Shown piece after piece: positions 1-64,000 of a stretch of 64,000 nt of DNA (position 1 is its first letter; each line of letters starts with the position of its first letter). Under the pieces are notes generated by a model. The model ran no database searches. It worked only from the letters and a program-made list of their open reading frames with translations, and had not been told where the DNA came from. A program made the position numbers and the translations under genes. The DNA comes from an uncultured Methylococcaceae bacterium (GTDB lineage: Bacteria; Pseudomonadota; Gammaproteobacteria; Methylococcales; Methylococcaceae), in the NCBI GenBank assembly GCA_903859815.1, contig CAIOOA010000067.1, forward strand, positions 62,001 through 126,000, read 5' to 3'.

Positions 1-2
1 GG

Positions 3-230
3 CACGGACTGGGGCTTAGGTCCGAGTACTTTCCTGAAACCAGCGTGTTGATCCTGTATGAAAAAGCCATGGCTTGGCAGGGCGAAAACCCCGATACCAG
101 CAACAAGGTGACCAGCGAGCGCATTCAATACGATAGTAAAAATTCGGTGATGAAGGCTGGCACACCCACTAGCAAGGGTGATCGTGTCCGGGTGACTTTG
201 CAACCTGAAAAGGAAGAGGACTCGCAGTAG
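3..230 (+). CDS. lptA: LptA C-terminal part (LPS transport periplasmic bridge), truncated by window edge
   Basis: The frame is open from the first bases of the window and stops at 228-230, so only about 75 C-terminal residues are present. They read as the end of an LptA/OstA beta-jellyroll protein: repeated short beta-strand patterns (an AMAWQGEN turn, then [10 protein letters not shown]) followed by a charged tail. LptA carries lipopolysaccharide across the periplasm as part of the Lpt bridge. The stop lies 5 nt before the lptB start, as expected for the conserved lptA-lptB pair. The assignment rests mainly on this position plus the jellyroll pattern; the signal peptide and N-terminus are outside the window. 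Confidence 0.85.
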
Positions 231-235
231 CCCTC

Positions 236-961
236 ATGACTTTACTCACCACAGAATCCCTTGAAAAAACCTACAACAAACGGCGTGTAGTGGGCGGTGT
301 CTCCCTGCGGATGAACAGCGGGGAAATCGTTGGTTTGCTTGGGCCGAATGGAGCGGGAAAAACCACCAGTTTCTATATGATCGTCGGCCTGATTAGCCCG
401 GATTCGGGCAATATTTTTCTCGACAATCGCCCAATCACCCACATGCCCATGCATGCGCGTGCTCGCCTTGGCTTGGGTTATTTACCCCAGGAACCTTCGA
501 TTTTCCGCAAACTGACCGTTTCCGACAACCTTCGCGCAGTTTTGGAGTTGCGCGGAGACCTCACTGCCGGACAGATGGAACTGCGCATCGAGGAGTTGCT
601 GGAAGAATTCAGCATTGCCCACCTTCGCAACCAACCCTCCATAGGTTTGTCCGGGGGCGAAAGGCGAAGGGTGGAAATCGCCCGTGCATTGGCCTGTGAA
701 CCCCGCTTCATGCTGCTCGACGAACCTTTTGCCGGGGTTGACCCATTATCCATCATCGATATTCAAAGGATCATTGACCATTTGCGCAATCGGGGGATTG
801 GCATTCTGATCACCGAACATAATGTCAGGGAAACCTTGGGCATCTGTGACCGCGCCTACATTTTGAATGAAGGCAAGGTGATTGCGGAAGGTGATTCAGA
901 GGAAATCGTCGCCAATCAAGAAGTGCGCAAGGTTTATTTGGGGGAAAACTTCTCGCTTTGA
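236..961 (+). CDS. lptB: LPS export ABC transporter ATP-binding protein LptB
   Basis: This 241-residue protein is the cytoplasmic ATPase that powers LPS extraction from the inner membrane with LptF/G/C. All ABC motifs are visible: Walker A GPNGAGKT (residues 36-43), Q-loop Q85, signature LSGGER (138-143), Walker B LLDEP (160-164, catalytic E163) and H-loop H195. Length and motif spacing are typical of LptB, including the LPQEPSIF segment. It starts 5 nt after the lptA stop and is probably cotranscribed with it. Unusually, its last 66 bases overlap tail-to-tail with a methyltransferase gene on the other strand, whereas in most gammaproteobacteria rpoN follows directly. Confidence 0.97.
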
Positions 962-2347
962 CAATGCGGATAGAGCTTGCCTTTCCCATGATTCCTCATC
1001 GGTTTCTTTGTAGCGGGAAAATGGAAAACCACCAGGTGCCTTGCTCTCCTCGCCTGACATGTGGCTGAGGATGGCTCGCCCGACGGCAAGGCCGAGTCCA
1101 ACTGGAACGGCATTGCCAATCTGTCGGTATTGATCGTTAAGCGACCCGCATACTGTCCAATCGTCAGGAAATTGCTGAATACGCTTGTACTCTTCGATTG
1201 ATAATGGCCTGTTTTCGGTTGGGTGACAAATATCGGTAGCTGGCATATTGGGCGATGTAACCAATGTGCAGGAGGGTTTATCCCAATCCAAGCGCCGCAA
1301 AAACCCCGTTTTGCCTCCCCCTGCATAATAAGACTTGCCAAGGGCTTCTTTTTGCAATTCCTCGGGTAAATGCTTCCAATATTGACCACTCTTAAGCAAC
1401 CGGTAGAATCTCAATCGATTTTCCGGGAACTCAACATAATGATGCTCGACATTTTCTATGTTTGCCAAGGCATCACGCAAGGTTCTCCACCTTGGAAGGT
1501 CGAATGAAGCGTTCTGTGAATGCGTAGGGACTAAATGCGGAACCTTATCACCACGTCTGTGGCAAATGACAATCACCCGTTCACGGCTCTGTGGAACGCC
1601 AAAATTAGCGGCGTTGTAAAGATTGAAGCTGATTCCGTAACCCCCTTTGCGTAACAGGCTGATAATATGCAACAGCGCCCCGCCGGGATGCTCCCCTTCT
1701 CCCGGAGTCCAGTCTTCCCCCCTTTCCGCATGAGGTCTATGGCTTAATGGTGCAGAAAGCAGTCCCCGGACATTCTCAATGACGGCATAGCGTGGCCGTA
1801 ATTCCAAGATGAGTTCAATATATTTCAGTAGGGCATTACCCCGATCATCCTTGAATCCACGACGCGCCCCGGCTGTTGAAAATGCTTGGCAGGGGGGACC
1901 GCCAACAATGACATCAATTTCATCATTGGCACGAAGCCCGACGGCGTTTCGAACGTCATCGGCAGAATAATCCCATAGATTGCCGAGCAAGGCCAAATCA
2001 GGCCGGTTAGTGGCTATGGTTCGACGGCAAGCCTTATCCATTTCACAGGCAAGCAGCATAGGGATACCCGCTTGCTCCAAGCCCAAATCCAAACCCATTG
2101 CACCCGAGAAAAAAGATAATGCTTTGATTTTTGGGAGTGGAGCATCCGTCCGGGCATGGTTTGAAGGCACTGGCCCACCCTGACTGGCCAGATATTTCTC
2201 CAGTGCTTGCTCTGAAACGACCCAAGAATGCCCAACTCTCACTGCATCAATTGCATTTTCCCGAACCAGCACTCTGACACGTTGCTCCGAGAGACCAATC
2301 ATTTCTGAAACGCTCTTAATTGACAAGAGCTTATTTGGATACATCAT
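896..2347 (-). CDS. DNA (cytosine-5) methyltransferase with N-terminal helix-turn-helix
   Basis: This 483-residue protein transfers a methyl group from SAM to C5 of cytosine in DNA. Residues 8-52 look like a MerR/excisionase-type DNA-binding helix-turn-helix ([17 protein letters not shown]...). The methyltransferase core follows, with motif [13 protein letters not shown] (79-90), motif IV PPCQ with catalytic Cys153, motif VI ENV (191-193), motif VIII QSRERV and a C-terminal motif [14 protein letters not shown]. About 70 residues follow motif X, and the last 21 are read from the antisense strand of lptB, suggesting the gene landed here and gained a new tail. No restriction endonuclease gene is adjacent, so it is an orphan or the partner has been lost. 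Recognition sequence cannot be predicted. The gene separates lptB from rpoN, consistent with horizontal acquisition. Confidence 0.93.
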
Positions 2348-2514
2348 GCTATCGAACTCGAAATAAAATCGATACCATTAACCATAGAGCAATCCCCGAC
2401 TAACGTCAATTTTATTATGATAATTTTGCTAGTGTTTCCTCTATCGTCTGCAATCAAGTAGAATATGACAAAAAGTAGAACAGTCTCTTTAGTTAATTCC
2501 TAGCTCACGGGCTC

Positions 2515-3975
2515 ATGAAACAAACCCTCCAATTGCGGCTCGGTCAACAACTGACCATGACACCCCAGTTGCAACAGGCCATTAAGCTGTTGCAAATGTC
2601 TACGCTCGACCTTCAACAGGAAATCCAGCAAGTGCTCGATTCGAACATGATGCTGGAAGTTTCCGACGAAGATAACCAGCAGCAAGACAGCACGGAACTC
2701 ATTGAACCCACACCCTCCAGGGACAATGAATTCACGGAAATACCTAACCTTGATGAAAAGTCGGACATTCCCTCTGAATTGCCGGGTGACACTTCTTGGG
2801 AAGATATTTTCGACACCATTCAGCCTTACACCGCATCATCGCATGACGACGACGGCGACGATTATATTTTTCAACGTGCCCCTTCGCAGACGCTGCAAGA
2901 CCATTTGCATTGGCAATTGGAAATGTCTATCTTCAGCGAACAAGACTATGCCGTCGCGACCGCCATCATCGATTCGATCAATGATGACGGTTACCTGACC
3001 GGAACCGTGGAGGAAATCCATCAGGGATTGTTGGAACAGATTGAAGACTTGGATCTCGACGAGGTCAGTGCCGTCTTGCACCGCATACAAAACTTCGACC
3101 CGGCTGGCGTTGGCGCTCTGGACCTCGCCGATTGCCTAGGGTTGCAGATCAAGCAGCTACCCGACGGAACGGTCGGCAAGGAAAAAGCTTTGGAACTCGT
3201 GCAGTCCCACTTGGATATTCTCGCCAAGCGTGACTTGGTCAAGCTTAAGCGAGCCTTGGAACTGGAGGACGACGAACTCAACCAAGTCGTCAACCTAGTT
3301 CGCAGCTTGGAACCAAAACCAGGGCAACTCATCGCCCCCCCGGATAATCAGTACATCATCCCGGACGTGGTTGTGACCCGGGCTGGGAAAAAGTGGACGG
3401 TCGCGCTTAACCCTGACATAGCCCCTAAATTGCGGGTGAATCCGTTTTATTCCAATATGGTCAAACGCGCCGATAATAGCGCCGACAATACGACCATGAA
3501 AAACCACTTGCAGGAAGCTCGCTGGTTCATCAAAAGCTTGCAAAGCCGCAATGAGACGCTACTCAAAGTGGCCAGGTCAATTGTTGACCACCAGATTGAA
3601 TTTCTTGAGCAGGGTGAGCGAGCCATGAAACCCTTGGTGCTGAGGGATGTGGCCGAAGAGGTTGGCATGCACGAATCGACCATCTCCCGCGTCACCACGC
3701 AGAAATACATGCATACCCCGAATGGCATATTTGAATTCAAATATTTTTTCTCCAGCCACGTATCCACCGATGCGGGAGGGGAATGTTCTGCGACGGCAAT
3801 AAAAGCCTACTTAAAGGAAATCATCGAACAAGAAGACACGACCAAGCCGCTAAGCGACCACGCACTCTCGGCCATGCTGAAGGCAAAGGGAATCAACGTG
3901 GCACGAAGGACCGTGGCAAAATATCGCGAGGCACTGTCAATCCAGTCTTCCAACGAACGAAAACGGAATTCTTAA
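2515..3975 (+). CDS. rpoN: RNA polymerase sigma-54 factor RpoN
   Basis: This 486-residue protein directs RNA polymerase to -24/-12 promoters that need enhancer-binding ATPases. Region I is the Gln/Leu-rich N-terminus (LRLGQQLTMTPQLQQAIKLL, residues 7-26), followed by an acidic region II (about 50-110), a core-binding domain, a helix-turn-helix (DVAEEVGMHESTISRVTTQK) and the C-terminal RpoN box ARRTVAKYRE. Length is normal for the family. It starts the rpoN-hpf-rapZ run, 39 nt before hpf. The upstream 167 bp between it and the divergent methyltransferase must hold both promoters, because it is no longer directly downstream of lptB. Confidence 0.97.
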   Translation: MKQTLQLRLGQQLTMTPQLQQAIKLLQMSTLDLQQEIQQVLDSNMMLEVSDEDNQQQDSTELIEPTPSRDNEFTEIPNLDEKSDIPSELPGDTSWEDIFDTIQPYTASSHDDDGDDYIFQRAPSQTLQDHLHWQLEMSIFSEQDYAVATAIIDSINDDGYLTGTVEEIHQGLLEQIEDLDLDEVSAVLHRIQNFDPAGVGALDLADCLGLQIKQLPDGTVGKEKALELVQSHLDILAKRDLVKLKRALELEDDELNQVVNLVRSLEPKPGQLIAPPDNQYIIPDVVVTRAGKKWTVALNPDIAPKLRVNPFYSNMVKRADNSADNTTMKNHLQEARWFIKSLQSRNETLLKVARSIVDHQIEFLEQGERAMKPLVLRDVAEEVGMHESTISRVTTQKYMHTPNGIFEFKYFFSSHVSTDAGGECSATAIKAYLKEIIEQEDTTKPLSDHALSAMLKAKGINVARRTVAKYREALSIQSSNERKRNS

Positions 3976-4014
3976 TTTATACCCCCAAACACTATTCAAC
4001 CCTAGGAGTCTGTT

Positions 4015-4308
4015 ATGCAAGTCGATATCACTGGTCACCATATTGAAGTGACTGAATCTTTAAAAAACTATGTCAACGAAAAATTTCAAAAACTGGAAAG
4101 GCATTTCGACCATGTCATCGACTCCCATGTGATTCTGTCAGTCGAAAAACTGGTACAAAAAGCAGAGGCAACCGTTCATGTCAATGGCGCCAAATTATTT
4201 GCAGTATCGGAACATTCCGACCTTTATGCCGCCATTGACGGTTTGATCGACAAACTGGATCGCCAAACCATCAAGCACAAAGAAAAACTCAGCGGACAGG
4301 GACGGTAA
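4015..4308 (+). CDS. hpf: Ribosome hibernation-promoting factor, short form
   Basis: This 97-residue protein starts MQVDITGHHIEVTESLKNYV and has the single beta-alpha-beta-beta-beta-alpha domain of HPF/YfiA proteins. They bind the 30S subunit at the tRNA/mRNA channel and support 100S dimers in stationary phase. There is no C-terminal dimerisation extension, so it is the short gammaproteobacterial form. It lies 39 nt after rpoN with an AGGAGT ribosome-binding sequence at 4004-4009, matching the conserved rpoN-hpf order. Confidence 0.95.
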   Translation: MQVDITGHHIEVTESLKNYVNEKFQKLERHFDHVIDSHVILSVEKLVQKAEATVHVNGAKLFAVSEHSDLYAAIDGLIDKLDRQTIKHKEKLSGQGR

Positions 4309-4376
4309 CCCTAGGATTACAGTTGCTCAACTCTCATCTAATCATGTTGGAATTGCCTTGATGGCTTGCTAACCCC

Positions 4377-5234
4377 ATGAAACTGATCATTGTCAGTGGA
4401 TTATCAGGGTCGGGCAAAAGCATTGCTTTGGAAACACTGGAAGATTGTGGATATTACTGCATCGATAATCTTCCAGTTGCATTGTTGGATGCCTTTGTCC
4501 ATCAGTCTATGATCACCAACCAGCGGCCATTTCAAAAAACCGCATTGGGGATGGATGCCCGCAGCCAAAGCGAGACTATCAGCCAATTTCCGGCGACCCG
4601 TAAAATCATCGCAAAGTTGGGCATAGAAGTCGAGGTGATCTATCTGCAAGCTGAGCCCGCGACTCTTTTGAAGCGTTTTAGCGAAACCCGGCGCAAGCAT
4701 CCCTTAACCGACAGGACCCATTCGCTAAGCGAAGCCATTGAATTGGAAAGGGCGCTGCTGGAACCCTTGGCAAGGGAGGCCGATCTGTTGATCGACACAA
4801 CCTATTCCAATGTCCATCAACTGCGGGAACTGATCCATAGCCGTGTGGATGCCAAGGCCAACCGCCTGATGTCACTCTTTTTCCAGTCTTTCGGCTTTAA
4901 GAATGGAATTCCCCTTGACACAGACTTTTTGTTTGATGCCCGTTTCCTGCCAAATCCACATTGGGAGCCGGCATTGCGCAACAAGACAGGCAAGGATGCC
5001 GAGGTCATTGAGTTCTTGCAGCTAAGCGAAGATGTCAACAGTTATTTATTGGATATTACCACCCTGTTGGACAGATGGATTCCGCGCTTCGAGGCAGAAA
5101 ACCGAAGCTACCTAACCGTTTCAATTGGCTGTACCGGGGGCCAGCACCGTTCCGTTTATTTGATTGAGGAACTGGGTAGGCATTTTCGTGACAGCCCCTA
5201 CAATATATTGGTCCGACACCGTGAGTTGGCCTAA
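4377..5234 (+). CDS. rapZ: RNase adapter protein RapZ (YvcJ-type P-loop protein)
   Basis: This 285-residue protein has an N-terminal Walker A GLSGSGKS (residues 8-15) and the conserved C-terminal segment GCTGGQHRSVYLIEELGRHF that carries the RNA/metabolite-binding pocket. In enterobacteria RapZ delivers the sRNA GlmZ to RNase E and senses glucosamine-6-phosphate, so it controls amino-sugar supply for the envelope. Its place after rpoN-hpf is conserved, but ptsN, which normally lies between hpf and rapZ, is missing: the 68-bp gap holds no gene. The sRNA targets in this organism are unknown. Confidence 0.95.
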   Translation: MKLIIVSGLSGSGKSIALETLEDCGYYCIDNLPVALLDAFVHQSMITNQRPFQKTALGMDARSQSETISQFPATRKIIAKLGIEVEVIYLQAEPATLLKRFSETRRKHPLTDRTHSLSEAIELERALLEPLAREADLLIDTTYSNVHQLRELIHSRVDAKANRLMSLFFQSFGFKNGIPLDTDFLFDARFLPNPHWEPALRNKTGKDAEVIEFLQLSEDVNSYLLDITTLLDRWIPRFEAENRSYLTVSIGCTGGQHRSVYLIEELGRHFRDSPYNILVRHRELA

Positions 5235-5526
5235 GGCCCGTTTCGGTGGAATATCCAGATAGAACACTATTTTAAAAATCTTTGAAAGGGATTAACCCGC
5301 AACCCCAACAAAGCTGGGGCTTGAATCGCTTCCACCGTCCTAAAAGACAATTCAATAGAAATTTAAGCTAAACTTAAGCTTGTAAATAAGAAAATGATTT
5401 CCAACATACCCGATCCAATCTTGACAGTGGTTGAAGGCTGTTGCTTAAGCCCGTCTGTGGATGGGCAATGCTTAATCTAACTTTTTTGGCGAATTTATTA
5501 TTATATAAACCTCGGAGCATAACATC

Positions 5527-6099
5527 ATGAAAAAGTTACTCGTGATTCTGATGACAATGGGTGTTGGCTTGACTTTTGGAGGCTGCACTGGCTACGGCAA
5601 CAACTCTGGCTATGGGAATAATCCAGGTTATGGCGGAGGCTATGGCTACCAAAATCGGCCACCAACCGGAAACTACCCTCCTGGCTACTATGGTGGAGGG
5701 GGAGGTTACGGGAATTATCCAAACCGTAACCCCAATCAAGGCTATAACCAAGATGCGGCTAAAGTGATGGAACAGAACGCCCGCAATGCCCAACAGTTCC
5801 AAGAAGAAAAAATGAAGGGTGAAATCCAGTTGCAACAGCAACAGGCCGAAATGCTAATGAAACAAAAGCAAGCGGAAATGGAAGTTCAACGACAGCAAGC
5901 CGAATTCTTGGCCAATCAAGAACGGGCCAAACAGCAAGCTGAATGGCAGATGAAACAACAACAGGCTGTCATGGAAGCCGAACGTCAAAAAGGTGAAATG
6001 CAAATCAAGCAGCAACAAGCAGCTTATTTGGCGGAAAAGCAGAAAAAAGAACAAGAAGAGAAATTGCGCCGACAAATGTTGGGGCTGCCACCCCAGTAG
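5527..6099 (+). CDS. Gly/Tyr/Asn-rich lipoprotein with Gln/Lys coiled coil
   Basis: This 190-residue protein of unrecognised family begins with a lipoprotein signal (MKKLLVILMTMGVGLTFGGC), with lipobox FGGC and the lipidated Cys at residue 20. Residues 21-75 are a low-complexity Gly/Tyr/Asn/Pro region with repeated GYGNN- and GGGYGN-type units. Residues 76-185 are a highly charged Gln/Lys/Glu region with repeated QQQAE-like heptads, predicted as a long coiled coil. A CGGAG ribosome-binding sequence sits about 10 nt upstream. It may be an outer-membrane-anchored structural or adhesion protein; function is not known. Both low-complexity regions limit homology inference. Confidence 0.8.
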   Translation: MKKLLVILMTMGVGLTFGGCTGYGNNSGYGNNPGYGGGYGYQNRPPTGNYPPGYYGGGGGYGNYPNRNPNQGYNQDAAKVMEQNARNAQQFQEEKMKGEIQLQQQQAEMLMKQKQAEMEVQRQQAEFLANQERAKQQAEWQMKQQQAVMEAERQKGEMQIKQQQAAYLAEKQKKEQEEKLRRQMLGLPPQ

Positions 6100-6141
6100 C
6101 CGACCAAACCCGACTAATTCTCTGTTAAACAACGCAAAACT

Positions 6142-6175
6142 AGACCGGCTTGGAAGTTAGGCTCCGAGTCGGTCT
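6142..6175. terminator. Imperfect hairpin downstream of the lipoprotein gene
   Basis: Arms AGACCG (6142-6147) and CGGTCT (6170-6175) enclose a second pairing CTTGGA/TCCGAG (one G-T wobble) with an 8-nt loop. It sits 42 nt after the lipoprotein stop. There is no U-tract, so it may be an mRNA 3' stabiliser rather than a classical terminator. Confidence 0.4.
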
Positions 6176-6673
6176 TCACCGCAAACGCCCCTATTGCAGC
6201 GTCCCTTTTACAAATCCTGCGAAATCCCACAAATCGCTATCAGAAGGCAACGCCACTGCACTCAACACTGACTGCATTTCCAACGGTTCAAGCGCAAAGC
6301 ACTGATGTCGAACACGATCTAAAGACCATCTCAAGAAGACTCGATGGCAGGTCAGTTTGGAATTTTATTGCCGTGTGCTTTTTTTTGCATCCAGACATTG
6401 AATACACACGTTCTTGAGCTTTAGCTAACTATAATTGTATTTATGCGCTAAATGACAATGCCTCGGATTTATGCTAATGATAGAATGCTTGATCGTATTG
6501 AGGATGATTGTTGGGACAATCCCTGACTTTTGACTATGAGGGGCAAGGTTAATCATGCAATTAGCTTGAGTCTCATCAACCCGATGCTCAACGGAATGGT
6601 CATTTACGACATTGTCAACTTTATATTCGTCATATTCGTCATGTTTTTTTGGTCTTGAATTAGGGGAATAACT
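6176..6673. other. Non-coding stretch before the secreted repeat protein
   Basis: About 500 bases without a convincing gene. It is AT-rich toward its 3' end and contains a short tandem repeat TATTCGTCA (about 6631-6650) just upstream of the next gene, plus a T-run near 6380. It probably holds the promoter of the following gene; I see no riboswitch or RNA gene I can support. Confidence 0.4.
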
Positions 6674-8593
6674 ATGAAAACGCTAAGTGTTGACCGGCTA
6701 CAAAATTTGACACGGAGATATAAAAGCGGAGGAAAATCAAAATGGTTAATATTATACACTCTCTTTTTGGCATCTTATCTATGTAATCCCCAACAAAGTT
6801 GGGCTGAGGCTGGCACTCAAGCATTGAGGGTGCAAATAGCGGGTGGAGTCAATGGATTGGTAGTCAGTAATGACGGAATTCTCATTTGCGACTCCAACTC
6901 TTGTCAGGGAAGCTACAAAGTCGGAACAGAAGTAAAACTGACGGCAATCCCTACCCAAGCTAACACTCAGTTCGCGGGTTGGTCAGCCAGTTTCTGCACT
7001 AAACCAGACCTAGATCCTCAAGTGTGCCGGTTCATTATGGAGGATAACCTGCCAGTATTGACGGCCACTTTTCAACCCTTTACGCCCAAATCCAGTCGAT
7101 CTGCGATCACCCCAGTAACGTTGTTACTGCTAAAAAGTGGCGAATCGAATGGGCTGGTTGTCAGTAACGACGGCAGGATCAACTGCGATTTTTTCTGCAC
7201 CCAAGCCACCGCAACTTACAACTCCCCAATAGCTGAATATAAACTGACGGCCATTCCATCGCCAAACGTTTCGCGATTCGTGGGTTGGTCGGCAGGTTCC
7301 TGCACCATCCCCGACCCGGATCCCCAAGTTTGCAGATTTCCTTTGGACATCAACAAAACGGTGACGGCCACATTTGAGCCAGTTTATCTGCTAAAAGTTA
7401 TTTTGGGCGGATCGGGCACGGGTCAAGTCACTAGCTCACCACTCGGCATAGATTGCCCTCCAACCTGCGAATTTGCATTTCCAGCAGGCACCATCGTGAA
7501 CTTAAATCAACAACCTGCCAATCAAGTATCCGGTACGGGATGGTTTTTCAATGGTTGGCAAGGGCCTTGCAATGGCAAGAGTGCAACCTGTGTGCTTAAC
7601 CTGAACAAAAACAATATCAGCGTTAACGCCAATTTTGGTGCCATTCGCCAAGACTCGGTTGTTTTCGATTTCTTCAATTATGGCATTTGGTTGTGGAACA
7701 ATAACGATCCATTGCCTTGGAGCCAAATTCACCCCTTGTCATCTGAGCAAATTGTCTCGGCAGATTTGGATGGCAATGACATCAGTGATTTGGTCATGAA
7801 TTTTGGCACATTAGGCTTATGGGTTTGGATGAACAACCAACCATGGGTGCAACTTCACAATACGGCTGTTAACGATGCACCACCGACTAACATCGTCGCA
7901 GCCGATCTAAAGGGTACCGGCAAGGCATCTGACCTGGCAGTTAATTACACCAATCCATTGGGGCTATATCGATATTATGGTGTCAGCCAAGCTTGGGCAA
8001 AATTGAATGGCTCCTCTTCGAAATCCATTACGCCCGCCTTTATGGATGAAAATAAGTTTGAAGACTTATCCATCGACTTCAACCCGAATGCCATGTGGGT
8101 ATGGCTGAATGACCAGTCTTGGTTTCAACTTTTCACGCCGACCGAACCTAATACAATTTTCCCCACAGCAAATGCAGCAGGTGACTTTGATGGCAATGGG
8201 CATAGTGATTTGGCTTATAGCTTTGGCCCTTCGGGAGGGCTTTGGATCTACTGGAACAATCAAAGCTGGAAGAAATTACATAATCTTTCACCCAGTGTCT
8301 TTATTCCAGCCGATTTAGATGGTAATGGCTACACGGATTTAGTCGTAAACTTTGATGGGATTGGGATTTTCGCTTGGATGAACTATCCTAACAACCCAGT
8401 AGGAATATGGGTGAATTTACATCCATTGACCCCAAGAACCTTGGCTGCTGCCTATTTGGATGACAATGCAAAGCAGGATCTCATCCTTGATTTTTATCCC
8501 CCTTATGGAATTTGGCTATACATGAACAACGGACCATGGGAGCAACTTGTGACTGGGCCAAAATCCAAGCAAATTGTTGCAAAACCAAAATAA
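6674..8593 (+). CDS. Secreted repeat protein: InlB-like/bacterial-repeat modules plus FG-GAP-like C-terminal repeats
   Basis: This 639-residue protein has a long N-region and hydrophobic core (about residues 24-40) with likely signal cleavage after SWAEA. Residues 50-330 hold three related modules, each with a G-x-V start, a CxxxC-type Cys pair, an F(A/V/N)GW core and an end like VTATFEP, typical of the divergent InlB B-repeat / bacterial-repeat families. Residues 335-625 hold about six repeats combining W-x-W-NN-x-x-W and acidic D-x-D-G-N-x-x-x-D-L motifs that resemble calcium-binding FG-GAP/VCBS repeats of surface proteins. It is probably extracellular and may bind polysaccharide or surfaces. 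It starts after AGGGGA and ends in a strong terminator, so it is a single-gene unit beside the EPS locus. Confidence 0.8.
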   Translation: MKTLSVDRLQNLTRRYKSGGKSKWLILYTLFLASYLCNPQQSWAEAGTQALRVQIAGGVNGLVVSNDGILICDSNSCQGSYKVGTEVKLTAIPTQANTQFAGWSASFCTKPDLDPQVCRFIMEDNLPVLTATFQPFTPKSSRSAITPVTLLLLKSGESNGLVVSNDGRINCDFFCTQATATYNSPIAEYKLTAIPSPNVSRFVGWSAGSCTIPDPDPQVCRFPLDINKTVTATFEPVYLLKVILGGSGTGQVTSSPLGIDCPPTCEFAFPAGTIVNLNQQPANQVSGTGWFFNGWQGPCNGKSATCVLNLNKNNISVNANFGAIRQDSVVFDFFNYGIWLWNNNDPLPWSQIHPLSSEQIVSADLDGNDISDLVMNFGTLGLWVWMNNQPWVQLHNTAVNDAPPTNIVAADLKGTGKASDLAVNYTNPLGLYRYYGVSQAWAKLNGSSSKSITPAFMDENKFEDLSIDFNPNAMWVWLNDQSWFQLFTPTEPNTIFPTANAAGDFDGNGHSDLAYSFGPSGGLWIYWNNQSWKKLHNLSPSVFIPADLDGNGYTDLVVNFDGIGIFAWMNYPNNPVGIWVNLHPLTPRTLAAAYLDDNAKQDLILDFYPPYGIWLYMNNGPWEQLVTGPKSKQIVAKPK

Positions 8594-8606
8594 GATCAAC
8601 AATCTC

Positions 8607-8662
8607 AACCGGCTACGTTCGTGGTGGAGTTGTCGAACCATGAACGTAACCGGTTTTTTTTT
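8607..8662 (+). terminator. Rho-independent terminator of the secreted repeat protein
   Basis: Inverted arms AACCGG...TACGTTC and GAACGTA...CCGGTT (8607-8619 pairing with 8642-8655) are followed by a run of nine T (to 8662). It begins 13 nt after the stop codon and is the clearest intrinsic terminator in the window. Confidence 0.9.
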
Positions 8663-8688
8663 GAGGTTGCCACGAAATTCGGCTTTAT

Positions 8689-9801
8689 CTAAATCTCCGG
8701 TTTTCTGGCCACTACGACCAACTCCTCGCCCACCACCGGATTGCGCAAAGACAACCGGTCCTCACGTCGTGCCAATTTAGTCAAACCAGAAGGCAATGAA
8801 ATGTCTGCCTCTGGTTTTTGATTCATTGAAATCCGGTGACTGGCCCTGTAGAACCAATGGCTGACCGCCCCAGGCGGCTTAAATTCAACGCCTACGAATC
8901 CAGCCTGCTCCAACGCCAAATTCAGCGCCTTTGGCGAAAACAAAACCAAATGCCTAGGCGGTTCCAGTCCGCGCCAGTCAGCGCCAAAATGCACATGCCC
9001 GGGCGCGTCCATGTTGGGCGTGGCCAGCCAGAAAAATCCACCAGGCTTGAGCAGTCGGTGAATCTCCCGCAATGCAGCCATTGGATCGTGCAAATGTTCA
9101 ATGACTTGGCTCAGCATGACCACATCGAAATTCGCTGTCGGCAACCCTGTATCAGGTAGCGATCCCTGCTTGACCGGAATGCCTTCGTTGGCGGCAGCGG
9201 CGACCGCTGCGGCATCGAACTCAAGCCCTTCCGCCAAATAACCCAAGCTGATGGCCCTGCGAACGAATGCTCCGCTGCCACAGCCGATATCCAGTAATTT
9301 AGCACCATCAGTGGGTGCAGGAAGATGTCTTACATCTCGCTCGGCCAAAGCGCGGGTGGCGGGAAACAACTTCATGATGAGCGAACCCAGCGGATTTGAA
9401 GGGAACATGCCTAAACGGGGAAATCTAGCGTTGAGATAACCATTGCGCATGGGTATAAACCGCTTGCCAAGAGGGGATGTGTCGGAAAGAAAAACCTCTT
9501 TTTTATCAAGGATGTGAGTGTAATATTCCGCATAAGCCAAACCAATTGCGGAAGGTGTGGGACGCGGGTCAACATAACCGCAACCGCAAGCATCACATCG
9601 ATGCAATATCCAAACACCGGGGGCACAAAAAAAAATGCGGTCAGCTAGACTGGCATGTACAACCGATCGCTCCTTGCCACCACAAACTGGACAGCAATTG
9701 ACGGTTTCCTTGCCGTCTTCCGGCCATTCGTTGGTTGCCTGCAAGGCTGCATCCAATGGATTGCCGCCAAAATTCAACTCGTTTTCGTTTCTTGATACCA
9801 T
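8689..9801 (-). CDS. SAM-dependent methyltransferase with N-terminal zinc ribbon
   Basis: This 370-residue protein has a Cys cluster at about residues 37-74 (CPVCGG then CDACGCGYVDPRP), as in the Zn-ribbon of EPS- and O-antigen-linked methyltransferases. A class I Rossmann methyltransferase domain follows: motif I LLDIGCGSGAFVRRA (about 167-181), a post-I acidic GLEFD, and FDVVMLSQVIEHLHDP, as in Methyltransf_11/23 families. Substrate is likely a sugar or lipid-linked sugar given the adjacent EPS genes (inference). It is transcribed away from the glycosyltransferase operon starting at 9881, so the 79-bp gap carries divergent promoters. Confidence 0.85.
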   Translation of the reverse strand: MVSRNENELNFGGNPLDAALQATNEWPEDGKETVNCCPVCGGKERSVVHASLADRIFFCAPGVWILHRCDACGCGYVDPRPTPSAIGLAYAEYYTHILDKKEVFLSDTSPLGKRFIPMRNGYLNARFPRLGMFPSNPLGSLIMKLFPATRALAERDVRHLPAPTDGAKLLDIGCGSGAFVRRAISLGYLAEGLEFDAAAVAAAANEGIPVKQGSLPDTGLPTANFDVVMLSQVIEHLHDPMAALREIHRLLKPGGFFWLATPNMDAPGHVHFGADWRGLEPPRHLVLFSPKALNLALEQAGFVGVEFKPPGAVSHWFYRASHRISMNQKPEADISLPSGLTKLARREDRLSLRNPVVGEELVVVARKPEI

Positions 9802-9880
9802 CGTGTTGTTCCGAAGTGATATGATTTAACTGTTTTATTGCTTCATCCTCCTAAGTCTAACTCAAAACACGGATAAGCTG

Positions 9881-11065
9881 ATGGAATCTATTTGGTCTGT
9901 TGTCGGATTATTGCTGTGCCTGGTAACTTTACCCGGCACTATTGAACTGGCTTTTCTCACCTTCAGCGGAGTCTTGCCGCGGCGCAAACAATCTTTTCGG
10001 CGCGAAACCGGGCAAACGCTAAACTTGTGCGTGGTAGTGCCTGCCCACAATGAGGGGCATGGCATCGGTCAATGTGTCGCATCGCTTTTTGCCTGTGAAA
10101 CAGATGGACATTCGGTCTCGGTGGTCGTCATAGCCGACAATTGCACCGACCACACCGCCGAACAAGCAGGCATGGCTGGCGCAAGGGTATTGGTACGCAA
10201 TGACGAGCAACGAAGAGGGAAAGGCTATGCACTGGATCACGCATTCAAAACCTTGCTGCCTGAAAATTACGATGCCTTTCTGATTGTCGATGCGGACACG
10301 GATGTTGAAGGCAATTTTGTCCGCGCAACCGCCGAACTCTTTGCACAAGGGGCAGATGCCCTGCAATGCCGCTACCTTGCCAGCAATCCGGGGGACTCGG
10401 TACGATCCCGCCTGATGCACGTCGCTTGGCTGGCCTTCAACATACTCAGGCTGCGTGGCAGGGAGTACTGGGGTCTTTCCGTGGGCATCCTTGGCAATGG
10501 GTTTGGCCTGTCCCGGAAAACATTGGAACAAATACCGTTTGACGCCGGTTCCATCGCCGAAGATCTTGAATACCACTTGCGGCTCGTGCGTGCTGGGTTT
10601 CACGTTCGCTTCTGCGAATCCACCACTGTCTGGTCTGACGTACCCGCCCAAAGTAAGACGGCAGCCGGTCAACGGGCGCGCTGGGAGGGGGGGCGGTTTA
10701 GAATGATCCGCGAGCAAACACCCGGACTGAGCGCGGAAGTGGTTAAGGGTAAGCTTCGATTGTTAGAGCCATTGCTAGAACTGCTGCTACTCCCTCTGGC
10801 TTTCCATGTTTTCTTATTATTGATTTTACTGGCCGTCCCGACATCCTTGGCATGGTATTCCGCCCTTGCCGGTTTGGCGGTGGTAGGTTTGCATGTGGCG
10901 GTTGCGCTTTATGTCGGGAAGGCAGGATGGCGGGATGTTCTCGCCTTGCTTTCCGCTCCATTTTACATCGTTTGGAAACTCACCTTGGGCCGTCAATTAA
11001 TCAAATCTGCCAGCACTGAGGCAACTTGGGTACGCACTGAAAGGAGTGGTCACCATGACGACTGA
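9881..11065 (+). CDS. Membrane-anchored family 2 glycosyltransferase
   Basis: This 394-residue protein has an N-terminal hydrophobic segment, a GT-A catalytic domain with VVVPAHNEGHGIGQCV, an ADNCTD motif, the metal-binding DADTD (DxD), the acceptor-site AEDLEYHLRLVRAGF and QRARWEGG (the Q-x-x-R-W motif of processive-type GT2 enzymes). Two or three C-terminal TM segments lie at about 290-350. It probably adds a sugar to an undecaprenyl-linked EPS repeat unit at the inner membrane; the sugar is unknown. First gene of the right-going EPS arm; the next gene overlaps its stop by 11 nt. Confidence 0.88.
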   Translation: MESIWSVVGLLLCLVTLPGTIELAFLTFSGVLPRRKQSFRRETGQTLNLCVVVPAHNEGHGIGQCVASLFACETDGHSVSVVVIADNCTDHTAEQAGMAGARVLVRNDEQRRGKGYALDHAFKTLLPENYDAFLIVDADTDVEGNFVRATAELFAQGADALQCRYLASNPGDSVRSRLMHVAWLAFNILRLRGREYWGLSVGILGNGFGLSRKTLEQIPFDAGSIAEDLEYHLRLVRAGFHVRFCESTTVWSDVPAQSKTAAGQRARWEGGRFRMIREQTPGLSAEVVKGKLRLLEPLLELLLLPLAFHVFLLLILLAVPTSLAWYSALAGLAVVGLHVAVALYVGKAGWRDVLALLSAPFYIVWKLTLGRQLIKSASTEATWVRTERSGHHDD

Positions 11066-12026
11066 CATATCCGTTTTAATCGTTTCCTTCAACACCCGAG
11101 ATCGCCTAAGGGAATGCCTGGAAGCCCTGCGCAAACAGAGTGGCGATGTAAATTTTGAAACGGTGGTGGTGGACAATGCGTCCCGCGATGGATCAGCAGA
11201 CATGGTAGTGGCAGAATTCCCAGAAACCATACTCATCCGAAGCGATATTAACTTAGGTTTTGGCAACGGCAACAACCTAGCTTTAAACCATGCAACAGGC
11301 CGTTATCTGGTGTTATTGAATTCAGATGCACTGTTGGAGCCCCCTGCCCTGTCGGATGCACTCGCGCACATGGAGGCATCTGCCAAAGTTGGGATGGGTG
11401 GGGGTTTGTTGCTGGCCCCGGATGGCAGTTGGCAACCTTCAGCCCGTCGCTTCCCCTCCTTGCTTGACGAACTACTAAACCTGACCGGCCTTGCTGCGAA
11501 GTTCCCCCATTCTCGTTTCTTTGGCCGTTTCGACCGGACTTGGGCCGACCCGAATGTGGAGGCGGATGTGGATTGGGTGCCCGGGGCATTTGCGATCATC
11601 CGCAGGGATTTAATAGCAAAGATTGGTTTATTTGACCCGCGTTTTTTCCTTTACTACGAAGAGGTCGATTTGTGCCGCCGCATCAAAGCTGCCGGTTTCA
11701 CAGTCCACTACTGGCCCGATTTGACGATTTCCCATATCGGTGGCGAGTCGTCAAAGACTCTGACCGAAATGAGCTTCACATCGAAAGGTTCACAATTGAC
11801 CCTTTGGCGAATTCGCAGCCAGTTATTGTTTTATCGCAAATGGCATGGCCCGATCATGGCTTGGCTGGTGAAGAAACAGGAACAAAGCTGGCACAGCCTT
11901 CGTGCAATCAGAAACCGCAACCGAGACACTGTAAAATTCAGCGAATCGGAAACCATGGTCAAGCTGTGGGATCAAGCTTGGATCGACACCCAAGGTGGCC
12001 TAGTCTCGCCACCTCAACCCTGGTAA
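11055..12026 (+). CDS. Family 2 glycosyltransferase (rhamnosyltransferase-like)
   Basis: This soluble GT2 begins VSFNTRDRLRECLEALRKQS, with VVDNASRDGSADM, a long loop and the LLNSDALLEP metal-binding region, then the acceptor motif FFLYYEEVDLCRRIKAAGF typical of WcaA/rhamnosyltransferase-type enzymes. The start at 11055 is chosen because AAGGAG (11041-11046) is spaced well for it; an in-frame start 9 nt upstream is less well placed. It overlaps the previous gene, and cysE-like follows 7 nt after its stop, so the arm is an operon. Donor sugar not predictable from sequence. Confidence 0.88.
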   Translation: MTTDISVLIVSFNTRDRLRECLEALRKQSGDVNFETVVVDNASRDGSADMVVAEFPETILIRSDINLGFGNGNNLALNHATGRYLVLLNSDALLEPPALSDALAHMEASAKVGMGGGLLLAPDGSWQPSARRFPSLLDELLNLTGLAAKFPHSRFFGRFDRTWADPNVEADVDWVPGAFAIIRRDLIAKIGLFDPRFFLYYEEVDLCRRIKAAGFTVHYWPDLTISHIGGESSKTLTEMSFTSKGSQLTLWRIRSQLLFYRKWHGPIMAWLVKKQEQSWHSLRAIRNRNRDTVKFSESETMVKLWDQAWIDTQGGLVSPPQPW

Positions 12027-12033
12027 TTAACAT

Positions 12034-12555
12034 ATGTTCGATAACCTACGTGAAGATTGGCAAGTCTATGAGCATGACATCACCCGGCAAGGGCTTTGGG
12101 TCATGGCAGTCTACCGGTTTGGCCGTTGGCGCTACACTATCCAACAAACTTGGTTGAGGATACCTTTGTCGTTTGTTTACAAAGCGTTGAAACTTTTATC
12201 CCAGATTCTCACCGGCATTGACCTCCCCTGTGAAGTCAGGGTTGGCAGACGATTGCAGATTGACCACTTCGGAGGCATCATCATTAGCGGTGACACCGCA
12301 TTGGGGGACGATGTGGTCATCCGCAACGGTGTCACCATTGGGCTAAAGCGGACGGGGGAGAGAGGCGCGCCGATCATTGGCAATCGTGTCGATATTGGTG
12401 CCGGCGCAAAAATCTTGGGGGCTATCAGCATAGGCGACGATGTCGTCATTGGCGCCAACGCGGTGGTCATCACCGATGTCCCTGCCAACTCCCTTGCTGT
12501 TGGGGTTCCTGCCCGCATCATCTCACGCCAAAAAGAATGTACTTCCAAGGGGTAA
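12034..12555 (+). CDS. Serine O-acetyltransferase-like hexapeptide acyltransferase
   Basis: This 173-residue protein has an N-terminal helical region (MFDNLREDWQVYEHDITRQG) and a left-handed beta-helix with hexapeptide repeats (IHH-like IDHFGGIIISGDTALGDDV...IGANAVVITDVPANSLAVGVPA). It resembles the short CysE family found in EPS operons (EpsC-type). A typical CysE makes O-acetyl-serine; in EPS loci relatives are thought to acetylate polysaccharide or precursors. Which applies here is not decided by the sequence. It lies 7 nt after the GT2 stop and 5 nt before the sugar-transferase/WecG fusion. Confidence 0.8.
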   Translation: MFDNLREDWQVYEHDITRQGLWVMAVYRFGRWRYTIQQTWLRIPLSFVYKALKLLSQILTGIDLPCEVRVGRRLQIDHFGGIIISGDTALGDDVVIRNGVTIGLKRTGERGAPIIGNRVDIGAGAKILGAISIGDDVVIGANAVVITDVPANSLAVGVPARIISRQKECTSKG

Positions 12556-12560
12556 GCAGC

Positions 12561-13886
12561 ATGAAATCCGACCCTATAATTCCTGGCCCTTTAGCGCGTA
12601 AATCAAATATTTTCCTGATATGGTGGAGAATCTGGTTTGAACATGCCGCCATTTTGATGATGGACTTATTGCCAAGAACCTTCGACATTGTCTTCTCCTT
12701 GTTTTTGCTGGTCTTCCTATCGCCCATATTGTCACTAAGGGCAATCGTGGCGAAATTGTCGACGGGCAAAGTATTCGAAGCAGAGCTTCTGATCGGACGA
12801 TTCAGAACCCCCTTCTTGCGCCTTCGTTTCAGCGGTAAAGCGCCGGGGGCAAGATTGGCTTGCCTGTCAAATATTCTGGCGGGTGATATGGCTTTCGCCG
12901 GCCCAAGACCCATGCGAGAAGATGAAATTTCGAAATTGACGCCTGATCAAAGCATACGCTTCACCTTGCGGCCAGGTCTCTACTCGCTTTACTCCCTGCG
13001 GCGCAAGATTGGCATCGCCTACGACAGTGAATCAATGAGCGATATCGATTTTTACTACACCGAAACGGTCAAAGGGGATGTCGGGCTTCTTGCCCGCTCA
13101 CTGATTGGCGATATGCTGGCGGGGGGCGATTTGCGGCCTACCCCCCCCATACTAAACTTCTTCGGCATCGAGATCGTCAACACGACCATGGATGAAGCCA
13201 TAGACTGGATAGTTAACCGTATACGGGACAATGCCATATCCTTCGTCGCATTTGTCAATCCTGACTGCCTCAATATTGCCTATACCCACGAAAAGTATCG
13301 GCAAGTGCTTACCAAGGCTGAACGGGTGCTACCCGACGGCATAGGCATCAATATCGGATGCCGGATGATGGACGTTTCATTGATGGCAAATGTCAACGGA
13401 ACCGATCTTTTCCCCCGCTTGTGCGAACGGGCAGAAACGGAAGGTTTATCACTATACTTGCTTGGCGGCAAACCCGGCGTGGCAGCCGCAGTTTCAAGCA
13501 ACATGCGTGATCGTTTCCCAAGGCTCAAGCTTGCAGGGGCACGCGACGGTTATTTTTCACCCGAAGAGACCGAAGCCGTCATTGAGGAAATCAACCACTC
13601 CAATGCCGACCTATTGCTTGTCGCTTTCGGCGCACCGAAACAGGAACTTTGGCTGGCGGACCATCACGACCAACTTAAGCCCTGTGTAAGGTTGGGAGTC
13701 GGTGGTCTGTTCGATTTCTATTCTGGAAAAATGCCTAGGGCACCCCTTTGGATGCGTGAAATTGGACTGGAATGGACTTGGCGACTATTGCACGAGCCGG
13801 GTAGATTGTGGCGTCGTTACCTGATCGGCAACCCCTTATTCCTCTACCGTGTGTGGAAGCAAAAACGGACGGACACTCAAGCATGA
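12561..13886 (+). CDS. Fusion of a degenerate sugar transferase and a WecB/TagA/CpsF glycosyltransferase
   Basis: A two-domain protein of 441 residues. Residues about 30-190 resemble the bacterial sugar-transferase (initiating phosphoglycosyltransferase) fold: a hydrophobic N-terminal helix, then NILAGDMAFAGPRPM in place of the usual N-V-x-x-G-x-M-S-x-V-G-P-R-P. The upstream acidic catalytic segment K-F-R-S-M/DE-x-P-Q is missing, so this half is probably not catalytic. Residues about 200-420 are a complete WecB/TagA/CpsF (GT26) domain with FVNPDCLNIA, PDGIG, NGTDLF, LLGGKPG and VAFGAPKQE, which transfers N-acetyl-mannosamine-type sugars onto lipid-linked acceptors. Start at 12561 follows AAGGGG. 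It overlaps the next gene by ATGA. Confidence 0.85.
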   Translation: MKSDPIIPGPLARKSNIFLIWWRIWFEHAAILMMDLLPRTFDIVFSLFLLVFLSPILSLRAIVAKLSTGKVFEAELLIGRFRTPFLRLRFSGKAPGARLACLSNILAGDMAFAGPRPMREDEISKLTPDQSIRFTLRPGLYSLYSLRRKIGIAYDSESMSDIDFYYTETVKGDVGLLARSLIGDMLAGGDLRPTPPILNFFGIEIVNTTMDEAIDWIVNRIRDNAISFVAFVNPDCLNIAYTHEKYRQVLTKAERVLPDGIGINIGCRMMDVSLMANVNGTDLFPRLCERAETEGLSLYLLGGKPGVAAAVSSNMRDRFPRLKLAGARDGYFSPEETEAVIEEINHSNADLLLVAFGAPKQELWLADHHDQLKPCVRLGVGGLFDFYSGKMPRAPLWMREIGLEWTWRLLHEPGRLWRRYLIGNPLFLYRVWKQKRTDTQA

Positions 13887-14635
13887 AACCCATGAATAGT
13901 CCTAACGATAATGACTTCGGCAAAGACCAGCAAAAGGAACTTTTCGAACGGTACGAAAACATCGATAAAATTGCGTTCCGCAAAACGTTAAGGTTGTATT
14001 GCAAGCGAGCCTTGTGGGTTGCGATTGTGCGCACCACTTATTTGGTCAAACGCTTGTTCGACATAGGCACTTCCGCACTTTTGCTTACGCTGCTGAGCCC
14101 AGTGTTTTTGGCTTGCGCATTGGCCATCCGCCGGGATTCCCCCGGGCCTATTTTTTTTCAACAGAAACGGGTTGGGCGTTGGGGTAAGTTGTTTTCAATG
14201 TGGAAATTCCGATCCATGTACATCGACGCGGAAGCTCGCAAAAAGGAACTGGAGGCAATGAATGAAATGAACGGCGGCGTGCTTTTCAAAATGAAAGAGG
14301 ACCCAAGGATTACCAAAGCGGGGAAAATAATCCGCAAAACCTCCATAGATGAATTGCCCCAGTTGTGGAATGTGTTCAAGGGGGACATGTCTTTGGTCGG
14401 GCCAAGACCCGCGCTTCCATCGGAAGTCAACCAGTATTCACTCGCCGAACGTCGCCGCCTGGAAGTGATCCCCGGAATCACCTGCATCTGGCAAGTGTCC
14501 GGGCGTTCAGACATTCCCTTCGACAAACAAGTGGGTTTAGACGTGGAATATATCGAATCTCAGTCCTTGTGGCTGGATATCAAATTGTTATTGCTTACCA
14601 TACCGGCTGTCCTGTTAGGCCGGGGAGCTTACTGA
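13883..14635 (+). CDS. Undecaprenyl-phosphate sugar phosphotransferase (initiating sugar transferase)
   Basis: This 250-residue protein is the catalytically complete sugar transferase of the locus: one hydrophobic helix (KRLFDIGTSALLLTLLSPVF), FQQKRVGRWGKLFSMWKFRSM, then RKTSIDELPQLWNVFKGDMSLVGPRPA, with the conserved DE and KFRSM motifs of the WcaJ/CpsE family. It would load the first sugar-1-phosphate on undecaprenyl phosphate. The start at 13883 gives the ATGA overlap with the upstream stop; an in-frame start 75 nt upstream would run inside that gene. The next gene starts in a TGATG overlap. Confidence 0.93.
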   Translation: MKPMNSPNDNDFGKDQQKELFERYENIDKIAFRKTLRLYCKRALWVAIVRTTYLVKRLFDIGTSALLLTLLSPVFLACALAIRRDSPGPIFFQQKRVGRWGKLFSMWKFRSMYIDAEARKKELEAMNEMNGGVLFKMKEDPRITKAGKIIRKTSIDELPQLWNVFKGDMSLVGPRPALPSEVNQYSLAERRRLEVIPGITCIWQVSGRSDIPFDKQVGLDVEYIESQSLWLDIKLLLLTIPAVLLGRGAY

Positions 14636-16104
14636 TGCGCACCATAATTCTTGCAGACCGTCTTGGTCATGAACTATTCCCGCTGACCGACAGGACTTGC
14701 CCTGCCTTGTTGCCAGTTTCGGGAAAGTCGGTACTCGAACACAATATTGATATGCTGGCAAATGCCGGCGTCAAACGTGTCCTCATCGTTATCGGGTCAT
14801 TTGCCGATCAAATCCGCACAAAATTTGAATACGGACGTCGATGGGGTATTGAAATCGATTACTGGGGCACACGGGGGGAAGAAGATCCACAGGCTGTTTT
14901 GGCTCAGCTTCCAAAAGGGCAGCACTATGATAGTCAACTCATCATTAGAGGCGACATGCTAAGGACAGCCTGCATAGTAGAGTTCCTCAAGCAGACTGAA
15001 TCACGCACGGAACCCGTATTGCATGGCGTTTCCGAAGGTCGGTCGCTGGGTTTATGCCTATGCAGGGATGATCAAGCCGACTTAATGCCCTTGAACTGGC
15101 CCATGCTGATTCAAGGCTTGCCTATTGCGTCGGAAGCTTCAGTGGAAATCACCGATGCTCACGATTTCCGCATGGAATCTTTGGCCGCCTATCACCAAAC
15201 CAACCTAGACGCAGCCGCCGGCCGGATTCCCGGATTGCTAATACCAGGCAGGCAAACCGCCCTAGGTCTGACACAAGGCCGTAACAGTCAAGTTTCCTCG
15301 CGCAGCCTCAAGCTTGGGATTGCCTTTGTCGGTAGCGGTAGCGAAGTTCACCCCACAGCGGAACTCAACCATGAAGTCGTCATCAGCGACCAAGTGATTA
15401 TAGACAGGCACGCAAAGCTTTCCGACACAGTGGTATTGCCCAATACCTATGTTGGCGAGTTGGTGAGCCTAACTAACTCGATTGCGAGGGGAAACGACTT
15501 GATCAGAGTCGACATTGACACGCATGTGCGAGTCACCGATGCCTTCCTATTAGCCGATCTCAGGCAAACCACCTTGGGCAACGGCTTGTCTCCCCTGCTC
15601 AATCGTATTGGAGGATTATTGTTGTTACTGCTGTCCCTTCCCTTGTGGCCAATTGCCTTGCTGTCCGCAACCCAAGAGAAAACCTCAGCCCAATTAATTC
15701 ATTCGCGCCGACTACGCGGAAATCGCATAGAACTGACCGAATTTGGCGAACGCCAAAGAAACGAGTTCACTGCTTGGGAATGGGCGACAACCCGTCCTTT
15801 GCTGCGGTCACTGCCTAGGATTTTGGCAGTCGTAAACGGTGACTTGCGATTAGTTGGAGTGGAACCCGTGACGACAGAACAAGCATCGCACCGCACCGAA
15901 GAATGGGAGCGCTATGCGGACGGTGCGCCCGCCGGACTCATCGGACCCACCCAGTTGCGCTATTCCAGCCAAACCCCCGAGGAGGAGCGTCTATTGTCCG
16001 ATGCTTATTATGTAGGCCAACATGACCGATGGAAAAACTGGCTGTATTTGTTGGAGGGCATCAAATCATTGTTTAGCAGCCGCCCATGGAAGCGAGAAAT
16101 TTAA
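14635..16104 (+). CDS. NDP-sugar pyrophosphorylase-like protein fused to a sugar-transferase-like tail
   Basis: This 489-residue protein begins MRTIILADRLGHELFPLTDR, the place of the nucleotidyltransferase signature LxGGxGxRLxPLT...PK, but the glycines, the arginine and the lysine are not conserved (ADRLGHELFPLTDRTCPALLPV). A left-handed-helix-like stretch follows (VISDQVIIDRHAKLSDTVVLPNTYVG). Residues about 390-480 resemble the C-terminal half of a sugar transferase (LPRILAVVNGDLRLVGVEP, then YADGAPAGLIGPTQLRY). It looks like a degenerate, perhaps regulatory or scaffold, version of both enzymes. Start at 14635 overlaps the upstream stop (TGATG). Confidence 0.75.
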   Translation: MRTIILADRLGHELFPLTDRTCPALLPVSGKSVLEHNIDMLANAGVKRVLIVIGSFADQIRTKFEYGRRWGIEIDYWGTRGEEDPQAVLAQLPKGQHYDSQLIIRGDMLRTACIVEFLKQTESRTEPVLHGVSEGRSLGLCLCRDDQADLMPLNWPMLIQGLPIASEASVEITDAHDFRMESLAAYHQTNLDAAAGRIPGLLIPGRQTALGLTQGRNSQVSSRSLKLGIAFVGSGSEVHPTAELNHEVVISDQVIIDRHAKLSDTVVLPNTYVGELVSLTNSIARGNDLIRVDIDTHVRVTDAFLLADLRQTTLGNGLSPLLNRIGGLLLLLLSLPLWPIALLSATQEKTSAQLIHSRRLRGNRIELTEFGERQRNEFTAWEWATTRPLLRSLPRILAVVNGDLRLVGVEPVTTEQASHRTEEWERYADGAPAGLIGPTQLRYSSQTPEEERLLSDAYYVGQHDRWKNWLYLLEGIKSLFSSRPWKREI

Positions 16105-16166
16105 CCGTTCAAGCTTCACTTTTTCCATAATTCAGCCCTAGAACTACTCACCTAAGCAAAGAGCCA

Positions 16167-17390
16167 ATGAAAATATTGCTTGCCGAAGATGACCCCGTCA
16201 CCAGGCTACTTTATTCCAGAAACCTCAAAGCCTGCGGCTATGATGTCGTGACCGCAGAAAACGGGGTCATTGCATGGCAGTACTTGCAAAGTGAGCCTTT
16301 TCAGATTTTGATCAGCGATTGGGAAATGCCCGAGCTGAACGGCCTCGAACTTTGCCAGAGGGTAAAGTCCGCACCAGATTTGCCCTACATTTTTGTATTG
16401 CTTCTTACCGCCAGGGACGATGAAAGCTCGTTGATCCAAGGCTTGGACATTGGTGCGGATGATTATCTGGCAAAAACCAGCGATATAGAAGTGTTAAAAG
16501 CGCGTATTCGATCTGCGGGGCGAATCATCCATCTGACCGCCGAACTGGAAGCAAAAAACCTTCATCTCAAGGAGATTAACGAGCGCTTGGACAAGGCTTA
16601 CTCTTACATCAAACGTGACCTTGAATTGGCGGCAAAAGCTCAACTCGGCTTGTTGCCCCCTCAAAATGCGATTATCAAGGGGGTGCGGTTCAATTGGTTG
16701 TTCTTGCCTTCCACTTTCATTGGAGGAGATACCTTAAATTACTTTAGGATCAATGATTTTCAAATCGCATTTTATCAATTGGACGTGGCCGGGCATGGGG
16801 TTGCCTCGGCATTGCATTCATTTAGCCTGAGCAGGATACTTTCTCCCGACTTCACTTCGGAAACGTCAGCAATTTCCCCGAAAGAATATGACCCCCTTTA
16901 CTCTTCACCCACATCAGCCGCACACATCGTAGCAGAATTGAACAAGAGATTTCAGAGCGGGGCAGACACTTTAGACTATTTCACCATGGCGTATGGACTC
17001 ATCGACTTGGGCGAAGAAACCTTTGATATATGCCTTGCCGGTCATCAAAAGCCAATTTACATTCCTTTTGGACGCAAACCCGAGTCAATCGGAAACTGCG
17101 GCTTCCCAGTGGGGATTTTGCCAGAATCCGATTATGAATCAACGATATTTCAATTTGGAAAAGGGGATCGGTTGTTTCTACACTCGGATGGAATTGCCGA
17201 ATGCATGAATACTAGCGGGGAGGAATTTGGAATCGAACGCCTAAAAGAATTATTATATGCAACCCAGCATCATGATTTATCGGATGTGGGAAATATCTTG
17301 ATGACCCAATTGGAAAAGTGGAAAGGCAATAACCATTTTGAAGACGATATATCAATGTTGGCTCTTGAGATTGAAAGAAAAGATGGATAG
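16167..17390 (+). CDS. Response regulator with PP2C-type (SpoIIE/RsbU) phosphatase output
   Basis: This 407-residue protein has a receiver domain (residues 1-125) with acidic pocket ED and phospho-acceptor Asp in LISDWEMPELNG, and a Lys in DDYLAKTSD. A coiled linker (about 125-165) leads to a PP2C-like SpoIIE domain: metal-binding GGDTLN and DVAGHGVASAL, then LFLHSDGIAECMN and the final EDDISMLALEI. Phosphorylation of the receiver would switch dephosphorylation of an STAS antagonist protein. The anti-sigma-type ATPase 121 nt downstream and the STAS gene at 34.4 kb complete a partner-switching set. Pseudomonas HsbR is an analogous design (family knowledge). Confidence 0.9.
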   Translation: MKILLAEDDPVTRLLYSRNLKACGYDVVTAENGVIAWQYLQSEPFQILISDWEMPELNGLELCQRVKSAPDLPYIFVLLLTARDDESSLIQGLDIGADDYLAKTSDIEVLKARIRSAGRIIHLTAELEAKNLHLKEINERLDKAYSYIKRDLELAAKAQLGLLPPQNAIIKGVRFNWLFLPSTFIGGDTLNYFRINDFQIAFYQLDVAGHGVASALHSFSLSRILSPDFTSETSAISPKEYDPLYSSPTSAAHIVAELNKRFQSGADTLDYFTMAYGLIDLGEETFDICLAGHQKPIYIPFGRKPESIGNCGFPVGILPESDYESTIFQFGKGDRLFLHSDGIAECMNTSGEEFGIERLKELLYATQHHDLSDVGNILMTQLEKWKGNNHFEDDISMLALEIERKDG

Positions 17391-17511
17391 CCCCTTGCCC
17401 ATATAGGAATCTGGTCAAGCCTCACTGCGTAGGCAATTAATCTTCAAATGCTTTAAATATTCACCGCCAATTACTATTCAAAGCTATTAATTTTTTAAGG
17501 AATAATGCAGT

Positions 17512-17946
17512 ATGGGTAAAATTAAACTAGTTATTGAAAGTTTTTACGAGAACATTGATCTCGTCGGAACTTGCATCGAATCATTATCGTCACAGCTTTT
17601 TGAAGACCAAGAATGTAACCAGATTAGTGTATGTGTCTATGAAGCAGTCACCAATTGCATAAAGCATAGTTACAAGGGCTCACCTGAATATGAAGTGACT
17701 ATTAGTTGTGAGTTGAAGATCGATAGGATTATCCTTGACATAGCAGATTCAGGTATCTCAATGGAGCCACACCATCTTGAAGACACTTCAACTATCTTTA
17801 ATGTTGACCCAGACAATCCTAAAGAAGGTGGCATGGGGCTTAAAATAATTAAATCGTTAATGGATGAAATTGATTATACTGTCAAAGAAGGTATCAATCA
17901 TTTCACCTTGGTAAAATATGTGAAATCAACACTTACGACAAAATAA
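17512..17946 (+). CDS. Anti-sigma-factor-like serine kinase (RsbW/SpoIIAB-type HATPase)
   Basis: This 144-residue single-domain protein has the GHKL ATPase motifs: N-box region VYEAVTNCIKHSYKG, G1 IADSGI and G2 GGMGLKIIKSL. In partner switching, such a kinase phosphorylates an STAS protein and sequesters a target such as a sigma factor. It follows the PP2C response regulator by 121 nt. Start follows AAGGAATA at about 17498-17505. Codon use looks more AT-rich than in the neighbouring EPS genes. Confidence 0.88.
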   Translation: MGKIKLVIESFYENIDLVGTCIESLSSQLFEDQECNQISVCVYEAVTNCIKHSYKGSPEYEVTISCELKIDRIILDIADSGISMEPHHLEDTSTIFNVDPDNPKEGGMGLKIIKSLMDEIDYTVKEGINHFTLVKYVKSTLTTK

Positions 17947-18061
17947 ATATCCAAATCATATGGATAAGTCCGTAAATCATTGACTAAAAACTGATAAAGC
18001 AGAACCCCCTCATGGCCTCCCCGGATGGTTCAGCCGCAGTTCACCTTTCCAAGGTTAAATC

Positions 18062-20239
18062 ATGAATGCAATCCATTTCCTACAGTTCTATTCTTGCGTA
18101 TTATTGCTCATTTCCCTGTCGACTGTTGCATCTGAACCAATTAGTGTGGAAGTATTACCCGAAACACTAAGCGCCAATATTCCTCGGGTTGGACTCAATC
18201 TTGGCGAAAGGAGTGTTTTTGGCGGGGCTCAACTCATGCGCAACATTTTGATCAACCCCGGATTTGAGGGTCAGATTGACCGCACCGTAATCATCGTTGC
18301 GCATGCGACAGATCAAGGATTTGACGATGATATGAGTTGGAGTGGACGTCCAGACGGGTTTTGGAGTGGTGCAAAATTCGATGTTCGCAGTGGTAAGTCG
18401 GCAGGACAAACCGGCACGATATCCGATTCGCAAAAAAAAGGAGAGAACGGGCTTCCGACATTTGCCACTAAGGACCCTGCCCCTCCCCTGTCTGCCGGGG
18501 ATGCAGTCATTGTTACCCGCATCAACGACCAGAATTTACCGACAACGTGGGCCATCCCACGCGATACTCCCTCTGGTCAAGTCATGACCGACTTAAACGT
18601 AAAACGCCCCGGCAGTACTGGAAAACGCTCGTTGACACTCATCCCTATCCCCGGCACTCCAAAAAAGTTCAGCCCACCCGCTAGGGTCACCGCCTACTTT
18701 GACTCAATCGGCAGTCGGGCAGGAAAGCTCTTGCCCATAGAAGGCCGTTGGAAATTCTCTATTTGGGCCAGATCGGAAAAGGGATTGGGTGAATTGAGAA
18801 TCACGTTTCAACGCCAAGGATCAAAACCATTCCTCAGAGAAACAGCCAAAGTAACCCGTGACTGGAAATTGGTCGAGTTTCAATTTGATGGGTCGGATCA
18901 AGGGCCACAAGGGGGGTTGTCACTTGAGTTAGCCGCAGAAGAGGACAAAGTATGGTTGGACGATGCCAGCCTTGAACCATTGGGGGATGGCAGCGGTGCG
19001 TTCAGACGCGAGGTGGTCACCGCTCTGGAAAGACTCAAACCCGGCTATTTACGTGATTGGCAAGGGCAGCTTGGCGACACGTGGGAGAACCTGATCGCCC
19101 CGCCATTCGCCCGACGGTCGGATCGTTACCGCCCAGGGCCGGAAGACCGTTTCGGCTATGGCTTGGAAGAATTCCTTGATTTATGCAAAAAAGTCGGCGC
19201 CAACCCTTGGCTAATTTTACCCACCACGTTCAGTGACGAAGAATATGAATCCTTTGGGCGCTATCTCGCGAATAGAATCAAACAAGACAGCTTTACCGAG
19301 GCAGTGGTGGAATTCGGCAACGAAAACTGGAATGCCATCTTTCGCTCAGGCGGTTTCCCCAATCCGCATATTCACGGAGAAGTGGCGCAGCGCGCTTTTG
19401 CCAATTTTAACAAAGGGGCTGGTCCCGACGCACCGATTCGGCTGACCGTGAATGGACAACATGTGAGCGTGGACAACGCATTGAAGATGTTGGATTCCAC
19501 GCCGAACGCAGACATGCTCGCGGTGGCCCCTTATGTATTGCACAACATCAATCGAAGTGATTTCGCCGAAACGCCCTGGGCTTTAATGTTCAAAGCAGAC
19601 CCTAACCTACCTGTCTATGCGCAAAACGTCCGCAAACGGGGGAAGGAACTAGCCGTTTATGAGGTCAATTTCCACACCACCGGAGGCGATCTTGAACCTG
19701 CGATCCGTGAGCAGATCGTCACTGGCGGAGCTTCCGGCAGCGGCTTGGCAAAACGCTTACTCGAAGCCCTCAATGTCGGAGTGCGTCGTCAATGTGTTTA
19801 TAACTTAGCCCAGTATGATTTTTCATTGCCAGACCGCAATTGGGTCAAGCTTTGGGGGGTTGTGCGCGATTTGGGGCCGACGCAACGCTTGCGTCCGACT
19901 GGATTGGCTATGGCTATGCTGAACTCCGCCTTGCCGGGCAATGCCCACACCGTTCGTATCAGCGGTGATAACGCCGAAACAATCACCGCCACTGCCATAC
20001 TGCGAAAAGAAGGTTGGGCGCTTGCCATAGTCTCGGCATCGCCGCAACCTCAAAATGTCACCATCAAATTCCCAGCTTCAGCCCCCGCACCCGTCCGCTT
20101 ACTCAAACTTGATGCGGCTTTGCCATCCTCGTCAAACGAAAACTCTGAGGACGTTCGCATAAGCACACAAGCCTTATCCGGCAAACCGCCTTTCACTATA
20201 AACATGCCAGCCTGGGGGTTTTTGGTTCTGACACCCTGA
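18062..20239 (+). CDS. Secreted glycoside-hydrolase-like protein (clan GH-A type, arabinofuranosidase-like)
   Basis: This 725-residue protein has a signal peptide (cleavage near TVASEP), a carbohydrate-binding-like beta-sandwich (residues about 215-310) and a TIM-barrel-like region with the acid/base motif VEFGNENWN (about 418-426), plus a possible nucleophile in AVYEVNFHTTGGD. The C-terminal 100 residues form a beta-rich tail as in GH51-like arabinofuranosidases. It may trim or remodel the EPS made by this locus in the periplasm or outside. Substrate is inferred only from motifs and position. RBS AAGG is spaced well before the ATG. Confidence 0.75.
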   Translation: MNAIHFLQFYSCVLLLISLSTVASEPISVEVLPETLSANIPRVGLNLGERSVFGGAQLMRNILINPGFEGQIDRTVIIVAHATDQGFDDDMSWSGRPDGFWSGAKFDVRSGKSAGQTGTISDSQKKGENGLPTFATKDPAPPLSAGDAVIVTRINDQNLPTTWAIPRDTPSGQVMTDLNVKRPGSTGKRSLTLIPIPGTPKKFSPPARVTAYFDSIGSRAGKLLPIEGRWKFSIWARSEKGLGELRITFQRQGSKPFLRETAKVTRDWKLVEFQFDGSDQGPQGGLSLELAAEEDKVWLDDASLEPLGDGSGAFRREVVTALERLKPGYLRDWQGQLGDTWENLIAPPFARRSDRYRPGPEDRFGYGLEEFLDLCKKVGANPWLILPTTFSDEEYESFGRYLANRIKQDSFTEAVVEFGNENWNAIFRSGGFPNPHIHGEVAQRAFANFNKGAGPDAPIRLTVNGQHVSVDNALKMLDSTPNADMLAVAPYVLHNINRSDFAETPWALMFKADPNLPVYAQNVRKRGKELAVYEVNFHTTGGDLEPAIREQIVTGGASGSGLAKRLLEALNVGVRRQCVYNLAQYDFSLPDRNWVKLWGVVRDLGPTQRLRPTGLAMAMLNSALPGNAHTVRISGDNAETITATAILRKEGWALAIVSASPQPQNVTIKFPASAPAPVRLLKLDAALPSSSNENSEDVRISTQALSGKPPFTINMPAWGFLVLTP

Positions 20240-20568
20240 ACTGCTTACTACAACAAGGAAAGTTTCATGGAAAGACGTAAGGACGCAACGTTAAGGGCAA
20301 ATGAGGGGGGTTGAAGCCTCTAACAATCACTCTTGTCCAAGGAAGCGGGAATTTGAAACTTCAATCCTAATGGCATCAGCCTTGCTTTTTTTACTATACT
20401 ACTTAATTGAAGATGGCACGAGCTTAATTAGGCAGGAGCAAGCGTTGATCCACGATGAAAATCTGGAATCATCACACTAAGCAGCCCTCTGTCCTATCCG
20501 AAATGCTCAAACATCAGGAAGAGCGTTTATGAAAAAACCATAACCCTATTACTCTAAGGAGTTCCACC
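20240..20568. other. Intergenic leader between the two secreted hydrolase-like genes
   Basis: About 330 bases without a gene. It holds a poly-T run (near 20388), the likely promoter of the next gene and a clear AAGGAG ribosome-binding site at about 20557. The segment GACGTAAGGACGCAACG...AGGGCAAA has fragments reminiscent of a cyclic-di-GMP aptamer but in the wrong order, so no riboswitch is called. Confidence 0.4.
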
Positions 20569-23178
20569 ATGACCCTTGACAATTCCATGCCGTTGGCAAT
20601 TGCCGCTTACTATTCATTCCCAAGAAAATTTTCGACTCATACTCTTAGTTTTTTACTGCTCCTTTTGGGTCTAGTTTCCCCATTGGCAAACGCTTGTGAC
20701 GCACCGGCGGCCAGCTTCTGCGTGGATTACTTCAATAGTCGTGACATCTCCGGGCCTGTGGTGTTTACCGCAACCGAAAACGCCATCGACCGCACTTGGC
20801 AAAACACCAGCCCTGCCCCCGGTGTCCCGGTTTATAATTTTTCCGCTCGTTGGAGGGGAAGATTCACTTTTGATGCGGGCAGTAATATTTTTCGGGCTGT
20901 GGCCGACGACGGCGTCCGTGTCCTCATAGACGGCAATAAAGTGGTTGATGGGTGGAAAAGTCAGGCGGCTACTGAATATCTTGCCACCATTCCAGTATCG
21001 GCTGGGGAACACTTGATCGAAGTCGAATATTTTCAGGGATGGGGTTCAGGACGCTTACTGGCCACGTGGGAACCCGTGCGTTCCTGTGGCCTATCGGTTG
21101 GTCAGTTTTGTACCGCCTATTTTGACAATGCCGATCTGGCAGGAAACCCGAAGCTCATCGCCCATGAGGCGAACATCAACCATGTTTGGACTAGCGCCCC
21201 TGCGCCCAACGTACCGATGAACAAATTTTCGGGGAGATGGGAGGGGGACTTTGATTTCAACCCTGGAACCTACACGTTCACGGCGAATGTCGACGACGGG
21301 GTTCGCCTGTGGATAGACGACCATTTGTTGATTGATGACGCATGGCTCAGTCAAGCGGTCACCCATTACGAAGAATGGTTCTGGCTAAGCGGTCGTCACC
21401 GTATCAAGGTGGAATATTTCCAAGCCTATGGCAATGCTGTGTTGCAAGTCGGCTGGAACTTGATCGCACCGGCTTCGACCACAACCCCTGCGCCCATCGG
21501 TTCCAATGCCCTCTCCCCCTTGGGCAGCAATCTCAGTGAATGGAAGGACTGGTCCACCGAACAACCTTTCATCGATCTGTTCAAAACCTCACGCAACTGG
21601 ATCACTCAGGCCCCGGGAGTGTGGGACACAGGCGAAGCGCAGGCATTGGCCCTGGACCCAAGTGGCTGGGTTCGCTCTTTGCCGCTGGCGACCGACACCT
21701 CTGTAAGATACCGTACTGTTTCAACTCTGCTTCTGGGCGGGTCTGATTTTGCTGGCATCCGCCCGGGTGGTGAATATGTCGTGTTATATGATGGCGAAGG
21801 AACTTTAACTTACGGATTGGCCGCAACCAAGATCGCCCTCCATTCCAGCCCAGGGAGGGATGTCATCAATGTCGACAAAAACAATACCACCGGCATCCTC
21901 ATCACGATTGCCAGCACTGACCCGAACCATACCGGCAACTATCTTCGCAATATCCGAGTAGTATCCCCCGGTGTCGTCTGCGACGACGATGAGCTTGCCT
22001 TTTGTTATGCGGAAAGCGACCCCGCCTGTCAACGCAGCGCCTGCCGCAGCATGGAAGCCGCCGTGTCTGATCGTTTGTTCCATCCGCTATTCCTGAGAAA
22101 CTTGGTGCATTACCGGGCATTGCGCTACATGAACCCGCAAAGCACCAATGTCATCTCCAATGGTGCGCCTCAGCAGGTAGAGTGGGCCGACCGTGCCACG
22201 CTGGACAAAGTCCGCTGGTCCAACCAAGCGGGAATACCGGTGGAAGTTGCAGTAGGCTTGTCGAATCTGGTCAAGGCCGATCCATGGCTGAATATGCCAC
22301 ACCAAGCTTCCGATGATTACATCCGGCAATTTGCCCGCTTGACTCATCAGTTGCTGGACCCTTCGCGCACAGTATATGTGGAATATGCCAACGAAATCTG
22401 GAACACAGCCTTCTCCGCCGGCAGTTGGGTGGAAAAGCAAGGACTGGCGTCATGGCCGAACACGCCCGACTCAGCCTACACCAAACGCATTAACTGGTAT
22501 GGCAAGCGCACCGCCGAGACTTGTGACATTTGGCGGTCGGAATGGGTTGGGGATGAAGACCGGGTTGTGTGTGTGCTGTCGGCACAGGCTGCCAACCCTT
22601 GGACGGCCAACGCTGCCCTCAACTGTAACCTTTGGAACCAGGCGCCTTGCCAATCCCATGGCATCAAGGCCGTGGCGATAGCCCCGTATTTTGGTCATTA
22701 TCTGGGCAACATTTCCACCGGGTCCGAGGTGGCGGGATGGACAACGGATGTGGACGGTGGCTTGGGCCGGTTGTTTGCCGAATTGAGTACTGGTGGTCAA
22801 CTGACAGGAGGCCCGACCGGAGGTGCCATGGGATGGTCGGATCAGTGGATTCACCAATATGCCAGCTTGGCGCAAACTCGCAAGCTCAAACTGCTGGCCT
22901 ACGAAGGGGGGCAACATCTGGTGGGCATCGGCAGTGTGCAAAACGATGTGAGAGTCACCAATCTTTTCGTTACAGCCAATCGTGACCCGCGCATGGGCGA
23001 CCTTTACACCAGCATGTTAGGAAACTGGCGTGACGACGGAGGCGGCTTGTTCATGCACTATGCCAGCATGGGCCAATATGGAAAATACGGCAGTTGGGGT
23101 GCATTGGAAAATATGGGGCAACTAAGCTCCCCAAAATTTGATGCATTAATCCGGTTTATCAACGCGAATCCACGCTAA
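20569..23178 (+). CDS. Secreted protein with two PA14-type domains and a GH-like catalytic region
   Basis: This 869-residue protein has a signal peptide ending near LANACDAP, then two PA14-like carbohydrate-binding domains (about 45-170 and 175-300). Each shows F-x-A-x-(V/A)-DDGVR-x-x-I-D and an IEVEYFQGWG or IKVEYFQAYG end. The C-terminal two thirds carry a TIM-barrel-like region with EYANEIWN (putative acid/base, about 604-611) and LAYEGGQHLV (putative nucleophile, about 775). The NE-type motif parallels the previous gene, suggesting two related extracellular enzymes acting on the polysaccharide. Catalytic identity is not proven. Confidence 0.75.
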   Translation: MTLDNSMPLAIAAYYSFPRKFSTHTLSFLLLLLGLVSPLANACDAPAASFCVDYFNSRDISGPVVFTATENAIDRTWQNTSPAPGVPVYNFSARWRGRFTFDAGSNIFRAVADDGVRVLIDGNKVVDGWKSQAATEYLATIPVSAGEHLIEVEYFQGWGSGRLLATWEPVRSCGLSVGQFCTAYFDNADLAGNPKLIAHEANINHVWTSAPAPNVPMNKFSGRWEGDFDFNPGTYTFTANVDDGVRLWIDDHLLIDDAWLSQAVTHYEEWFWLSGRHRIKVEYFQAYGNAVLQVGWNLIAPASTTTPAPIGSNALSPLGSNLSEWKDWSTEQPFIDLFKTSRNWITQAPGVWDTGEAQALALDPSGWVRSLPLATDTSVRYRTVSTLLLGGSDFAGIRPGGEYVVLYDGEGTLTYGLAATKIALHSSPGRDVINVDKNNTTGILITIASTDPNHTGNYLRNIRVVSPGVVCDDDELAFCYAESDPACQRSACRSMEAAVSDRLFHPLFLRNLVHYRALRYMNPQSTNVISNGAPQQVEWADRATLDKVRWSNQAGIPVEVAVGLSNLVKADPWLNMPHQASDDYIRQFARLTHQLLDPSRTVYVEYANEIWNTAFSAGSWVEKQGLASWPNTPDSAYTKRINWYGKRTAETCDIWRSEWVGDEDRVVCVLSAQAANPWTANAALNCNLWNQAPCQSHGIKAVAIAPYFGHYLGNISTGSEVAGWTTDVDGGLGRLFAELSTGGQLTGGPTGGAMGWSDQWIHQYASLAQTRKLKLLAYEGGQHLVGIGSVQNDVRVTNLFVTANRDPRMGDLYTSMLGNWRDDGGGLFMHYASMGQYGKYGSWGALENMGQLSSPKFDALIRFINANPR

Positions 23179-23200
23179 GCCAACAAATGGAGTCAAAACT

Positions 23201-23224
23201 GCGGGCAAACAACCGTTTGCCCGC
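23201..23224. terminator. Perfect 10-bp hairpin between converging genes
   Basis: GCGGGCAAAC (23201-23210) and GTTTGCCCGC (23215-23224) pair perfectly around the loop AACC. It lies between a right-going and a left-going gene. A TTTT occurs on the minus-strand side (complement of AAAA before the stem), so it is likely a bidirectional terminator, best suited to the left-going gene. Confidence 0.7.
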
Positions 23225-23289
23225 ATGTCATCTTGGTTTAAAGCCCAATGTTTACAGGCTCTTGCAGAGTTAAGCAGAGAAGGAGGGTT

Positions 23290-24588
23290 TTACCCAGCTT
23301 TTGGCTTTGAAAAATCTGTTGTTTCCCGGCTAACAAGCAAATTGAGCACATGGGAAAAGCCATAAGCCGCCAACATGGCTATAAAAGGAATGGAAGGCAT
23401 GTGATAACGGTCCCCATTGACGACAATGCTGTGAATTGCGACAAAATAGAACCACATGGTCAATGGAGGCAAGGTCAACGCATCCAACCAACTGCGCCGA
23501 CGCAGAAGCGTATACCCTCCATACAAACCACCCGCCAGCATCAACCACCAGTAAGGGGTGCTAACCAACTTCAAAGGAGCCAATATCCAAGGGCCAAAAC
23601 GTTGCACCAAACCTTTTTCATTCCATCCAACCCCTATCGATTCGCGGTCATGCAAAAGAACGGCTTTTTTCACGGTCCTTAATGCGAAAGCCAGAGGATC
23701 TTGCCGAATATAATCCCACGCCAGCTTGTTTAAATAATGGTCTCTTTCAACTTCGTTGGTGATACCTGTCTCGGGCAAAGGCATGTACCCCCCCGTGGTT
23801 TGTGGATTATTGCCCATCCAAAAATTGCTCCCTGCATTGGTCGAAATTAAAGCAAACTTGCCGAAAACGTATTGATTTCGCATTGACCAAGGTAAAATCA
23901 ATGCAATCATGATGATGCAAGACAAGGCACAAGAAGCCATCGCCTTGAGCATCTTCTTTTCAATTAATGCCTCCCGCAAAAATGCAATTGGCGCGATCAA
24001 CAAGGCAACGGGCCTGATATAACTGGCGGCGGCAAGGGCAATGCCTGTGGCAAATGCACGGGGCAAGAATTTCCAAGCGGATATGTTTGCCAGCCAAAAT
24101 ATCATCAACACACAAAAATTGAACAAAATCTCACTGGCTAGAATCGTCGTGTACTGTATCAACAAAGGCCATAGGGCAAGTAGCCACCCTGTCAAAACTC
24201 CTACCGGTTCCCCGAACCAACGGCGAGCCAAAGACATGGCTATGACAACCGTACCTACACCTATGAGAATGTTAAATAGGACGATGGGAAGATAATGGTG
24301 GCCAAATACACTGAAAAAAACCGAATAAACTGCCGCAGTGCCAACCGCCCAATAAGCGGTCAATTGACCGGGCACAAAACAAAAACCATCACCAGAAGCA
24401 ATATTCTGTGCAAATACGTCATAAGCACTACTGTCGGAGATAGGAACCATAGGGATTAATAGTCCCCACACTGTTCTTAGCAATAATGCAGCCCAGACCG
24501 CATATCTACTTGCTGTTGGTTGATTTAATCTGTCGAGCAGTGAGTTTGCCAATTTGGCTGTCACATTTATATTTGGTTTTTCGGACAT
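23290..24588 (-). CDS. Family 39 (ArnT/PMT-type) membrane glycosyltransferase
   Basis: This 432-residue polytopic protein has about ten TM segments. The first periplasmic loop carries the acidic/aromatic segment VPISDSSAYDVFAQNIASGDG, as in PMT_2/ArnT-like enzymes that use a polyprenyl-phosphate sugar and act on the periplasmic side. A likely donor is the product of the HAD-UbiA protein encoded just upstream (24992-26494), flipped by the SMR-type protein between them. The sugar is inferred to be a pentose; acceptor unknown, perhaps EPS or lipid. Confidence 0.8.
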   Translation of the reverse strand: MSEKPNINVTAKLANSLLDRLNQPTASRYAVWAALLLRTVWGLLIPMVPISDSSAYDVFAQNIASGDGFCFVPGQLTAYWAVGTAAVYSVFFSVFGHHYLPIVLFNILIGVGTVVIAMSLARRWFGEPVGVLTGWLLALWPLLIQYTTILASEILFNFCVLMIFWLANISAWKFLPRAFATGIALAAASYIRPVALLIAPIAFLREALIEKKMLKAMASCALSCIIMIALILPWSMRNQYVFGKFALISTNAGSNFWMGNNPQTTGGYMPLPETGITNEVERDHYLNKLAWDYIRQDPLAFALRTVKKAVLLHDRESIGVGWNEKGLVQRFGPWILAPLKLVSTPYWWLMLAGGLYGGYTLLRRRSWLDALTLPPLTMWFYFVAIHSIVVNGDRYHMPSIPFIAMLAAYGFSHVLNLLVSRETTDFSKPKAG

Positions 24589-24635
24589 ATCACATCATGC
24601 CATAAAATCTGCGAATTTTATTGTTGAAGTCTCAA

Positions 24636-24995
24636 TCACGATTGCGACAAAAGAATGACCCCGCATATCACAATAACCGTACCAACAGCTTTGACTACAT
24701 TAAACGGTTCTCCAAAGAAGAATGCAGAAAACACGGCAACCAAAACGACCACAGAGGTAGTCATCACTGGATAACCTACACTCAAGTTGATGTTCCTCAA
24801 AGCCACCGCATAAGCTATAACAGCTATACCGAGACAACCAATTCCAAAAATTAAAGCAGGGGTAGTGAAAATTTCCCAGAGATTGGCAACAATGCCCTTC
24901 ACTTCCGATTGACGATGCAATGCAGCGTACTTCAGTGAAATATTTGCCACCGCTGTCAATATTATGGTAACCAGTAAAAGCAGCCAATGCATCAT
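24636..24995 (-). CDS. SMR/EamA-type four-TM transporter, candidate lipid-linked sugar flippase
   Basis: This 119-residue protein has four hydrophobic helices typical of the small multidrug resistance/DMT fold, with LKYAA in helix 1 and LSVGYPVMTTSVVVLVAVFS in helix 3. ArnE/F-type relatives flip undecaprenyl-phosphate-linked aminoarabinose. The ATG at 24995 gives an ATGA overlap with the UbiA stop and fits translational coupling; a GTG 12 nt upstream is less likely. Its position between the UbiA and GT39 genes supports a flippase role over drug efflux. Confidence 0.8.
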   Translation of the reverse strand: MMHWLLLLVTIILTAVANISLKYAALHRQSEVKGIVANLWEIFTTPALIFGIGCLGIAVIAYAVALRNINLSVGYPVMTTSVVVLVAVFSAFFFGEPFNVVKAVGTVIVICGVILLSQS

Positions 24996-26494
24996 AGGTT
25001 TATCCACTTAGTTATATCTAAACTGGCGAATACCATGATTACGCCTGCTATGCAAGCCACCACATAACTTCGCCAATCCATGATGGCAAAAACGATTGGG
25101 TCGTGGTTTACCTGTTTTCGATTAGCTAAAAACCAGATGCGCGTAATCCAGTAGATCATCAAAGGTGTCAGTAACCAGAGCATCTGGGGCGTTTGGTACA
25201 ATTTCGATACTGCCGGGCTATTGATGTAGAGCCCCAAAACCAGTACAGAAATTAATCCCGAAGTAGGCCCAATTGAGCGGATTATATCAATGTCGGTAGG
25301 GAAGTATCCTCTACCCGGAATCTTTTTGCCATCCAGCACCTCGTCCAACTCGATGGCCCTTTTCATTAATGCCAAACTAACAAAGAAAAACAACGAAAAC
25401 ATTAATAGCCATTCAGACAAAACGACATTGATTGCTATCGCCCCGGCAATGATCCTGATCGTGTAAAGAATAGCCAAAGTCAATGCATCAACGATGAGGC
25501 GTCTCTTGAGGTCGAAGGAGTATGCGAGCGTCAGTATGGTGTAGATCACCAGAAAAACCGTAAACATCCTTGGCAATAGGGTCACAGTAAGCCCAAAACT
25601 GAATATCGACAAAATAATCGCCAGACCGATGCCGACTGGAATTGGCAAATCCCCGCTTGCAAGCGGACGGGAACGCTTGTGCGGGTGTTTCCTATCAACG
25701 GCTAGATCGTGCAAGTCATTGACTATGTATGTCGCAGAAGCAAGGAGGCTAAAACTTACAAAGGCTAAAACTAGGTTAATCCATGCATGAACATCCAAAA
25801 CCAAGTGCGCTGTAATCATTGGCACACCGAGCAGGGCGTTTTTTGCCCATTGATGAACCCGTAATGCTCTGGGAATGACTTTAATCCACCGGCGTTTATG
25901 CTCGAAAACCTTATCGACCTGCCCCACTTTTTCCGCTTTTTCCTTTAATCGGTCCGAAGGGTCAGCCAATAATGAAAGCCTTGCCGACGAAAAAATTGCC
26001 ACGTCTTTGAGATGGTCACCGATATAATCAAAACCCTTCTCGCCAAAAGCAGCCACCAATGCTTGCCGTTTGCGTTCCCCCCCGAGGTTGATTTGCTCGT
26101 CCGTGGCCATCACATCGCTGAATATCCCCAAAAAATCGGCAACTCGTTGGGCTATCGAAATGTGGGTCGCGGTTACCAGCACCAAACGCCGCCCCTCCTC
26201 CTGCTGTAAGCGCAGATATGCCAACAGGTCTTCACGGTAAGGCAGTGCGGAGGGGTCGACGGTTATCTCCTCGGCCAACACACTCTTCATGGCCGCCTTG
26301 CCATTTCTCAATGCCCAAGCCGCCCTAAGACCTGCGCTAGGCTTGCTCCAGACTTTTACTATCGATTCCCATAGCACATCCGAGAGGATCAAAGTCCCGT
26401 CTAAGTCAACACAAAGCGGCACTTCGTTCTTCAGTGAAGAAGCTCTCGTCAAATCCACTGACAAACCGCCAGCGTCCTTCTGAATCACGTTCAT
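24992..26494 (-). CDS. HAD phosphatase-UbiA prenyltransferase fusion (decaprenyl-phosphate phosphoribosyltransferase-like)
   Basis: This 500-residue protein has an N-terminal HAD domain (nucleophile motif VDLDGTLI at about 28-35, with HLKDVAIFSSA later) joined to a UbiA prenyltransferase domain with eight or nine TM segments. The polyprenyl-diphosphate/metal motif is NDLHDLAVDRKHPHKRSRPL. UbiA homologues such as mycobacterial DPPR synthase attach phosphoribose to polyprenyl phosphate, and HAD domains can remove the 5-phosphate. The fusion is therefore a good candidate to make polyprenyl-phosphate-ribose or -arabinose in one chain. No DprE1/E2 epimerase is present in the window, so ribose is as likely as arabinose. 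Confidence 0.85.
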   Translation of the reverse strand: MNVIQKDAGGLSVDLTRASSLKNEVPLCVDLDGTLILSDVLWESIVKVWSKPSAGLRAAWALRNGKAAMKSVLAEEITVDPSALPYREDLLAYLRLQQEEGRRLVLVTATHISIAQRVADFLGIFSDVMATDEQINLGGERKRQALVAAFGEKGFDYIGDHLKDVAIFSSARLSLLADPSDRLKEKAEKVGQVDKVFEHKRRWIKVIPRALRVHQWAKNALLGVPMITAHLVLDVHAWINLVLAFVSFSLLASATYIVNDLHDLAVDRKHPHKRSRPLASGDLPIPVGIGLAIILSIFSFGLTVTLLPRMFTVFLVIYTILTLAYSFDLKRRLIVDALTLAILYTIRIIAGAIAINVVLSEWLLMFSLFFFVSLALMKRAIELDEVLDGKKIPGRGYFPTDIDIIRSIGPTSGLISVLVLGLYINSPAVSKLYQTPQMLWLLTPLMIYWITRIWFLANRKQVNHDPIVFAIMDWRSYVVACIAGVIMVFASLDITKWINL

Positions 26495-26596
26495 AGAATG
26501 AGATCCTTATTGTTATCTTTTAAGACAAGCATACATCTTCTTTCAGTCAATTAGCAATACGGACTATCTTCAAGCTTGCGATTGGATAGTCACTTC

Positions 26597-27985
26597 CTAT
26601 ACAACCCGTCCAAACCTGTGAAGCGGGGGTGGACCTACTGGCTTATTATCATCAGAATCGGACGGTGAATAGTCTTTACCCCGCGACAACATGAAACCTT
26701 CAGCCCAACCAGTCAACAGAAACAGCATTGGAACGGTTTGTTTTCCCATGAAAACTGTGGCGATGGCAACAATATAACCGAGGTAAATGCCCGCTAAATT
26801 AAATGCCAGAGAAGACCCACTTCGCTTTGGCTGTGGTAGTTTGGTGGCATAAACAATCAGCCTAATCATCATTCCAAACAAGATATATAAGAAACAATAG
26901 AAGGCGATTTTCCCGTGCATCAAAAACAATAAGAGATAATGGTTGTCGATGGACGGCGCACCCGCCACTTGCGGCCATTTGGTCAAGCCCCACCCCCACC
27001 ATTCCTTTTCCTTGGCTATGTCTACATATAAAAAAATTAACTCGTAACGATAGCAAGCAGTCTCTTGGTTGTCATCCTTCGCATTGGCCCGCCCCACAGA
27101 GGCATAATTGATGAATGAAATTAATGCAGGGATGCCGACAAACACGATGGCACCCAGCACGAATGACAATGCCAGCACACGATTCTTCACCCGGCCGACC
27201 GCGACGACAAAACCTGCCAAAAACCCTGCCAACCAAGACCCTTTGGCAAAGGTAATGAAGAATCCGCCAGTAAGCACCAAAGACATGAAAACCGGAAATT
27301 TGATAGGCAACCAAGGCATTAGTTTACTTTTATCCGGCCAAGCGCCGCTATAGTGCAACCAGCGTTGAATGCGGAAACCGACCATCATCATGATTCCGGC
27401 CAGCAAGGCATGGGCATACGGCCCTGCGGTACGGGCCATGCCGAAACGAAACGTAATACCCCAAGCTTCGCCTTGTCCGGGAAAAAACGGACCCAAAAAT
27501 TTTTGCCAGAGATTGAGGGCAAATTTCGCCTCGTATACATTGATCACCGAAACGATGGCTAGGCACGTAACAACCCGCTTGGCAAAGTCAAAACGCAAGC
27601 CATGGGGTTCGATGAAGCTTTTTGCCATCAGGTAAGGCATTACAACAGAAAATAGCATTTCGAACACCAAATTCTGGGCATCTGAGTAACCGGAAGCTTG
27701 ATATTCAGAATTGGCGACACTAAGGGCATAAACAAACACTACAGCATCAATGTGGCTAAAGCGATACCCTTTAAAACTTCCGCTTTTAATGACTGCGACA
27801 ATCAGCAATGCGACGGCCACGCCTTGGTCGAATGTCGGATCTGGCAGTCCCGGAGTGATGATTCTGTAATACTCTGGGAAACATAGCATGGTGGGAAGAT
27901 AGACACGCAAAAAGGCTTCCCTCACCGATGTCGCCATCGCCAAGCGAAAAGCAATGATTGCAGGGAGAAAGCCAATCAGAGACAT
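26597..27985 (-). CDS. O-antigen polymerase/ligase-like membrane protein (EPS polymerase candidate)
   Basis: This 462-residue protein has about eleven hydrophobic segments with a larger periplasmic loop (about residues 300-360, including WGWGLTKWPQ), as in the O-antigen ligase/Wzy family (Wzy_C). It would polymerise lipid-linked EPS repeat units on the periplasmic side. Sequence conservation in this family is low, so assignment rests on topology and its place between an acetyltransferase gene and the UbiA gene. It lies 22 nt after the acetyltransferase stop. Confidence 0.78.
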   Translation of the reverse strand: MSLIGFLPAIIAFRLAMATSVREAFLRVYLPTMLCFPEYYRIITPGLPDPTFDQGVAVALLIVAVIKSGSFKGYRFSHIDAVVFVYALSVANSEYQASGYSDAQNLVFEMLFSVVMPYLMAKSFIEPHGLRFDFAKRVVTCLAIVSVINVYEAKFALNLWQKFLGPFFPGQGEAWGITFRFGMARTAGPYAHALLAGIMMMVGFRIQRWLHYSGAWPDKSKLMPWLPIKFPVFMSLVLTGGFFITFAKGSWLAGFLAGFVVAVGRVKNRVLALSFVLGAIVFVGIPALISFINYASVGRANAKDDNQETACYRYELIFLYVDIAKEKEWWGWGLTKWPQVAGAPSIDNHYLLLFLMHGKIAFYCFLYILFGMMIRLIVYATKLPQPKRSGSSLAFNLAGIYLGYIVAIATVFMGKQTVPMLFLLTGWAEGFMLSRGKDYSPSDSDDNKPVGPPPLHRFGRVV

Positions 27986-28007
27986 AAAATCTCAGGCTCC
28001 CAGACTT

Positions 28008-28586
28008 TCATTGCGGGGATTGGGCGCGGATTGACCTAGCCGGCACACCGGCGACAACATCTCCTGCTGGAACGTCACGGGTGACAACCGCATTCGCTCC
28101 GACAACGGAACCCTCCCCTATGGTTACTCCTGGCAAAATGGCAACCCCTCGGCCTATCCATGCCCCCTGCCTAATGTGAATGGGCTTTGCCACGTGCCCA
28201 GTGTCTCGCACGGACGGGCCTTGAACCATGCGATGATTGGCATCGCGGATGCTTGTATATTCCCCCACCATGACACCCGCTTCCAACACCACCGCGTCAA
28301 AAGACACAATATGGACACCCCGCGACAATACGACATTGTCGCCGATTTCGATTCGCCCAAGGTCTTGAGTTTCCAAATAAAGCTCACGGTAAAGATAAAG
28401 GTTGGACCCCATTGTTACATTCTTAGTGCCATGCAATTCGGGCATCCCCAACACCACTACCGAAGGGTCTAGACGACCGCCTAAGGCGGCGCGAAAGCGG
28501 GCATGAGACCATAGCCGAACCCAAGCATCGAACCCATTGGTCAAATGAGCCAGGGGCGAAAGTATCAATAGGAGCAACTTTTTCAT
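28008..28586 (-). CDS. Hexapeptide-repeat acetyltransferase (WcaF/maltose acetyltransferase type)
   Basis: This protein of about 192 residues has an N-terminal hydrophobic stretch and a left-handed beta-helix: IEIGDNVVLSRGVHIVS, then WIGRGVAILPGVTIGEGSVVGANAVVTRDVPAGDVVAGVPAR. The conserved catalytic His in ANHRM and the AVVTRDVP tail fit sugar O-acetyltransferases. It probably acetylates EPS precursors. The ATG at 28586 is preceded by an adjacent in-frame GTG; both are possible starts. Confidence 0.85.
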   Translation of the reverse strand: MKKLLLLILSPLAHLTNGFDAWVRLWSHARFRAALGGRLDPSVVVLGMPELHGTKNVTMGSNLYLYRELYLETQDLGRIEIGDNVVLSRGVHIVSFDAVVLEAGVMVGEYTSIRDANHRMVQGPSVRDTGHVAKPIHIRQGAWIGRGVAILPGVTIGEGSVVGANAVVTRDVPAGDVVAGVPARSIRAQSPQ

Positions 28587-28594
28587 CACCTAGC

Positions 28595-29614
28595 CTATTT
28601 GTATTCGATTAATTGGCGCTTCAGATGCCGTCTGCGATCCCAAAACCAAGCGAGTTGACCCGCAAAAATAGGGATTTGCTGAAAGTGGGAGTGTATCCCA
28701 TAAAGCAATAGGGTGAGCCAATCATCTTTTGACTTCCAACTCACTTTAATGGCGGTGCGGACAGACAGAAAGCCCAACCCAATCACCATGAACATTAAAG
28801 GCCACCATGAAGGCCAAAGAATCGAACCCAATATTGCACTTGCCGTTAAAACCAACAAGACCATGGCATGTATCAGGTTGCGCTTTGATTCTCTGACCCA
28901 TAAAGGAAATGGGCCATTTTTGAGTCGGTCGGAGACATCGGCATAGGCATAACCCGCACGAAATGCTCGTCGCCAATAGGCAGACCAGCGCGTCATGGCA
29001 AGATCATGGCCGGTCATGGCACGGTCCACATGCAAAATGGTGTAACCCTTGCCCCGAATTCTTTGGCAAAGTTCCGGTTCTTCACCTGCAATCAATCCTG
29101 CTTCAAATCCACCCACTTCTTCCAAGACTGAACGCCGCATGATGGCATCGCCTCCACAAAACTCGGATGGGCCCGACGGGTAAATCCAATCCAGATCAAG
29201 CACACGATTGAACAAAGACTGTTCGGGATGAATTTCTCGGCGGTGGCCCCAGACGACAGCCACACTTGGGTCGTTGAATTCGGCCATCGAATCATCCACA
29301 AAATCGGGATGCAACACCGTATCGCCGTCAAGGAACAATACATATTCCCCCTTCGCCTCTCGCCACCCCGCATTGCGGCCTAGCGCAGCCGATGGACGCT
29401 CCGGCTTGACCATAATGACTTTAGCGCCCAAGCCTTCGGCTCGAATGATGCTGTCGTCTTGTGAATTTGAATCGACGTAGATGATTTCAACCCTTCCTTT
29501 TGGATCACGCATGTTCAAAACGGATTGAAGGCAACGGCTCAAACGCTCGCCTTCATTGCGACCTATGACCACTACAGATAGCAAGGTGGGGGACGGTGAA
29601 TTAGCATCAAACAT
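28595..29614 (-). CDS. Family 2 glycosyltransferase with C-terminal membrane helices
   Basis: This 339-residue protein has a GT-A domain with VVVIGRNEGERLSRCLQSVL, VDSNSQDDS, the metal-binding LFLDGDTVL (DxD) and AGEEPELCQRIRGKG, then two TM segments at about 245-285. It likely transfers a sugar to an EPS intermediate at the inner membrane. It overlaps the previous gene by 8 nt and lies close to the acetyltransferase gene, so it belongs to the left-going EPS operon. Confidence 0.88.
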   Translation of the reverse strand: MFDANSPSPTLLSVVVIGRNEGERLSRCLQSVLNMRDPKGRVEIIYVDSNSQDDSIIRAEGLGAKVIMVKPERPSAALGRNAGWREAKGEYVLFLDGDTVLHPDFVDDSMAEFNDPSVAVVWGHRREIHPEQSLFNRVLDLDWIYPSGPSEFCGGDAIMRRSVLEEVGGFEAGLIAGEEPELCQRIRGKGYTILHVDRAMTGHDLAMTRWSAYWRRAFRAGYAYADVSDRLKNGPFPLWVRESKRNLIHAMVLLVLTASAILGSILWPSWWPLMFMVIGLGFLSVRTAIKVSWKSKDDWLTLLLYGIHSHFQQIPIFAGQLAWFWDRRRHLKRQLIEYK

Positions 29615-32600
29615 CTAACAGCTCCGCATAGAGTTTCCGATAGTTTTCCAAGCAGGCAGAACTTGAATAACACGTTTGCAGACGCTGGTCTGCGGCTTGA
29701 ACGACTGCATTCAAAACTTCAGCAGGCGTATTGCGAAGCTTGAGCAATGCCATCGTCAAATCGTCAGCGTCGTCGGCTCGGAAGTGGAAACCGGAATTGC
29801 CTGGCTTGAGTAATCCAGAAGCACCTCCTTGATCCGGAACCATGACCGGAATACCGGCTGCCATACCCTCTAAAATGGCGAGGCCGAAAGGTTCTACCGG
29901 GCACAAATGCAAGAGCAAATCGCTGTTTGCCAATTCAGGTGCAACATCTGCGCTAAACCCCTCAAACACAACATTGGGATGGCTCTGTTCGGCACGGGCG
30001 CGCAACCCATCCAAATCCCAACCCGTCCCGAATACCCGCACAGGCAGATCGTTGAGTTCAGGATGCCGGTCCAGTGCATCCAGCAATAAATCGACACGCT
30101 TGATAGGATCGACCCTGGAAACCACGATAAGCTTGCGGATGCCATTTTCCGTGAAGGGGGGATGTCTCGGGGCAGATTTTATACGACTGTCAGGCAGGAA
30201 GTTACCTACGACAATGATCTGCCTAGGATCAACCCCATTGGCAATTAGACGCTCTTTCACATAGTCGGACACAGCCACGAAAGTCACTTTCTTGCCATTG
30301 AGCATTTTTTTACGCCCGTAACTTTCCCGCTCGTCCGTCCCTCCATGAACCAAATGCAAATGCACCGCATGGCGGCGGTAAAAAAAATTCCAAAAATTGA
30401 ATGCCAAAGAGTGGGTCACCCCCGTCGCCGCAAATGCAATTTGCTTATGATCGGACAACTGATGCCTGAGGCGACGGGCAAAATCCCTTGAATTGCGAAA
30501 TGGAACGGCTTGGATACCCATCTTTTCAGCCTCGATCAGGGCAGGCCCAGGAGGAACCATTAACACTGGCGTGAACAAATCACGTAAACCATCCATGGTG
30601 TATAATGCCATTCGTTCAGTGCCATACAGATTGCCACTGTGGAGCGCATAGAGAAAAATTGGTTTCATTGAAGGATAAGACTCGTCTATTATGGGTTGTT
30701 TGGTGAAGCGCACCATGACTTTGGCATCCTCATGGGCGACATTGTACTCCTCCTCTCTTCTGGCGAAGTAGCCCCCACTCTTAAAAACTTCCAAATTGGT
30801 GAGAATCACACTAACGGCCTTGGGGTTCAATTCCTCTAAGATCGATAGAGACCGTTTGAATTCAGGCACTTTCACAGCCCGTGCCTTGACTACTAGTAAA
30901 GTCAGGTCGGCAATGGTGGCAAGAAACTCCGCATCGGCGGAACCCAGAATCGATGGCGCATCAAGCAACACCACATCGTAGTAAGCTTGCAGAGAAATCA
31001 AGATTTCCCGCAATTTGTCATACCCGAACAGGTGTGAGTGGACATTAAAACCACCGACGCTCATCCGATCCGGGAGGGAGCCGTCGGCCTTGATGATTGC
31101 ATCATCCAACTCCCCCTCGCCGTTAATCAGTTCGATCAAACCTGTTTGGAATTGATCCACCTGATAACGCGGGTCAGGTTTAGCGGCATTCACTTCCACG
31201 ACCAAAGCCTTTATTCCCAGATCGCATAGTTCCAAGCCCATCTCAAAAGCCAATGTACTCACTCCCGCCCCCGGCCTGACAGACGTAAACAGAAGAAGCC
31301 GGGTTCCCTGTAACTTATGCTCCCGCTCCAAGGCAATGGCAAGCCTGCGTTTGATGTCGCTCAGGACCAGACGCCGGCCAAGACTTTCACCCGATTCGCA
31401 AATGCCGGCCAATGGTTTGAATCCAATCAAATTATGAACTTGATTGGTAGTCCTGATCTCTCCGCCGAACTTGTATTTAAGCATATCGATGAGGAAAGGA
31501 AGAATCAAACCGATCAACAATGTGGCGACCCCCGAAATGACGGCAAATTTCTTCCAGCCCCCTTTTCCTTTGGCCGGCTCCAAGGCAGCCGATTCCAACC
31601 TTGCCATGCTAGGCGCATGGAATTCCATCAATAGCTTATCTTTGCGGATTTCGATTTCTTCCAGTTGACTTTGGAATCTTCTGATCTCATTGTTATAGCC
31701 CAATGCCAAATTGTATTTTTCGCTGAACCGATTAGCCTTGGCTTGGTTGTCCAGTATTTGCTGATTGATACCATCGACCACACCCTTAGCCTTCGCCACG
31801 TCGTTTTTTTTCTGTGAAACCAACATTCTGGCAACCCGCTTGTTGACTTCTTCTGTGCCACGGGCCAATTCTTCATCGATTTCCTTGAGTTCGCGGTCGA
31901 TGTTTTTCTTTAAAGGGTGCGAATCCTCCATACCACTCACCGCTTCAAGCAACTTAGTGCGGCGCAGATTAACATTCCCCTTCAATGTATTTAAGGTAGG
32001 GTCATTGGCAACCATTTCAAAGGAGGCCGCATCCAAGGCATCACGATTCTCTTTTCCTTGATCGTCTTCGAACACTGATTTCGCACTTTTCGCGGCAATC
32101 AATGCTCGTTGAGCCACTTCAAGTGCCGTTTTGCTATCAAGCAGCAACTGATCGAACGGGTTTATCGTATTCTCACTAAATGTTGTGACACCCAATTGCT
32201 GGGCGATGGAGGTGCGTTGCGCCATGCGGTGATTGATTTTTTTGATCAGTTGTTCACGCCGTGTGTTCAATAGGGCAATGCGGACATCTTTGTTGGTAAA
32301 AAATGATTCTGTCTTGGTTTTCTCTATGTAAACCTCAACCAGCGTATTGATGATTTTATCCAAAGGTGTCACATGCTTTTGATCCATGGTTTGCTCCATG
32401 GATACATTCATCAGGTAGGTGTCTTTAAGGACGACGGCCTGTACGGCCTCTGCCAGGCCCTCAGCCGAACTTCGCAGCTTTTCTTCGTTTCGCTTCTGCA
32501 TCTCGTGCAGTTCATTCTCAGCTACGATGAGTTCCGGCGGTTTTACCCTTTCATTTTGCGCGGCCTCAAGCTGTTGCTGATCCAAGAACTCTTGCACGGA

Positions 32601-33170
32601 CTGGTCATCGGCATTCGCTTGATCGGCCCGTCCAAATTGTGCCAACAACGCCTCAACACGTTTATTATCGTCTTGGATAATCTGACTTTTCCATTGCAAG
32701 GTAATGTCTTGAACTTTTTGCTTGAGTCCGGTTTCGTCCTCAGGTTTAAATTCAAGGTATGCTTCCCGGCTCAATTTTTTACCGGACGGTGCAATCCAGA
32801 TTAATTCTTCTGGATATTGCTTGGTCATGTTCAATTTCTTCAGCGTATCCAACGCCACTTGATATGACTTGACCATCAAGGCTTGCTGCTCTTGAAACTG
32901 CTTCATCTTCTGGTAAGAGTCAAAATCGGTTTCTTTTTGCTCGGACAAAACCGTGGCGAAACGGGGTGCCAGATAAATTTTCGCTTGGACGGTGAACGCA
33001 TAAATATTGCGCTTCTTGTAGGCCACGAAACTTCCCGCGCAAGCCACCAAAACCGCAGCAATAATCCCGTAATACCAATATTTGCGCAGGCTATCTTTGA
33101 AAGAAACCGCGCCCTCGCTCAACTTCGGTTGTTCTTCAGATTGGGCGGTGTTCACACCGAGTTTGGCCAT
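29607..33170 (-). CDS. Wzz/Wzc-like chain-length protein with degenerate BY-kinase domain fused to a GT4 glycosyltransferase
   Basis: This 1187-residue protein joins three parts. Residues 1-610 are a polysaccharide co-polymerase (Wzz) region with TM helices at about 33-50 and 590-610 and long periplasmic coiled coils. Residues about 625-830 resemble a bacterial tyrosine kinase, but the Walker A reads PGAGVST (633-639): the invariant Lys is Val637. Walker A' reads VVEVNAAKPDP and Walker B VVLLDAPS. There is no C-terminal Tyr cluster. Residues 835-1187 form a complete GT4 (GT-B) glycosyltransferase: YALHSGNLYGTERM, VVSRVDPIKR and LCPVEPFGLAILEGMAAG (the E-x7-E motif). So the kinase is probably inactive and the protein may couple chain length to sugar addition. 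Polar Wza-type export gene lies just upstream. Confidence 0.88.
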   Translation of the reverse strand: MAKLGVNTAQSEEQPKLSEGAVSFKDSLRKYWYYGIIAAVLVACAGSFVAYKKRNIYAFTVQAKIYLAPRFATVLSEQKETDFDSYQKMKQFQEQQALMVKSYQVALDTLKKLNMTKQYPEELIWIAPSGKKLSREAYLEFKPEDETGLKQKVQDITLQWKSQIIQDDNKRVEALLAQFGRADQANADDQSVQEFLDQQQLEAAQNERVKPPELIVAENELHEMQKRNEEKLRSSAEGLAEAVQAVVLKDTYLMNVSMEQTMDQKHVTPLDKIINTLVEVYIEKTKTESFFTNKDVRIALLNTRREQLIKKINHRMAQRTSIAQQLGVTTFSENTINPFDQLLLDSKTALEVAQRALIAAKSAKSVFEDDQGKENRDALDAASFEMVANDPTLNTLKGNVNLRRTKLLEAVSGMEDSHPLKKNIDRELKEIDEELARGTEEVNKRVARMLVSQKKNDVAKAKGVVDGINQQILDNQAKANRFSEKYNLALGYNNEIRRFQSQLEEIEIRKDKLLMEFHAPSMARLESAALEPAKGKGGWKKFAVISGVATLLIGLILPFLIDMLKYKFGGEIRTTNQVHNLIGFKPLAGICESGESLGRRLVLSDIKRRLAIALEREHKLQGTRLLLFTSVRPGAGVSTLAFEMGLELCDLGIKALVVEVNAAKPDPRYQVDQFQTGLIELINGEGELDDAIIKADGSLPDRMSVGGFNVHSHLFGYDKLREILISLQAYYDVVLLDAPSILGSADAEFLATIADLTLLVVKARAVKVPEFKRSLSILEELNPKAVSVILTNLEVFKSGGYFARREEEYNVAHEDAKVMVRFTKQPIIDESYPSMKPIFLYALHSGNLYGTERMALYTMDGLRDLFTPVLMVPPGPALIEAEKMGIQAVPFRNSRDFARRLRHQLSDHKQIAFAATGVTHSLAFNFWNFFYRRHAVHLHLVHGGTDERESYGRKKMLNGKKVTFVAVSDYVKERLIANGVDPRQIIVVGNFLPDSRIKSAPRHPPFTENGIRKLIVVSRVDPIKRVDLLLDALDRHPELNDLPVRVFGTGWDLDGLRARAEQSHPNVVFEGFSADVAPELANSDLLLHLCPVEPFGLAILEGMAAGIPVMVPDQGGASGLLKPGNSGFHFRADDADDLTMALLKLRNTPAEVLNAVVQAADQRLQTCYSSSACLENYRKLYAELLDV

Positions 33171-33188
33171 GGTTGCGGAAACAATGCC

Positions 33189-34196
33189 TTAGAATGCAGC
33201 AAAGCCTTTAAGCGTCATCATTGTCGCAAATGGGTTGATTCTCTGGAGAATGTAGCCAACCTTGGATTCCCAACTGCGGGCCACGTAAATGATGTCACCC
33301 TCTTCCATGGACATGTTCAAGTTGGGGTTGGGATGCAAAACATCGTACATGTCTATTTCCAAGTGGGCTTGCTTGGATGGACGTACTAAGTGAAGTGAGG
33401 AGATAGTCGCTTCAGGCGTTGGCCCACCCGCCTGGCTGAGGGCATCCATGAAAGACATTTGCGGCGTCAAGCGATAAACACCCGGTTTGTTCACCGCTCC
33501 TAGCACATAAACGGAAGTGTCAGTGGAATCCGGGATATAGACCGTATCATTCCTCATTAATTGCACATTGAGGCTCATATCGCCGGTCAGCAATCGCTTA
33601 ACGTCAATCCAAAGGATTTTATTGCCCCTGATAATGGCACACCGGGTCAAGACCTGTTCCGGGCGCAACAGCGGCAATCCGCCCGCCTTTGCCAAGATTT
33701 CCAACAGTAACGGAGGGTATTCAAATTGCAATGCCCCGGGCCGTTCGACACGGCCCAAGACAATGACCCTATTCGAGGTATACTTTTCAACACGAACCGT
33801 GGTGAAAATATCTTTGTAATAGCGGGACAAGGTTTGGGTAATCGACTTTGCCGCTTCTGGACGGGTCAGATTGCGCAGATATAAGACACCACTGACCGGC
33901 AGTGTGATTTTCCCATCAGGGCCTATCGTATGCTGCCCGCTGAGCTCGGGCCTTCCAAGTACATCGACTTGGATGAGATCCCCGTCCCATAGGCGATATT
34001 CAGTTTCCACCTCCGCCTTGAAGGCTTGAACCACGTCGTCGCTGGAATAAGTCGTCGTCCGGTCGGGCACTTCAAAGGCTTTGGCCGCACCAGGGGACTC
34101 AGTGGGAATGGATTCCCACGAATTACAACTTGTTAGTAGCAAAACCAGCAATATCCCCAGCCACTTGCCAGTTAGAAACTTACAAAGAAAATTCAT
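33189..34196 (-). CDS. Polysaccharide export outer-membrane lipoprotein (Wza family)
   Basis: This 335-residue lipoprotein has a signal MNFLCKFLTGKWLGILLVLL ending in lipobox LTSC. A polysaccharide biosynthesis/export (PES) domain follows (YRLWDGDLIQVDVLGRPELSG...IGPDGKITLPVSG), then two SLBB domains (VIVLGRVERPGALQF..., VYVLGAVNKPGVYRL...). Wza forms the outer-membrane channel for EPS. Start at 34196 is chosen because it gives a proper lipoprotein signal; the open frame extends upstream to 34301. Its gene is directly followed by the Wzz-kinase-GT4 gene (18 nt). Confidence 0.92.
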   Translation of the reverse strand: MNFLCKFLTGKWLGILLVLLLTSCNSWESIPTESPGAAKAFEVPDRTTTYSSDDVVQAFKAEVETEYRLWDGDLIQVDVLGRPELSGQHTIGPDGKITLPVSGVLYLRNLTRPEAAKSITQTLSRYYKDIFTTVRVEKYTSNRVIVLGRVERPGALQFEYPPLLLEILAKAGGLPLLRPEQVLTRCAIIRGNKILWIDVKRLLTGDMSLNVQLMRNDTVYIPDSTDTSVYVLGAVNKPGVYRLTPQMSFMDALSQAGGPTPEATISSLHLVRPSKQAHLEIDMYDVLHPNPNLNMSMEEGDIIYVARSWESKVGYILQRINPFATMMTLKGFAAF

Positions 34197-34406
34197 ACGC
34201 CTAAGCAACCTGCCAGATTGACCAAAGCACGATTGAATGACCGAAGGCATATTACCACTTTCTTTCTCCCCGGCTTTCTTTGATGGCAGATGCCTTGGCA
34301 ACCCTCAAACGATCATTTTGGTAAAGGTGTGCAATTCAAATGGGATTAAGCCTGTCCATGCCCTTTGATTGCCCGATGCCTGTAAGGGAGGGAGATGGGC
34401 AAAAAT

Positions 34407-34751
34407 CTAAAGTGCCTTGTTCATTGAATTAAGGGCGGCTTCGGTGGATGCATACATTTCGAAAATTTCGCTTAACCGTGTCAATTCCAAAAGAGTCTGC
34501 ACATTTTTGGATATGCCGCTTAGCAGCATCCGGCCACCTTTTGCGCGAATCAATTTAAAAGCCGAGATCAATACCGAAAGCCCACTTGAATCGATAAAAC
34601 TGACTCCGCTTAAATCCACGATCAACATTCCCGTCCCGGACTCGACTATCCCTTTTAAACTTTCACGTGCCTCGGGTGCGTCGGCTGCCACAAGGCGCCC
34701 AGTGATCGTTACGATATCGATGCCATTTTCTTTTTGGTGTGTCTGAATCAT
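34407..34751 (-). CDS. Anti-sigma factor antagonist (STAS domain)
   Basis: This 114-residue STAS protein has the phosphorylatable serine motif LSGVSFIDSSGLSVLI (Ser55/Ser56) of SpoIIAA/RsbV. It would be dephosphorylated by the PP2C response regulator at 16.2 kb and phosphorylated by the HATPase at 17.5 kb. It lies 17 kb away from them at the far edge of the EPS locus and next to a hybrid histidine kinase. It has its own RBS (GGAGATAAT upstream of the ATG). Confidence 0.92.
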   Translation of the reverse strand: MIQTHQKENGIDIVTITGRLVAADAPEARESLKGIVESGTGMLIVDLSGVSFIDSSGLSVLISAFKLIRAKGGRMLLSGISKNVQTLLELTRLSEIFEMYASTEAALNSMNKAL

Positions 34752-35019
34752 ATTATCTCCTGAATTGATAACAATAATGCTTTAACCTAGGTGGTTCATT
34801 CTGAAGATTCTTAAAGCCTTTTAACCTGTCTATACTATCATAGCTACCCTAGTGCCACAAACAGCTTACACCCTTGACAGACTTTCCCATGCCTCTGTGA
34901 AATCATAGGCTACTTTTCCTCCCGGCAAGGAATCACAATGTCATTTAAAGGCCGCGAAACTGACGTGTCCATACTGCATTTGATCAAAAGACGATTGGGT
35001 TGATTCATTTCATAGGGGA
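34752..35019. other. Intergenic region between STAS and hybrid kinase genes
   Basis: About 270 bases without a gene, AT-rich near the STAS start. It probably carries the STAS promoter and the 3' end of the hybrid-kinase transcript. No clear terminator or RNA gene is seen. Confidence 0.35.
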
Positions 35020-38000
35020 TCAGACATACGAACCTAGCGCTACAATCAGAGCTTCAACCTCGCTGATGAGTCGCGCCACTAGTTGGTCGTCCTTCTCGAT
35101 TCCGTCTGTTCGCGCTTTATTTTCAACCTCCACCGCAATCTCCACTAGACCTTGGGCACAAAAATGAAGTGCCATCCCTTTCAAAGAATGAGCAATCTCG
35201 GCGATGGCGATGCTCGATAACATGCCGTCATTAGCTTGCAAACGTCCCAGAAGCTTGGCTCCCTCACTCATGAACAAGTGCTTCATCTCAAGCAAAAAGC
35301 CATTGTCGCCACCCAATCGTTTCAATGCCGTCTGAATATCCCAAACCGTCCTGTCGGAAGCTTGGACACTCTCCATGCCAAGTGTGGCCGGGTCCAACCA
35401 GCGTTGTAGTGTTTTCGACAGATCTTCCAACATCAGTGGCTTGGCAAGATGGTCGTCCATGCCTGCTTCAATGCATTTTTCCCTATCCCCTTCCAAGGCA
35501 TTTGCGGTCAGGGCGATGACCGTGATTCTTTTTGTCATCTGCTCCCGCTCACGCTCGCGCAAAGCCCGAGTCGCGGCATACCCGTCCATTATCGGCATGT
35601 GGCAGTCCATCAGCACCAAATCGTAAGCTTTACGCTCCAGTTCGTCCAAAGCCTCCTTGCCATTGCCAACCCACTCGGAATCAATTCCAAAGCATTCTAA
35701 CATTTTCATTGCAACTTTTTGATTGACCGCATTATCTTCGACTAGCAAAACTTTGCTACCGGCAAGATTAGGCAAGACACCGGGGGCTGGCACAGCCCTA
35801 ACACTAACCCTGACCTTGTTCCACCCGCCATCCAGAATGGAAACCACGGCATCGAACAACAGGGACTGCCGCACAGGTTTGGTAAGTGTGCTTCGAATTC
35901 CCGCCTTGGCTCGCTCACTTTCCGATACCGAACCGCCAGAACTCAACAAGATGCGTGGAATGTCCGCCAGTCCCTTTTCATCATTCATCACCTGGGCAAG
36001 CATCAGACCATCCATTTCAGGCATATTCATGTCCATGATTACAAGATCATAGGGCATTTCATCCGACCGGACTGAGCGCAACAAAGCCAAAGCTTGAGGG
36101 GCGCCATCTGCCGGTTGAACTATGGCACCCCAGTCCTTGAGGAGCCGCCCAAGAATCATCCTGTTGGTTGCGTTATCGTCCACAATCAAAACTTTTCGCT
36201 TGGAAACCGTGGCCGGCAACGTAGGCAAACTTTTTTCGTCACGTTTTTCCAGCGGGATGACAAACCCAAAGGAAGACCCAATGCCTGGCGTGCTTTCAAT
36301 ATGGATTTCGTTGCCCCCCATATGTTTTACCAAGCTCTTGCAAATGCTCAACCCCAACCCAGTGCCACCGAACCGACGGGTGGTGGCGCCATCCGCCTGC
36401 ACAAAAGGTTTGAACAAGCGCTCACGGTCTGAAGGTTTAATCCCGATTCCGGTGTCGGTGACGGTAAATTTCAGAACGGCTTGATTGTCACTTTCCGCTA
36501 TGCAAGCCACTTCCACGGACACTTCCCCTTGTTCGGTGAATTTAATGGCATTTCCGATGAGATTGGTTAATATTTGGCGCAACCGGGTAGGATCACCGCG
36601 AAGTTCGCCAGGCAATCTCGGCTCTATGAAGCAATTCATCTCCAGTCCTTTGGCAAATGCCTGAGACGCTAACAGAGCGCAAACCTCCTCGACCAACACA
36701 CGCAGGTTAAAATCGACACTGTCGAGTTCCAATTTTCCGGCTTCAATCTTAGAAAAATCGAGGATGCTGTTGATGATCGACAACAGTGCCTCGGCCGAGC
36801 TGGCCGCCGTATTCGCGAAATCAATCTGCTCGCCATCCAAATTGGTTCGACGCAAAATTTCGAGCATACCCAAAATTCCATTCATTGGAGTACGGATTTC
36901 ATGGCTCATATTCGCCAGAAATTCGCTTTTTTGGCGTGAAGCGTCCAGCGCGGCATCGCGGGCCTGCTCAATCATTTGCCGGGTCTGATCCCTGATAATG
37001 GCAAGGCCCATAGCCTCGCCGATTTGCTTGAATATCTCAATGCGCTCGGGAGTTTGCATAGGGTTTGGGTCGGTTTGGAGAAACATCACCCCAAGAATAT
37101 CCTCACCCGAAACCAACGGCACAATGTAGTGACCATGTGCAATCATGTTGGCAAATTGATGTTCTTTTCCTGGGTTACAGAAGCACTCGTTGCATACCAC
37201 TACCTTGACCGAAACCGCCTCCTTCCAACATAAGCGGGAACCCAGTTCGGTATTCTGTTCGCAACGGATGAATTCCTCATTGAATTCGCCGCGAGCCACC
37301 AATAACTGCAAATGAACAGCATCAGCCTTATATAGAAAAATGCCGCCCTTCCGATGTGCGGTCAGATCGGACAGGTCGAAGAGACGATCCAGCACTCGGG
37401 TAAACCGTTCTGCCAATGAAGCGGACTGGTTTAGGATTTCCACAACCGCCAATCTGGCCTCCGTATCCAAGCGGATTAGGGCGAGATGCTCCTCGCGCGC
37501 CACAACTTCGCTCACATCCCGTTGGATCGAGACAAATCCTATGTTCACACCTGCGTTATCGCGTATCGGCGTTATCGTGACATCAGCCCAGTAAAGCAAG
37601 GGATCGGGCCTGATGCTCTGCACAAGAACAGGGTCATCCTTGCGACGATGCGGCAGACGATCAAGCCAAAGCGGTGGCATGGCCTGACCTGTTTCAGACC
37701 CTGTCAACTCTTGCTTGCGCCGGTTAAGCAATCGACCGCGCCATGACTCCCCCCTTCTCAATGTCTGCCACATGGTTTGATAAACTGAAGCCGGTGTCCG
37801 CCCACTTTCTAGTATTGTGGGCGTTTTGCCCATCAATTCATTCACATTCCATCCAGTGAATTGACAGAATGCCGGATTGGCATATTCAATCAAGCCATGA
37901 ACATCGGTCACGAAAATCATGTCAGCACTGGCCTCGGCCGCCATTTTTAAACGTAGGCGCTCATGCTCCGTAGCCTTGGTTTCGGTTATGTCTGTCCAAG

Positions 38001-38997
38001 AGCCTATAATGGCACGGATGGTGCCGTCGTGTGCACGGACAACCCTAGCGTTGTCACTGATCCAAAGGTATTTTCCTTTGGCGGACAAATAACGGTACTC
38101 CAAGTTCACTTTCCCGTGCATCAATAATTCACGCATTGAATCCTTGGCAATTTTGTGGTCGGATTGATGTAGGTGGCGAAACCAGAAATCTCGGTCAGAC
38201 AGCATTTGTCCCGGCTCGAACCCAACAATTTCCGTGGCATTGCCGCTGATGAAAGTACATCTAGTCAGGTCCCCTGAGTCTTCATGGGCATAGATGACAG
38301 AAGGTGATGCGTCAAGCAACCATTTTAGCCGTTCACCCAATTTTTCAGCTCGCATCTGGGTGTTTTTCAGTTCAGTGATTTCCCGTCTGACCGCGACATA
38401 TTGGTAGGGTTTTCCTTGACCATCAAGGAAAGGGATTATCGTCGTGTCAACCCAATAGATACTGCCATCCTTGCGCCGGTTTCTGAACTCACCCTGCCAG
38501 ACATCCCCGCGCGCTATGGTTTGCCACATGGATTTGAAATACTGGCGGTCATGGTAAGCTGAATTGACAATCCGATGATCCTGACCTAGCAATTCGGCCT
38601 CAGGGTATCCCGACACTGCGCAGAATTTGTCATTGGCGAAGATGATTTTACCACTCACATCCGTGATGCTCACCAAGGCATGTACATCCAGTGCGCGCTT
38701 CAAATCAGTGTTGATGCGCTGTTCATGGTCGTTGCGGCCACGTTCCTGGGATAATTGATCGAATAGTTTCTTGGCGGTGGCAAACCAAAACAACAAGGTG
38801 GCCGTCACGGAAATAGCCGAGGTAACCAGCACCGTTTCCATCCAGAACGGCAAATTCAGACCAAACCTCTCGGCCAAGTGCAACCAAAGAATGATTGCCA
38901 CGCCCATCAAACCGGACGCCGAAGTAACGCCGAGCAAACTCAACATAACGGCGCGGGTAAACGAATGACCGGCAGGGAGGCTAGTTTGGATGGGCAT
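35020..38997 (-). CDS. Hybrid sensor histidine kinase (2 TM, PAS, GAF, HisKA, HATPase, two REC, HPt)
   Basis: This 1325-residue protein has two N-terminal TM helices (about 15-38 and 52-72), three PAS domains (about 105-510), a GAF domain with a Cys-rich insert ([12 protein letters not shown]), a HisKA box [15 protein letters not shown], a HATPase ([16 protein letters not shown]), two receiver domains ([12 protein letters not shown] and [12 protein letters not shown]) and a C-terminal HPt (IAHSLKGMA). It is a complete phosphorelay protein able to pass phosphate to a separate response regulator. The neighbouring STAS and the PP2C response regulator at 16 kb are candidate partners (inference). 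It is 29 nt after valS on the same strand. Confidence 0.93.
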
Positions 38998-39026
38998 TGG
39001 GTTTTCTAATGACGTCTATGGGGAAC

Positions 39027-41852
39027 TCACAGCGCCTTGATTTTTTCAGCCTGCTCCGTCATTTGGCGCAACCCCGATTGCAAGTCTGCCAATTTAGCCT
39101 GCTCCTTTGCCACGACTTGCGCAGGGGCCTTGCCGATGAATGTCGGGTCATTGAGCTTAGCCTCCACCCGTGGCAATTCTTTCTCGATACGTTGGATTTC
39201 CTTGGCGAGCCTAGCCAATTCCGCCTCTTTGTCAATCAAACCCTTCATCGGAATCATGATGCGCATGTCTCCTAGCAGGGCTATCGCAGATTCGGGTGCG
39301 TCTTCCCCCGTTTCCAGCCAGACAATGTCGCTTAACCGACCTAAACGAACCAGCAGTTCCCGACTGTCCTCCAGCCACTGCCTGTCCGTAGGCTGACCAT
39401 TTTGCAATATCACCGGCAAAGGTTTGCCGGGGGGAATGTTCATTTCGCCACGGATTCTTCGAACCCCAAGCAAAAAGTTCATCACCCATTCCATTTCACG
39501 CTCGGAATGAACATCTACGCGGTCCGAGACAGCCTGAGGATAAGGCTGGGTCATCACGGTAGCCCCTTTTCGACCGACCAAGGGCGAGGTACGCTGCCAA
39601 ATTTCTTCGGTGATAAATGGCATCAACGGATGGGCTAGACGAAGCACGCATTCCAATACCTCCACCAAAGTTTCACGGGTTCCACGCTGCTTCGCGTCGT
39701 CATCACTCTGCAAATTTATTTTCGCCGCTTCAAGATACCAGTCACAATATTCGTTCCAAACGAATTCGTAGATGGCTTGCGCCGCCAAATCCAAGCGATA
39801 GGACTCGATGGACTCCCGCACTTTACTGATGGTGCCATGCAGTCGGCTTTGAATCCAACGGTCGGGCAAACTGTAAGTACGGGGAAGATCATTAAGCCCG
39901 GTGTCCAGACCTTCGGTGTTCATCAGCACGTAGCGGGCGGCATTCCACAATTTGTTGCAAAAATTTCGATAGCCCTCAACTCGCCCCATGTCAAATTTGA
40001 TGTCACGCCCAGTGGAGGCCAATGACGCAAAGGTAAAGCGAAGTGCGTCACAACCGTAAGCCGCAATGCCTGTCGGGAATTCCTTGCGGGTGCGGGCTTC
40101 GATCTTTTGAGCCATCTGCGGCTGCATCAACCCGGCGGTGCGCTTTTGCACCAAATCCTCCAAACTGATCCCATCAATAATATCCAAAGGGTCAAGCACA
40201 TTGCCCTTGGATTTGGACATCTTCTGACCTTCGGCATCGCGCACCAAACCATGCACATATACCGTCTTAAACGGAACCTGTGCCGACCCGTCAGGGTGCT
40301 TGACCAAATGCATGGTCATCATGATCATCCGGGCAACCCAGAAGAAAATAATGTCGAAACCTGTGACCAACACATCGGTGGGATGGAAAGTCTTTAGCTC
40401 CGGTGTTGGCTCAGGCCAGCCCAAGGTCGAGAATGTCCAGAGGCCGGAAGAGAACCAAGTGTCCAACACATCTTCGTCTTGACGCAGTTCAGCATCATCA
40501 CCCAAACTGTATTTTTCGCGCACTTCAGCCTCATTGCGGCCTACGTACACATTGCCATGGAGGTCATACCACGCCGGAATTCGATGACCCCACCACAATT
40601 GGCGGGAAATGCACCAATCTTGAATGTCACGCATCCAAGCGAAATAAAGGTTCTCATATTGCTGTGGCACGAAGCGGATGCGCCCGTCCTCCACAGCCTT
40701 GATGGCGGGTTCGGCCAACACTTTGGCATTGACATACCACTGGTCTGTCAACCAAGGCTCCACCACCACGCCAGAGCGGTCACCTCGCGGCACCTTCAAG
40801 GTGTGCGGTTCAATCTTTTCCAACAAGCCCAGACCATCCAACTCCGCGATGATCATTTTCCGAGCATCGAAGCGATCCAAACCGGCATAGGCGGTGGGAG
40901 CCATTTCACCATGGGCAGCCGCATAGCCTTCGAAGGTCAACACGGTGAACTCATGCAAAATGCGAGCGTCACGATCCAATACATTGAGCAATGGCAAATT
41001 ATGGCGTTTGCCCATTTCATAATCGTTGAAGTCATGGGCAGGCGTGATTTTTACGCATCCCGTGCCGAACTCGGGGTCCACGTAGTCGTCGGCAATAATG
41101 GGTATTTTCCGTCCGGTAATGGGCAGGTCAACGGTTTTGCCAATCAAATGTTGGTAACGACCATCCTCGGGGTGTATCGCCACAGCGGTGTCGCCTAACA
41201 TGGTTTCCGGTCGGGTGGTGGCCACGACTAAAAAACCAGAACCATCGGACAAGGGGTAGCGCAAGTGCCACAACGAGCCTTTTTCCTCCTCGCTGGCGAC
41301 CTCCAAGTCAGAAATGGCTGTGTGCAATTTTGGGTCCCAGTTGACGAGACGCTTGCCACGGTAGATTAAGCCATCGTCATACAAACGGACAAATGCCTCC
41401 TGCACGGCGCGGGACAAGCCTTCATCCATCGTGAACCGCTCCCGCTGCCAATCCACCGATGAACCCAGCCTACGCAGTTGCCGGGTGATGGTTCCGCCTG
41501 ACTCGGCCTTCCATTCCCAGACCTTTGCCAAAAACTTCTCGCGGCCCAAGTCGTGCCGGGTGATGTGCTGGGCGGCGAGTTGACGCTCGACCACCATCTG
41601 GGTTGCTATGCCAGCATGGTCCGTACCCACCTGCCATAAGGTGTCGTGACCATCCATTCGACGATAGCGCACCAAGGCATCCATGACGGTGTTGTTGAAA
41701 CCATGCCCCATGTGTAGGCTACCGGTGACATTGGGCGGCGGGATCATAATGCAAAAAGGGACACCCGAGCCGGAGGCGGCAAACCAACCCTCCTTTTCCC
41801 AATTTTGATAAGTACGTTGTTCGATAGCTTGAGGATCGTATGTTTTTTCCAT
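39027..41852 (-). CDS. valS: Valyl-tRNA synthetase
   Basis: This 941-residue class I synthetase charges tRNA-Val. The HIGH-type motif is [15 protein letters not shown] (about 33-47) and the KMSKS motif is KMSKSKGN. The editing domain is present ([14 protein letters not shown]) and the C-terminal coiled coil ([17 protein letters not shown]...) is intact. Start at 41852 gives [15 protein letters not shown], a standard N-terminus; the open frame extends 51 nt further upstream using TTG. Essential housekeeping gene with normal length. Confidence 0.97.
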
Positions 41853-42013
41853 GATAGTACATTGGTTTGAGGGCTGCCCATTGCAAAATCTAGTTGGGGG
41901 CAAACCGGAATTATACCTTCAGAAGATCAGAGCTTATTCACGAAAAGACAACTCATGGATAACCAAATTGTAAGGAATGCTAGAACGGGAAATTATTCAT
42001 GCCTTAGGCGAAA

Positions 42014-42697
42014 TCAGCTATCCTCTTCATAGCTACTTACCAACAGCTTAGGTGAAGAAAAACTCTGGGAAAGCCGCTTAATGCGCATATTGGTTTGCCA
42101 CCAGTAACCCCCCAGCATAAAACCGACAAATCCGCATGAGGCTATGCCAAGATAGAGCAGTCGCTTCATCTGCGAAACTTCGTACAGCAAATCGGCACTG
42201 GATGTGGAATTTTGTGTGCCAGGGGTGATTTGATACCGAGCATGATCCAGCCGTGAGGTATCGGTGAGATTCCCCCCCTTTCCTACAGAATATTTCTCCA
42301 ACAGTTGAACTTCGCCCTTTAATTCTTCCAAGGTTTTAATTTCCTGTACACCGACAGTGCCGTCGGCGACATTCTTCTCTAGGGTTTTCAGCCGAGTTTC
42401 AACTGAATCGGCGACAAATGCAGTCATCCTATCCTGCAAAGCTTCAAGTTTTTGATTGTATTGGCGAATTTTCACCGAATCCTTGTCCTCGACACTCGCC
42501 ACATTCATTTGGAAACGTTCCAGAATTTGACTTGTATTCAGCCATAAATACAGGCTGGTCACCAACATCAAGGCCATCAATGCCAACACCCAGTAACGTG
42601 CACGGTTCAATGACGATTCGGTCATATCATGCCTTGGCAAGCGATCACGGCGGATAATTTCCACCATTGGACGGTCATAATGATTATGGTCTTGCAT
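42014..42697 (-). CDS. Two-TM protein with periplasmic coiled coil, function unknown
   Basis: This 227-residue protein has a short cytoplasmic N-terminus, a TM helix (about 35-56), a central charged coiled coil (about 60-135), a Ser/Thr-rich linker and a second TM (about 183-202) followed by a positively charged tail. The layout resembles membrane-anchored coiled-coil or sensor-like proteins, but I do not recognise the family. Start at 42697 follows GAGGAAAAGA; an upstream TTG is possible. It precedes valS by about 160 nt on the same strand. Confidence 0.75.
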   Translation of the reverse strand: MQDHNHYDRPMVEIIRRDRLPRHDMTESSLNRARYWVLALMALMLVTSLYLWLNTSQILERFQMNVASVEDKDSVKIRQYNQKLEALQDRMTAFVADSVETRLKTLEKNVADGTVGVQEIKTLEELKGEVQLLEKYSVGKGGNLTDTSRLDHARYQITPGTQNSTSSADLLYEVSQMKRLLYLGIASCGFVGFMLGGYWWQTNMRIKRLSQSFSSPKLLVSSYEEDS

Positions 42698-43054
42698 TCT
42701 TTTCCTCAATAGCGATAACCATGCTCTGAATCTTGAATATCTCCAACCACAAAGAGTGCCCGCTCAATGAGGGAGCATCCGTCTGGAGTTGACAGGTACT
42801 AAGGTTCGGAGCCAATAAATGATACTTAACAGAACAATGAGGCAATGGTGCAAACACAAACGCCTCTGGCACGATTGACCTAGCAGTCAGGCCAACGCTA
42901 TGCCTGACTTACTGCCATGTGCATCCCAATGATAAACAAGCTAACGCGGAATGATAACGATGCCGACCTACCTTCGTCAAATTTAAACTTGCCTAATGGA
43001 ATCCCCACCTCAACTGCTTGCCTTTTGGGGGAATCAGCTAGGCCAAAACACCTA
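42698..43054. other. Intergenic region between the two-TM protein and pdxJ
   Basis: About 357 bases without a gene I can support. It contains one perfect 8-bp hairpin (listed separately) and the promoter of the two-TM gene. acpS, which often follows pdxJ, is not present. Confidence 0.4.
42885..42909. terminator. 8-bp inverted repeat downstream of pdxJ
   Basis: AGTCAGGC (42885-42892) and GCCTGACT (42902-42909) pair perfectly around a 9-nt loop. It is about 145 nt downstream of pdxJ on the minus strand, where the 10-kb block ends. No U-tract follows, so termination is not certain. Confidence 0.35.
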
Positions 43055-43801
43055 TCAAACTGCTGCCCGACTCGACAACATAATGGCCTTCAGATCAGCC
43101 ACAGCCCTCTCCAAGCCTGTGAACACTGCCCGGGCGATAATGGCATGACCAATGTTTAATTCGCGTATGACTGGGATACGGCAAATTTGACCGACATTGT
43201 GGTAATTCAAACCGTGCCCCGCATTGACCCGCAAGCCTAATGCATCAGCCTGACCGGCCGATAGACGAAGGCGTTCTAGCTCCTTCTCCATAGTTTGTGG
43301 GCTTTCAGCATCGGCATAATGACCTGTATGCAATTCAATGACAGGCGCCCCGCTTTTTGCCGCTGCTTCGATTTGCCTAGGGTCCGCATCAATAAACAGC
43401 GACACTTCAATGCCGGCTTCGCCGAGTGATTGGCTGGCGGCTTGTATGCGCTGAAAATTGCCAACGACATCCAAGCCGCCTTCGGTAGTCAACTCTTCCC
43501 TGCGCTCCGGCACCAAGCAACAAGCACCTGGCCGCACACGCCGGGCAATCGCAACCATTTCATCGGTCACTGCCATTTCCAAATTTAACCGAGTGTTAAG
43601 CATTTGTTTTAACAGGTCGATGTCACGATCCTGTATGTGCCGGCGGTCTTCCCGCAAATGGGCAGTGATACCGTCCGCCCCTGCCTGCTCGGCTAACAAG
43701 GCGGCCAAAACCACTTCCGGGTAACGGGTTCCCCTCGCTTGTCGCAAGGTTGCAATATGATCTATGTTTACACCTAGCGTGATGGCTTGTTTTTCTTTCA
43801 T
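43055..43801 (-). CDS. pdxJ: Pyridoxine 5'-phosphate synthase PdxJ
   Basis: This 248-residue TIM-barrel enzyme condenses 1-deoxyxylulose 5-phosphate with 3-amino-2-oxopropyl phosphate in vitamin B6 synthesis. Family motifs are clear: [16 protein letters not shown] (residues 9-24), [16 protein letters not shown] and the active-site Glu in [10 protein letters not shown]. It lies 39 nt after recO, the conserved gammaproteobacterial position. Confidence 0.97.
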
Positions 43802-43840
43802 GTTGTTGGGTAAATACTAACGGACTGGATATAAGGTACA

Positions 43841-44557
43841 CTACTTTGGCAATACGCTGTATTTAAACAAATCACGGCTTTTCAAGGGCCTACCCCCCAA
43901 ATAGTGGTGAATGACCCGGCGTAACAGACGCTTGGCATCCAAAATCTCTTGTTCCCCGGACAGATAGCCGTCGCGCAAGCCCAGCAAAGCCGAACCTAAC
44001 AGACCCACTTCGCCATGCTTGCACTCCACCGGGCCAAGCTCGATCCGGTAATCATAATGACCATTGGGTTTGATTGAGGCACCGCTTTCCGCGTCATAGT
44101 CAAGTATGAGCCCATAGCCCAATTCCTCCAATAAAGCCAGCTCAAAAAAACGTAGGCTTTCGTCCATGCGTTCGCCACTCGCCAGACGATTTAAGGTTTT
44201 TTCATAATACTCGAAAATCTGGGGAAGAGGATCATGCGTAGGCAGTAACTTCACCAATAACTCGTTCAGGTAAAACCCGCAAAACAAATACTTGCCTGCC
44301 AGATCAAAACCCTGTCCTCTCACATCGGAAGCAGTCAATACTGCCGGTTCCCCGCGTATCGTCCATGCCAAGCTTAACGGCAAAAATGGCTGCAATACAC
44401 CGGCCTGTCCGTTTTTGCCTCGCATCGCACCCTTGGCGATAAGCCTGATACAGCCATGTTCACGGGTGAAAACATCGAGCAATAGGCTTGTTTCACGAAA
44501 TTTTCTACGATGAAGCAGAAAGGCATCCTTTAGGCCGTGACGATCAGACGGAACCAT
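43841..44557 (-). CDS. recO: DNA repair protein RecO
   Basis: This 238-residue protein has an N-terminal OB-fold (FLLHRRKFRETSLLLDVFTREHG, residues 13-35) and a helical C-terminal part, the standard RecO layout for loading RecA onto SSB-coated DNA with RecR. No zinc cysteines are visible, as usual in this group. It lies 4 nt after era. Confidence 0.93.
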   Translation of the reverse strand: MVPSDRHGLKDAFLLHRRKFRETSLLLDVFTREHGCIRLIAKGAMRGKNGQAGVLQPFLPLSLAWTIRGEPAVLTASDVRGQGFDLAGKYLFCGFYLNELLVKLLPTHDPLPQIFEYYEKTLNRLASGERMDESLRFFELALLEELGYGLILDYDAESGASIKPNGHYDYRIELGPVECKHGEVGLLGSALLGLRDGYLSGEQEILDAKRLLRRVIHHYLGGRPLKSRDLFKYSVLPK

Positions 44558-44561
44558 CCCT

Positions 44562-45443
44562 TCACTCGTTGTATCCCAAGCTCTGCATGGCTGTTTCGTT
44601 GTCCGACCAACCCTTCTTCACCTTCACCCAAAGGTTTAAGTAAATTTTGCCTTCAAACATTTTTTCCATTTCCTCTCGTGCGCGTTGCCCAACCTTTTTC
44701 AGGACCTCTCCATTTTTACCGATGACAATTGCCTTTTGACCCTCTCGCTCCACCCAGATAATGGCATGGATGCGGGTGAGTTCATTTTCTTCCTTAAACT
44801 GTTCAATTTGCACGGTAAGAGCGTGAGGCACTTCTTGCCCCAAGCTGCGAATCAATTTTTCGCGTATTATTTCAGCAGCGAAAAAACGCTCGGACCGGTC
44901 GGTGATTTGATCTTCGGGGTAAATGAATTCCCCCTCAGGCAGTAGCCCCATGATGATTTCTTCCAAACGATCCAGATTGGTGTTTTTCAAGGCTGCAATA
45001 GGGACAATGGCAGCAAAGTCAAAGCGCCCCGCTGCGTCTTCCAAGAAAGGCAACAAGCTTGACTTGTCCTCGCATTGGTCAATTTTGTTGACAGCCAAAA
45101 TAACCGGGCTATTGGCGTTTCGCAGTTGAGCGAGGATCAATTCATTTTCCTCCTGCCAGCGCCATTGGTCGACCACCCAAACGATCACGTCCACCCCTGC
45201 CAAGGCACTGCTGGCAGTCTTGTTGAGATAACGGTTCATCGCCCGCTTCTGCTCGGAATGGATGCCCGGAGTGTCGACAAAAATTGCTTGACCCGCCTCG
45301 GTCGTCTTAATGCCATGTATACGATGGCGTGTAGTCTGGGGGCGTCTTGATGTAATACACACTTTTTGTCCGACTAAATGGTTCAACAACGTGGATTTAC
45401 CCGCGTTTGGCCTGCCTACCAGCGCAACATACCCAGCCTTCAT
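44562..45443 (-). CDS. era: GTPase Era
   Basis: This 293-residue GTPase supports 16S rRNA maturation and 30S assembly. G1 GRPNAGKST (residues 11-19), G3 DTPG and G4 NKID are present, followed by a C-terminal KH domain (VIGKNGEVLKKVGQRAREEM). The start overlaps the rnc stop by ATGA, the conserved rnc-era arrangement. Confidence 0.97.
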   Translation of the reverse strand: MKAGYVALVGRPNAGKSTLLNHLVGQKVCITSRRPQTTRHRIHGIKTTEAGQAIFVDTPGIHSEQKRAMNRYLNKTASSALAGVDVIVWVVDQWRWQEENELILAQLRNANSPVILAVNKIDQCEDKSSLLPFLEDAAGRFDFAAIVPIAALKNTNLDRLEEIIMGLLPEGEFIYPEDQITDRSERFFAAEIIREKLIRSLGQEVPHALTVQIEQFKEENELTRIHAIIWVEREGQKAIVIGKNGEVLKKVGQRAREEMEKMFEGKIYLNLWVKVKKGWSDNETAMQSLGYNE

Positions 45444-46132
45444 GGTTTTTCGCCCATTTCTTCAGTTAATTTGCCAAGCATTTTTTCTGCCGCTTGCTGT
45501 TCGGCTCTCTTGCGGGACGTTCCCTCACCCACTGCCGTGAGAGACATGAGTTGAATTCTGCATTCGACACGAAAAAACTGATCGTGAGGCTGGCCTTCTT
45601 GGGAAAGAAGCGAGTAAATTGGCAAATCAAAACCCCGGCCTTGCATTAATTCCTGCAAGCGAGTCTTTGGGTCTTTTTGCCAGTTTTCCATGGAAAGCCG
45701 GTCAATGGAGTCGGCAAACTTATCCAATATCCAAGTGCGAGCAAATTCCATGCCTTGATCTTTAAGGATAGCCCCCATAATGGCTTCAACCGCATCAGAC
45801 AAAATGGAATCACGTCGGTAACCGCCGCTTTTCAATTCGCCCGACCCAAGGATCAGGTATTCTCCCACATTTAATTGTCTAGCCAATTGAGCAAGAGCAG
45901 TCTGATTGACGAGGATGGACCTCAGCCGACTGAGTACGCCTTCATCGGCTGTGGAGAACTTTTCATACAAGCATTCGGCAATGACAAATCCTAAAACTGA
46001 ATCCCCCAAAAACTCCAAACGCTCGTTGTTCCTGCTATCGGCACTGCGATGTGTCAATGCCCTTCGGAAAAGTTCTGGATTGTTGAATTTTAACCCTAAC
46101 TTTTTTGCCAATACCTCCGGGTTTCCGGTCAA
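45440..46132 (-). CDS. rnc: Ribonuclease III
   Basis: This 230-residue double-strand-specific RNase has the signature NERLEFLGDSVLGFVIAE (about residues 35-52) with metal-binding Glu/Asp, and a C-terminal dsRNA-binding domain (DPKTRLQELMQGRG...). It processes rRNA precursors. It overlaps DUF4845 upstream by ATGA and era downstream by ATGA. Confidence 0.97.
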   Translation of the reverse strand: MTGNPEVLAKKLGLKFNNPELFRRALTHRSADSRNNERLEFLGDSVLGFVIAECLYEKFSTADEGVLSRLRSILVNQTALAQLARQLNVGEYLILGSGELKSGGYRRDSILSDAVEAIMGAILKDQGMEFARTWILDKFADSIDRLSMENWQKDPKTRLQELMQGRGFDLPIYSLLSQEGQPHDQFFRVECRIQLMSLTAVGEGTSRKRAEQQAAEKMLGKLTEEMGEKP

Positions 46133-46512
46133 TTCGAATCACCCGCCGATATGGAATCGTTAAACTTAATCAATGCGCTCATATTACCCATGATCGGCTT
46201 TTCCACTTCATAAACGACTTGGATCGTAACCACTCCATTCTTTTTCTCGATAAATACGTTATTCTCCGCACTCAGATCATTGACTGAATTGATATCCCAT
46301 CTTTTTTGCAACATTTTTCTAATCTCGGATGCGGGTTTTTCAGCCAAGCCAGATTCGTTGCTAAGGCCATCCAGAGTTGACTTGACCTTCATATGATCCA
46401 AATATACAGGCACTAGTTGGAGCATCATCAAAATCATAAATCCAGCGACCACAAAAACTGTCAAGAAGCTGATGAGTGTCATGCCGCTCTGGCGAGGTGA
46501 CATTTGATTCAT
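46129..46512 (-). CDS. DUF4845 family membrane protein
   Basis: This 127-residue protein has one N-terminal TM helix (about residues 10-31, with the SGMTLISFL start resembling a prepilin-like signal) and a small periplasmic domain ending VTIQVVYEVEKPIMGN. DUF4845 genes sit between lepB and rnc in beta- and gammaproteobacteria, as here. Function is unknown. Confidence 0.85.
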   Translation of the reverse strand: MNQMSPRQSGMTLISFLTVFVVAGFMILMMLQLVPVYLDHMKVKSTLDGLSNESGLAEKPASEIRKMLQKRWDINSVNDLSAENNVFIEKKNGVVTIQVVYEVEKPIMGNMSALIKFNDSISAGDSN

Positions 46513-46536
46513 GGTCCTATCCCCCTGTCAATTAAA

Positions 46537-47337
46537 TTACTTCAAGTGATTTCCAATTCGGGAAAAATCAATGGGGAAGCCGTCAAGCTCCCAGTCGAAA
46601 CTCATCCATCTGAAAAAGGCCCTACCCACTAGATTGGCTTCAGGCACAAACCCCCAAAAACGACTATCGTTACTATTGTCACGATTGTCTCCCATGACAA
46701 AATAATGGCCTTCTGGAACTATAATTCCCTCTGGCTTGACAAACCTACCCGGCATGGCGGGTTGGCTTTCACGGATCAATATGTCGTGGCTAACGGTATC
46801 CAAATCTTCGGTCAGTAAGGTGGAGCCAGTACTATCTCTTCCCTTGCCGACGCCTTGGTAGACGGCCAGAGGGGTTTGCTTGATGGGATTGCCATTGACG
46901 ATTATCTTTTTATCGACATATTGAATCTTGTCGCCCGGCAAACCTATGACTCGTTTAATATAATCGACGGATGGGTCGTTAGGGAACCTAAAAACCACAA
47001 TGTCACCCCGCTTAGGCAGTCCATTCTCGATAATTTTCGTATGCAGGACGGGCAACCGGACACCGTAGGTGAACTTGTTGACTAAGATAAAGTCCCCAAC
47101 CAGCAGGGTTGGCATCATCGAACCCGATGGGATTCGAAACGGCTCCACCAAAAATGAACGCAACAGCAACACAATGAATATGACCGGGAAAAATGAACGC
47201 GCATACTCAACTGGCCAAGGCTCGACATACTCGCTTTCGGAAGTAGGGTTGAATTTTAGATAAATCGCCCAAACAAGCCATATCAGACCTGTCACTATGC
47301 TTGCTGCAACCAAGAAAAACTCGAAATCATAATCCAT
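46537..47337 (-). CDS. lepB: Signal peptidase I
   Basis: This 266-residue protease has two N-terminal TM helices (about 5-27 and 47-64), catalytic Ser in FRIPSGSMMPTLLVGD and the catalytic Lys in VDYIKRVIGLPGD, then GDNRDNSNDSRFWGFV. It cleaves secreted preproteins at the periplasmic face. It sits 3 nt after lepA. Confidence 0.96.
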   Translation of the reverse strand: MDYDFEFFLVAASIVTGLIWLVWAIYLKFNPTSESEYVEPWPVEYARSFFPVIFIVLLLRSFLVEPFRIPSGSMMPTLLVGDFILVNKFTYGVRLPVLHTKIIENGLPKRGDIVVFRFPNDPSVDYIKRVIGLPGDKIQYVDKKIIVNGNPIKQTPLAVYQGVGKGRDSTGSTLLTEDLDTVSHDILIRESQPAMPGRFVKPEGIIVPEGHYFVMGDNRDNSNDSRFWGFVPEANLVGRAFFRWMSFDWELDGFPIDFSRIGNHLK

Positions 47338-47340
47338 GGT

Positions 47341-49143
47341 TTAATCCTTGTTAACCCTGAGAACGGCCAAAAAAGCATCTTGAGGAATATCGACTTTGCC
47401 AACTTGCTTCATGCGTTTTTTACCTGCCTTCTGCTTTTCCAATAGTTTTTTCTTTCGCGTTGTGTCACCACCATAACATTTTGCCAATACATTCTTGCTC
47501 ATAGCCTTGACAGTCGAGCGGGCAATAATTTTGGCGCCAATTGCGGCCTGAATGGCCACTTCAAACATCTGGCGGGGTATGAGGTCTTTCATTTTCTCGA
47601 CCAAATCCCGGCCCCTACTTTGGCTTATATCCCTATGAACAATTAGAGAAAGGGCATCGACCCTTTCTCCGTTAATCAAAATATCCACTTTGACCAATGG
47701 GGCAGACTGGAAGCGTAAAAATTCATAGTCAAACGAGGCAAAACCCCGACTTACCGATTTAAGGCGGTCAAAGAAATCCAACACCACTTCACTTAAAGGC
47801 AGCTCGAAGCTAAGCGCAACCTGACTGCCCATGAATTGCATTTTCTTCTGCACCCCGCGCTTTTCGATGCATAAGCCGATCACCGCCCCTAGGTAGTCTT
47901 GCGGCACCAAAATATTGGCTTGAATGATCGGTTCCAGTATATCCTCAATTTCGTGAGGCGGGGGCAGTTTGGAGGGGTTGTCAATCTGGATGGTTTCACC
48001 CTTGGAGTTGATTACCTCATATATCACAGTCGGAGCGGAGGTGATCAAGTCCAAGTCATATTCCCGCTCCAAGCGTTCTTGGATGATTTCCATGTGCAAC
48101 ATGCCTAGAAAACCAATCCGAAAACCAAAGCCCAGCGCTTGTGAAGTTTCCGGCTCGTATTGCAGGGCCGCATCATTCAGGTTCAGCTTGCTCAGAGCCT
48201 CGCGTAGATTTTCGTAGTCTTCCGCTTCAATGGGGAATATCCCTGCGAACACACGAGGCTGCACCTTTTGGAAACCCGGCAATGAATCCGGCGAAGGGTT
48301 GTCAGTCGTAGTGATCGTATCGCCGACCGGGGCACCAAAAATGTCTTTAATTGAGGCCACCATGAACCCAACCTCGCCAGGGCCTAAGACTTTCTTTTCC
48401 AGCCGTTTCGGCGTGAACACACCCACTTGATCGACCAGATGGCTCTTGCCAGTCGACATCACGGTTATTTTTTGCTTTTTGTATAGCGTGCCATTCTTCA
48501 CCCTGACCAAAGAAACCACGCCTAGGTAATTATCAAACCACGAATCAATGATCAATGCCTGCAACGGCGCATCCGCATCCCCTTGCGGCGGTGGTATGTG
48601 TTCCACCAACTGCTCCAACACGTCAACGACACCAAACCCCGTTTTCGCGCTAATCCTTACCGCATGTTCAGCCGGTATGCCGATGATCTCCTCAATTTCA
48701 TGAATGACTTTCTCCGGGTCGGCGGAAGGAAGGTCGATTTTGTTCAAAACCGGCAACACTTCCAGTCCCTGCTCCATTGCGGTGTAGCAGTTAGCCACAG
48801 ACTGGGCTTCCACGCCTTGCGCCGCATCCACCACCAACAGTGCGCCTTCACAAGCAGACAAGGAGCGGGAAACCTCGTAGGAGAAATCCACATGCCCCGG
48901 CGTGTCGATGAAGTTCAAATGGTACACTTGGCCGTCCCTGGCTGTGTAATCCAGAGTCACGCTTTGCGCCTTGATGGTGATGCCACGCTCTCGCTCTATA
49001 TCCATGCTGTCAAGCACCTGATTCTCCATCTCGCGGTCACTCAGACCCCCGCAGAGTTGGATAAACCGGTCGGCCAAGGTCGATTTGCCATGGTCGATAT
49101 GGGCTATGATTGAAAAGTTCCTAATTTTTGTTAAATCGGTCAC
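47341..49143 (-). CDS. lepA: Elongation factor 4 (LepA)
   Basis: This 600-residue translational GTPase has G1 AHIDHGKST (residues 14-22), the effector RGITIKAQ, G3 DTPGHVDF, G4 NKIDLP and the LepA-specific C-terminal domain ending [10 protein letters not shown]. It back-translocates or assists stalled ribosomes. Normal length; 3 nt before lepB. Confidence 0.97.
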
Positions 49144-49147
49144 GGGT

Positions 49148-50584
49148 TCAGTCTTTTAATTTTAATGCCAGGAACTGCGATCCGCCCCTGCGTTGCACCA
49201 ACATGGCAATGGATTTGCCTTTGGGCAGCCCTTTAACTATTTCATTGAATTGCTTCACATCTTTAATCACTTGGTCTTGGATGCGTAAAATGACATCGCC
49301 ACGGTGTATGCCTGCATCCATGGCGGCACCGGGTTTGATGTCTTGAACTAAGACACCATTTTGTTTGATTTCCAATTGTTCCCTCTGCTCGGCAGTCAGG
49401 CCCGACACGCTAAGCCCCAAACGATCCACCTCTTTGCCGCCCGCTTCAGGTGCAGACGCGATCACTTCATCATCTTCCGGCAACGTGCCAATTTTAACCG
49501 GGATTTCTTTGTTCTGACCTTGGCGTATCACAGTCAATGTGGCATTCTCGCCAATCTTGGTGTTGCCCACCATAGGCGGCAAAGTTGAAGAGGAAACAAT
49601 TTCCTGCTTGTTGTATTCCGTGATAATGTCACCAATCTGGATACCGGCTGATTCAGCCGGGCTCTTCGGCAGGACTTTTGAAACCAATGCACCTTGTGGC
49701 TTTTTCATCCCAAAAGATTCAGCCAGTTCACGGGTGACATCCTGAATTTGCACACCCAGCCATCCCCGGGACACATGCCCACTGGTTTTCAACTGATCCA
49801 CCACTTTCATGGCAACTTCAATCGGGATAGCGAATGAAATCCCCATCGAACCGCCAGTCCGGCTGTAAATTTGGGAATTCACACCCACCACCTGCCCTTC
49901 CATGTTAAACAATGGCCCTCCTGAATTGCCCGGATTGATAGCGACATCCGTTTGAATAAACGGAACATAATTGTCGCTTGGCAAGCTTCGCCCCTTGGCG
50001 CTGACAATGCCGGCAGTCACCGAATGGTCAAAGCCAAAAGGTGAACCTATTGCCAACACCCATGAACCTACTTTCAAATTTTCGGAAGTCCCTAGGTTGA
50101 GGACAGGCAAGCCAGTCGCGTCTATTTTCAACAAGGCAATGTCGCTACGCTTGTCCGAGCCGACTACCTTGGCAACCAATTCCCTTCTATCCTGTAAGCG
50201 TACCACAATTTCATCTGCATCTTTAACAACATGCTGGTTGGTCAGTATGTAGCCATCCGGGGAAATGATAAAACCGGAACCCAAGGACTTCACCTCATTG
50301 GGCTGACCTCCTTCATCTTGTCCACCCGGCCCACCCGGAGGAATTCCTTCACCAAAATGTTTGAGCAATTCATCCAGAGGAATCCCCTCGGGTATGCCTA
50401 GACCTTCCGGCAACTGGGGCTTTTCGCTGGCAGACACCTTCTGCGTCGTGCTGATATTGACCACGGCTGTGTTGTTTTTTTCAACCAGTGAGGTGAAATC
50501 CGGCAAGTCCACAGCAACCGCTAACGAAGGCGCGGTCACTAAGCTTACCAATAATAGCATAAGGGTTTGCATTTTTTTTAACAT
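49148..50584 (-). CDS. degP: Periplasmic serine protease DegP/MucD (DegQ family)
   Basis: This protein of about 478 residues has a signal peptide ([20 protein letters not shown], cleavage near AVA), a trypsin-like domain with His in [11 protein letters not shown], Asp in [11 protein letters not shown] and Ser in [10 protein letters not shown], and two PDZ domains. It degrades and refolds misfolded periplasmic proteins and is a typical sigma-E-regulated gene. Start at 50584 follows GGGAGACCG; a start 21 nt upstream is also open. Position after rseC is as in Pseudomonas mucD. Confidence 0.95.
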
Positions 50585-50639
50585 AACGGTCTCCCGAGTC
50601 ATCATTTGACGTAAGGTATATTGGGTAAGGGGATAGGAT

Positions 50640-51062
50640 TTAATTGATTTTGCGCAGTATCACAGCTTGAAAGTTTTCTTGATTAGACAACCCTAAGGCT
50701 TTGAAACCAAAAAAATATAAACACAAGCCTAAAAACCCGCCTAAGACACCGGCTAAATCCGAGCTAAACAGGGACACGCCAGCAATTGCGCCAAAGAAAA
50801 ATGTCAACAATGGCAATAGATAAATTCCTAACGAAATCCGGGTCAAGCCATCATCTTCAATTCCTAGCAACACTTTGTCCCCCGGAAACAAGGCTAGGTT
50901 AGAGGCAACTTTTAGCCTAAATTGTCTTCCAGCGAACAAACCGCTATTGACGGAACTGGGACAAGCCGTCTGCGTACAAGCCGAACACCCTGAGGTTTGG
51001 GTTTTGACTACCCAAACTACACCATCGCCGACTTTTTCCACATAGGCTTCTTCTTCGATCAT
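50640..51062 (-). CDS. rseC: SoxR-reducing / sigma-E regulatory membrane protein RseC
   Basis: This 140-residue protein has the N-terminal Cys cluster CSACTQTAC (about 25-33) followed by two TM helices (about 77-97 and 105-122), the RseC/MucC layout. It overlaps rseB by ATGA. Confidence 0.92.
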   Translation of the reverse strand: MIEEEAYVEKVGDGVVWVVKTQTSGCSACTQTACPSSVNSGLFAGRQFRLKVASNLALFPGDKVLLGIEDDGLTRISLGIYLLPLLTFFFGAIAGVSLFSSDLAGVLGGFLGLCLYFFGFKALGLSNQENFQAVILRKIN

Positions 51063-52048
51063 TTCACCGAAGATTCCTGAAGATGGATGCCATCACCAAT
51101 CATTTGCACAGTTTTTTCGGGCGCCTCGCCCATGACTGTCACTAAATACTTGTCCAACAGTTTCCGAGTATAAGAATTGATCGCACCGATCTTGCGTGGC
51201 TGTGCGGTGAAAATTTCGCTCATTAACTGATCGATGTAAATGGAAATTGAAGAAATGCCATCACTCAGCAAAATATGGTCGATTACCCTGTTGTTGGCCC
51301 CGCGCTTCAGTCGGGTGTAGGAAATCATGTGAAATCCATCAGGCACGCCATCCAAGGTCCAAATCAAAGATTCAGCCGGGAGCGTTTCATGCTGCTTCGT
51401 CTTCCATGTCCCATCAACAACGGTAGAAGGTGAAAGTTCTTCAGGCGGGATGGATTTTTCCAACGACAAGGAGTTGAAGACAAATTGCTCCACAACCTGC
51501 TGACCATCTATCCATTCAAATTTAAGGGGCAATTTAGTTTCAACATCTATCCACAATTTGCGCCCGTAACGTAGATCGTCTTTGGGAATTATCGACACTA
51601 AGCGGGAAGGTCTCGTCGCTACATGCTCGACATTACCCAATGAAAACGTATAGTGCTTTGAAAGCTCAGCGAGGTCGTCAGGTAGATCAAGCAAAAGGGA
51701 TTGTCGCGAAGGCTTGGAATCGATTGAAATCGACTTGGTTTCAGGATAATAACAGGTGACTTTGTCAGCCGTGCGTATGACTTCTCTCATAGGAGTGTTG
51801 ACAGACAACAGGCGCTCTTGCTCCACCCCGTTGCTAACCCCGTGAAATACATGCAAACTCTCAATCTGCTTGTCTTTCATATAACTTACGATGCCACGAT
51901 AATTCAGCTTTGAAGCCGCTTGACGGGCATCTTTCAGCCATAACTTTGCTTCATTTTCAGAGCTGTCTGCATAGCCGTCCGTGGCGACAGAAAACATTAT
52001 TAACGTTAAACTGGCAAGAAAATAAAATCGCAAGACAGCAAAATTCAT
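51059..52048 (-). CDS. rseB: Sigma-E factor regulatory protein RseB (MucB)
   Basis: This periplasmic protein of about 329 residues has a signal peptide (MNFAVLRFYFLASLTLIMFS, cleavage near GYADS), a LolA-like N-terminal domain (NYRGIVSYMKD, LLSVNTPMREVIR, SKHYTFSLG...) and a C-terminal MucB domain (DGVPDGFHMISYTRLKRG). It protects RseA from proteolysis. Start at 52048 (GGA at -10) is preferred; a start 15 nt upstream is possible. Confidence 0.93.
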   Translation of the reverse strand: MNFAVLRFYFLASLTLIMFSVATDGYADSSENEAKLWLKDARQAASKLNYRGIVSYMKDKQIESLHVFHGVSNGVEQERLLSVNTPMREVIRTADKVTCYYPETKSISIDSKPSRQSLLLDLPDDLAELSKHYTFSLGNVEHVATRPSRLVSIIPKDDLRYGRKLWIDVETKLPLKFEWIDGQQVVEQFVFNSLSLEKSIPPEELSPSTVVDGTWKTKQHETLPAESLIWTLDGVPDGFHMISYTRLKRGANNRVIDHILLSDGISSISIYIDQLMSEIFTAQPRKIGAINSYTRKLLDKYLVTVMGEAPEKTVQMIGDGIHLQESSVK

Positions 52049-52068
52049 GCGCAATTCCGTCATTAAAC

Positions 52069-52629
52069 TTAGTTATTCGGCCTAGAGCCAACAACCCTGA
52101 CATAGGGGAGCATCGCCGCCGAACCCGCCATGTAAGCAGTTTCGTTATGCATGACCAAATAGTCGTTAAATTGACTATCGGCTTGGTTGTCAACTTGGTC
52201 AGGAGCCACTGATGCCACTTGCCCTGCACCGGCTTGGCTATTAGCCGCCGTTTGAAACACATCACTGTGGTCATTCACTGACTTGCCTACAATCACTGCC
52301 ACCAACGCCAATGAAGCTGCAAGCCCTAGAGTGACTATGCTAGATCGCGCACTGATGGCTGGTCGCAAAGCCTTAGGAGCCAGTACCGTCGGCTCTTGCG
52401 TAATCGCAAGACTGACTCTTGCGGCAAAATCCTTATCTGCCAGCAAGCCGTTCCCAGCCGAACGCATCACATCGCCCATTAAATTGTACCGTGCCCAAGT
52501 TGCTTTCAACTCTGCGTCGGTAAGCATTGTATCTATCAAACGTGGATTGTCACGCCCGTCTAAATCGGAGTCCATAAGCATGGATATCCGCATTCTCGAT
52601 TCCTTATCTTGGTCCGTCATAACATTCAC
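52069..52629 (-). CDS. rseA: Anti-sigma-E factor RseA
   Basis: This 186-residue inner-membrane protein has the N-terminal sigma-binding region (LMDSDLDGRDNPRLIDTM...WARYNLMGDVMRS), a single TM helix (about residues 93-113, IVTLGLAASLALVAVIVGKS) and a periplasmic C-terminus. It holds RpoE inactive until cleaved by DegS/RseP. It starts 2 nt after rpoE. Confidence 0.93.
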   Translation of the reverse strand: MNVMTDQDKESRMRISMLMDSDLDGRDNPRLIDTMLTDAELKATWARYNLMGDVMRSAGNGLLADKDFAARVSLAITQEPTVLAPKALRPAISARSSIVTLGLAASLALVAVIVGKSVNDHSDVFQTAANSQAGAGQVASVAPDQVDNQADSQFNDYLVMHNETAYMAGSAAMLPYVRVVGSRPNN

Positions 52630-52631
52630 CT

Positions 52632-53213
52632 TTACCCGGTTAAAGATTTAATTTTTTTGTCTATGGCCTCACGAGCACGAAAAATACGTGAACGGACTGT
52701 CCCCACCGGACACTCCATTACCTCCGCAATTTCATCGTAGCTTAGGCCATCCATTTCTCTTAAGGTTATTGCCGTCCGCAATTCGCCCGGCAATTCGTCA
52801 AGAGCCAACTGTATTGTCCTACCCAACTCTTCACTGAGCAGTATTCCTTCAGGAGTCTCCTGATCTCTGAGACTGTTCTCACCCTCGAATTGTTCCGCGA
52901 CTTCCATTTCAATTTCATCGTCAGTCGGTCGGCGTGACCGGGCAGCGATGTGATTTTTGGCGGTATTGATGGCAATTCGATAAATCCAAGTGTAAAAAGC
53001 ACTGTCGCCACGAAAACTCGCCATCGCCCGATAGGCTTTGATGAAGGTTTCTTGGGCGATATCCTGCGCCTCATGCGGATCACGCACATAGCGGTTGATG
53101 AGTTGGATGATCCTGTTTTGGTACTTCAGGACTAGCAAATCAAAGGCTTTTTTTTCGCCTTTTTGAACCCTTCTGACCAATTCCTCGTCGACCACTTCTA
53201 CCATGGCAGTCAT
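52632..53213 (-). CDS. rpoE: RNA polymerase sigma-E factor RpoE
   Basis: This 193-residue ECF sigma factor has region 2 (YVRDPHEAQDIAQETFIKAY, then FYTWIYRIAINTAKNH) and region 4 helix-turn-helix (LSYDEIAEVMECPVGTVRSR). It controls the envelope-stress regulon. It leads the rpoE-rseABC-degP-...-pdxJ block and is divergent from nadB, a conserved gammaproteobacterial arrangement. Confidence 0.97.
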   Translation of the reverse strand: MTAMVEVVDEELVRRVQKGEKKAFDLLVLKYQNRIIQLINRYVRDPHEAQDIAQETFIKAYRAMASFRGDSAFYTWIYRIAINTAKNHIAARSRRPTDDEIEMEVAEQFEGENSLRDQETPEGILLSEELGRTIQLALDELPGELRTAITLREMDGLSYDEIAEVMECPVGTVRSRIFRAREAIDKKIKSLTG

Positions 53214-53434
53214 TTCAAACCCAGCCAGGTAGTGCGCAGTGAATTAAAATGCCGCGCCATAAAAAAGCGGGGAATTGGCATATTGTGTGAGGATGGCATC
53301 AATGCTCAGGAAATTTGGTTATTGGTTTTTGGAAGCAACAAGTCATTTTAGGGTACATTATCTTCTTTTCCGGGCTAACGTTCAATCTTGAACAACTTTC
53401 TTGTAGGATGCAACAAAAAAGAGATGACAAAATT

Positions 53435-55048
53435 ATGAATGCAAAAAACCACATGTATGATGTATTAATCATCGGCAGCGGTGCCGCCGGGCTAAGCTTG
53501 GCTCTACGCTTGGCAGACCATACCCGTGTGGCGGTCATTTCCAAAACATCCCTCAACGAGGGCAGCACCTTGTATGCCCAAGGCGGGGTCTCTGCTGTCA
53601 TGGACGAACAAGATTCCATCCAAGCACACTTCGATGACACTTTGATCGCCGGTGCGGGGCTATGCCATCCTGACGCTGTCCGACTGGTGGTGTCTCACGG
53701 CAGGGATTGCATCGAGTGGTTGCAAGCGCGGGGGGTGCCTTTCACTGAAGAGACCTGGGATGACGGAAGTTCAAGACTGCATTTGACCCGCGAAGGCGGA
53801 CACTCGCATCGCCGCGTGGTTCATGCCGCCGATGCGACCGGCAAAGCCATTGAAACGTCGCTGGAACAACATGCCCGACAACACCCAAACATCGAATTGT
53901 TCGAATACCATAATGCAGTCGATTTGATTACTGCCAAAAAACTGGGGGGCCAAACTCAACGCGTTTTGGGTGTCTATGTTCTCGACAACCGGGAACATCG
54001 GGTCAAAACCATGCGTGCCCGCATCGTGGTGCTGGCCACGGGCGGGGCGAGCAAGGTTTATCTCTACACCAGCAATCCCGATGTGTCCACGGGTGATGGA
54101 ATGGCGCTGGCGTGGCGGGCCGGGGCTAGAATCGCCAACATGGAATTCATCCAATTCCACCCCACCTGCCTGTTTCACCCCCATGCCCGTTCTTTCTTAA
54201 TCAGTGAAGCGGTGCGCGGCGAAGGCGGGAAATTGCTATTGCCTGACGGAACCCGCTTCATGGTCAAATTCGACCCTCGCGAAGAACTGGCTCCCCGCGA
54301 CATAGTGGCCCGTGCCATCGACCACGAAATGAAACGTTTAGGCATAGACTGCGTATACTTGGACATCAGCCATAAGGGCGCTGAATTCATTACGAGCCAT
54401 TTCCCCACCATTCACGCAAAATGTCTGGAATTCGGCATCGACATGACCCGCCAACCCATCCCCGTGGTGCCGGCTGCCCATTACACTTGCGGCGGGGTAT
54501 TGACCGATAGCCAAGCCCGCACCGACATACCCGGCTTATATGCCATAGGCGAGGTGGCTTGCACCGGCTTGCATGGAGCCAATCGCATGGCCAGCAACTC
54601 GCTGCTGGAATGCCTAGTCTATGCCAAGCAAGCCTGTGAAGACATTAAACAAATCCTGCCTGACTCCCCTATTCCGCCTGAATTGCCGGAATGGGACGAA
54701 TCCAAGGTCAGCGATTCGGACGAGGAAGTGGTGGTATCCCACAACTGGGACGAATTGCGCCGTTTCATGTGGGATTATGTCGGCATAGTCCGCACTGACA
54801 AACGGCTGGAAAGGGCGATGCGACGGACAGAATTACTGAAGCAAGAAATCGCGGATTATTACGGTCATTTCCGCGTGACCAGCGATTTGCTGGAATTGCG
54901 CAATCTGGTGACCGTTGCCGAACTCATCATTCGCTCGGCACAACTTCGCAAAGAAAGTCGTGGTTTGCACTTCACCTTGGACTACCCGGAAACCAATGAT
55001 AGCCAAACGCCGAAGGATACCGTGTTGGAGCCAGATTCAGTGAATTAG
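53435..55048 (+). CDS. nadB: L-aspartate oxidase NadB
   Basis: This flavoprotein of about 537 residues oxidises L-aspartate to iminoaspartate, the first step of NAD synthesis. The FAD-binding GSGAAGLS motif lies near the N-terminus, with [16 protein letters not shown] and the active-site [14 protein letters not shown] region. The start at 53435 ([19 protein letters not shown]) gives the usual N-terminus; the frame remains open 120 nt further upstream. Confidence 0.95.
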
Positions 55049-55320
55049 CTCGGTTTTGCCGATTGAATACATTATTGATAGACCAATGATTATTGGGCGG
55101 TCGAGGCTTCTTGGGCTTGGGTGATGGATTAATAACGAGAAGGTCAGTAGGTCACTGACGACGCTTGGGCTGTGTGCAGCGGGCGCTTTTCCTGATAGCG
55201 AACTTTTTCCGGGGCAATCCGACGGGTCGGCTGCCGAGGCCGGGCATCACGTCGGAGATTTTGAACGACGACGCGCTTGATCCCCGGTCAATTTTCGACC
55301 GGCGCCAACAGCTTGGCTAA
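55049..55320. other. GC-richer stretch between nadB and the TOMM cluster, possible remnant
   Basis: About 270 bases without a supported gene. The second half (from about 55160) is visibly more GC-rich than its surroundings. It is open in one plus-strand frame for 53 codons with no ATG, ending at TAA 55318-55320, right at the last TOMM gene. It may be a gene remnant at the insertion boundary of the cluster, or chance; I do not recognise the translated product. Confidence 0.35.
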
Positions 55321-55776
55321 TCACAATGGAAGATGGTAACTTTGCGTCCATTGATAATGTACGCGATAAGCCCTAACAAAATCCAAATAGTTATAGCTAG
55401 ATTGGCCGTGCATTGGATCAGCAATCAATATTTCACCCTTGGTAGTCACGCCATGGATTACCACCAAATGCCAGCCAATAAAATAGCGCATACAGGCCAG
55501 TATTGGATTGCCGTTTTCCATGTGTTGCAACAAAACCTCCTTAGGCAAAATGCCAATAGTCTCAATGTAATCCAACCCAATATGGGCCATGGCCTTCAAC
55601 GGGCTACACACCTGATCAAAATTATCGCCATGCACCGAACGGGCGAAATCAATTTGCGAAACGGAAAAGCGCGGAGTGTAGAAACGTTTGACGGAAACCG
55701 CAATAGCGGCCCAGCAAAGCAATTTTCCTTCCTGGGCGTCCATCTCAAAGGGCAAAATTTTATCAACTAACATCAT
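55321..55776 (-). CDS. Stand-alone C39-like papain-type cysteine peptidase of the TOMM cluster
   Basis: This 151-residue protein has oxyanion Gln15, nucleophile Cys21 (QEGKLLCWAA), catalytic His103 (GWHLVVIHGV) and Asp120 (ILIADPMHG), the C39-type triad. C39 peptidases cut leaders after Gly-Gly, and the precursor at 61.6-61.9 kb has VVGG before its core, so it is the likely leader protease. Unlike most bacteriocin C39 domains it is not fused to an ABC transporter. The ATG at 55776 overlaps the upstream stop as ATGA; the open frame extends to 55899 but that part would lie in the upstream gene. Confidence 0.8.
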   Translation of the reverse strand: MMLVDKILPFEMDAQEGKLLCWAAIAVSVKRFYTPRFSVSQIDFARSVHGDNFDQVCSPLKAMAHIGLDYIETIGILPKEVLLQHMENGNPILACMRYFIGWHLVVIHGVTTKGEILIADPMHGQSSYNYLDFVRAYRVHYQWTQSYHLPL

Positions 55777-58058
55777 TGGATTGAAAGTAGTCTCTTCTCG
55801 ATCATCACATTGACCAAATCCACGCAATCGCACATAGCTAGATTTAATGCGTTTGATAATCGCAGCAGACCCATGGGTTGACTTAACTGTTCCATGCATT
55901 GCTGTTCATCTTTAGTCAACTTTAAAGGTTTCAAATATCGCTTGAAATGAACTTGCCATTGATCGTAATCAGACTTGACATAATTGATAGCGCGGCTGGC
56001 AGCCACCCTATATTTGCCGATATGCTCGGCATTCGGCTTATTCAATTCATTGGTAATAGGATAGACCCTCCCTTCGTAGATTAATGTTTGAACATCCCAT
56101 TTCAAACAAGACCAATATAATTCACGCGGAGAGGCAGGCAACTCTATGCCGCATTGATGGTCGGTACATATGCATTGAATTGAAGCAAAATCAATTTGCG
56201 GAAACCACTCGGCAACCATTCCCACAATCAGTTGGTTCAAGCGCATATACGCAGAACCTGAAAACGGCAATAATCCCGCCGCCTTATCATTGCCCAACAT
56301 CAGGCTCCATCCTGCCTGGGAAATGCAAATAGTCGGCTGGTCGCTTGGTGCAATGCGTTTAAAAGGAATGCAACGGGTGTAGGGTGAAACATCATAACCT
56401 AACTTAAATGCCGCATCCAATAATTCCCTACTAAGCTTGGCTGAAATTTCTTCAACATCTGCCTCTTTATTGGACAGCGGGCGGGCAAGAGCCGCCTGCG
56501 CTACGCGAGGTGCAAGTGCTTCCGGCAGTGGCTGGGAAAGCCAGTGGATACAAGCTCGCAGCCAGCATACAAAGGCATGTTTATGGTTGCCTTGTAGATT
56601 ATTCAACTGCGCAAAGCAAAGGTTTACATAGAGTAAGTCGCTTTCATTGCGAAGTTGGTAATTGATGAAAAACCCTCGCTGATAGTAAAGTTCGGCCTGT
56701 GGGTAGTCACCTAGTTTTTTATAAATCCGTGCTTGATTCAAGCAATTGATGTAAATCAAATGCCAATCTGGCTCAGATAATTGTTGCAAATGACCTTCTA
56801 TTTCCTTTTCCAATGCAAGTGCTTCATCTATCTGATTAAGTCTGAGTTTGTTTAATGCTGAAATGTTAAGCAAATATAAGTAAAGCCGAGGATATTCATA
56901 GGAGTTAAAATATTTTCGCGCCAAGTTGAAATAGGGTTCTGCCAGTATCGCCTTATTATTCATCACTAAACCCCAGGCTTTGCTTTGGTATAATGAAGCT
57001 TTAACCACATCTGGCAAGGAGTCTTCTGGCAAACTGCCCTGTGCCGCTCGATTGAAATCCATTAAAGCAATCGAGATGTTTTGCTTTTGAACTTCTACTA
57101 AAGCAGCTTGTAAGGGAGATAAAAGCTCAGCATGAATACCATCAAGTATCGCAAACGCTATTTCATAAGCTCCTTCAGCAAATCTCAACCCAGCCTGCTG
57201 TTGCAGGAATTCCACATCTTGCTTGTAACGTTGCAGTTGATAATACACTTGCAGATGCTCTTCACAGTCTGGCATCGTCATCGGTAGGCAAAGTTCGCCG
57301 CGGCAACGGCAATTTGGGGAAATTAGTATTTTGCCATTTCTTAATTGAAGATAGTCAAATTGAACGGTTGAATGAAATTGGCTGCTATTTCCTTCATCCT
57401 GCAATATACTAGCGTTAATAATACCGGGCATTGAAAAGCCAGCAAATCTATCTTTTATATCGGCACAGTGATTTTGCAATAAAATTTCAAAGCCAGGTAA
57501 GGTCGGCAACTTTTCCAAGCTTGCATCCAACCTTAAAAGCAAGCCAACTTGAAAGCCATACTCAAACCCAGCATCACTCAGAAGCTTGAGCAAATGAACA
57601 TTTTCCATACCCCAAAAGGCATTCTCTAACGGGGCCACAACGAATAAATTTCGTATATTCTGTCCTTGAATCTTGGAGATTAAGACACGAGCAAACTGAA
57701 AAGCTGAGATAAAGTTACGGTCTCCCTCGCTTTCATTGTCAATCAGTTTGCCCACGGTATCGGCATAATGAATCGCTCCCTCCAAATCTGTATATAAGAT
57801 CGGCTGTATGGCTTCAGGCGGGGGCAAGTCTAATTGCGAACCCCACTCACGCGCCAACCAATGCCCACGCCATGGGCCTAAACTCAAATCTGCAAACAGA
57901 CACTCCAATCCAAGATTATCGACACCGATCATCTTGGCCAATTCTTGAAAAGAATTCAAATGCCAAGCATTTAAAACTCGCGTTCCATGCCTGCGAACTA
58001 TGTGAACAGCATCCTCATCATGGACCGGAACAAATTTCAAATCACAGTTGTTCGCCAT
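55773..58058 (-). CDS. 761-residue TPR-type protein of unknown function in the TOMM cluster
   Basis: I do not recognise the family. The N-terminal third (residues 1-265) is a globular alpha/beta region ending in a Cys-rich segment (SPNCRCRGELCLP, about 250-262) that could bind metal. Residues about 280-520 have TPR-like helical pairs (for example ARIYKKLGDYPQAELYYQRGF). The C-terminal 60 residues resemble a small winged-helix or RRE-like fold (LKLTKDEQQCMEQLSQPMGL). It overlaps the SagB gene by 17 nt and the peptidase gene by ATGA, so it is translated with them. It may be a scaffold, recognition or regulatory protein for the modifying complex, or provide self-protection. Confidence 0.75.
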   Translation of the reverse strand: MANNCDLKFVPVHDEDAVHIVRRHGTRVLNAWHLNSFQELAKMIGVDNLGLECLFADLSLGPWRGHWLAREWGSQLDLPPPEAIQPILYTDLEGAIHYADTVGKLIDNESEGDRNFISAFQFARVLISKIQGQNIRNLFVVAPLENAFWGMENVHLLKLLSDAGFEYGFQVGLLLRLDASLEKLPTLPGFEILLQNHCADIKDRFAGFSMPGIINASILQDEGNSSQFHSTVQFDYLQLRNGKILISPNCRCRGELCLPMTMPDCEEHLQVYYQLQRYKQDVEFLQQQAGLRFAEGAYEIAFAILDGIHAELLSPLQAALVEVQKQNISIALMDFNRAAQGSLPEDSLPDVVKASLYQSKAWGLVMNNKAILAEPYFNLARKYFNSYEYPRLYLYLLNISALNKLRLNQIDEALALEKEIEGHLQQLSEPDWHLIYINCLNQARIYKKLGDYPQAELYYQRGFFINYQLRNESDLLYVNLCFAQLNNLQGNHKHAFVCWLRACIHWLSQPLPEALAPRVAQAALARPLSNKEADVEEISAKLSRELLDAAFKLGYDVSPYTRCIPFKRIAPSDQPTICISQAGWSLMLGNDKAAGLLPFSGSAYMRLNQLIVGMVAEWFPQIDFASIQCICTDHQCGIELPASPRELYWSCLKWDVQTLIYEGRVYPITNELNKPNAEHIGKYRVAASRAINYVKSDYDQWQVHFKRYLKPLKLTKDEQQCMEQLSQPMGLLRLSNALNLAMCDCVDLVNVMIEKRLLSIQ

Positions 58059-58863
58059 TTTTTGATCCAGCGCATAATCCGTTCATATAAAGTATCGAAT
58101 GATGCAGTCCATCAAGCTCTAATAGATTATCAATTTTTCGGTCATAAAACCCACCGAGGTTGATCACCCCCATACCCAAAGCAGTAGCTGTCAAATTAAT
58201 GTTTTGGGCAACATGACCTGCCTCAAACAGACAGAAGCGATATCCTTTATTGCGATATTTAAATACCGAGCGTTGAAAAATTGCAGTAATAAAAATTAGC
58301 AAAGATAAGTTTTCCGCCAAATGGGATTGAAACTCAACAAAAGCTTTCGATATTTGCTTAGTATAATTACCTGGTTTAATGAAGTGCAATGCATTTAGTG
58401 AAGGTGAAAAATGATAAATACCTTCTTCCAAGCCTTTAACGTGACCACCATTATAAAAATATAACTCTAGAGGGTATAATCCTCCACCCGATGGCGCACT
58501 TCGAAAAGGACGGCGAACGTATGGATTGTTTTTGTTATCGCGAGTTTCACCATAAGCTAAATGTAATATCGTGCGCAATTGCTCTAAGGAAATATGTTCT
58601 GGCTTGAATTCTCGCGGGGTCACGCGTGAAAGTACAATATCGGAAAATTTTCGATCTATCGGGGATAAAGTATTGGGTAGTGGGATTGGCGGGAAATTAT
58701 TATAAGGCAAGGATTCATACAAATTCTCCATTTCTGCAAGGACTTGTTCGCTTGTCAAGGCTACATCATAACGGCCAGTCTTGGAACTTTCATGGAATTG
58801 TTCCCATGACATGTCAGCAGAATCCGTATCCAGTTCGGTATTTTTCCATAATGTATCTAGCAT
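58042..58863 (-). CDS. SagB-type FMN-dependent azoline dehydrogenase
   Basis: This 273-residue nitroreductase-fold protein has the SagB-type FMN motifs FRSAPSGGGLYPLELYFY (about 119-136) and FCLFEAGHVAQNINLTATALGMG (about 209-231). In TOMM pathways it oxidises azolines to aromatic thiazoles or (methyl)oxazoles. It lies 129 nt after the YcaO gene and overlaps the TPR gene downstream by 17 nt. Confidence 0.9.
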   Translation of the reverse strand: MLDTLWKNTELDTDSADMSWEQFHESSKTGRYDVALTSEQVLAEMENLYESLPYNNFPPIPLPNTLSPIDRKFSDIVLSRVTPREFKPEHISLEQLRTILHLAYGETRDNKNNPYVRRPFRSAPSGGGLYPLELYFYNGGHVKGLEEGIYHFSPSLNALHFIKPGNYTKQISKAFVEFQSHLAENLSLLIFITAIFQRSVFKYRNKGYRFCLFEAGHVAQNINLTATALGMGVINLGGFYDRKIDNLLELDGLHHSILYMNGLCAGSKNGEQL

Positions 58864-58992
58864 TGGACAGCCTTTGTTTAAATGGTTGAAATGTGCCCGT
58901 TTAGTTTAGGACATAGCGTCAAGAGAGTGGACTGCTATTGCAAAAGACTTGTCATGATTGTTTGCAACCATAGCCAATAGCAGGCTTAGCTA

Positions 58993-60324
58993 TCAAGGAA
59001 ACGGATGCGGAAAAGGGTAATCGCCGATGGCTGGATCAATTCCCGCGTAGCCTAGCTTTTGTGGAATGTTCCATAATCGTTTACCACCTAATGGACGGTG
59101 ATGGAAGCCCATGAATAAAGGATGGTAGCCTGGAATCAAACCCCGTAAGACATGCATTCCAAGAAATTTAATATCCGGTGAGGTGATATCAGAGACTAGC
59201 GCCCGATAACCGGTTTCGTTTATGCGAGCAACCATTCGCTCCAAACTTAACTTAGGGTCGCCCAAGTCGAAATCCGGTAGTTCATTATAGTCTTTGAAAT
59301 CTTGCGAAGCAAAGAGAAACTCAGCGTGACAAGTCACGGCAGGGTTAACCCAAAAGTTGACATGGTCAACTTGCCCAGTAATATTATCATACTCTGGGTG
59401 TGCTGCTATGCGCGGGAGCTCAGCCTTAATTTGATAAGCATAACGCTCGGTGTGTGCGAGTTCTTCCAATGCTTTTCGGATCGCTTCCTCAGCGCTCAGG
59501 GCAACTGAAGCGGACACTACAATCGGTACAAAATCGCCTGAATGCCGTGCGACGGCCATCACCGATGGAATCCCCGTTTCATTGCTGATGTCCATCAAAT
59601 AAACCTTATAATTCACCGCTTGAAAGCGTTTAATTAAATCGAGATTAGCCGCAGAAAGAGTTTCTTGCCGGATTTGCGGTCGAGATAAGTGAGCTTGCCA
59701 TGTAATCATAAAGCAGTCTCGCTCAATCACCTCACACAAAGCACCGATGGCAGCTTCCGCATAGCTACAGTGACAGGATAAGCCAGTTGATATCGGTTGT
59801 GTGATCGGTGTCTCTTCACCGTTCTCATAAAAGAAATAGGGGACATAAACCATTGAAGCAGGTACATGTGTAACGCTATTGGTAAATAGGTCACGAGCAG
59901 GAACCCACCTGACTTTAGAGGACTTCAGGAAAGGGTCAAACATAAAAGCTTCAAAGCTGTGTTGAAGGTTCGAATACAGCACGAAGTCTTCGGGATCAAC
60001 ACAATCGAATGGGGCTTGATCAAACGAAGCGAGCGGAAAAGCCTCTTTGTCATAAATAGCAGCGCAGTAGCGCTCGATAGCCTCACCTATCGTCTTTGCT
60101 AAAGCCATATCGCGCCGAATTGATGCCCCTCCCCCGACGGCAAAATTGCGGTATTCGCCAAAAGCTTCGGTATTAGCTGCCGTGCAGTTGAAACGGAAAA
60201 AACGCGGGGAGTCAGTCTCGGCGGGATGTTCCCGAACATTGCCAATGATTCCAACCTTATTGTCGAAAATATAAGGTAGGGCATCGCTTAGTCGGCTTAA
60301 GGGAGTGCTAACTTCAATTTTCAT
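58993..60324 (-). CDS. YcaO-domain cyclodehydratase with PxPxP C-terminus
   Basis: This 443-residue YcaO protein has the ATP-binding E-x-x-E-R motifs (GEAIERYCAAIYDKE, GALCEVIERDCF, LEELAHTERYA) and ends FPHPFP within YPFPHPFP, which contains PxPxP, the hallmark of azoline-forming YcaOs. It uses ATP to activate amide backbones so Cys/Thr side chains cyclise. The start at 60324 (MKIEVSTPLSRLSDALP) follows GGGAAC and overlaps the partner gene by 11 nt. The partner E1-like protein is encoded separately, so it is a split cyclodehydratase. Confidence 0.95.
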   Translation of the reverse strand: MKIEVSTPLSRLSDALPYIFDNKVGIIGNVREHPAETDSPRFFRFNCTAANTEAFGEYRNFAVGGGASIRRDMALAKTIGEAIERYCAAIYDKEAFPLASFDQAPFDCVDPEDFVLYSNLQHSFEAFMFDPFLKSSKVRWVPARDLFTNSVTHVPASMVYVPYFFYENGEETPITQPISTGLSCHCSYAEAAIGALCEVIERDCFMITWQAHLSRPQIRQETLSAANLDLIKRFQAVNYKVYLMDISNETGIPSVMAVARHSGDFVPIVVSASVALSAEEAIRKALEELAHTERYAYQIKAELPRIAAHPEYDNITGQVDHVNFWVNPAVTCHAEFLFASQDFKDYNELPDFDLGDPKLSLERMVARINETGYRALVSDITSPDIKFLGMHVLRGLIPGYHPLFMGFHHRPLGGKRLWNIPQKLGYAGIDPAIGDYPFPHPFP

Positions 60325-61420
60325 AGTTCCCAACGGTCTGGCGAATTTCATCCCAATCTTGACTTGAAGTCAGCCGCTTGTAAACATTGACCAAAGGAAC
60401 ATCATGCAAGCCGCTGCAAATTGGACAACGTGGTGCTTTAAGTAGCTTGCGGCGGGTCATGCTGCCCCCCAATAAATCCATCTCGCACAAGGTTCCAACC
60501 TCCCATTGAATATTCGATTTGAATTTTATCAAATCAAATTGCGCTACAGCCGCCAACACCTTCAGCATGGATTGGTGGTAGGCCACCACTTTTTGTCCTG
60601 CAAATGCATATTTCTCTGTTTGCCTACGTTCTTCAAAAGAAGAGTTTTGCGAATTCTGTCGGGCCTTCAAACAGGCAAAGCAGGCTGTTTCGTGAGGTAT
60701 GACAAGGGGCCCAGCATAACCGACCATATTTTGCAACAATACGGGATAAAAACTTAGGCCAGACTCCACCGCAAATTGATTCCAGCGTTCCAGCAAATAA
60801 AAACTACCAAACTCGGAAGCCGCAACCACGAAGCCAAAATTAAAAATCTGCACTGCATCTCCGGCAAAAACCTCGTCCTCTGATATGATTTTGTTGCTTA
60901 GTTTTTGCCAAAACTCCGATGTCAATTGATGATTGGCATCGAAATTATCAATATTGCGCAACATCGGGTCATCGACAATGCAGTAATTATCCAACCCTTC
61001 GTTCAGCATTACCTGTAACAATTCTTGAGTGAGTTGGTTTATGCCAACAAATACCCAGCATTTTTCATTTAATATGGATGCAATCTGCTGTTGATGCAAA
61101 TTGAAATGCCAATAAAAAATGTCTTGAGCACTTTCCTCAATGATATTACCCCGCTCCATTCCATCGGATTGCATCAGCAAAAAACGCTTTTTGATTAAAT
61201 GATCTATAAGGTTTGAAATTAATGGCCTTATTGGGCCGGTAAACAATGTCAGCAGATCGTCGGCACTACGTGGTTGCTGGAGCAAGGCTTTTTGAATGAC
61301 TCGAATGATAAGAAGAGCGTTCTTATCCGGTATGAGCATTTGCTCCAAACCCCTCTTAAGAATGATGCCATCATCTTGCTCGATGACTTGTATAGGCAGA
61401 ATAATCAGTTTTTGGTCCAT
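60314..61420 (-). CDS. E1-like TOMM cyclodehydratase partner (leader-binding RRE protein)
   Basis: This 368-residue protein has an N-terminal RRE-like winged-helix region (LIILPIQVIEQDDGIILKRG, then ALLQQPRSADDLLTLFTG). The central Rossmann-like part has YAGPLVIPHETACFACLKARQ and the C-terminal zinc knuckle CPICSG, with CFAC as the other pair of zinc cysteines, as in ThiF/E1-like partners of YcaO. It binds the precursor leader and presents it to YcaO. It follows the precursor by about 170 nt. Confidence 0.88.
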   Translation of the reverse strand: MDQKLIILPIQVIEQDDGIILKRGLEQMLIPDKNALLIIRVIQKALLQQPRSADDLLTLFTGPIRPLISNLIDHLIKKRFLLMQSDGMERGNIIEESAQDIFYWHFNLHQQQIASILNEKCWVFVGINQLTQELLQVMLNEGLDNYCIVDDPMLRNIDNFDANHQLTSEFWQKLSNKIISEDEVFAGDAVQIFNFGFVVAASEFGSFYLLERWNQFAVESGLSFYPVLLQNMVGYAGPLVIPHETACFACLKARQNSQNSSFEERRQTEKYAFAGQKVVAYHQSMLKVLAAVAQFDLIKFKSNIQWEVGTLCEMDLLGGSMTRRKLLKAPRCPICSGLHDVPLVNVYKRLTSSQDWDEIRQTVGNYEN

Positions 61421-61534
61421 CGTCTATCCATAATAAATCATTTGATTAATGTAATAAATGAAGTGGTTCGATGCATCAGCATTAAACGCATGCAGGATGG
61501 CTTAATGTGCCTCGTGAAAACGATCAAATATAAG

Positions 61535-61573
61535 TCCTTGTTGCCATTCATTCCAAACGAATGACAACAAGGA
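61535..61573 (-). promoter_or_regulatory. Hairpin between precursor and modifying genes
   Basis: On the coding (minus) strand CCTTGTTG pairs with CAACAAGG (61536-61543 and 61565-61572) and CATTC with GAATG inside, leaving one mismatch and a 9-nt loop. It begins 18 nt after the precursor stop and has only a weak T-rich 3' flank. Such a structure can stabilise a short precursor mRNA or partly terminate, giving more precursor than enzyme. Confidence 0.6.
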
Positions 61574-61590
61574 AGTCAATGCAATTAAAC

Positions 61591-61902
61591 TTATGCTGCC
61601 CGCAAAACGGCGACAGCCGTGCAGCAGCAAGCTGGGGTGCAGGTACAGCAACAGCAGGCACCTCCCACGACCGGGGAGTTAGAAGAACCGTACAAACTAT
61701 GCTTTCTGAATGCCTCCTCAATCGAGTTAAGGTCACGCACATTCAATTTGTCAGTACGAACGGTGTTATTTTTCCATGCCAATGCATACAAATCCCCTTC
61801 CAGCAATTGGCGCGCGTTCTCAGTCAGAATCGAACTGTCTTCACCTTCTAATAGATTGGTGATGGGATTGTCAAACTCTGGAATGTCTCTAAAAGAAGCC
61901 AT
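61591..61902 (-). CDS. TOMM precursor peptide with Cys-rich core
   Basis: A 103-residue peptide. The leader (1-81) is acidic and helical (ITNLLEGEDSSILTENARQL, then LNVRDLNSIEEAF) and ends SPVVGG; the core (82-103) reads A-CCCC-T-C-T-PA-CCC-TAVAVLRAA. The core holds eight Cys and three Thr, almost all in the first 13 positions, and only one Pro, as expected for a polyazole. The start (ATG 61902) is preferred over the longer frame to 62016 because GGGG is spaced correctly and the upstream part is hydrophobic and atypical. The core has no Ser, so only thiazoles and methyloxazoles could form. Confidence 0.92.
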   Translation of the reverse strand: MASFRDIPEFDNPITNLLEGEDSSILTENARQLLEGDLYALAWKNNTVRTDKLNVRDLNSIEEAFRKHSLYGSSNSPVVGGACCCCTCTPACCCTAVAVLRAA

Positions 61903-62219
61903 GTCGTATACCCCAAAAAAATGAATTATTAACAACGTAGATACCCCTGAGCTTAGAACCGACCTGACGCGACGCGATGGACTAAGGCAAAGTCCCTGTA
62001 GCTTGATGTAAGGCATGGTTTTCTAAGACCCACTAAAATTCTACACTATTTTTTTCCATCAGAGCAACAATTTATTTACCCAATCTAAACAATTGAATTC
62101 TTTGAATAACAATGCTTTTTTCTCGCGCCCCGTTTACCGGGAAGCCCAAAACCCACCTAATTTCGAGCATTGGTCAAAACTCCGCCGTTACTTTGCAGAT
62201 GGAGTTCATCAGACCTAAT

Positions 62220-62937
62220 TCTGAAGATCGCCATTGCTGCCGAGACCGGGCTAGTCCCGAACTTCAAGGGGTTTGAGCGGGTACTGGAACAATTGCTGGA
62301 GGCGGCGCACTTGCCAGAGCATAAGTCTGTCAATGGAACGCTTCATGAACCGATTGAAGGTGTTAGCATGGCTTACACCTTCGAAAATCCAATAGCAGAA
62401 AGCCAACACAAGACCAATATTTCGAAATATTCGGCAACCGTGGGATTTACCAGAACGGATGGTTTACAGGCACTGTGCCTAGGACACCTTGGGAACCAAA
62501 GCCACGGGCGAAGTTAAATTAGGACAAATGGGAATTCTATGACAACCGATCTGACTTCAGCCTAGCCAAGGATTGGGCTACGTAAATCTCGAACAAGAGC
62601 GGCAAACCGACTTACGTCTATAACTTCTAGGGGAGTAAACGCTCTATTCGGTTAATGCCGCCAAACCCCTGTCGCCGGGCAAGAACAGTCTCCGTTTCGA
62701 GTTTGCCTATGATGGCGGTGGATTAGGCAAAGGGGGGTTGGCATACTCTTCGTGATCGGCAAACAGGTCGCTCAGGTACGTATAGATCAGATGCAGCCGA
62801 TGATTTTCTTATCCGGCGAGACAGCCGATGTCGGCGAAGATGATGCCACGCCGGTGACAGAAAATTACAATGAACCGGACATCCAGTTCACCGGCACGAT
62901 TCGGCAGGTGACAGTGGCTTTGCAACCAGTTTCATAG
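62220..62937 (+). pseudogene. Decayed arylsulfatase (C-terminal fragments)
   Basis: Fragments in three frames match conserved sulfatase segments. VLEQLLEAAHLPEHKSVNG and PIEGVSMAYTFENP are followed by a one-base deletion near 62417, after which QYFEIFGNRGIYQNGW continues. Stops occur at 62520-62522 and 62583-62585. A large internal part is missing, and the end VRIDQMQPMIFLSGETADVG to TVAL closes the fragment at 62937. The active-site N-terminal half is absent. It is a dead arylsulfatase gene next to the TOMM precursor. Confidence 0.85.
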
Positions 62938-63152
62938 AGCTTTGTTCTAAAGCCTGAGTCAATTCAGTGTCATCACCCAATTTGTACCTCCGCAATGGAT
63001 CGTTCAAAAGCTTACACTGGCATAATCCTACATTTACTTTCCATCTTCCAAAGCGAGAAGTGATGAGGCTTTCCAAGCATTCACAACCTAATTCAGTGGA
63101 ATCCGATTATACTAAGGCATAATCCAATTGAATTGCCAGCTTTGCAACCATC

Positions 63153-64000
63153 ATGTTAACTGTTTTAATCGTCGATGACGCGCCGGAAAATCTGTCGATA
63201 CTCAATGATTTGCTGCGGCCTTATTACCGAGTGCGCGTGGCAAACTCCGGCATTCGCGCATTGCGAGTGGCTAACAGCGAACCCAAACCGGATTTGATCA
63301 TGCTCGATGTGATGATGCCGGGCATGGATGGTTACGAAGTCATCACCAAGCTAAAGGACGACCCAAACACCACCGATATCCCAGTCATTTTTGTCACCGC
63401 TTTGGAAAGCAGTGCCGATGAAGAGCGCGGCCTCATGCTGGGCGCAGTCGACTACATCACCAAACCGCTACGCCCTGCGATCGTCATACAAAGGGTAAAA
63501 ACCCATTTGGAGTTGAAGGCCGCCCGAGACTGGCTAAAAGACCGCAATGCGGTGCTTGAAGCTGAAGTGGAACGACGAATGGAAGAAAACCTACTGATAC
63601 AAGATGTCAGCATCCGAGCATTGGCGCATTTGGCCGAAATCCGCGACTTGGAAACAGGCAATCATTTGCGCCGCACCCAGGGCTATGTTCAGGTTTTAGC
63701 CATGCACTTGAAATCACATCCGCGCTTCAGCAATTTCCTGACCCCACGCAACATTCAGTTGCTGCTCAAATCCGCCCCGTTGCACGATATTGGAAAGGTG
63801 GGCATACCTGACCACATTCTCCTTAAGCCCGGAAAGCTGACGCCAGAGGAACATGAGATCATGAAAACCCATAGCCAAATGGGTTATTTTGCACTTGAGC
63901 AAGCTGAGAAAGATGCCGAGCGGCCCATTGATTTTCTTGCAATTGCCAAAGACATCGCCCTTTGCCATCATGAAAAATGGGATGGCTCAGGCTATCCTGC
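63153..64000 (+). CDS. HD-GYP domain response regulator (cyclic-di-GMP phosphodiesterase type), truncated by window end
   Basis: The frame is open from ATG 63153 to the window end (282 residues). A receiver domain (1-122) has LIVDDAPENLSIL, acceptor Asp in DLIMLDVMMPGMDG and Lys in DYITKPL, followed by a helical linker (about 125-150) and an HD-GYP domain: RDLETGNHLRRTQGYV, APLHDIGKVGIPDHIL (catalytic HD) and HHEKWDGSGYP. It likely hydrolyses cyclic-di-GMP and would lower EPS-type behaviour, but its sensor is not in the window. Confidence 0.93.
   Translation, partial: MLTVLIVDDAPENLSILNDLLRPYYRVRVANSGIRALRVANSEPKPDLIMLDVMMPGMDGYEVITKLKDDPNTTDIPVIFVTALESSADEERGLMLGAVDYITKPLRPAIVIQRVKTHLELKAARDWLKDRNAVLEAEVERRMEENLLIQDVSIRALAHLAEIRDLETGNHLRRTQGYVQVLAMHLKSHPRFSNFLTPRNIQLLLKSAPLHDIGKVGIPDHILLKPGKLTPEEHEIMKTHSQMGYFALEQAEKDAERPIDFLAIAKDIALCHHEKWDGSGYP

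What the first reader, a model, noticed from the sequence alone, without database searches (positions are those of the whole stretch)
55321..61902. Compact TOMM (azole-modified peptide) cluster with a Cys-dense core
Six minus-strand genes encode a precursor, E1-like partner, YcaO with PxPxP end, SagB-type dehydrogenase, a TPR-type protein and a C39-like peptidase. The core has eight Cys and three Thr in its first 13 residues, mostly contiguous, with no Ser. Established knowledge: YcaO plus E1-like plus SagB makes thiazoles and methyloxazoles. Inference: the product is a short polythiazole peptide. I recognise no characterised product with this core.
Basis: partly seen in the sequence, partly recalled or inferred. 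Interest (0 to 1): 0.95.

Follow-up and report, generated by a model that had tools for sequence, protein, structure and literature searches.

The report
Widely shared polythiazole peptide gene cluster
A compact six-gene cluster, present in the same gene order in five bacteria from at least two phyla, encodes a small protein with a cysteine-packed tail together with enzymes predicted to turn that tail into a chain of sulfur-containing rings; the tail is almost unchanged across most relatives, no product was found in the papers searched, and what the product does would still have to be tested.

Summary
Window 55,321-61,902 (minus strand) holds a compact six-gene TOMM/LAP (azole-modified peptide) operon: 103-aa precursor, E1-like leader-binding partner, YcaO ending PFPHPFP, SagB dehydrogenase, 761-aa TPR protein and papain-like peptidase. 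It is one copy of a widespread family with no precursor model of its own in NCBIfam or Pfam. The same six genes in the same order lie in Brenneria, Pectobacterium betavasculorum, a Balneolaceae MAG and a Tistrella mobilis megaplasmid; precursor relatives also occur in Bacteroidota. The core CCC[T/S]CTP(A)CCC[T/C]A is intact in 61 of 74 aligned precursors. No such YcaO was found in 120 other genomes of the order; the cluster is GC-poor and in a variable site, so likely acquired horizontally. It differs from streptolysin S-like TOMMs (no run of 9-10 ring-forming residues in 73 of 74 precursors; no CaaX protease or exporter found alongside) and from gallolytisins (no Cys4-X-Cys4). Likely mechanism: the leader binds the E1-like protein; YcaO and SagB make up to eight thiazoles; the peptidase cleaves after GG/GA/GS; the TPR protein, STAND-like without a Walker lysine, would act as a peptide scaffold. 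Chemistry, export and activity are untested. A new variant of a known kind.

The parts
61591..61902 (-). Precursor peptide gene (103 aa): leader 1-81 ending PVVGG, predicted core ACCCCTCTPACCCTAVAVLRAA (82-103)
   Evidence: Start at 61902 set by alignment to relatives; the longer frame from 62016 is not supported by them.
61535..61573 (-). Stem-loop (18 pairs) just after the precursor stop codon, before the E1-like gene; likely attenuator or mRNA end that raises precursor dose
   Evidence: hairpins of different sequence right after the precursor stop also in L001, L002 and L003, only a 6-pair stem in L015 (no shuffle control for these). The number of terminator-like sites in the region is not above shuffles (11 versus 8.5, sd 3.3).
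60314..61420 (-). E1-like (C) protein, 368 aa, predicted leader-binding partner; CxxC...CxxC (C247, C250, C332, C335)
   Evidence: TIGR03882 over cut-off, TIGR03603 below its own; the four Cys invariant in the 4 rows of A5.
58993..60324 (-). YcaO (D) cyclodehydratase, ends PFPHPFP
   Evidence: PF02624 E 4.5e-61, TIGR03604 259.8 bits; profile aligns with TruD and LynD over 75-443; start placed at MKIEV by alignment A4.
58042..58863 (-). SagB-type FMN dehydrogenase (B), 273 aa
   Evidence: TIGR03605 137.2 bits; solved relatives include McbC and CyaGox.
55773..58058 (-). 761-aa TPR protein: N-terminal alpha/beta domain, TPR superhelix about 265-525, C-terminal domain; predicted peptide-binding scaffold
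   Evidence: AlphaFold mean pLDDT 92; best Foldseek match STAND-TPR 6mfv E 4.9e-6 but TM 0.27/0.31, rmsd 13.3; residue 66 is Lys in 0 of 63.
55321..55776 (-). Papain-like (C70/C39-like) peptidase, 151 aa; Q15, C21, H103, D120; predicted leader peptidase
   Evidence: PF12385 36.5 bits versus 19; Q, C, H and D in 45 of 45 rows.

Best explanation
This is a likely horizontally acquired operon of a widespread, unnamed TOMM family whose precursor core is nearly frozen, and its enzymes are predicted to turn that core into a short polythiazole peptide that is likely released by the operon's own papain-like peptidase. Shown: six genes, their order in five loci, family membership of four enzymes, conserved catalytic residues, core conservation and purifying selection. 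Inferred, step by step: the leader, predicted as a compact helical domain, would be held by the E1-like protein; YcaO would cyclise Cys (up to eight, perhaps also Thr) to azolines with ATP; SagB would oxidise them to azoles; the peptidase would cut after the GG/GA/GS motif, giving a peptide of about 22 residues ([M+H]+ about 1976.6 with eight thiazoles); the TPR protein would bind precursor or product as a scaffold or holder. Export would use a pump encoded elsewhere, or the product may stay in the cell. Most likely role, untested: an antibacterial or other small-molecule weapon with one conserved target.
For: Curated C, D, B and peptidase models over cut-off. Six genes in the same order in the window, L001, L002, L003 and L015. 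Of 74 aligned precursors, 61 fit CCC[TS]CTPA?CCC[TC]A and 62 have G[GAS] at most one residue before the first CC. Peptidase Q, C, H and D in 45 of 45 rows (the window is present twice). 22 of 39 precursor contig lengths of 6 kb or more recur in the TPR list and 9 in the peptidase list; precursor and TPR distances correlate over 22 pairs (r 0.49, reached by 0 of 2000 permutations). Acquisition: YcaO of this family in 1 of 121 genomes of the order (its own), not in the 6 other congeners searched; cluster GC 0.43-0.44; the alignment with four relatives stops at the nadB end.
Against: No product, expression or modification data exist here. 12 of 74 precursors lack G[GAS] at the expected place and 13 of 74 do not fit the core pattern. 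The Tistrella peptidase is just under the PF12385 cut-off (18.3 versus 19). No exporter or immunity gene was found nearby, which is odd for a secreted weapon. The STAND resemblance rests on a low TM-score.
Confidence: 0.72

Rival explanations
1. It is a distant streptolysin S-like cytolysin cluster whose contiguous azole stretch makes a membrane-active peptide.
For: NCBIfam TIGR03602 gives the best weak match to the core (18.2 bits; 20 of 74 members at E up to 0.1, best 2.6e-5) and NF033222 matches 3 of 74; discrete C, D and B proteins as in cytolysins (PMC4603692 section 8).
Against: 18.2 bits against a cut-off of 35. Longest ring-forming run is 4-7 in 73 of 74 precursors, 11 in one, where the cytolysin papers describe 9-10 or 10 and more. 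Papain-like peptidase in place of a CaaX protease; no ABC transporter in the flanking frames scanned. The window's leader matches no cytolysin model outside the core.
Confidence: 0.12
2. The modified precursor, leader included, is the functional molecule and stays in the cell: a small azole-bearing protein used as a metal ligand, sensor or signal.
For: The leader is strongly conserved and predicted to fold (pLDDT about 90 over residues 11-70; whole model 76, pTM 0.58); no exporter found beside the five loci; the core is nearly frozen.
Against: A G[GAS] leader end in 62 of 74 and a peptidase with intact catalytic residues in all five loci argue for cleavage; conserved leaders are also expected for enzyme binding.
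Confidence: 0.13
3. The copy is silent or decaying cargo in a hypervariable site.
For: Not found in congeners, GC-poor, next to a stretch (about 62.0-63.1 kb) without frames over 115 aa.
Against: All six frames are open with conserved catalytic residues; YcaO 61-70% identical to three distant loci; low dN/dS between Brenneria and Pectobacterium copies.
Confidence: 0.08

Closest known systems
Cytolysins (streptolysin S-like TOMMs)
   Same: Discrete C and D proteins, SagB-type B protein, Cys-dense core after a Gly-ending leader; weak TIGR03602 match
   Different: Broken core (6-7 ring-forming residues, Pro(-Ala), then 3-4), hydrophobic AVAV tail, papain-like peptidase, TPR protein, no ABC genes found alongside
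Gallolytisin (uncharacterised TOMM group, PMC4603692 section 24)
   Same: Two blocks of contiguous Cys separated by a short linker; discrete cyclodehydratase
   Different: Gallolytisins have Cys4XaaCys4, ABC transporters and a regulator; here CCC(C)TCTPACCC and neither found alongside
NHLP and Nif11 leader TOMMs (proteusins)
   Same: Long, likely structured leader; GG-type end
   Different: No match to an NHLP or Nif11 model; stand-alone peptidase rather than a peptidase-ABC fusion
Microcin B17 and TldD/E-processed LAPs
   Same: C/D/B azole chemistry; SagB relative of McbC
   Different: Different core (microcin B17 core recalled, not compared); own papain-like peptidase instead of TldD/E (PMC10885120 passages)
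STAND NTPase-TPR proteins (6mfv)
   Same: Order of an alpha/beta domain then TPR (domain order of STAND proteins recalled); Foldseek E 4.9e-6
   Different: The position that would hold the Walker A Lys is His in 59 of 63, Lys in none; low TM-score

Membership tests
TOMM / linear azole-containing peptide cluster | YcaO (D) protein with C-terminal PxPxP | tested here: met
   TIGR03604 259.8 bits over 219.25; ends PFPHPFP
TOMM / linear azole-containing peptide cluster | E1-like leader-binding partner (C) protein | tested here: met
   TIGR03882 43.7 over 36.9; TIGR03603 83.9, below its own 187.65
TOMM / linear azole-containing peptide cluster | Adjacent precursor with Cys/Ser/Thr-rich core | tested here: met
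   61594-61902; eight Cys, three Thr in 13 residues
TOMM / linear azole-containing peptide cluster | Azole or azoline rings in the product | not testable with these tools
   Needs enzymes and mass spectrometry
Cytolysin (streptolysin S family) | Precursor over the TIGR03602 cut-off | tested here: not met
   18.2 bits versus 35 for the window precursor
Cytolysin (streptolysin S family) | 9-10 or more contiguous heterocyclisable residues at the core start (PMC4513790, PMC4603692) | tested here: not met
   7 in the window; 4-7 in 73 of 74, 11 in one
Cytolysin (streptolysin S family) | CaaX-like protease and ABC transporter genes in the cluster | tested here: not met
   Not among the six genes or the flanking frames scanned with Pfam
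Gallolytisin | Cys4XaaCys4 core motif | tested here: not met
   CCCCTCTPACCC in the window; motif taken
NHLP / Nif11 leader TOMM | Leader matched by NHLP or Nif11 models | tested here: not met
   No such match at E up to 1 for the window precursor in Pfam or NCBIfam, nor among the 8 NCBIfam families matched by the 74 members
Heterocycloanthracin | Fused C/D protein plus ocin-ThiF-like F protein | tested here: not met
   C and D are separate genes; TIGR03693 19.7 versus 561.9
Papain-like peptidase (PF12385) | Model cut-off and intact Gln/Cys/His/Asp | tested here: met
   36.5 over 19; Q15, C21, H103, D120 in 45 of 45 rows. The Tistrella one alone scores 18.3, just under. That these four are the catalytic residues is recalled.
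STAND NTPase (TPR protein) | Walker A lysine | tested here: not met
   Position 66: His 59, Gln 2, Tyr 1, Cys 1 of 63; which position would hold the Lys is my reading of the model
STAND NTPase (TPR protein) | Overall fold | tested here: inconclusive
   6mfv best by Foldseek E 4.9e-6, TM 0.27/0.31; the VIA list covers mostly residues 214-606

The most novel reading that the evidence does not exclude
A distinct class of azole peptide that spreads across phyla with a frozen polythiazole warhead, has no exporter of its own, and relies on a dedicated pseudo-STAND TPR protein that carries the peptide together with a cytosolic papain-like peptidase that frees it: a delivery logic not seen in any of the TOMM families whose atlas sections were read.
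Probability: 0.3. Interest if true: 0.75.

Novelty: new variant of a known kind. Interest (0 to 1): 0.56.

Why it matters
[quoted passage not shown] Here the core is almost the same from soft-rot enterobacteria to Bacteroidota and Balneolota, which points to one conserved target or function that a single purified product could reveal. The cluster is small (6.6 kb, six genes) and so is directly testable, and it brings two unstudied parts, a TPR protein and a stand-alone papain-like peptidase, into azole-peptide biosynthesis.

Tried and rejected
Filing it as streptolysin S-like: the best family hit pointed there, but the defining run of ring-forming residues and the accessory genes are not met. 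Filing it as gallolytisin, heterocycloanthracin or NHLP/Nif11: see Membership tests. Anti-phage defence: no PADLOC match at E up to 0.001 for any of the six proteins. Viral carriage: no relative confirmed in viral contigs for the TPR or precursor alignments, none in phages. A long precursor start at 62016: relatives start at the 61902 equivalent. VIA-align of the TPR model lists TPR-type matches and hardly tests the N-terminal domain; absence of other folds there means nothing. The precursor model had no PDB match at E up to 0.001. The PDB sequence search with the peptidase profile found nothing at E up to 0.1. G275 gave one borderline precursor match (E 5.7e-4, residues 59-99 only) in a stretch overlapping a universal-stress-like ORF (my reading); taken as chance. 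Not done: a YcaO tree against reference TOMM classes.

Rows dropped: A7 uses the window and 73 of the first 76 hits (P0003 is the window itself; P0017 and P0030 left out), and none of P0077-P0120 nor of the 24 unlisted hits. A8 uses the window and 62 of 71 hits (P0122, P0125, P0134, P0136, P0146, P0157, P0162, P0169 and P0176 left out; P0125 is the window); itself scored only the 7991 candidates sharing most words. The peptidase count uses 43 of 50 hits (P0235-P0241 left out), the window and Tistrella; P0195 is the window again, so 44 distinct proteins. Contig lengths: 76 precursors, 70 of 71 TPR hits (P0135 has none listed) and 50 peptidases; the 22 pairs include the window, and where two precursors share a length one was used. 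Flank scans with Pfam: all non-cluster frames of at least 110 aa found for L001 (7), L002 (10) and L003 (5), nine frames of L015 chosen by eye, and eight on the nadB side of the window plus nadB and the response regulator. Transport-related hits among them: an amino-acid permease beside a lysine decarboxylase (L001), SecG (L002), ArsA and an aquaporin (L003); no ABC, MFS or MATE exporter. The mirror-tree test does not remove shared ancestry. (genome contigs) uses exact peptide patterns of one YcaO and so finds close relatives only.
Full report
What is there. On the minus strand, 61,902 down to 55,321, six genes follow each other closely: precursor (103 aa), E1-like protein (368 aa), YcaO (443 aa from the start chosen here, ending PFPHPFP), SagB dehydrogenase (273 aa), a 761-aa TPR protein and a 151-aa papain-like peptidase. 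Three junctions overlap (E1/YcaO, SagB/TPR, TPR/peptidase). Curated cut-offs are exceeded for the E1-like, YcaO and SagB proteins and the peptidase; the window's precursor and TPR protein exceed none in NCBIfam or Pfam. Solved relatives of the YcaO are TruD, MusD and LynD, of the SagB protein McbC and CyaGox, of the E1-like protein, weakly, MccB (E about 7e-4).

The precursor. The leader ends PVVGG; the predicted core is ACCCCTCTPACCCTAVAVLRAA. A profile search gave 144 proteins at E up to 0.01, of which 120 were listed. Among 74 aligned close members the string CCC[TS]CTPA?CCC[TC]A occurs in 61 and CCCTCTPACCC in 58; counted from the first CC, the core has seven Cys in 59 and eight in 12. Positions C85, C92, C93, C94 and A96 are invariant in the core. 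P0023, named Cyclobacterium (Bacteroidota), has the window's own CCCCTCTPACCCT. Named carriers include Brenneria, Pectobacterium, Massilia, Paraburkholderia, Pandoraea, Sphingomonas, Bradyrhizobium, Cyclobacterium, Fulvivirga and Membranihabitans; a TPR relative is in a Nostoc MAG. Brenneria and Pectobacterium precursors differ at dN 0.057 and dS 0.81; the more distant pairs gave no dS estimate. The leader is predicted to fold as short helices with pLDDT near 90 for residues 11-70, the core as disordered; the whole model has mean pLDDT 76 and pTM 0.58.

The cluster is a unit. Five loci carry all six genes in the same order: the window, L001 (Brenneria sp. hezel4-2-4), L002 (Pectobacterium betavasculorum NCPPB 2795), L003 (Balneolaceae MAG; phylum Balneolota) and L015 (Tistrella mobilis plasmid pTM3, typed as conjugative). 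YcaO identities to the window are 70, 68 and 61% and 49.9%. The Tistrella copy is the most diverged: E1-like 30%, SagB 44%, peptidase 26% identical, the peptidase just under its Pfam cut-off. A strong hairpin follows the precursor stop in four of the five. In the protein lists, 22 of 39 precursor contig lengths of at least 6 kb recur in the TPR list and 9 in the peptidase list, and precursor and TPR distances correlate over those 22 (r 0.49; 0 of 2000 permutations as high).

It is patchy and likely mobile. A YcaO of this family (E up to 1e-60) is in 1 of 121 genomes of the window's order, that one being its own; the six other genomes of the genus in that search have none. A TPR relative is in 2 of 398 genomes of the phylum, one being the window's own and one distant, and in only the starting genome of 394 and of 119 in two other groups. 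The 2-kb bins of the cluster have GC 0.43-0.44; the other bins 0.42-0.54, mostly above 0.45. In four relatives the match to window 53,001-64,000 stops at or just before the nadB end (54,987-55,063) and nothing further matches; in the two whose genes were listed, different genes follow. The Brenneria copy lies about 2 kb from a tRNA-Phe with an integrase-type Arm domain beside it, the Pectobacterium copy about 0.8 kb from a tRNA-Leu. No ABC, MFS or MATE exporter was found in the flanking frames scanned of the five loci (coverage under Tried and rejected).

The two unusual parts. The peptidase keeps Gln, Cys, His and Asp in 45 of 45 rows. A review passage states that several RiPP classes have cysteine proteases that cut after GG, GA or GS, most commonly as peptidase-ABC fusions (PMC10885120, passages); here there is no fused transporter, and 62 of 74 leaders have that motif. 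The TPR protein is modelled with mean pLDDT 92. Its best Foldseek match is a STAND-TPR protein, but the N-terminal pocket, with invariant D57, G61, D107, E109, G112 and P143, has His where I place the Walker lysine (59 of 63; Lys in none), so ATP use is unlikely. Peptide-binding TPR proteins (Rap, NprR, PlcR) are among the matches, as are many TPR proteins of other function. I infer a scaffold or holder.

Comparison with known families. In the 2015 TOMM atlas (PMC4603692; abstract and sections 5, 8, 15, 21, 22, 24 and 27 read) no group described there has this core. Gallolytisins, with Cys4XaaCys4 and ABC transporters, are nearest by pattern. Cytolysins have 9-10 or more ring-forming residues in a row (PMC4513790, passages; PMC4603692 section 8), a CaaX protease and ABC genes; the window has a run of 7, and 73 of 74 precursors have 4-7. 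Nine paper searches were answered. The listings, which showed 20 of 23, 15 of 54 and 15 of 37 papers, held none that I recognised as being on this family from title and start of abstract, and the exact core strings were in no held paper. Most subscription papers are missing from that library, so a description elsewhere is possible.

Verdict. A real, intact, likely horizontally spread TOMM/LAP operon of an apparently undescribed family: a new variant of a known kind. Azole formation follows from the enzyme families; number of rings, cleavage, export and activity are predictions.

Noticed in passing
P0077, P0079, P0082, P0088 (metagenome proteins): Precursor look-alikes with a Tat-like N-terminus (RREFLR, hydrophobic stretch, SSA) before a CCCTCTPCCSCCASSVV-type core: a modified precursor that might leave by the Tat pathway. 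The Tat motif is recalled, not scored.
   Followed up: no
P0077-P0120: A wider group of precursors, many sharing the leader pattern LT..A..LTKGDL..L...LT..DL.SI..AF, with other Cys-dense cores (CCTCTPCCSCCA, CCCCTPCCCCTA and others), including Azospirillum and Pseudonocardia; ten proteins scanned (nine of them from this group) have no NCBIfam match near a cut-off.
   Followed up: partly
L009 (genome G713): A distant TPR relative directly after two frames that look by eye like JmjC/cupin hydroxylases, with no precursor of this family found in that genome: the TPR protein may serve other pathways.
   Followed up: partly
contigs listed with length 18683 (P0040, P0042) and 86261 (P0047, P0052): Two different precursors with near-identical cores on contigs of the same listed length, so some clusters probably carry twin precursor genes.
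   Followed up: no
L025 (genome G444), 4202-9000: The nearest relative (nadB 98% identical in protein) has unrelated genes at the same site, looking by eye like remnants of restriction-modification and nucleotidyltransferase systems: the 3' side of nadB looks like a hot spot for foreign cargo.
   Followed up: partly
window 62020-63150: About 1.1 kb between precursor and response regulator gene with no open frame over 115 aa; may be a decayed or regulatory stretch.
   Followed up: no
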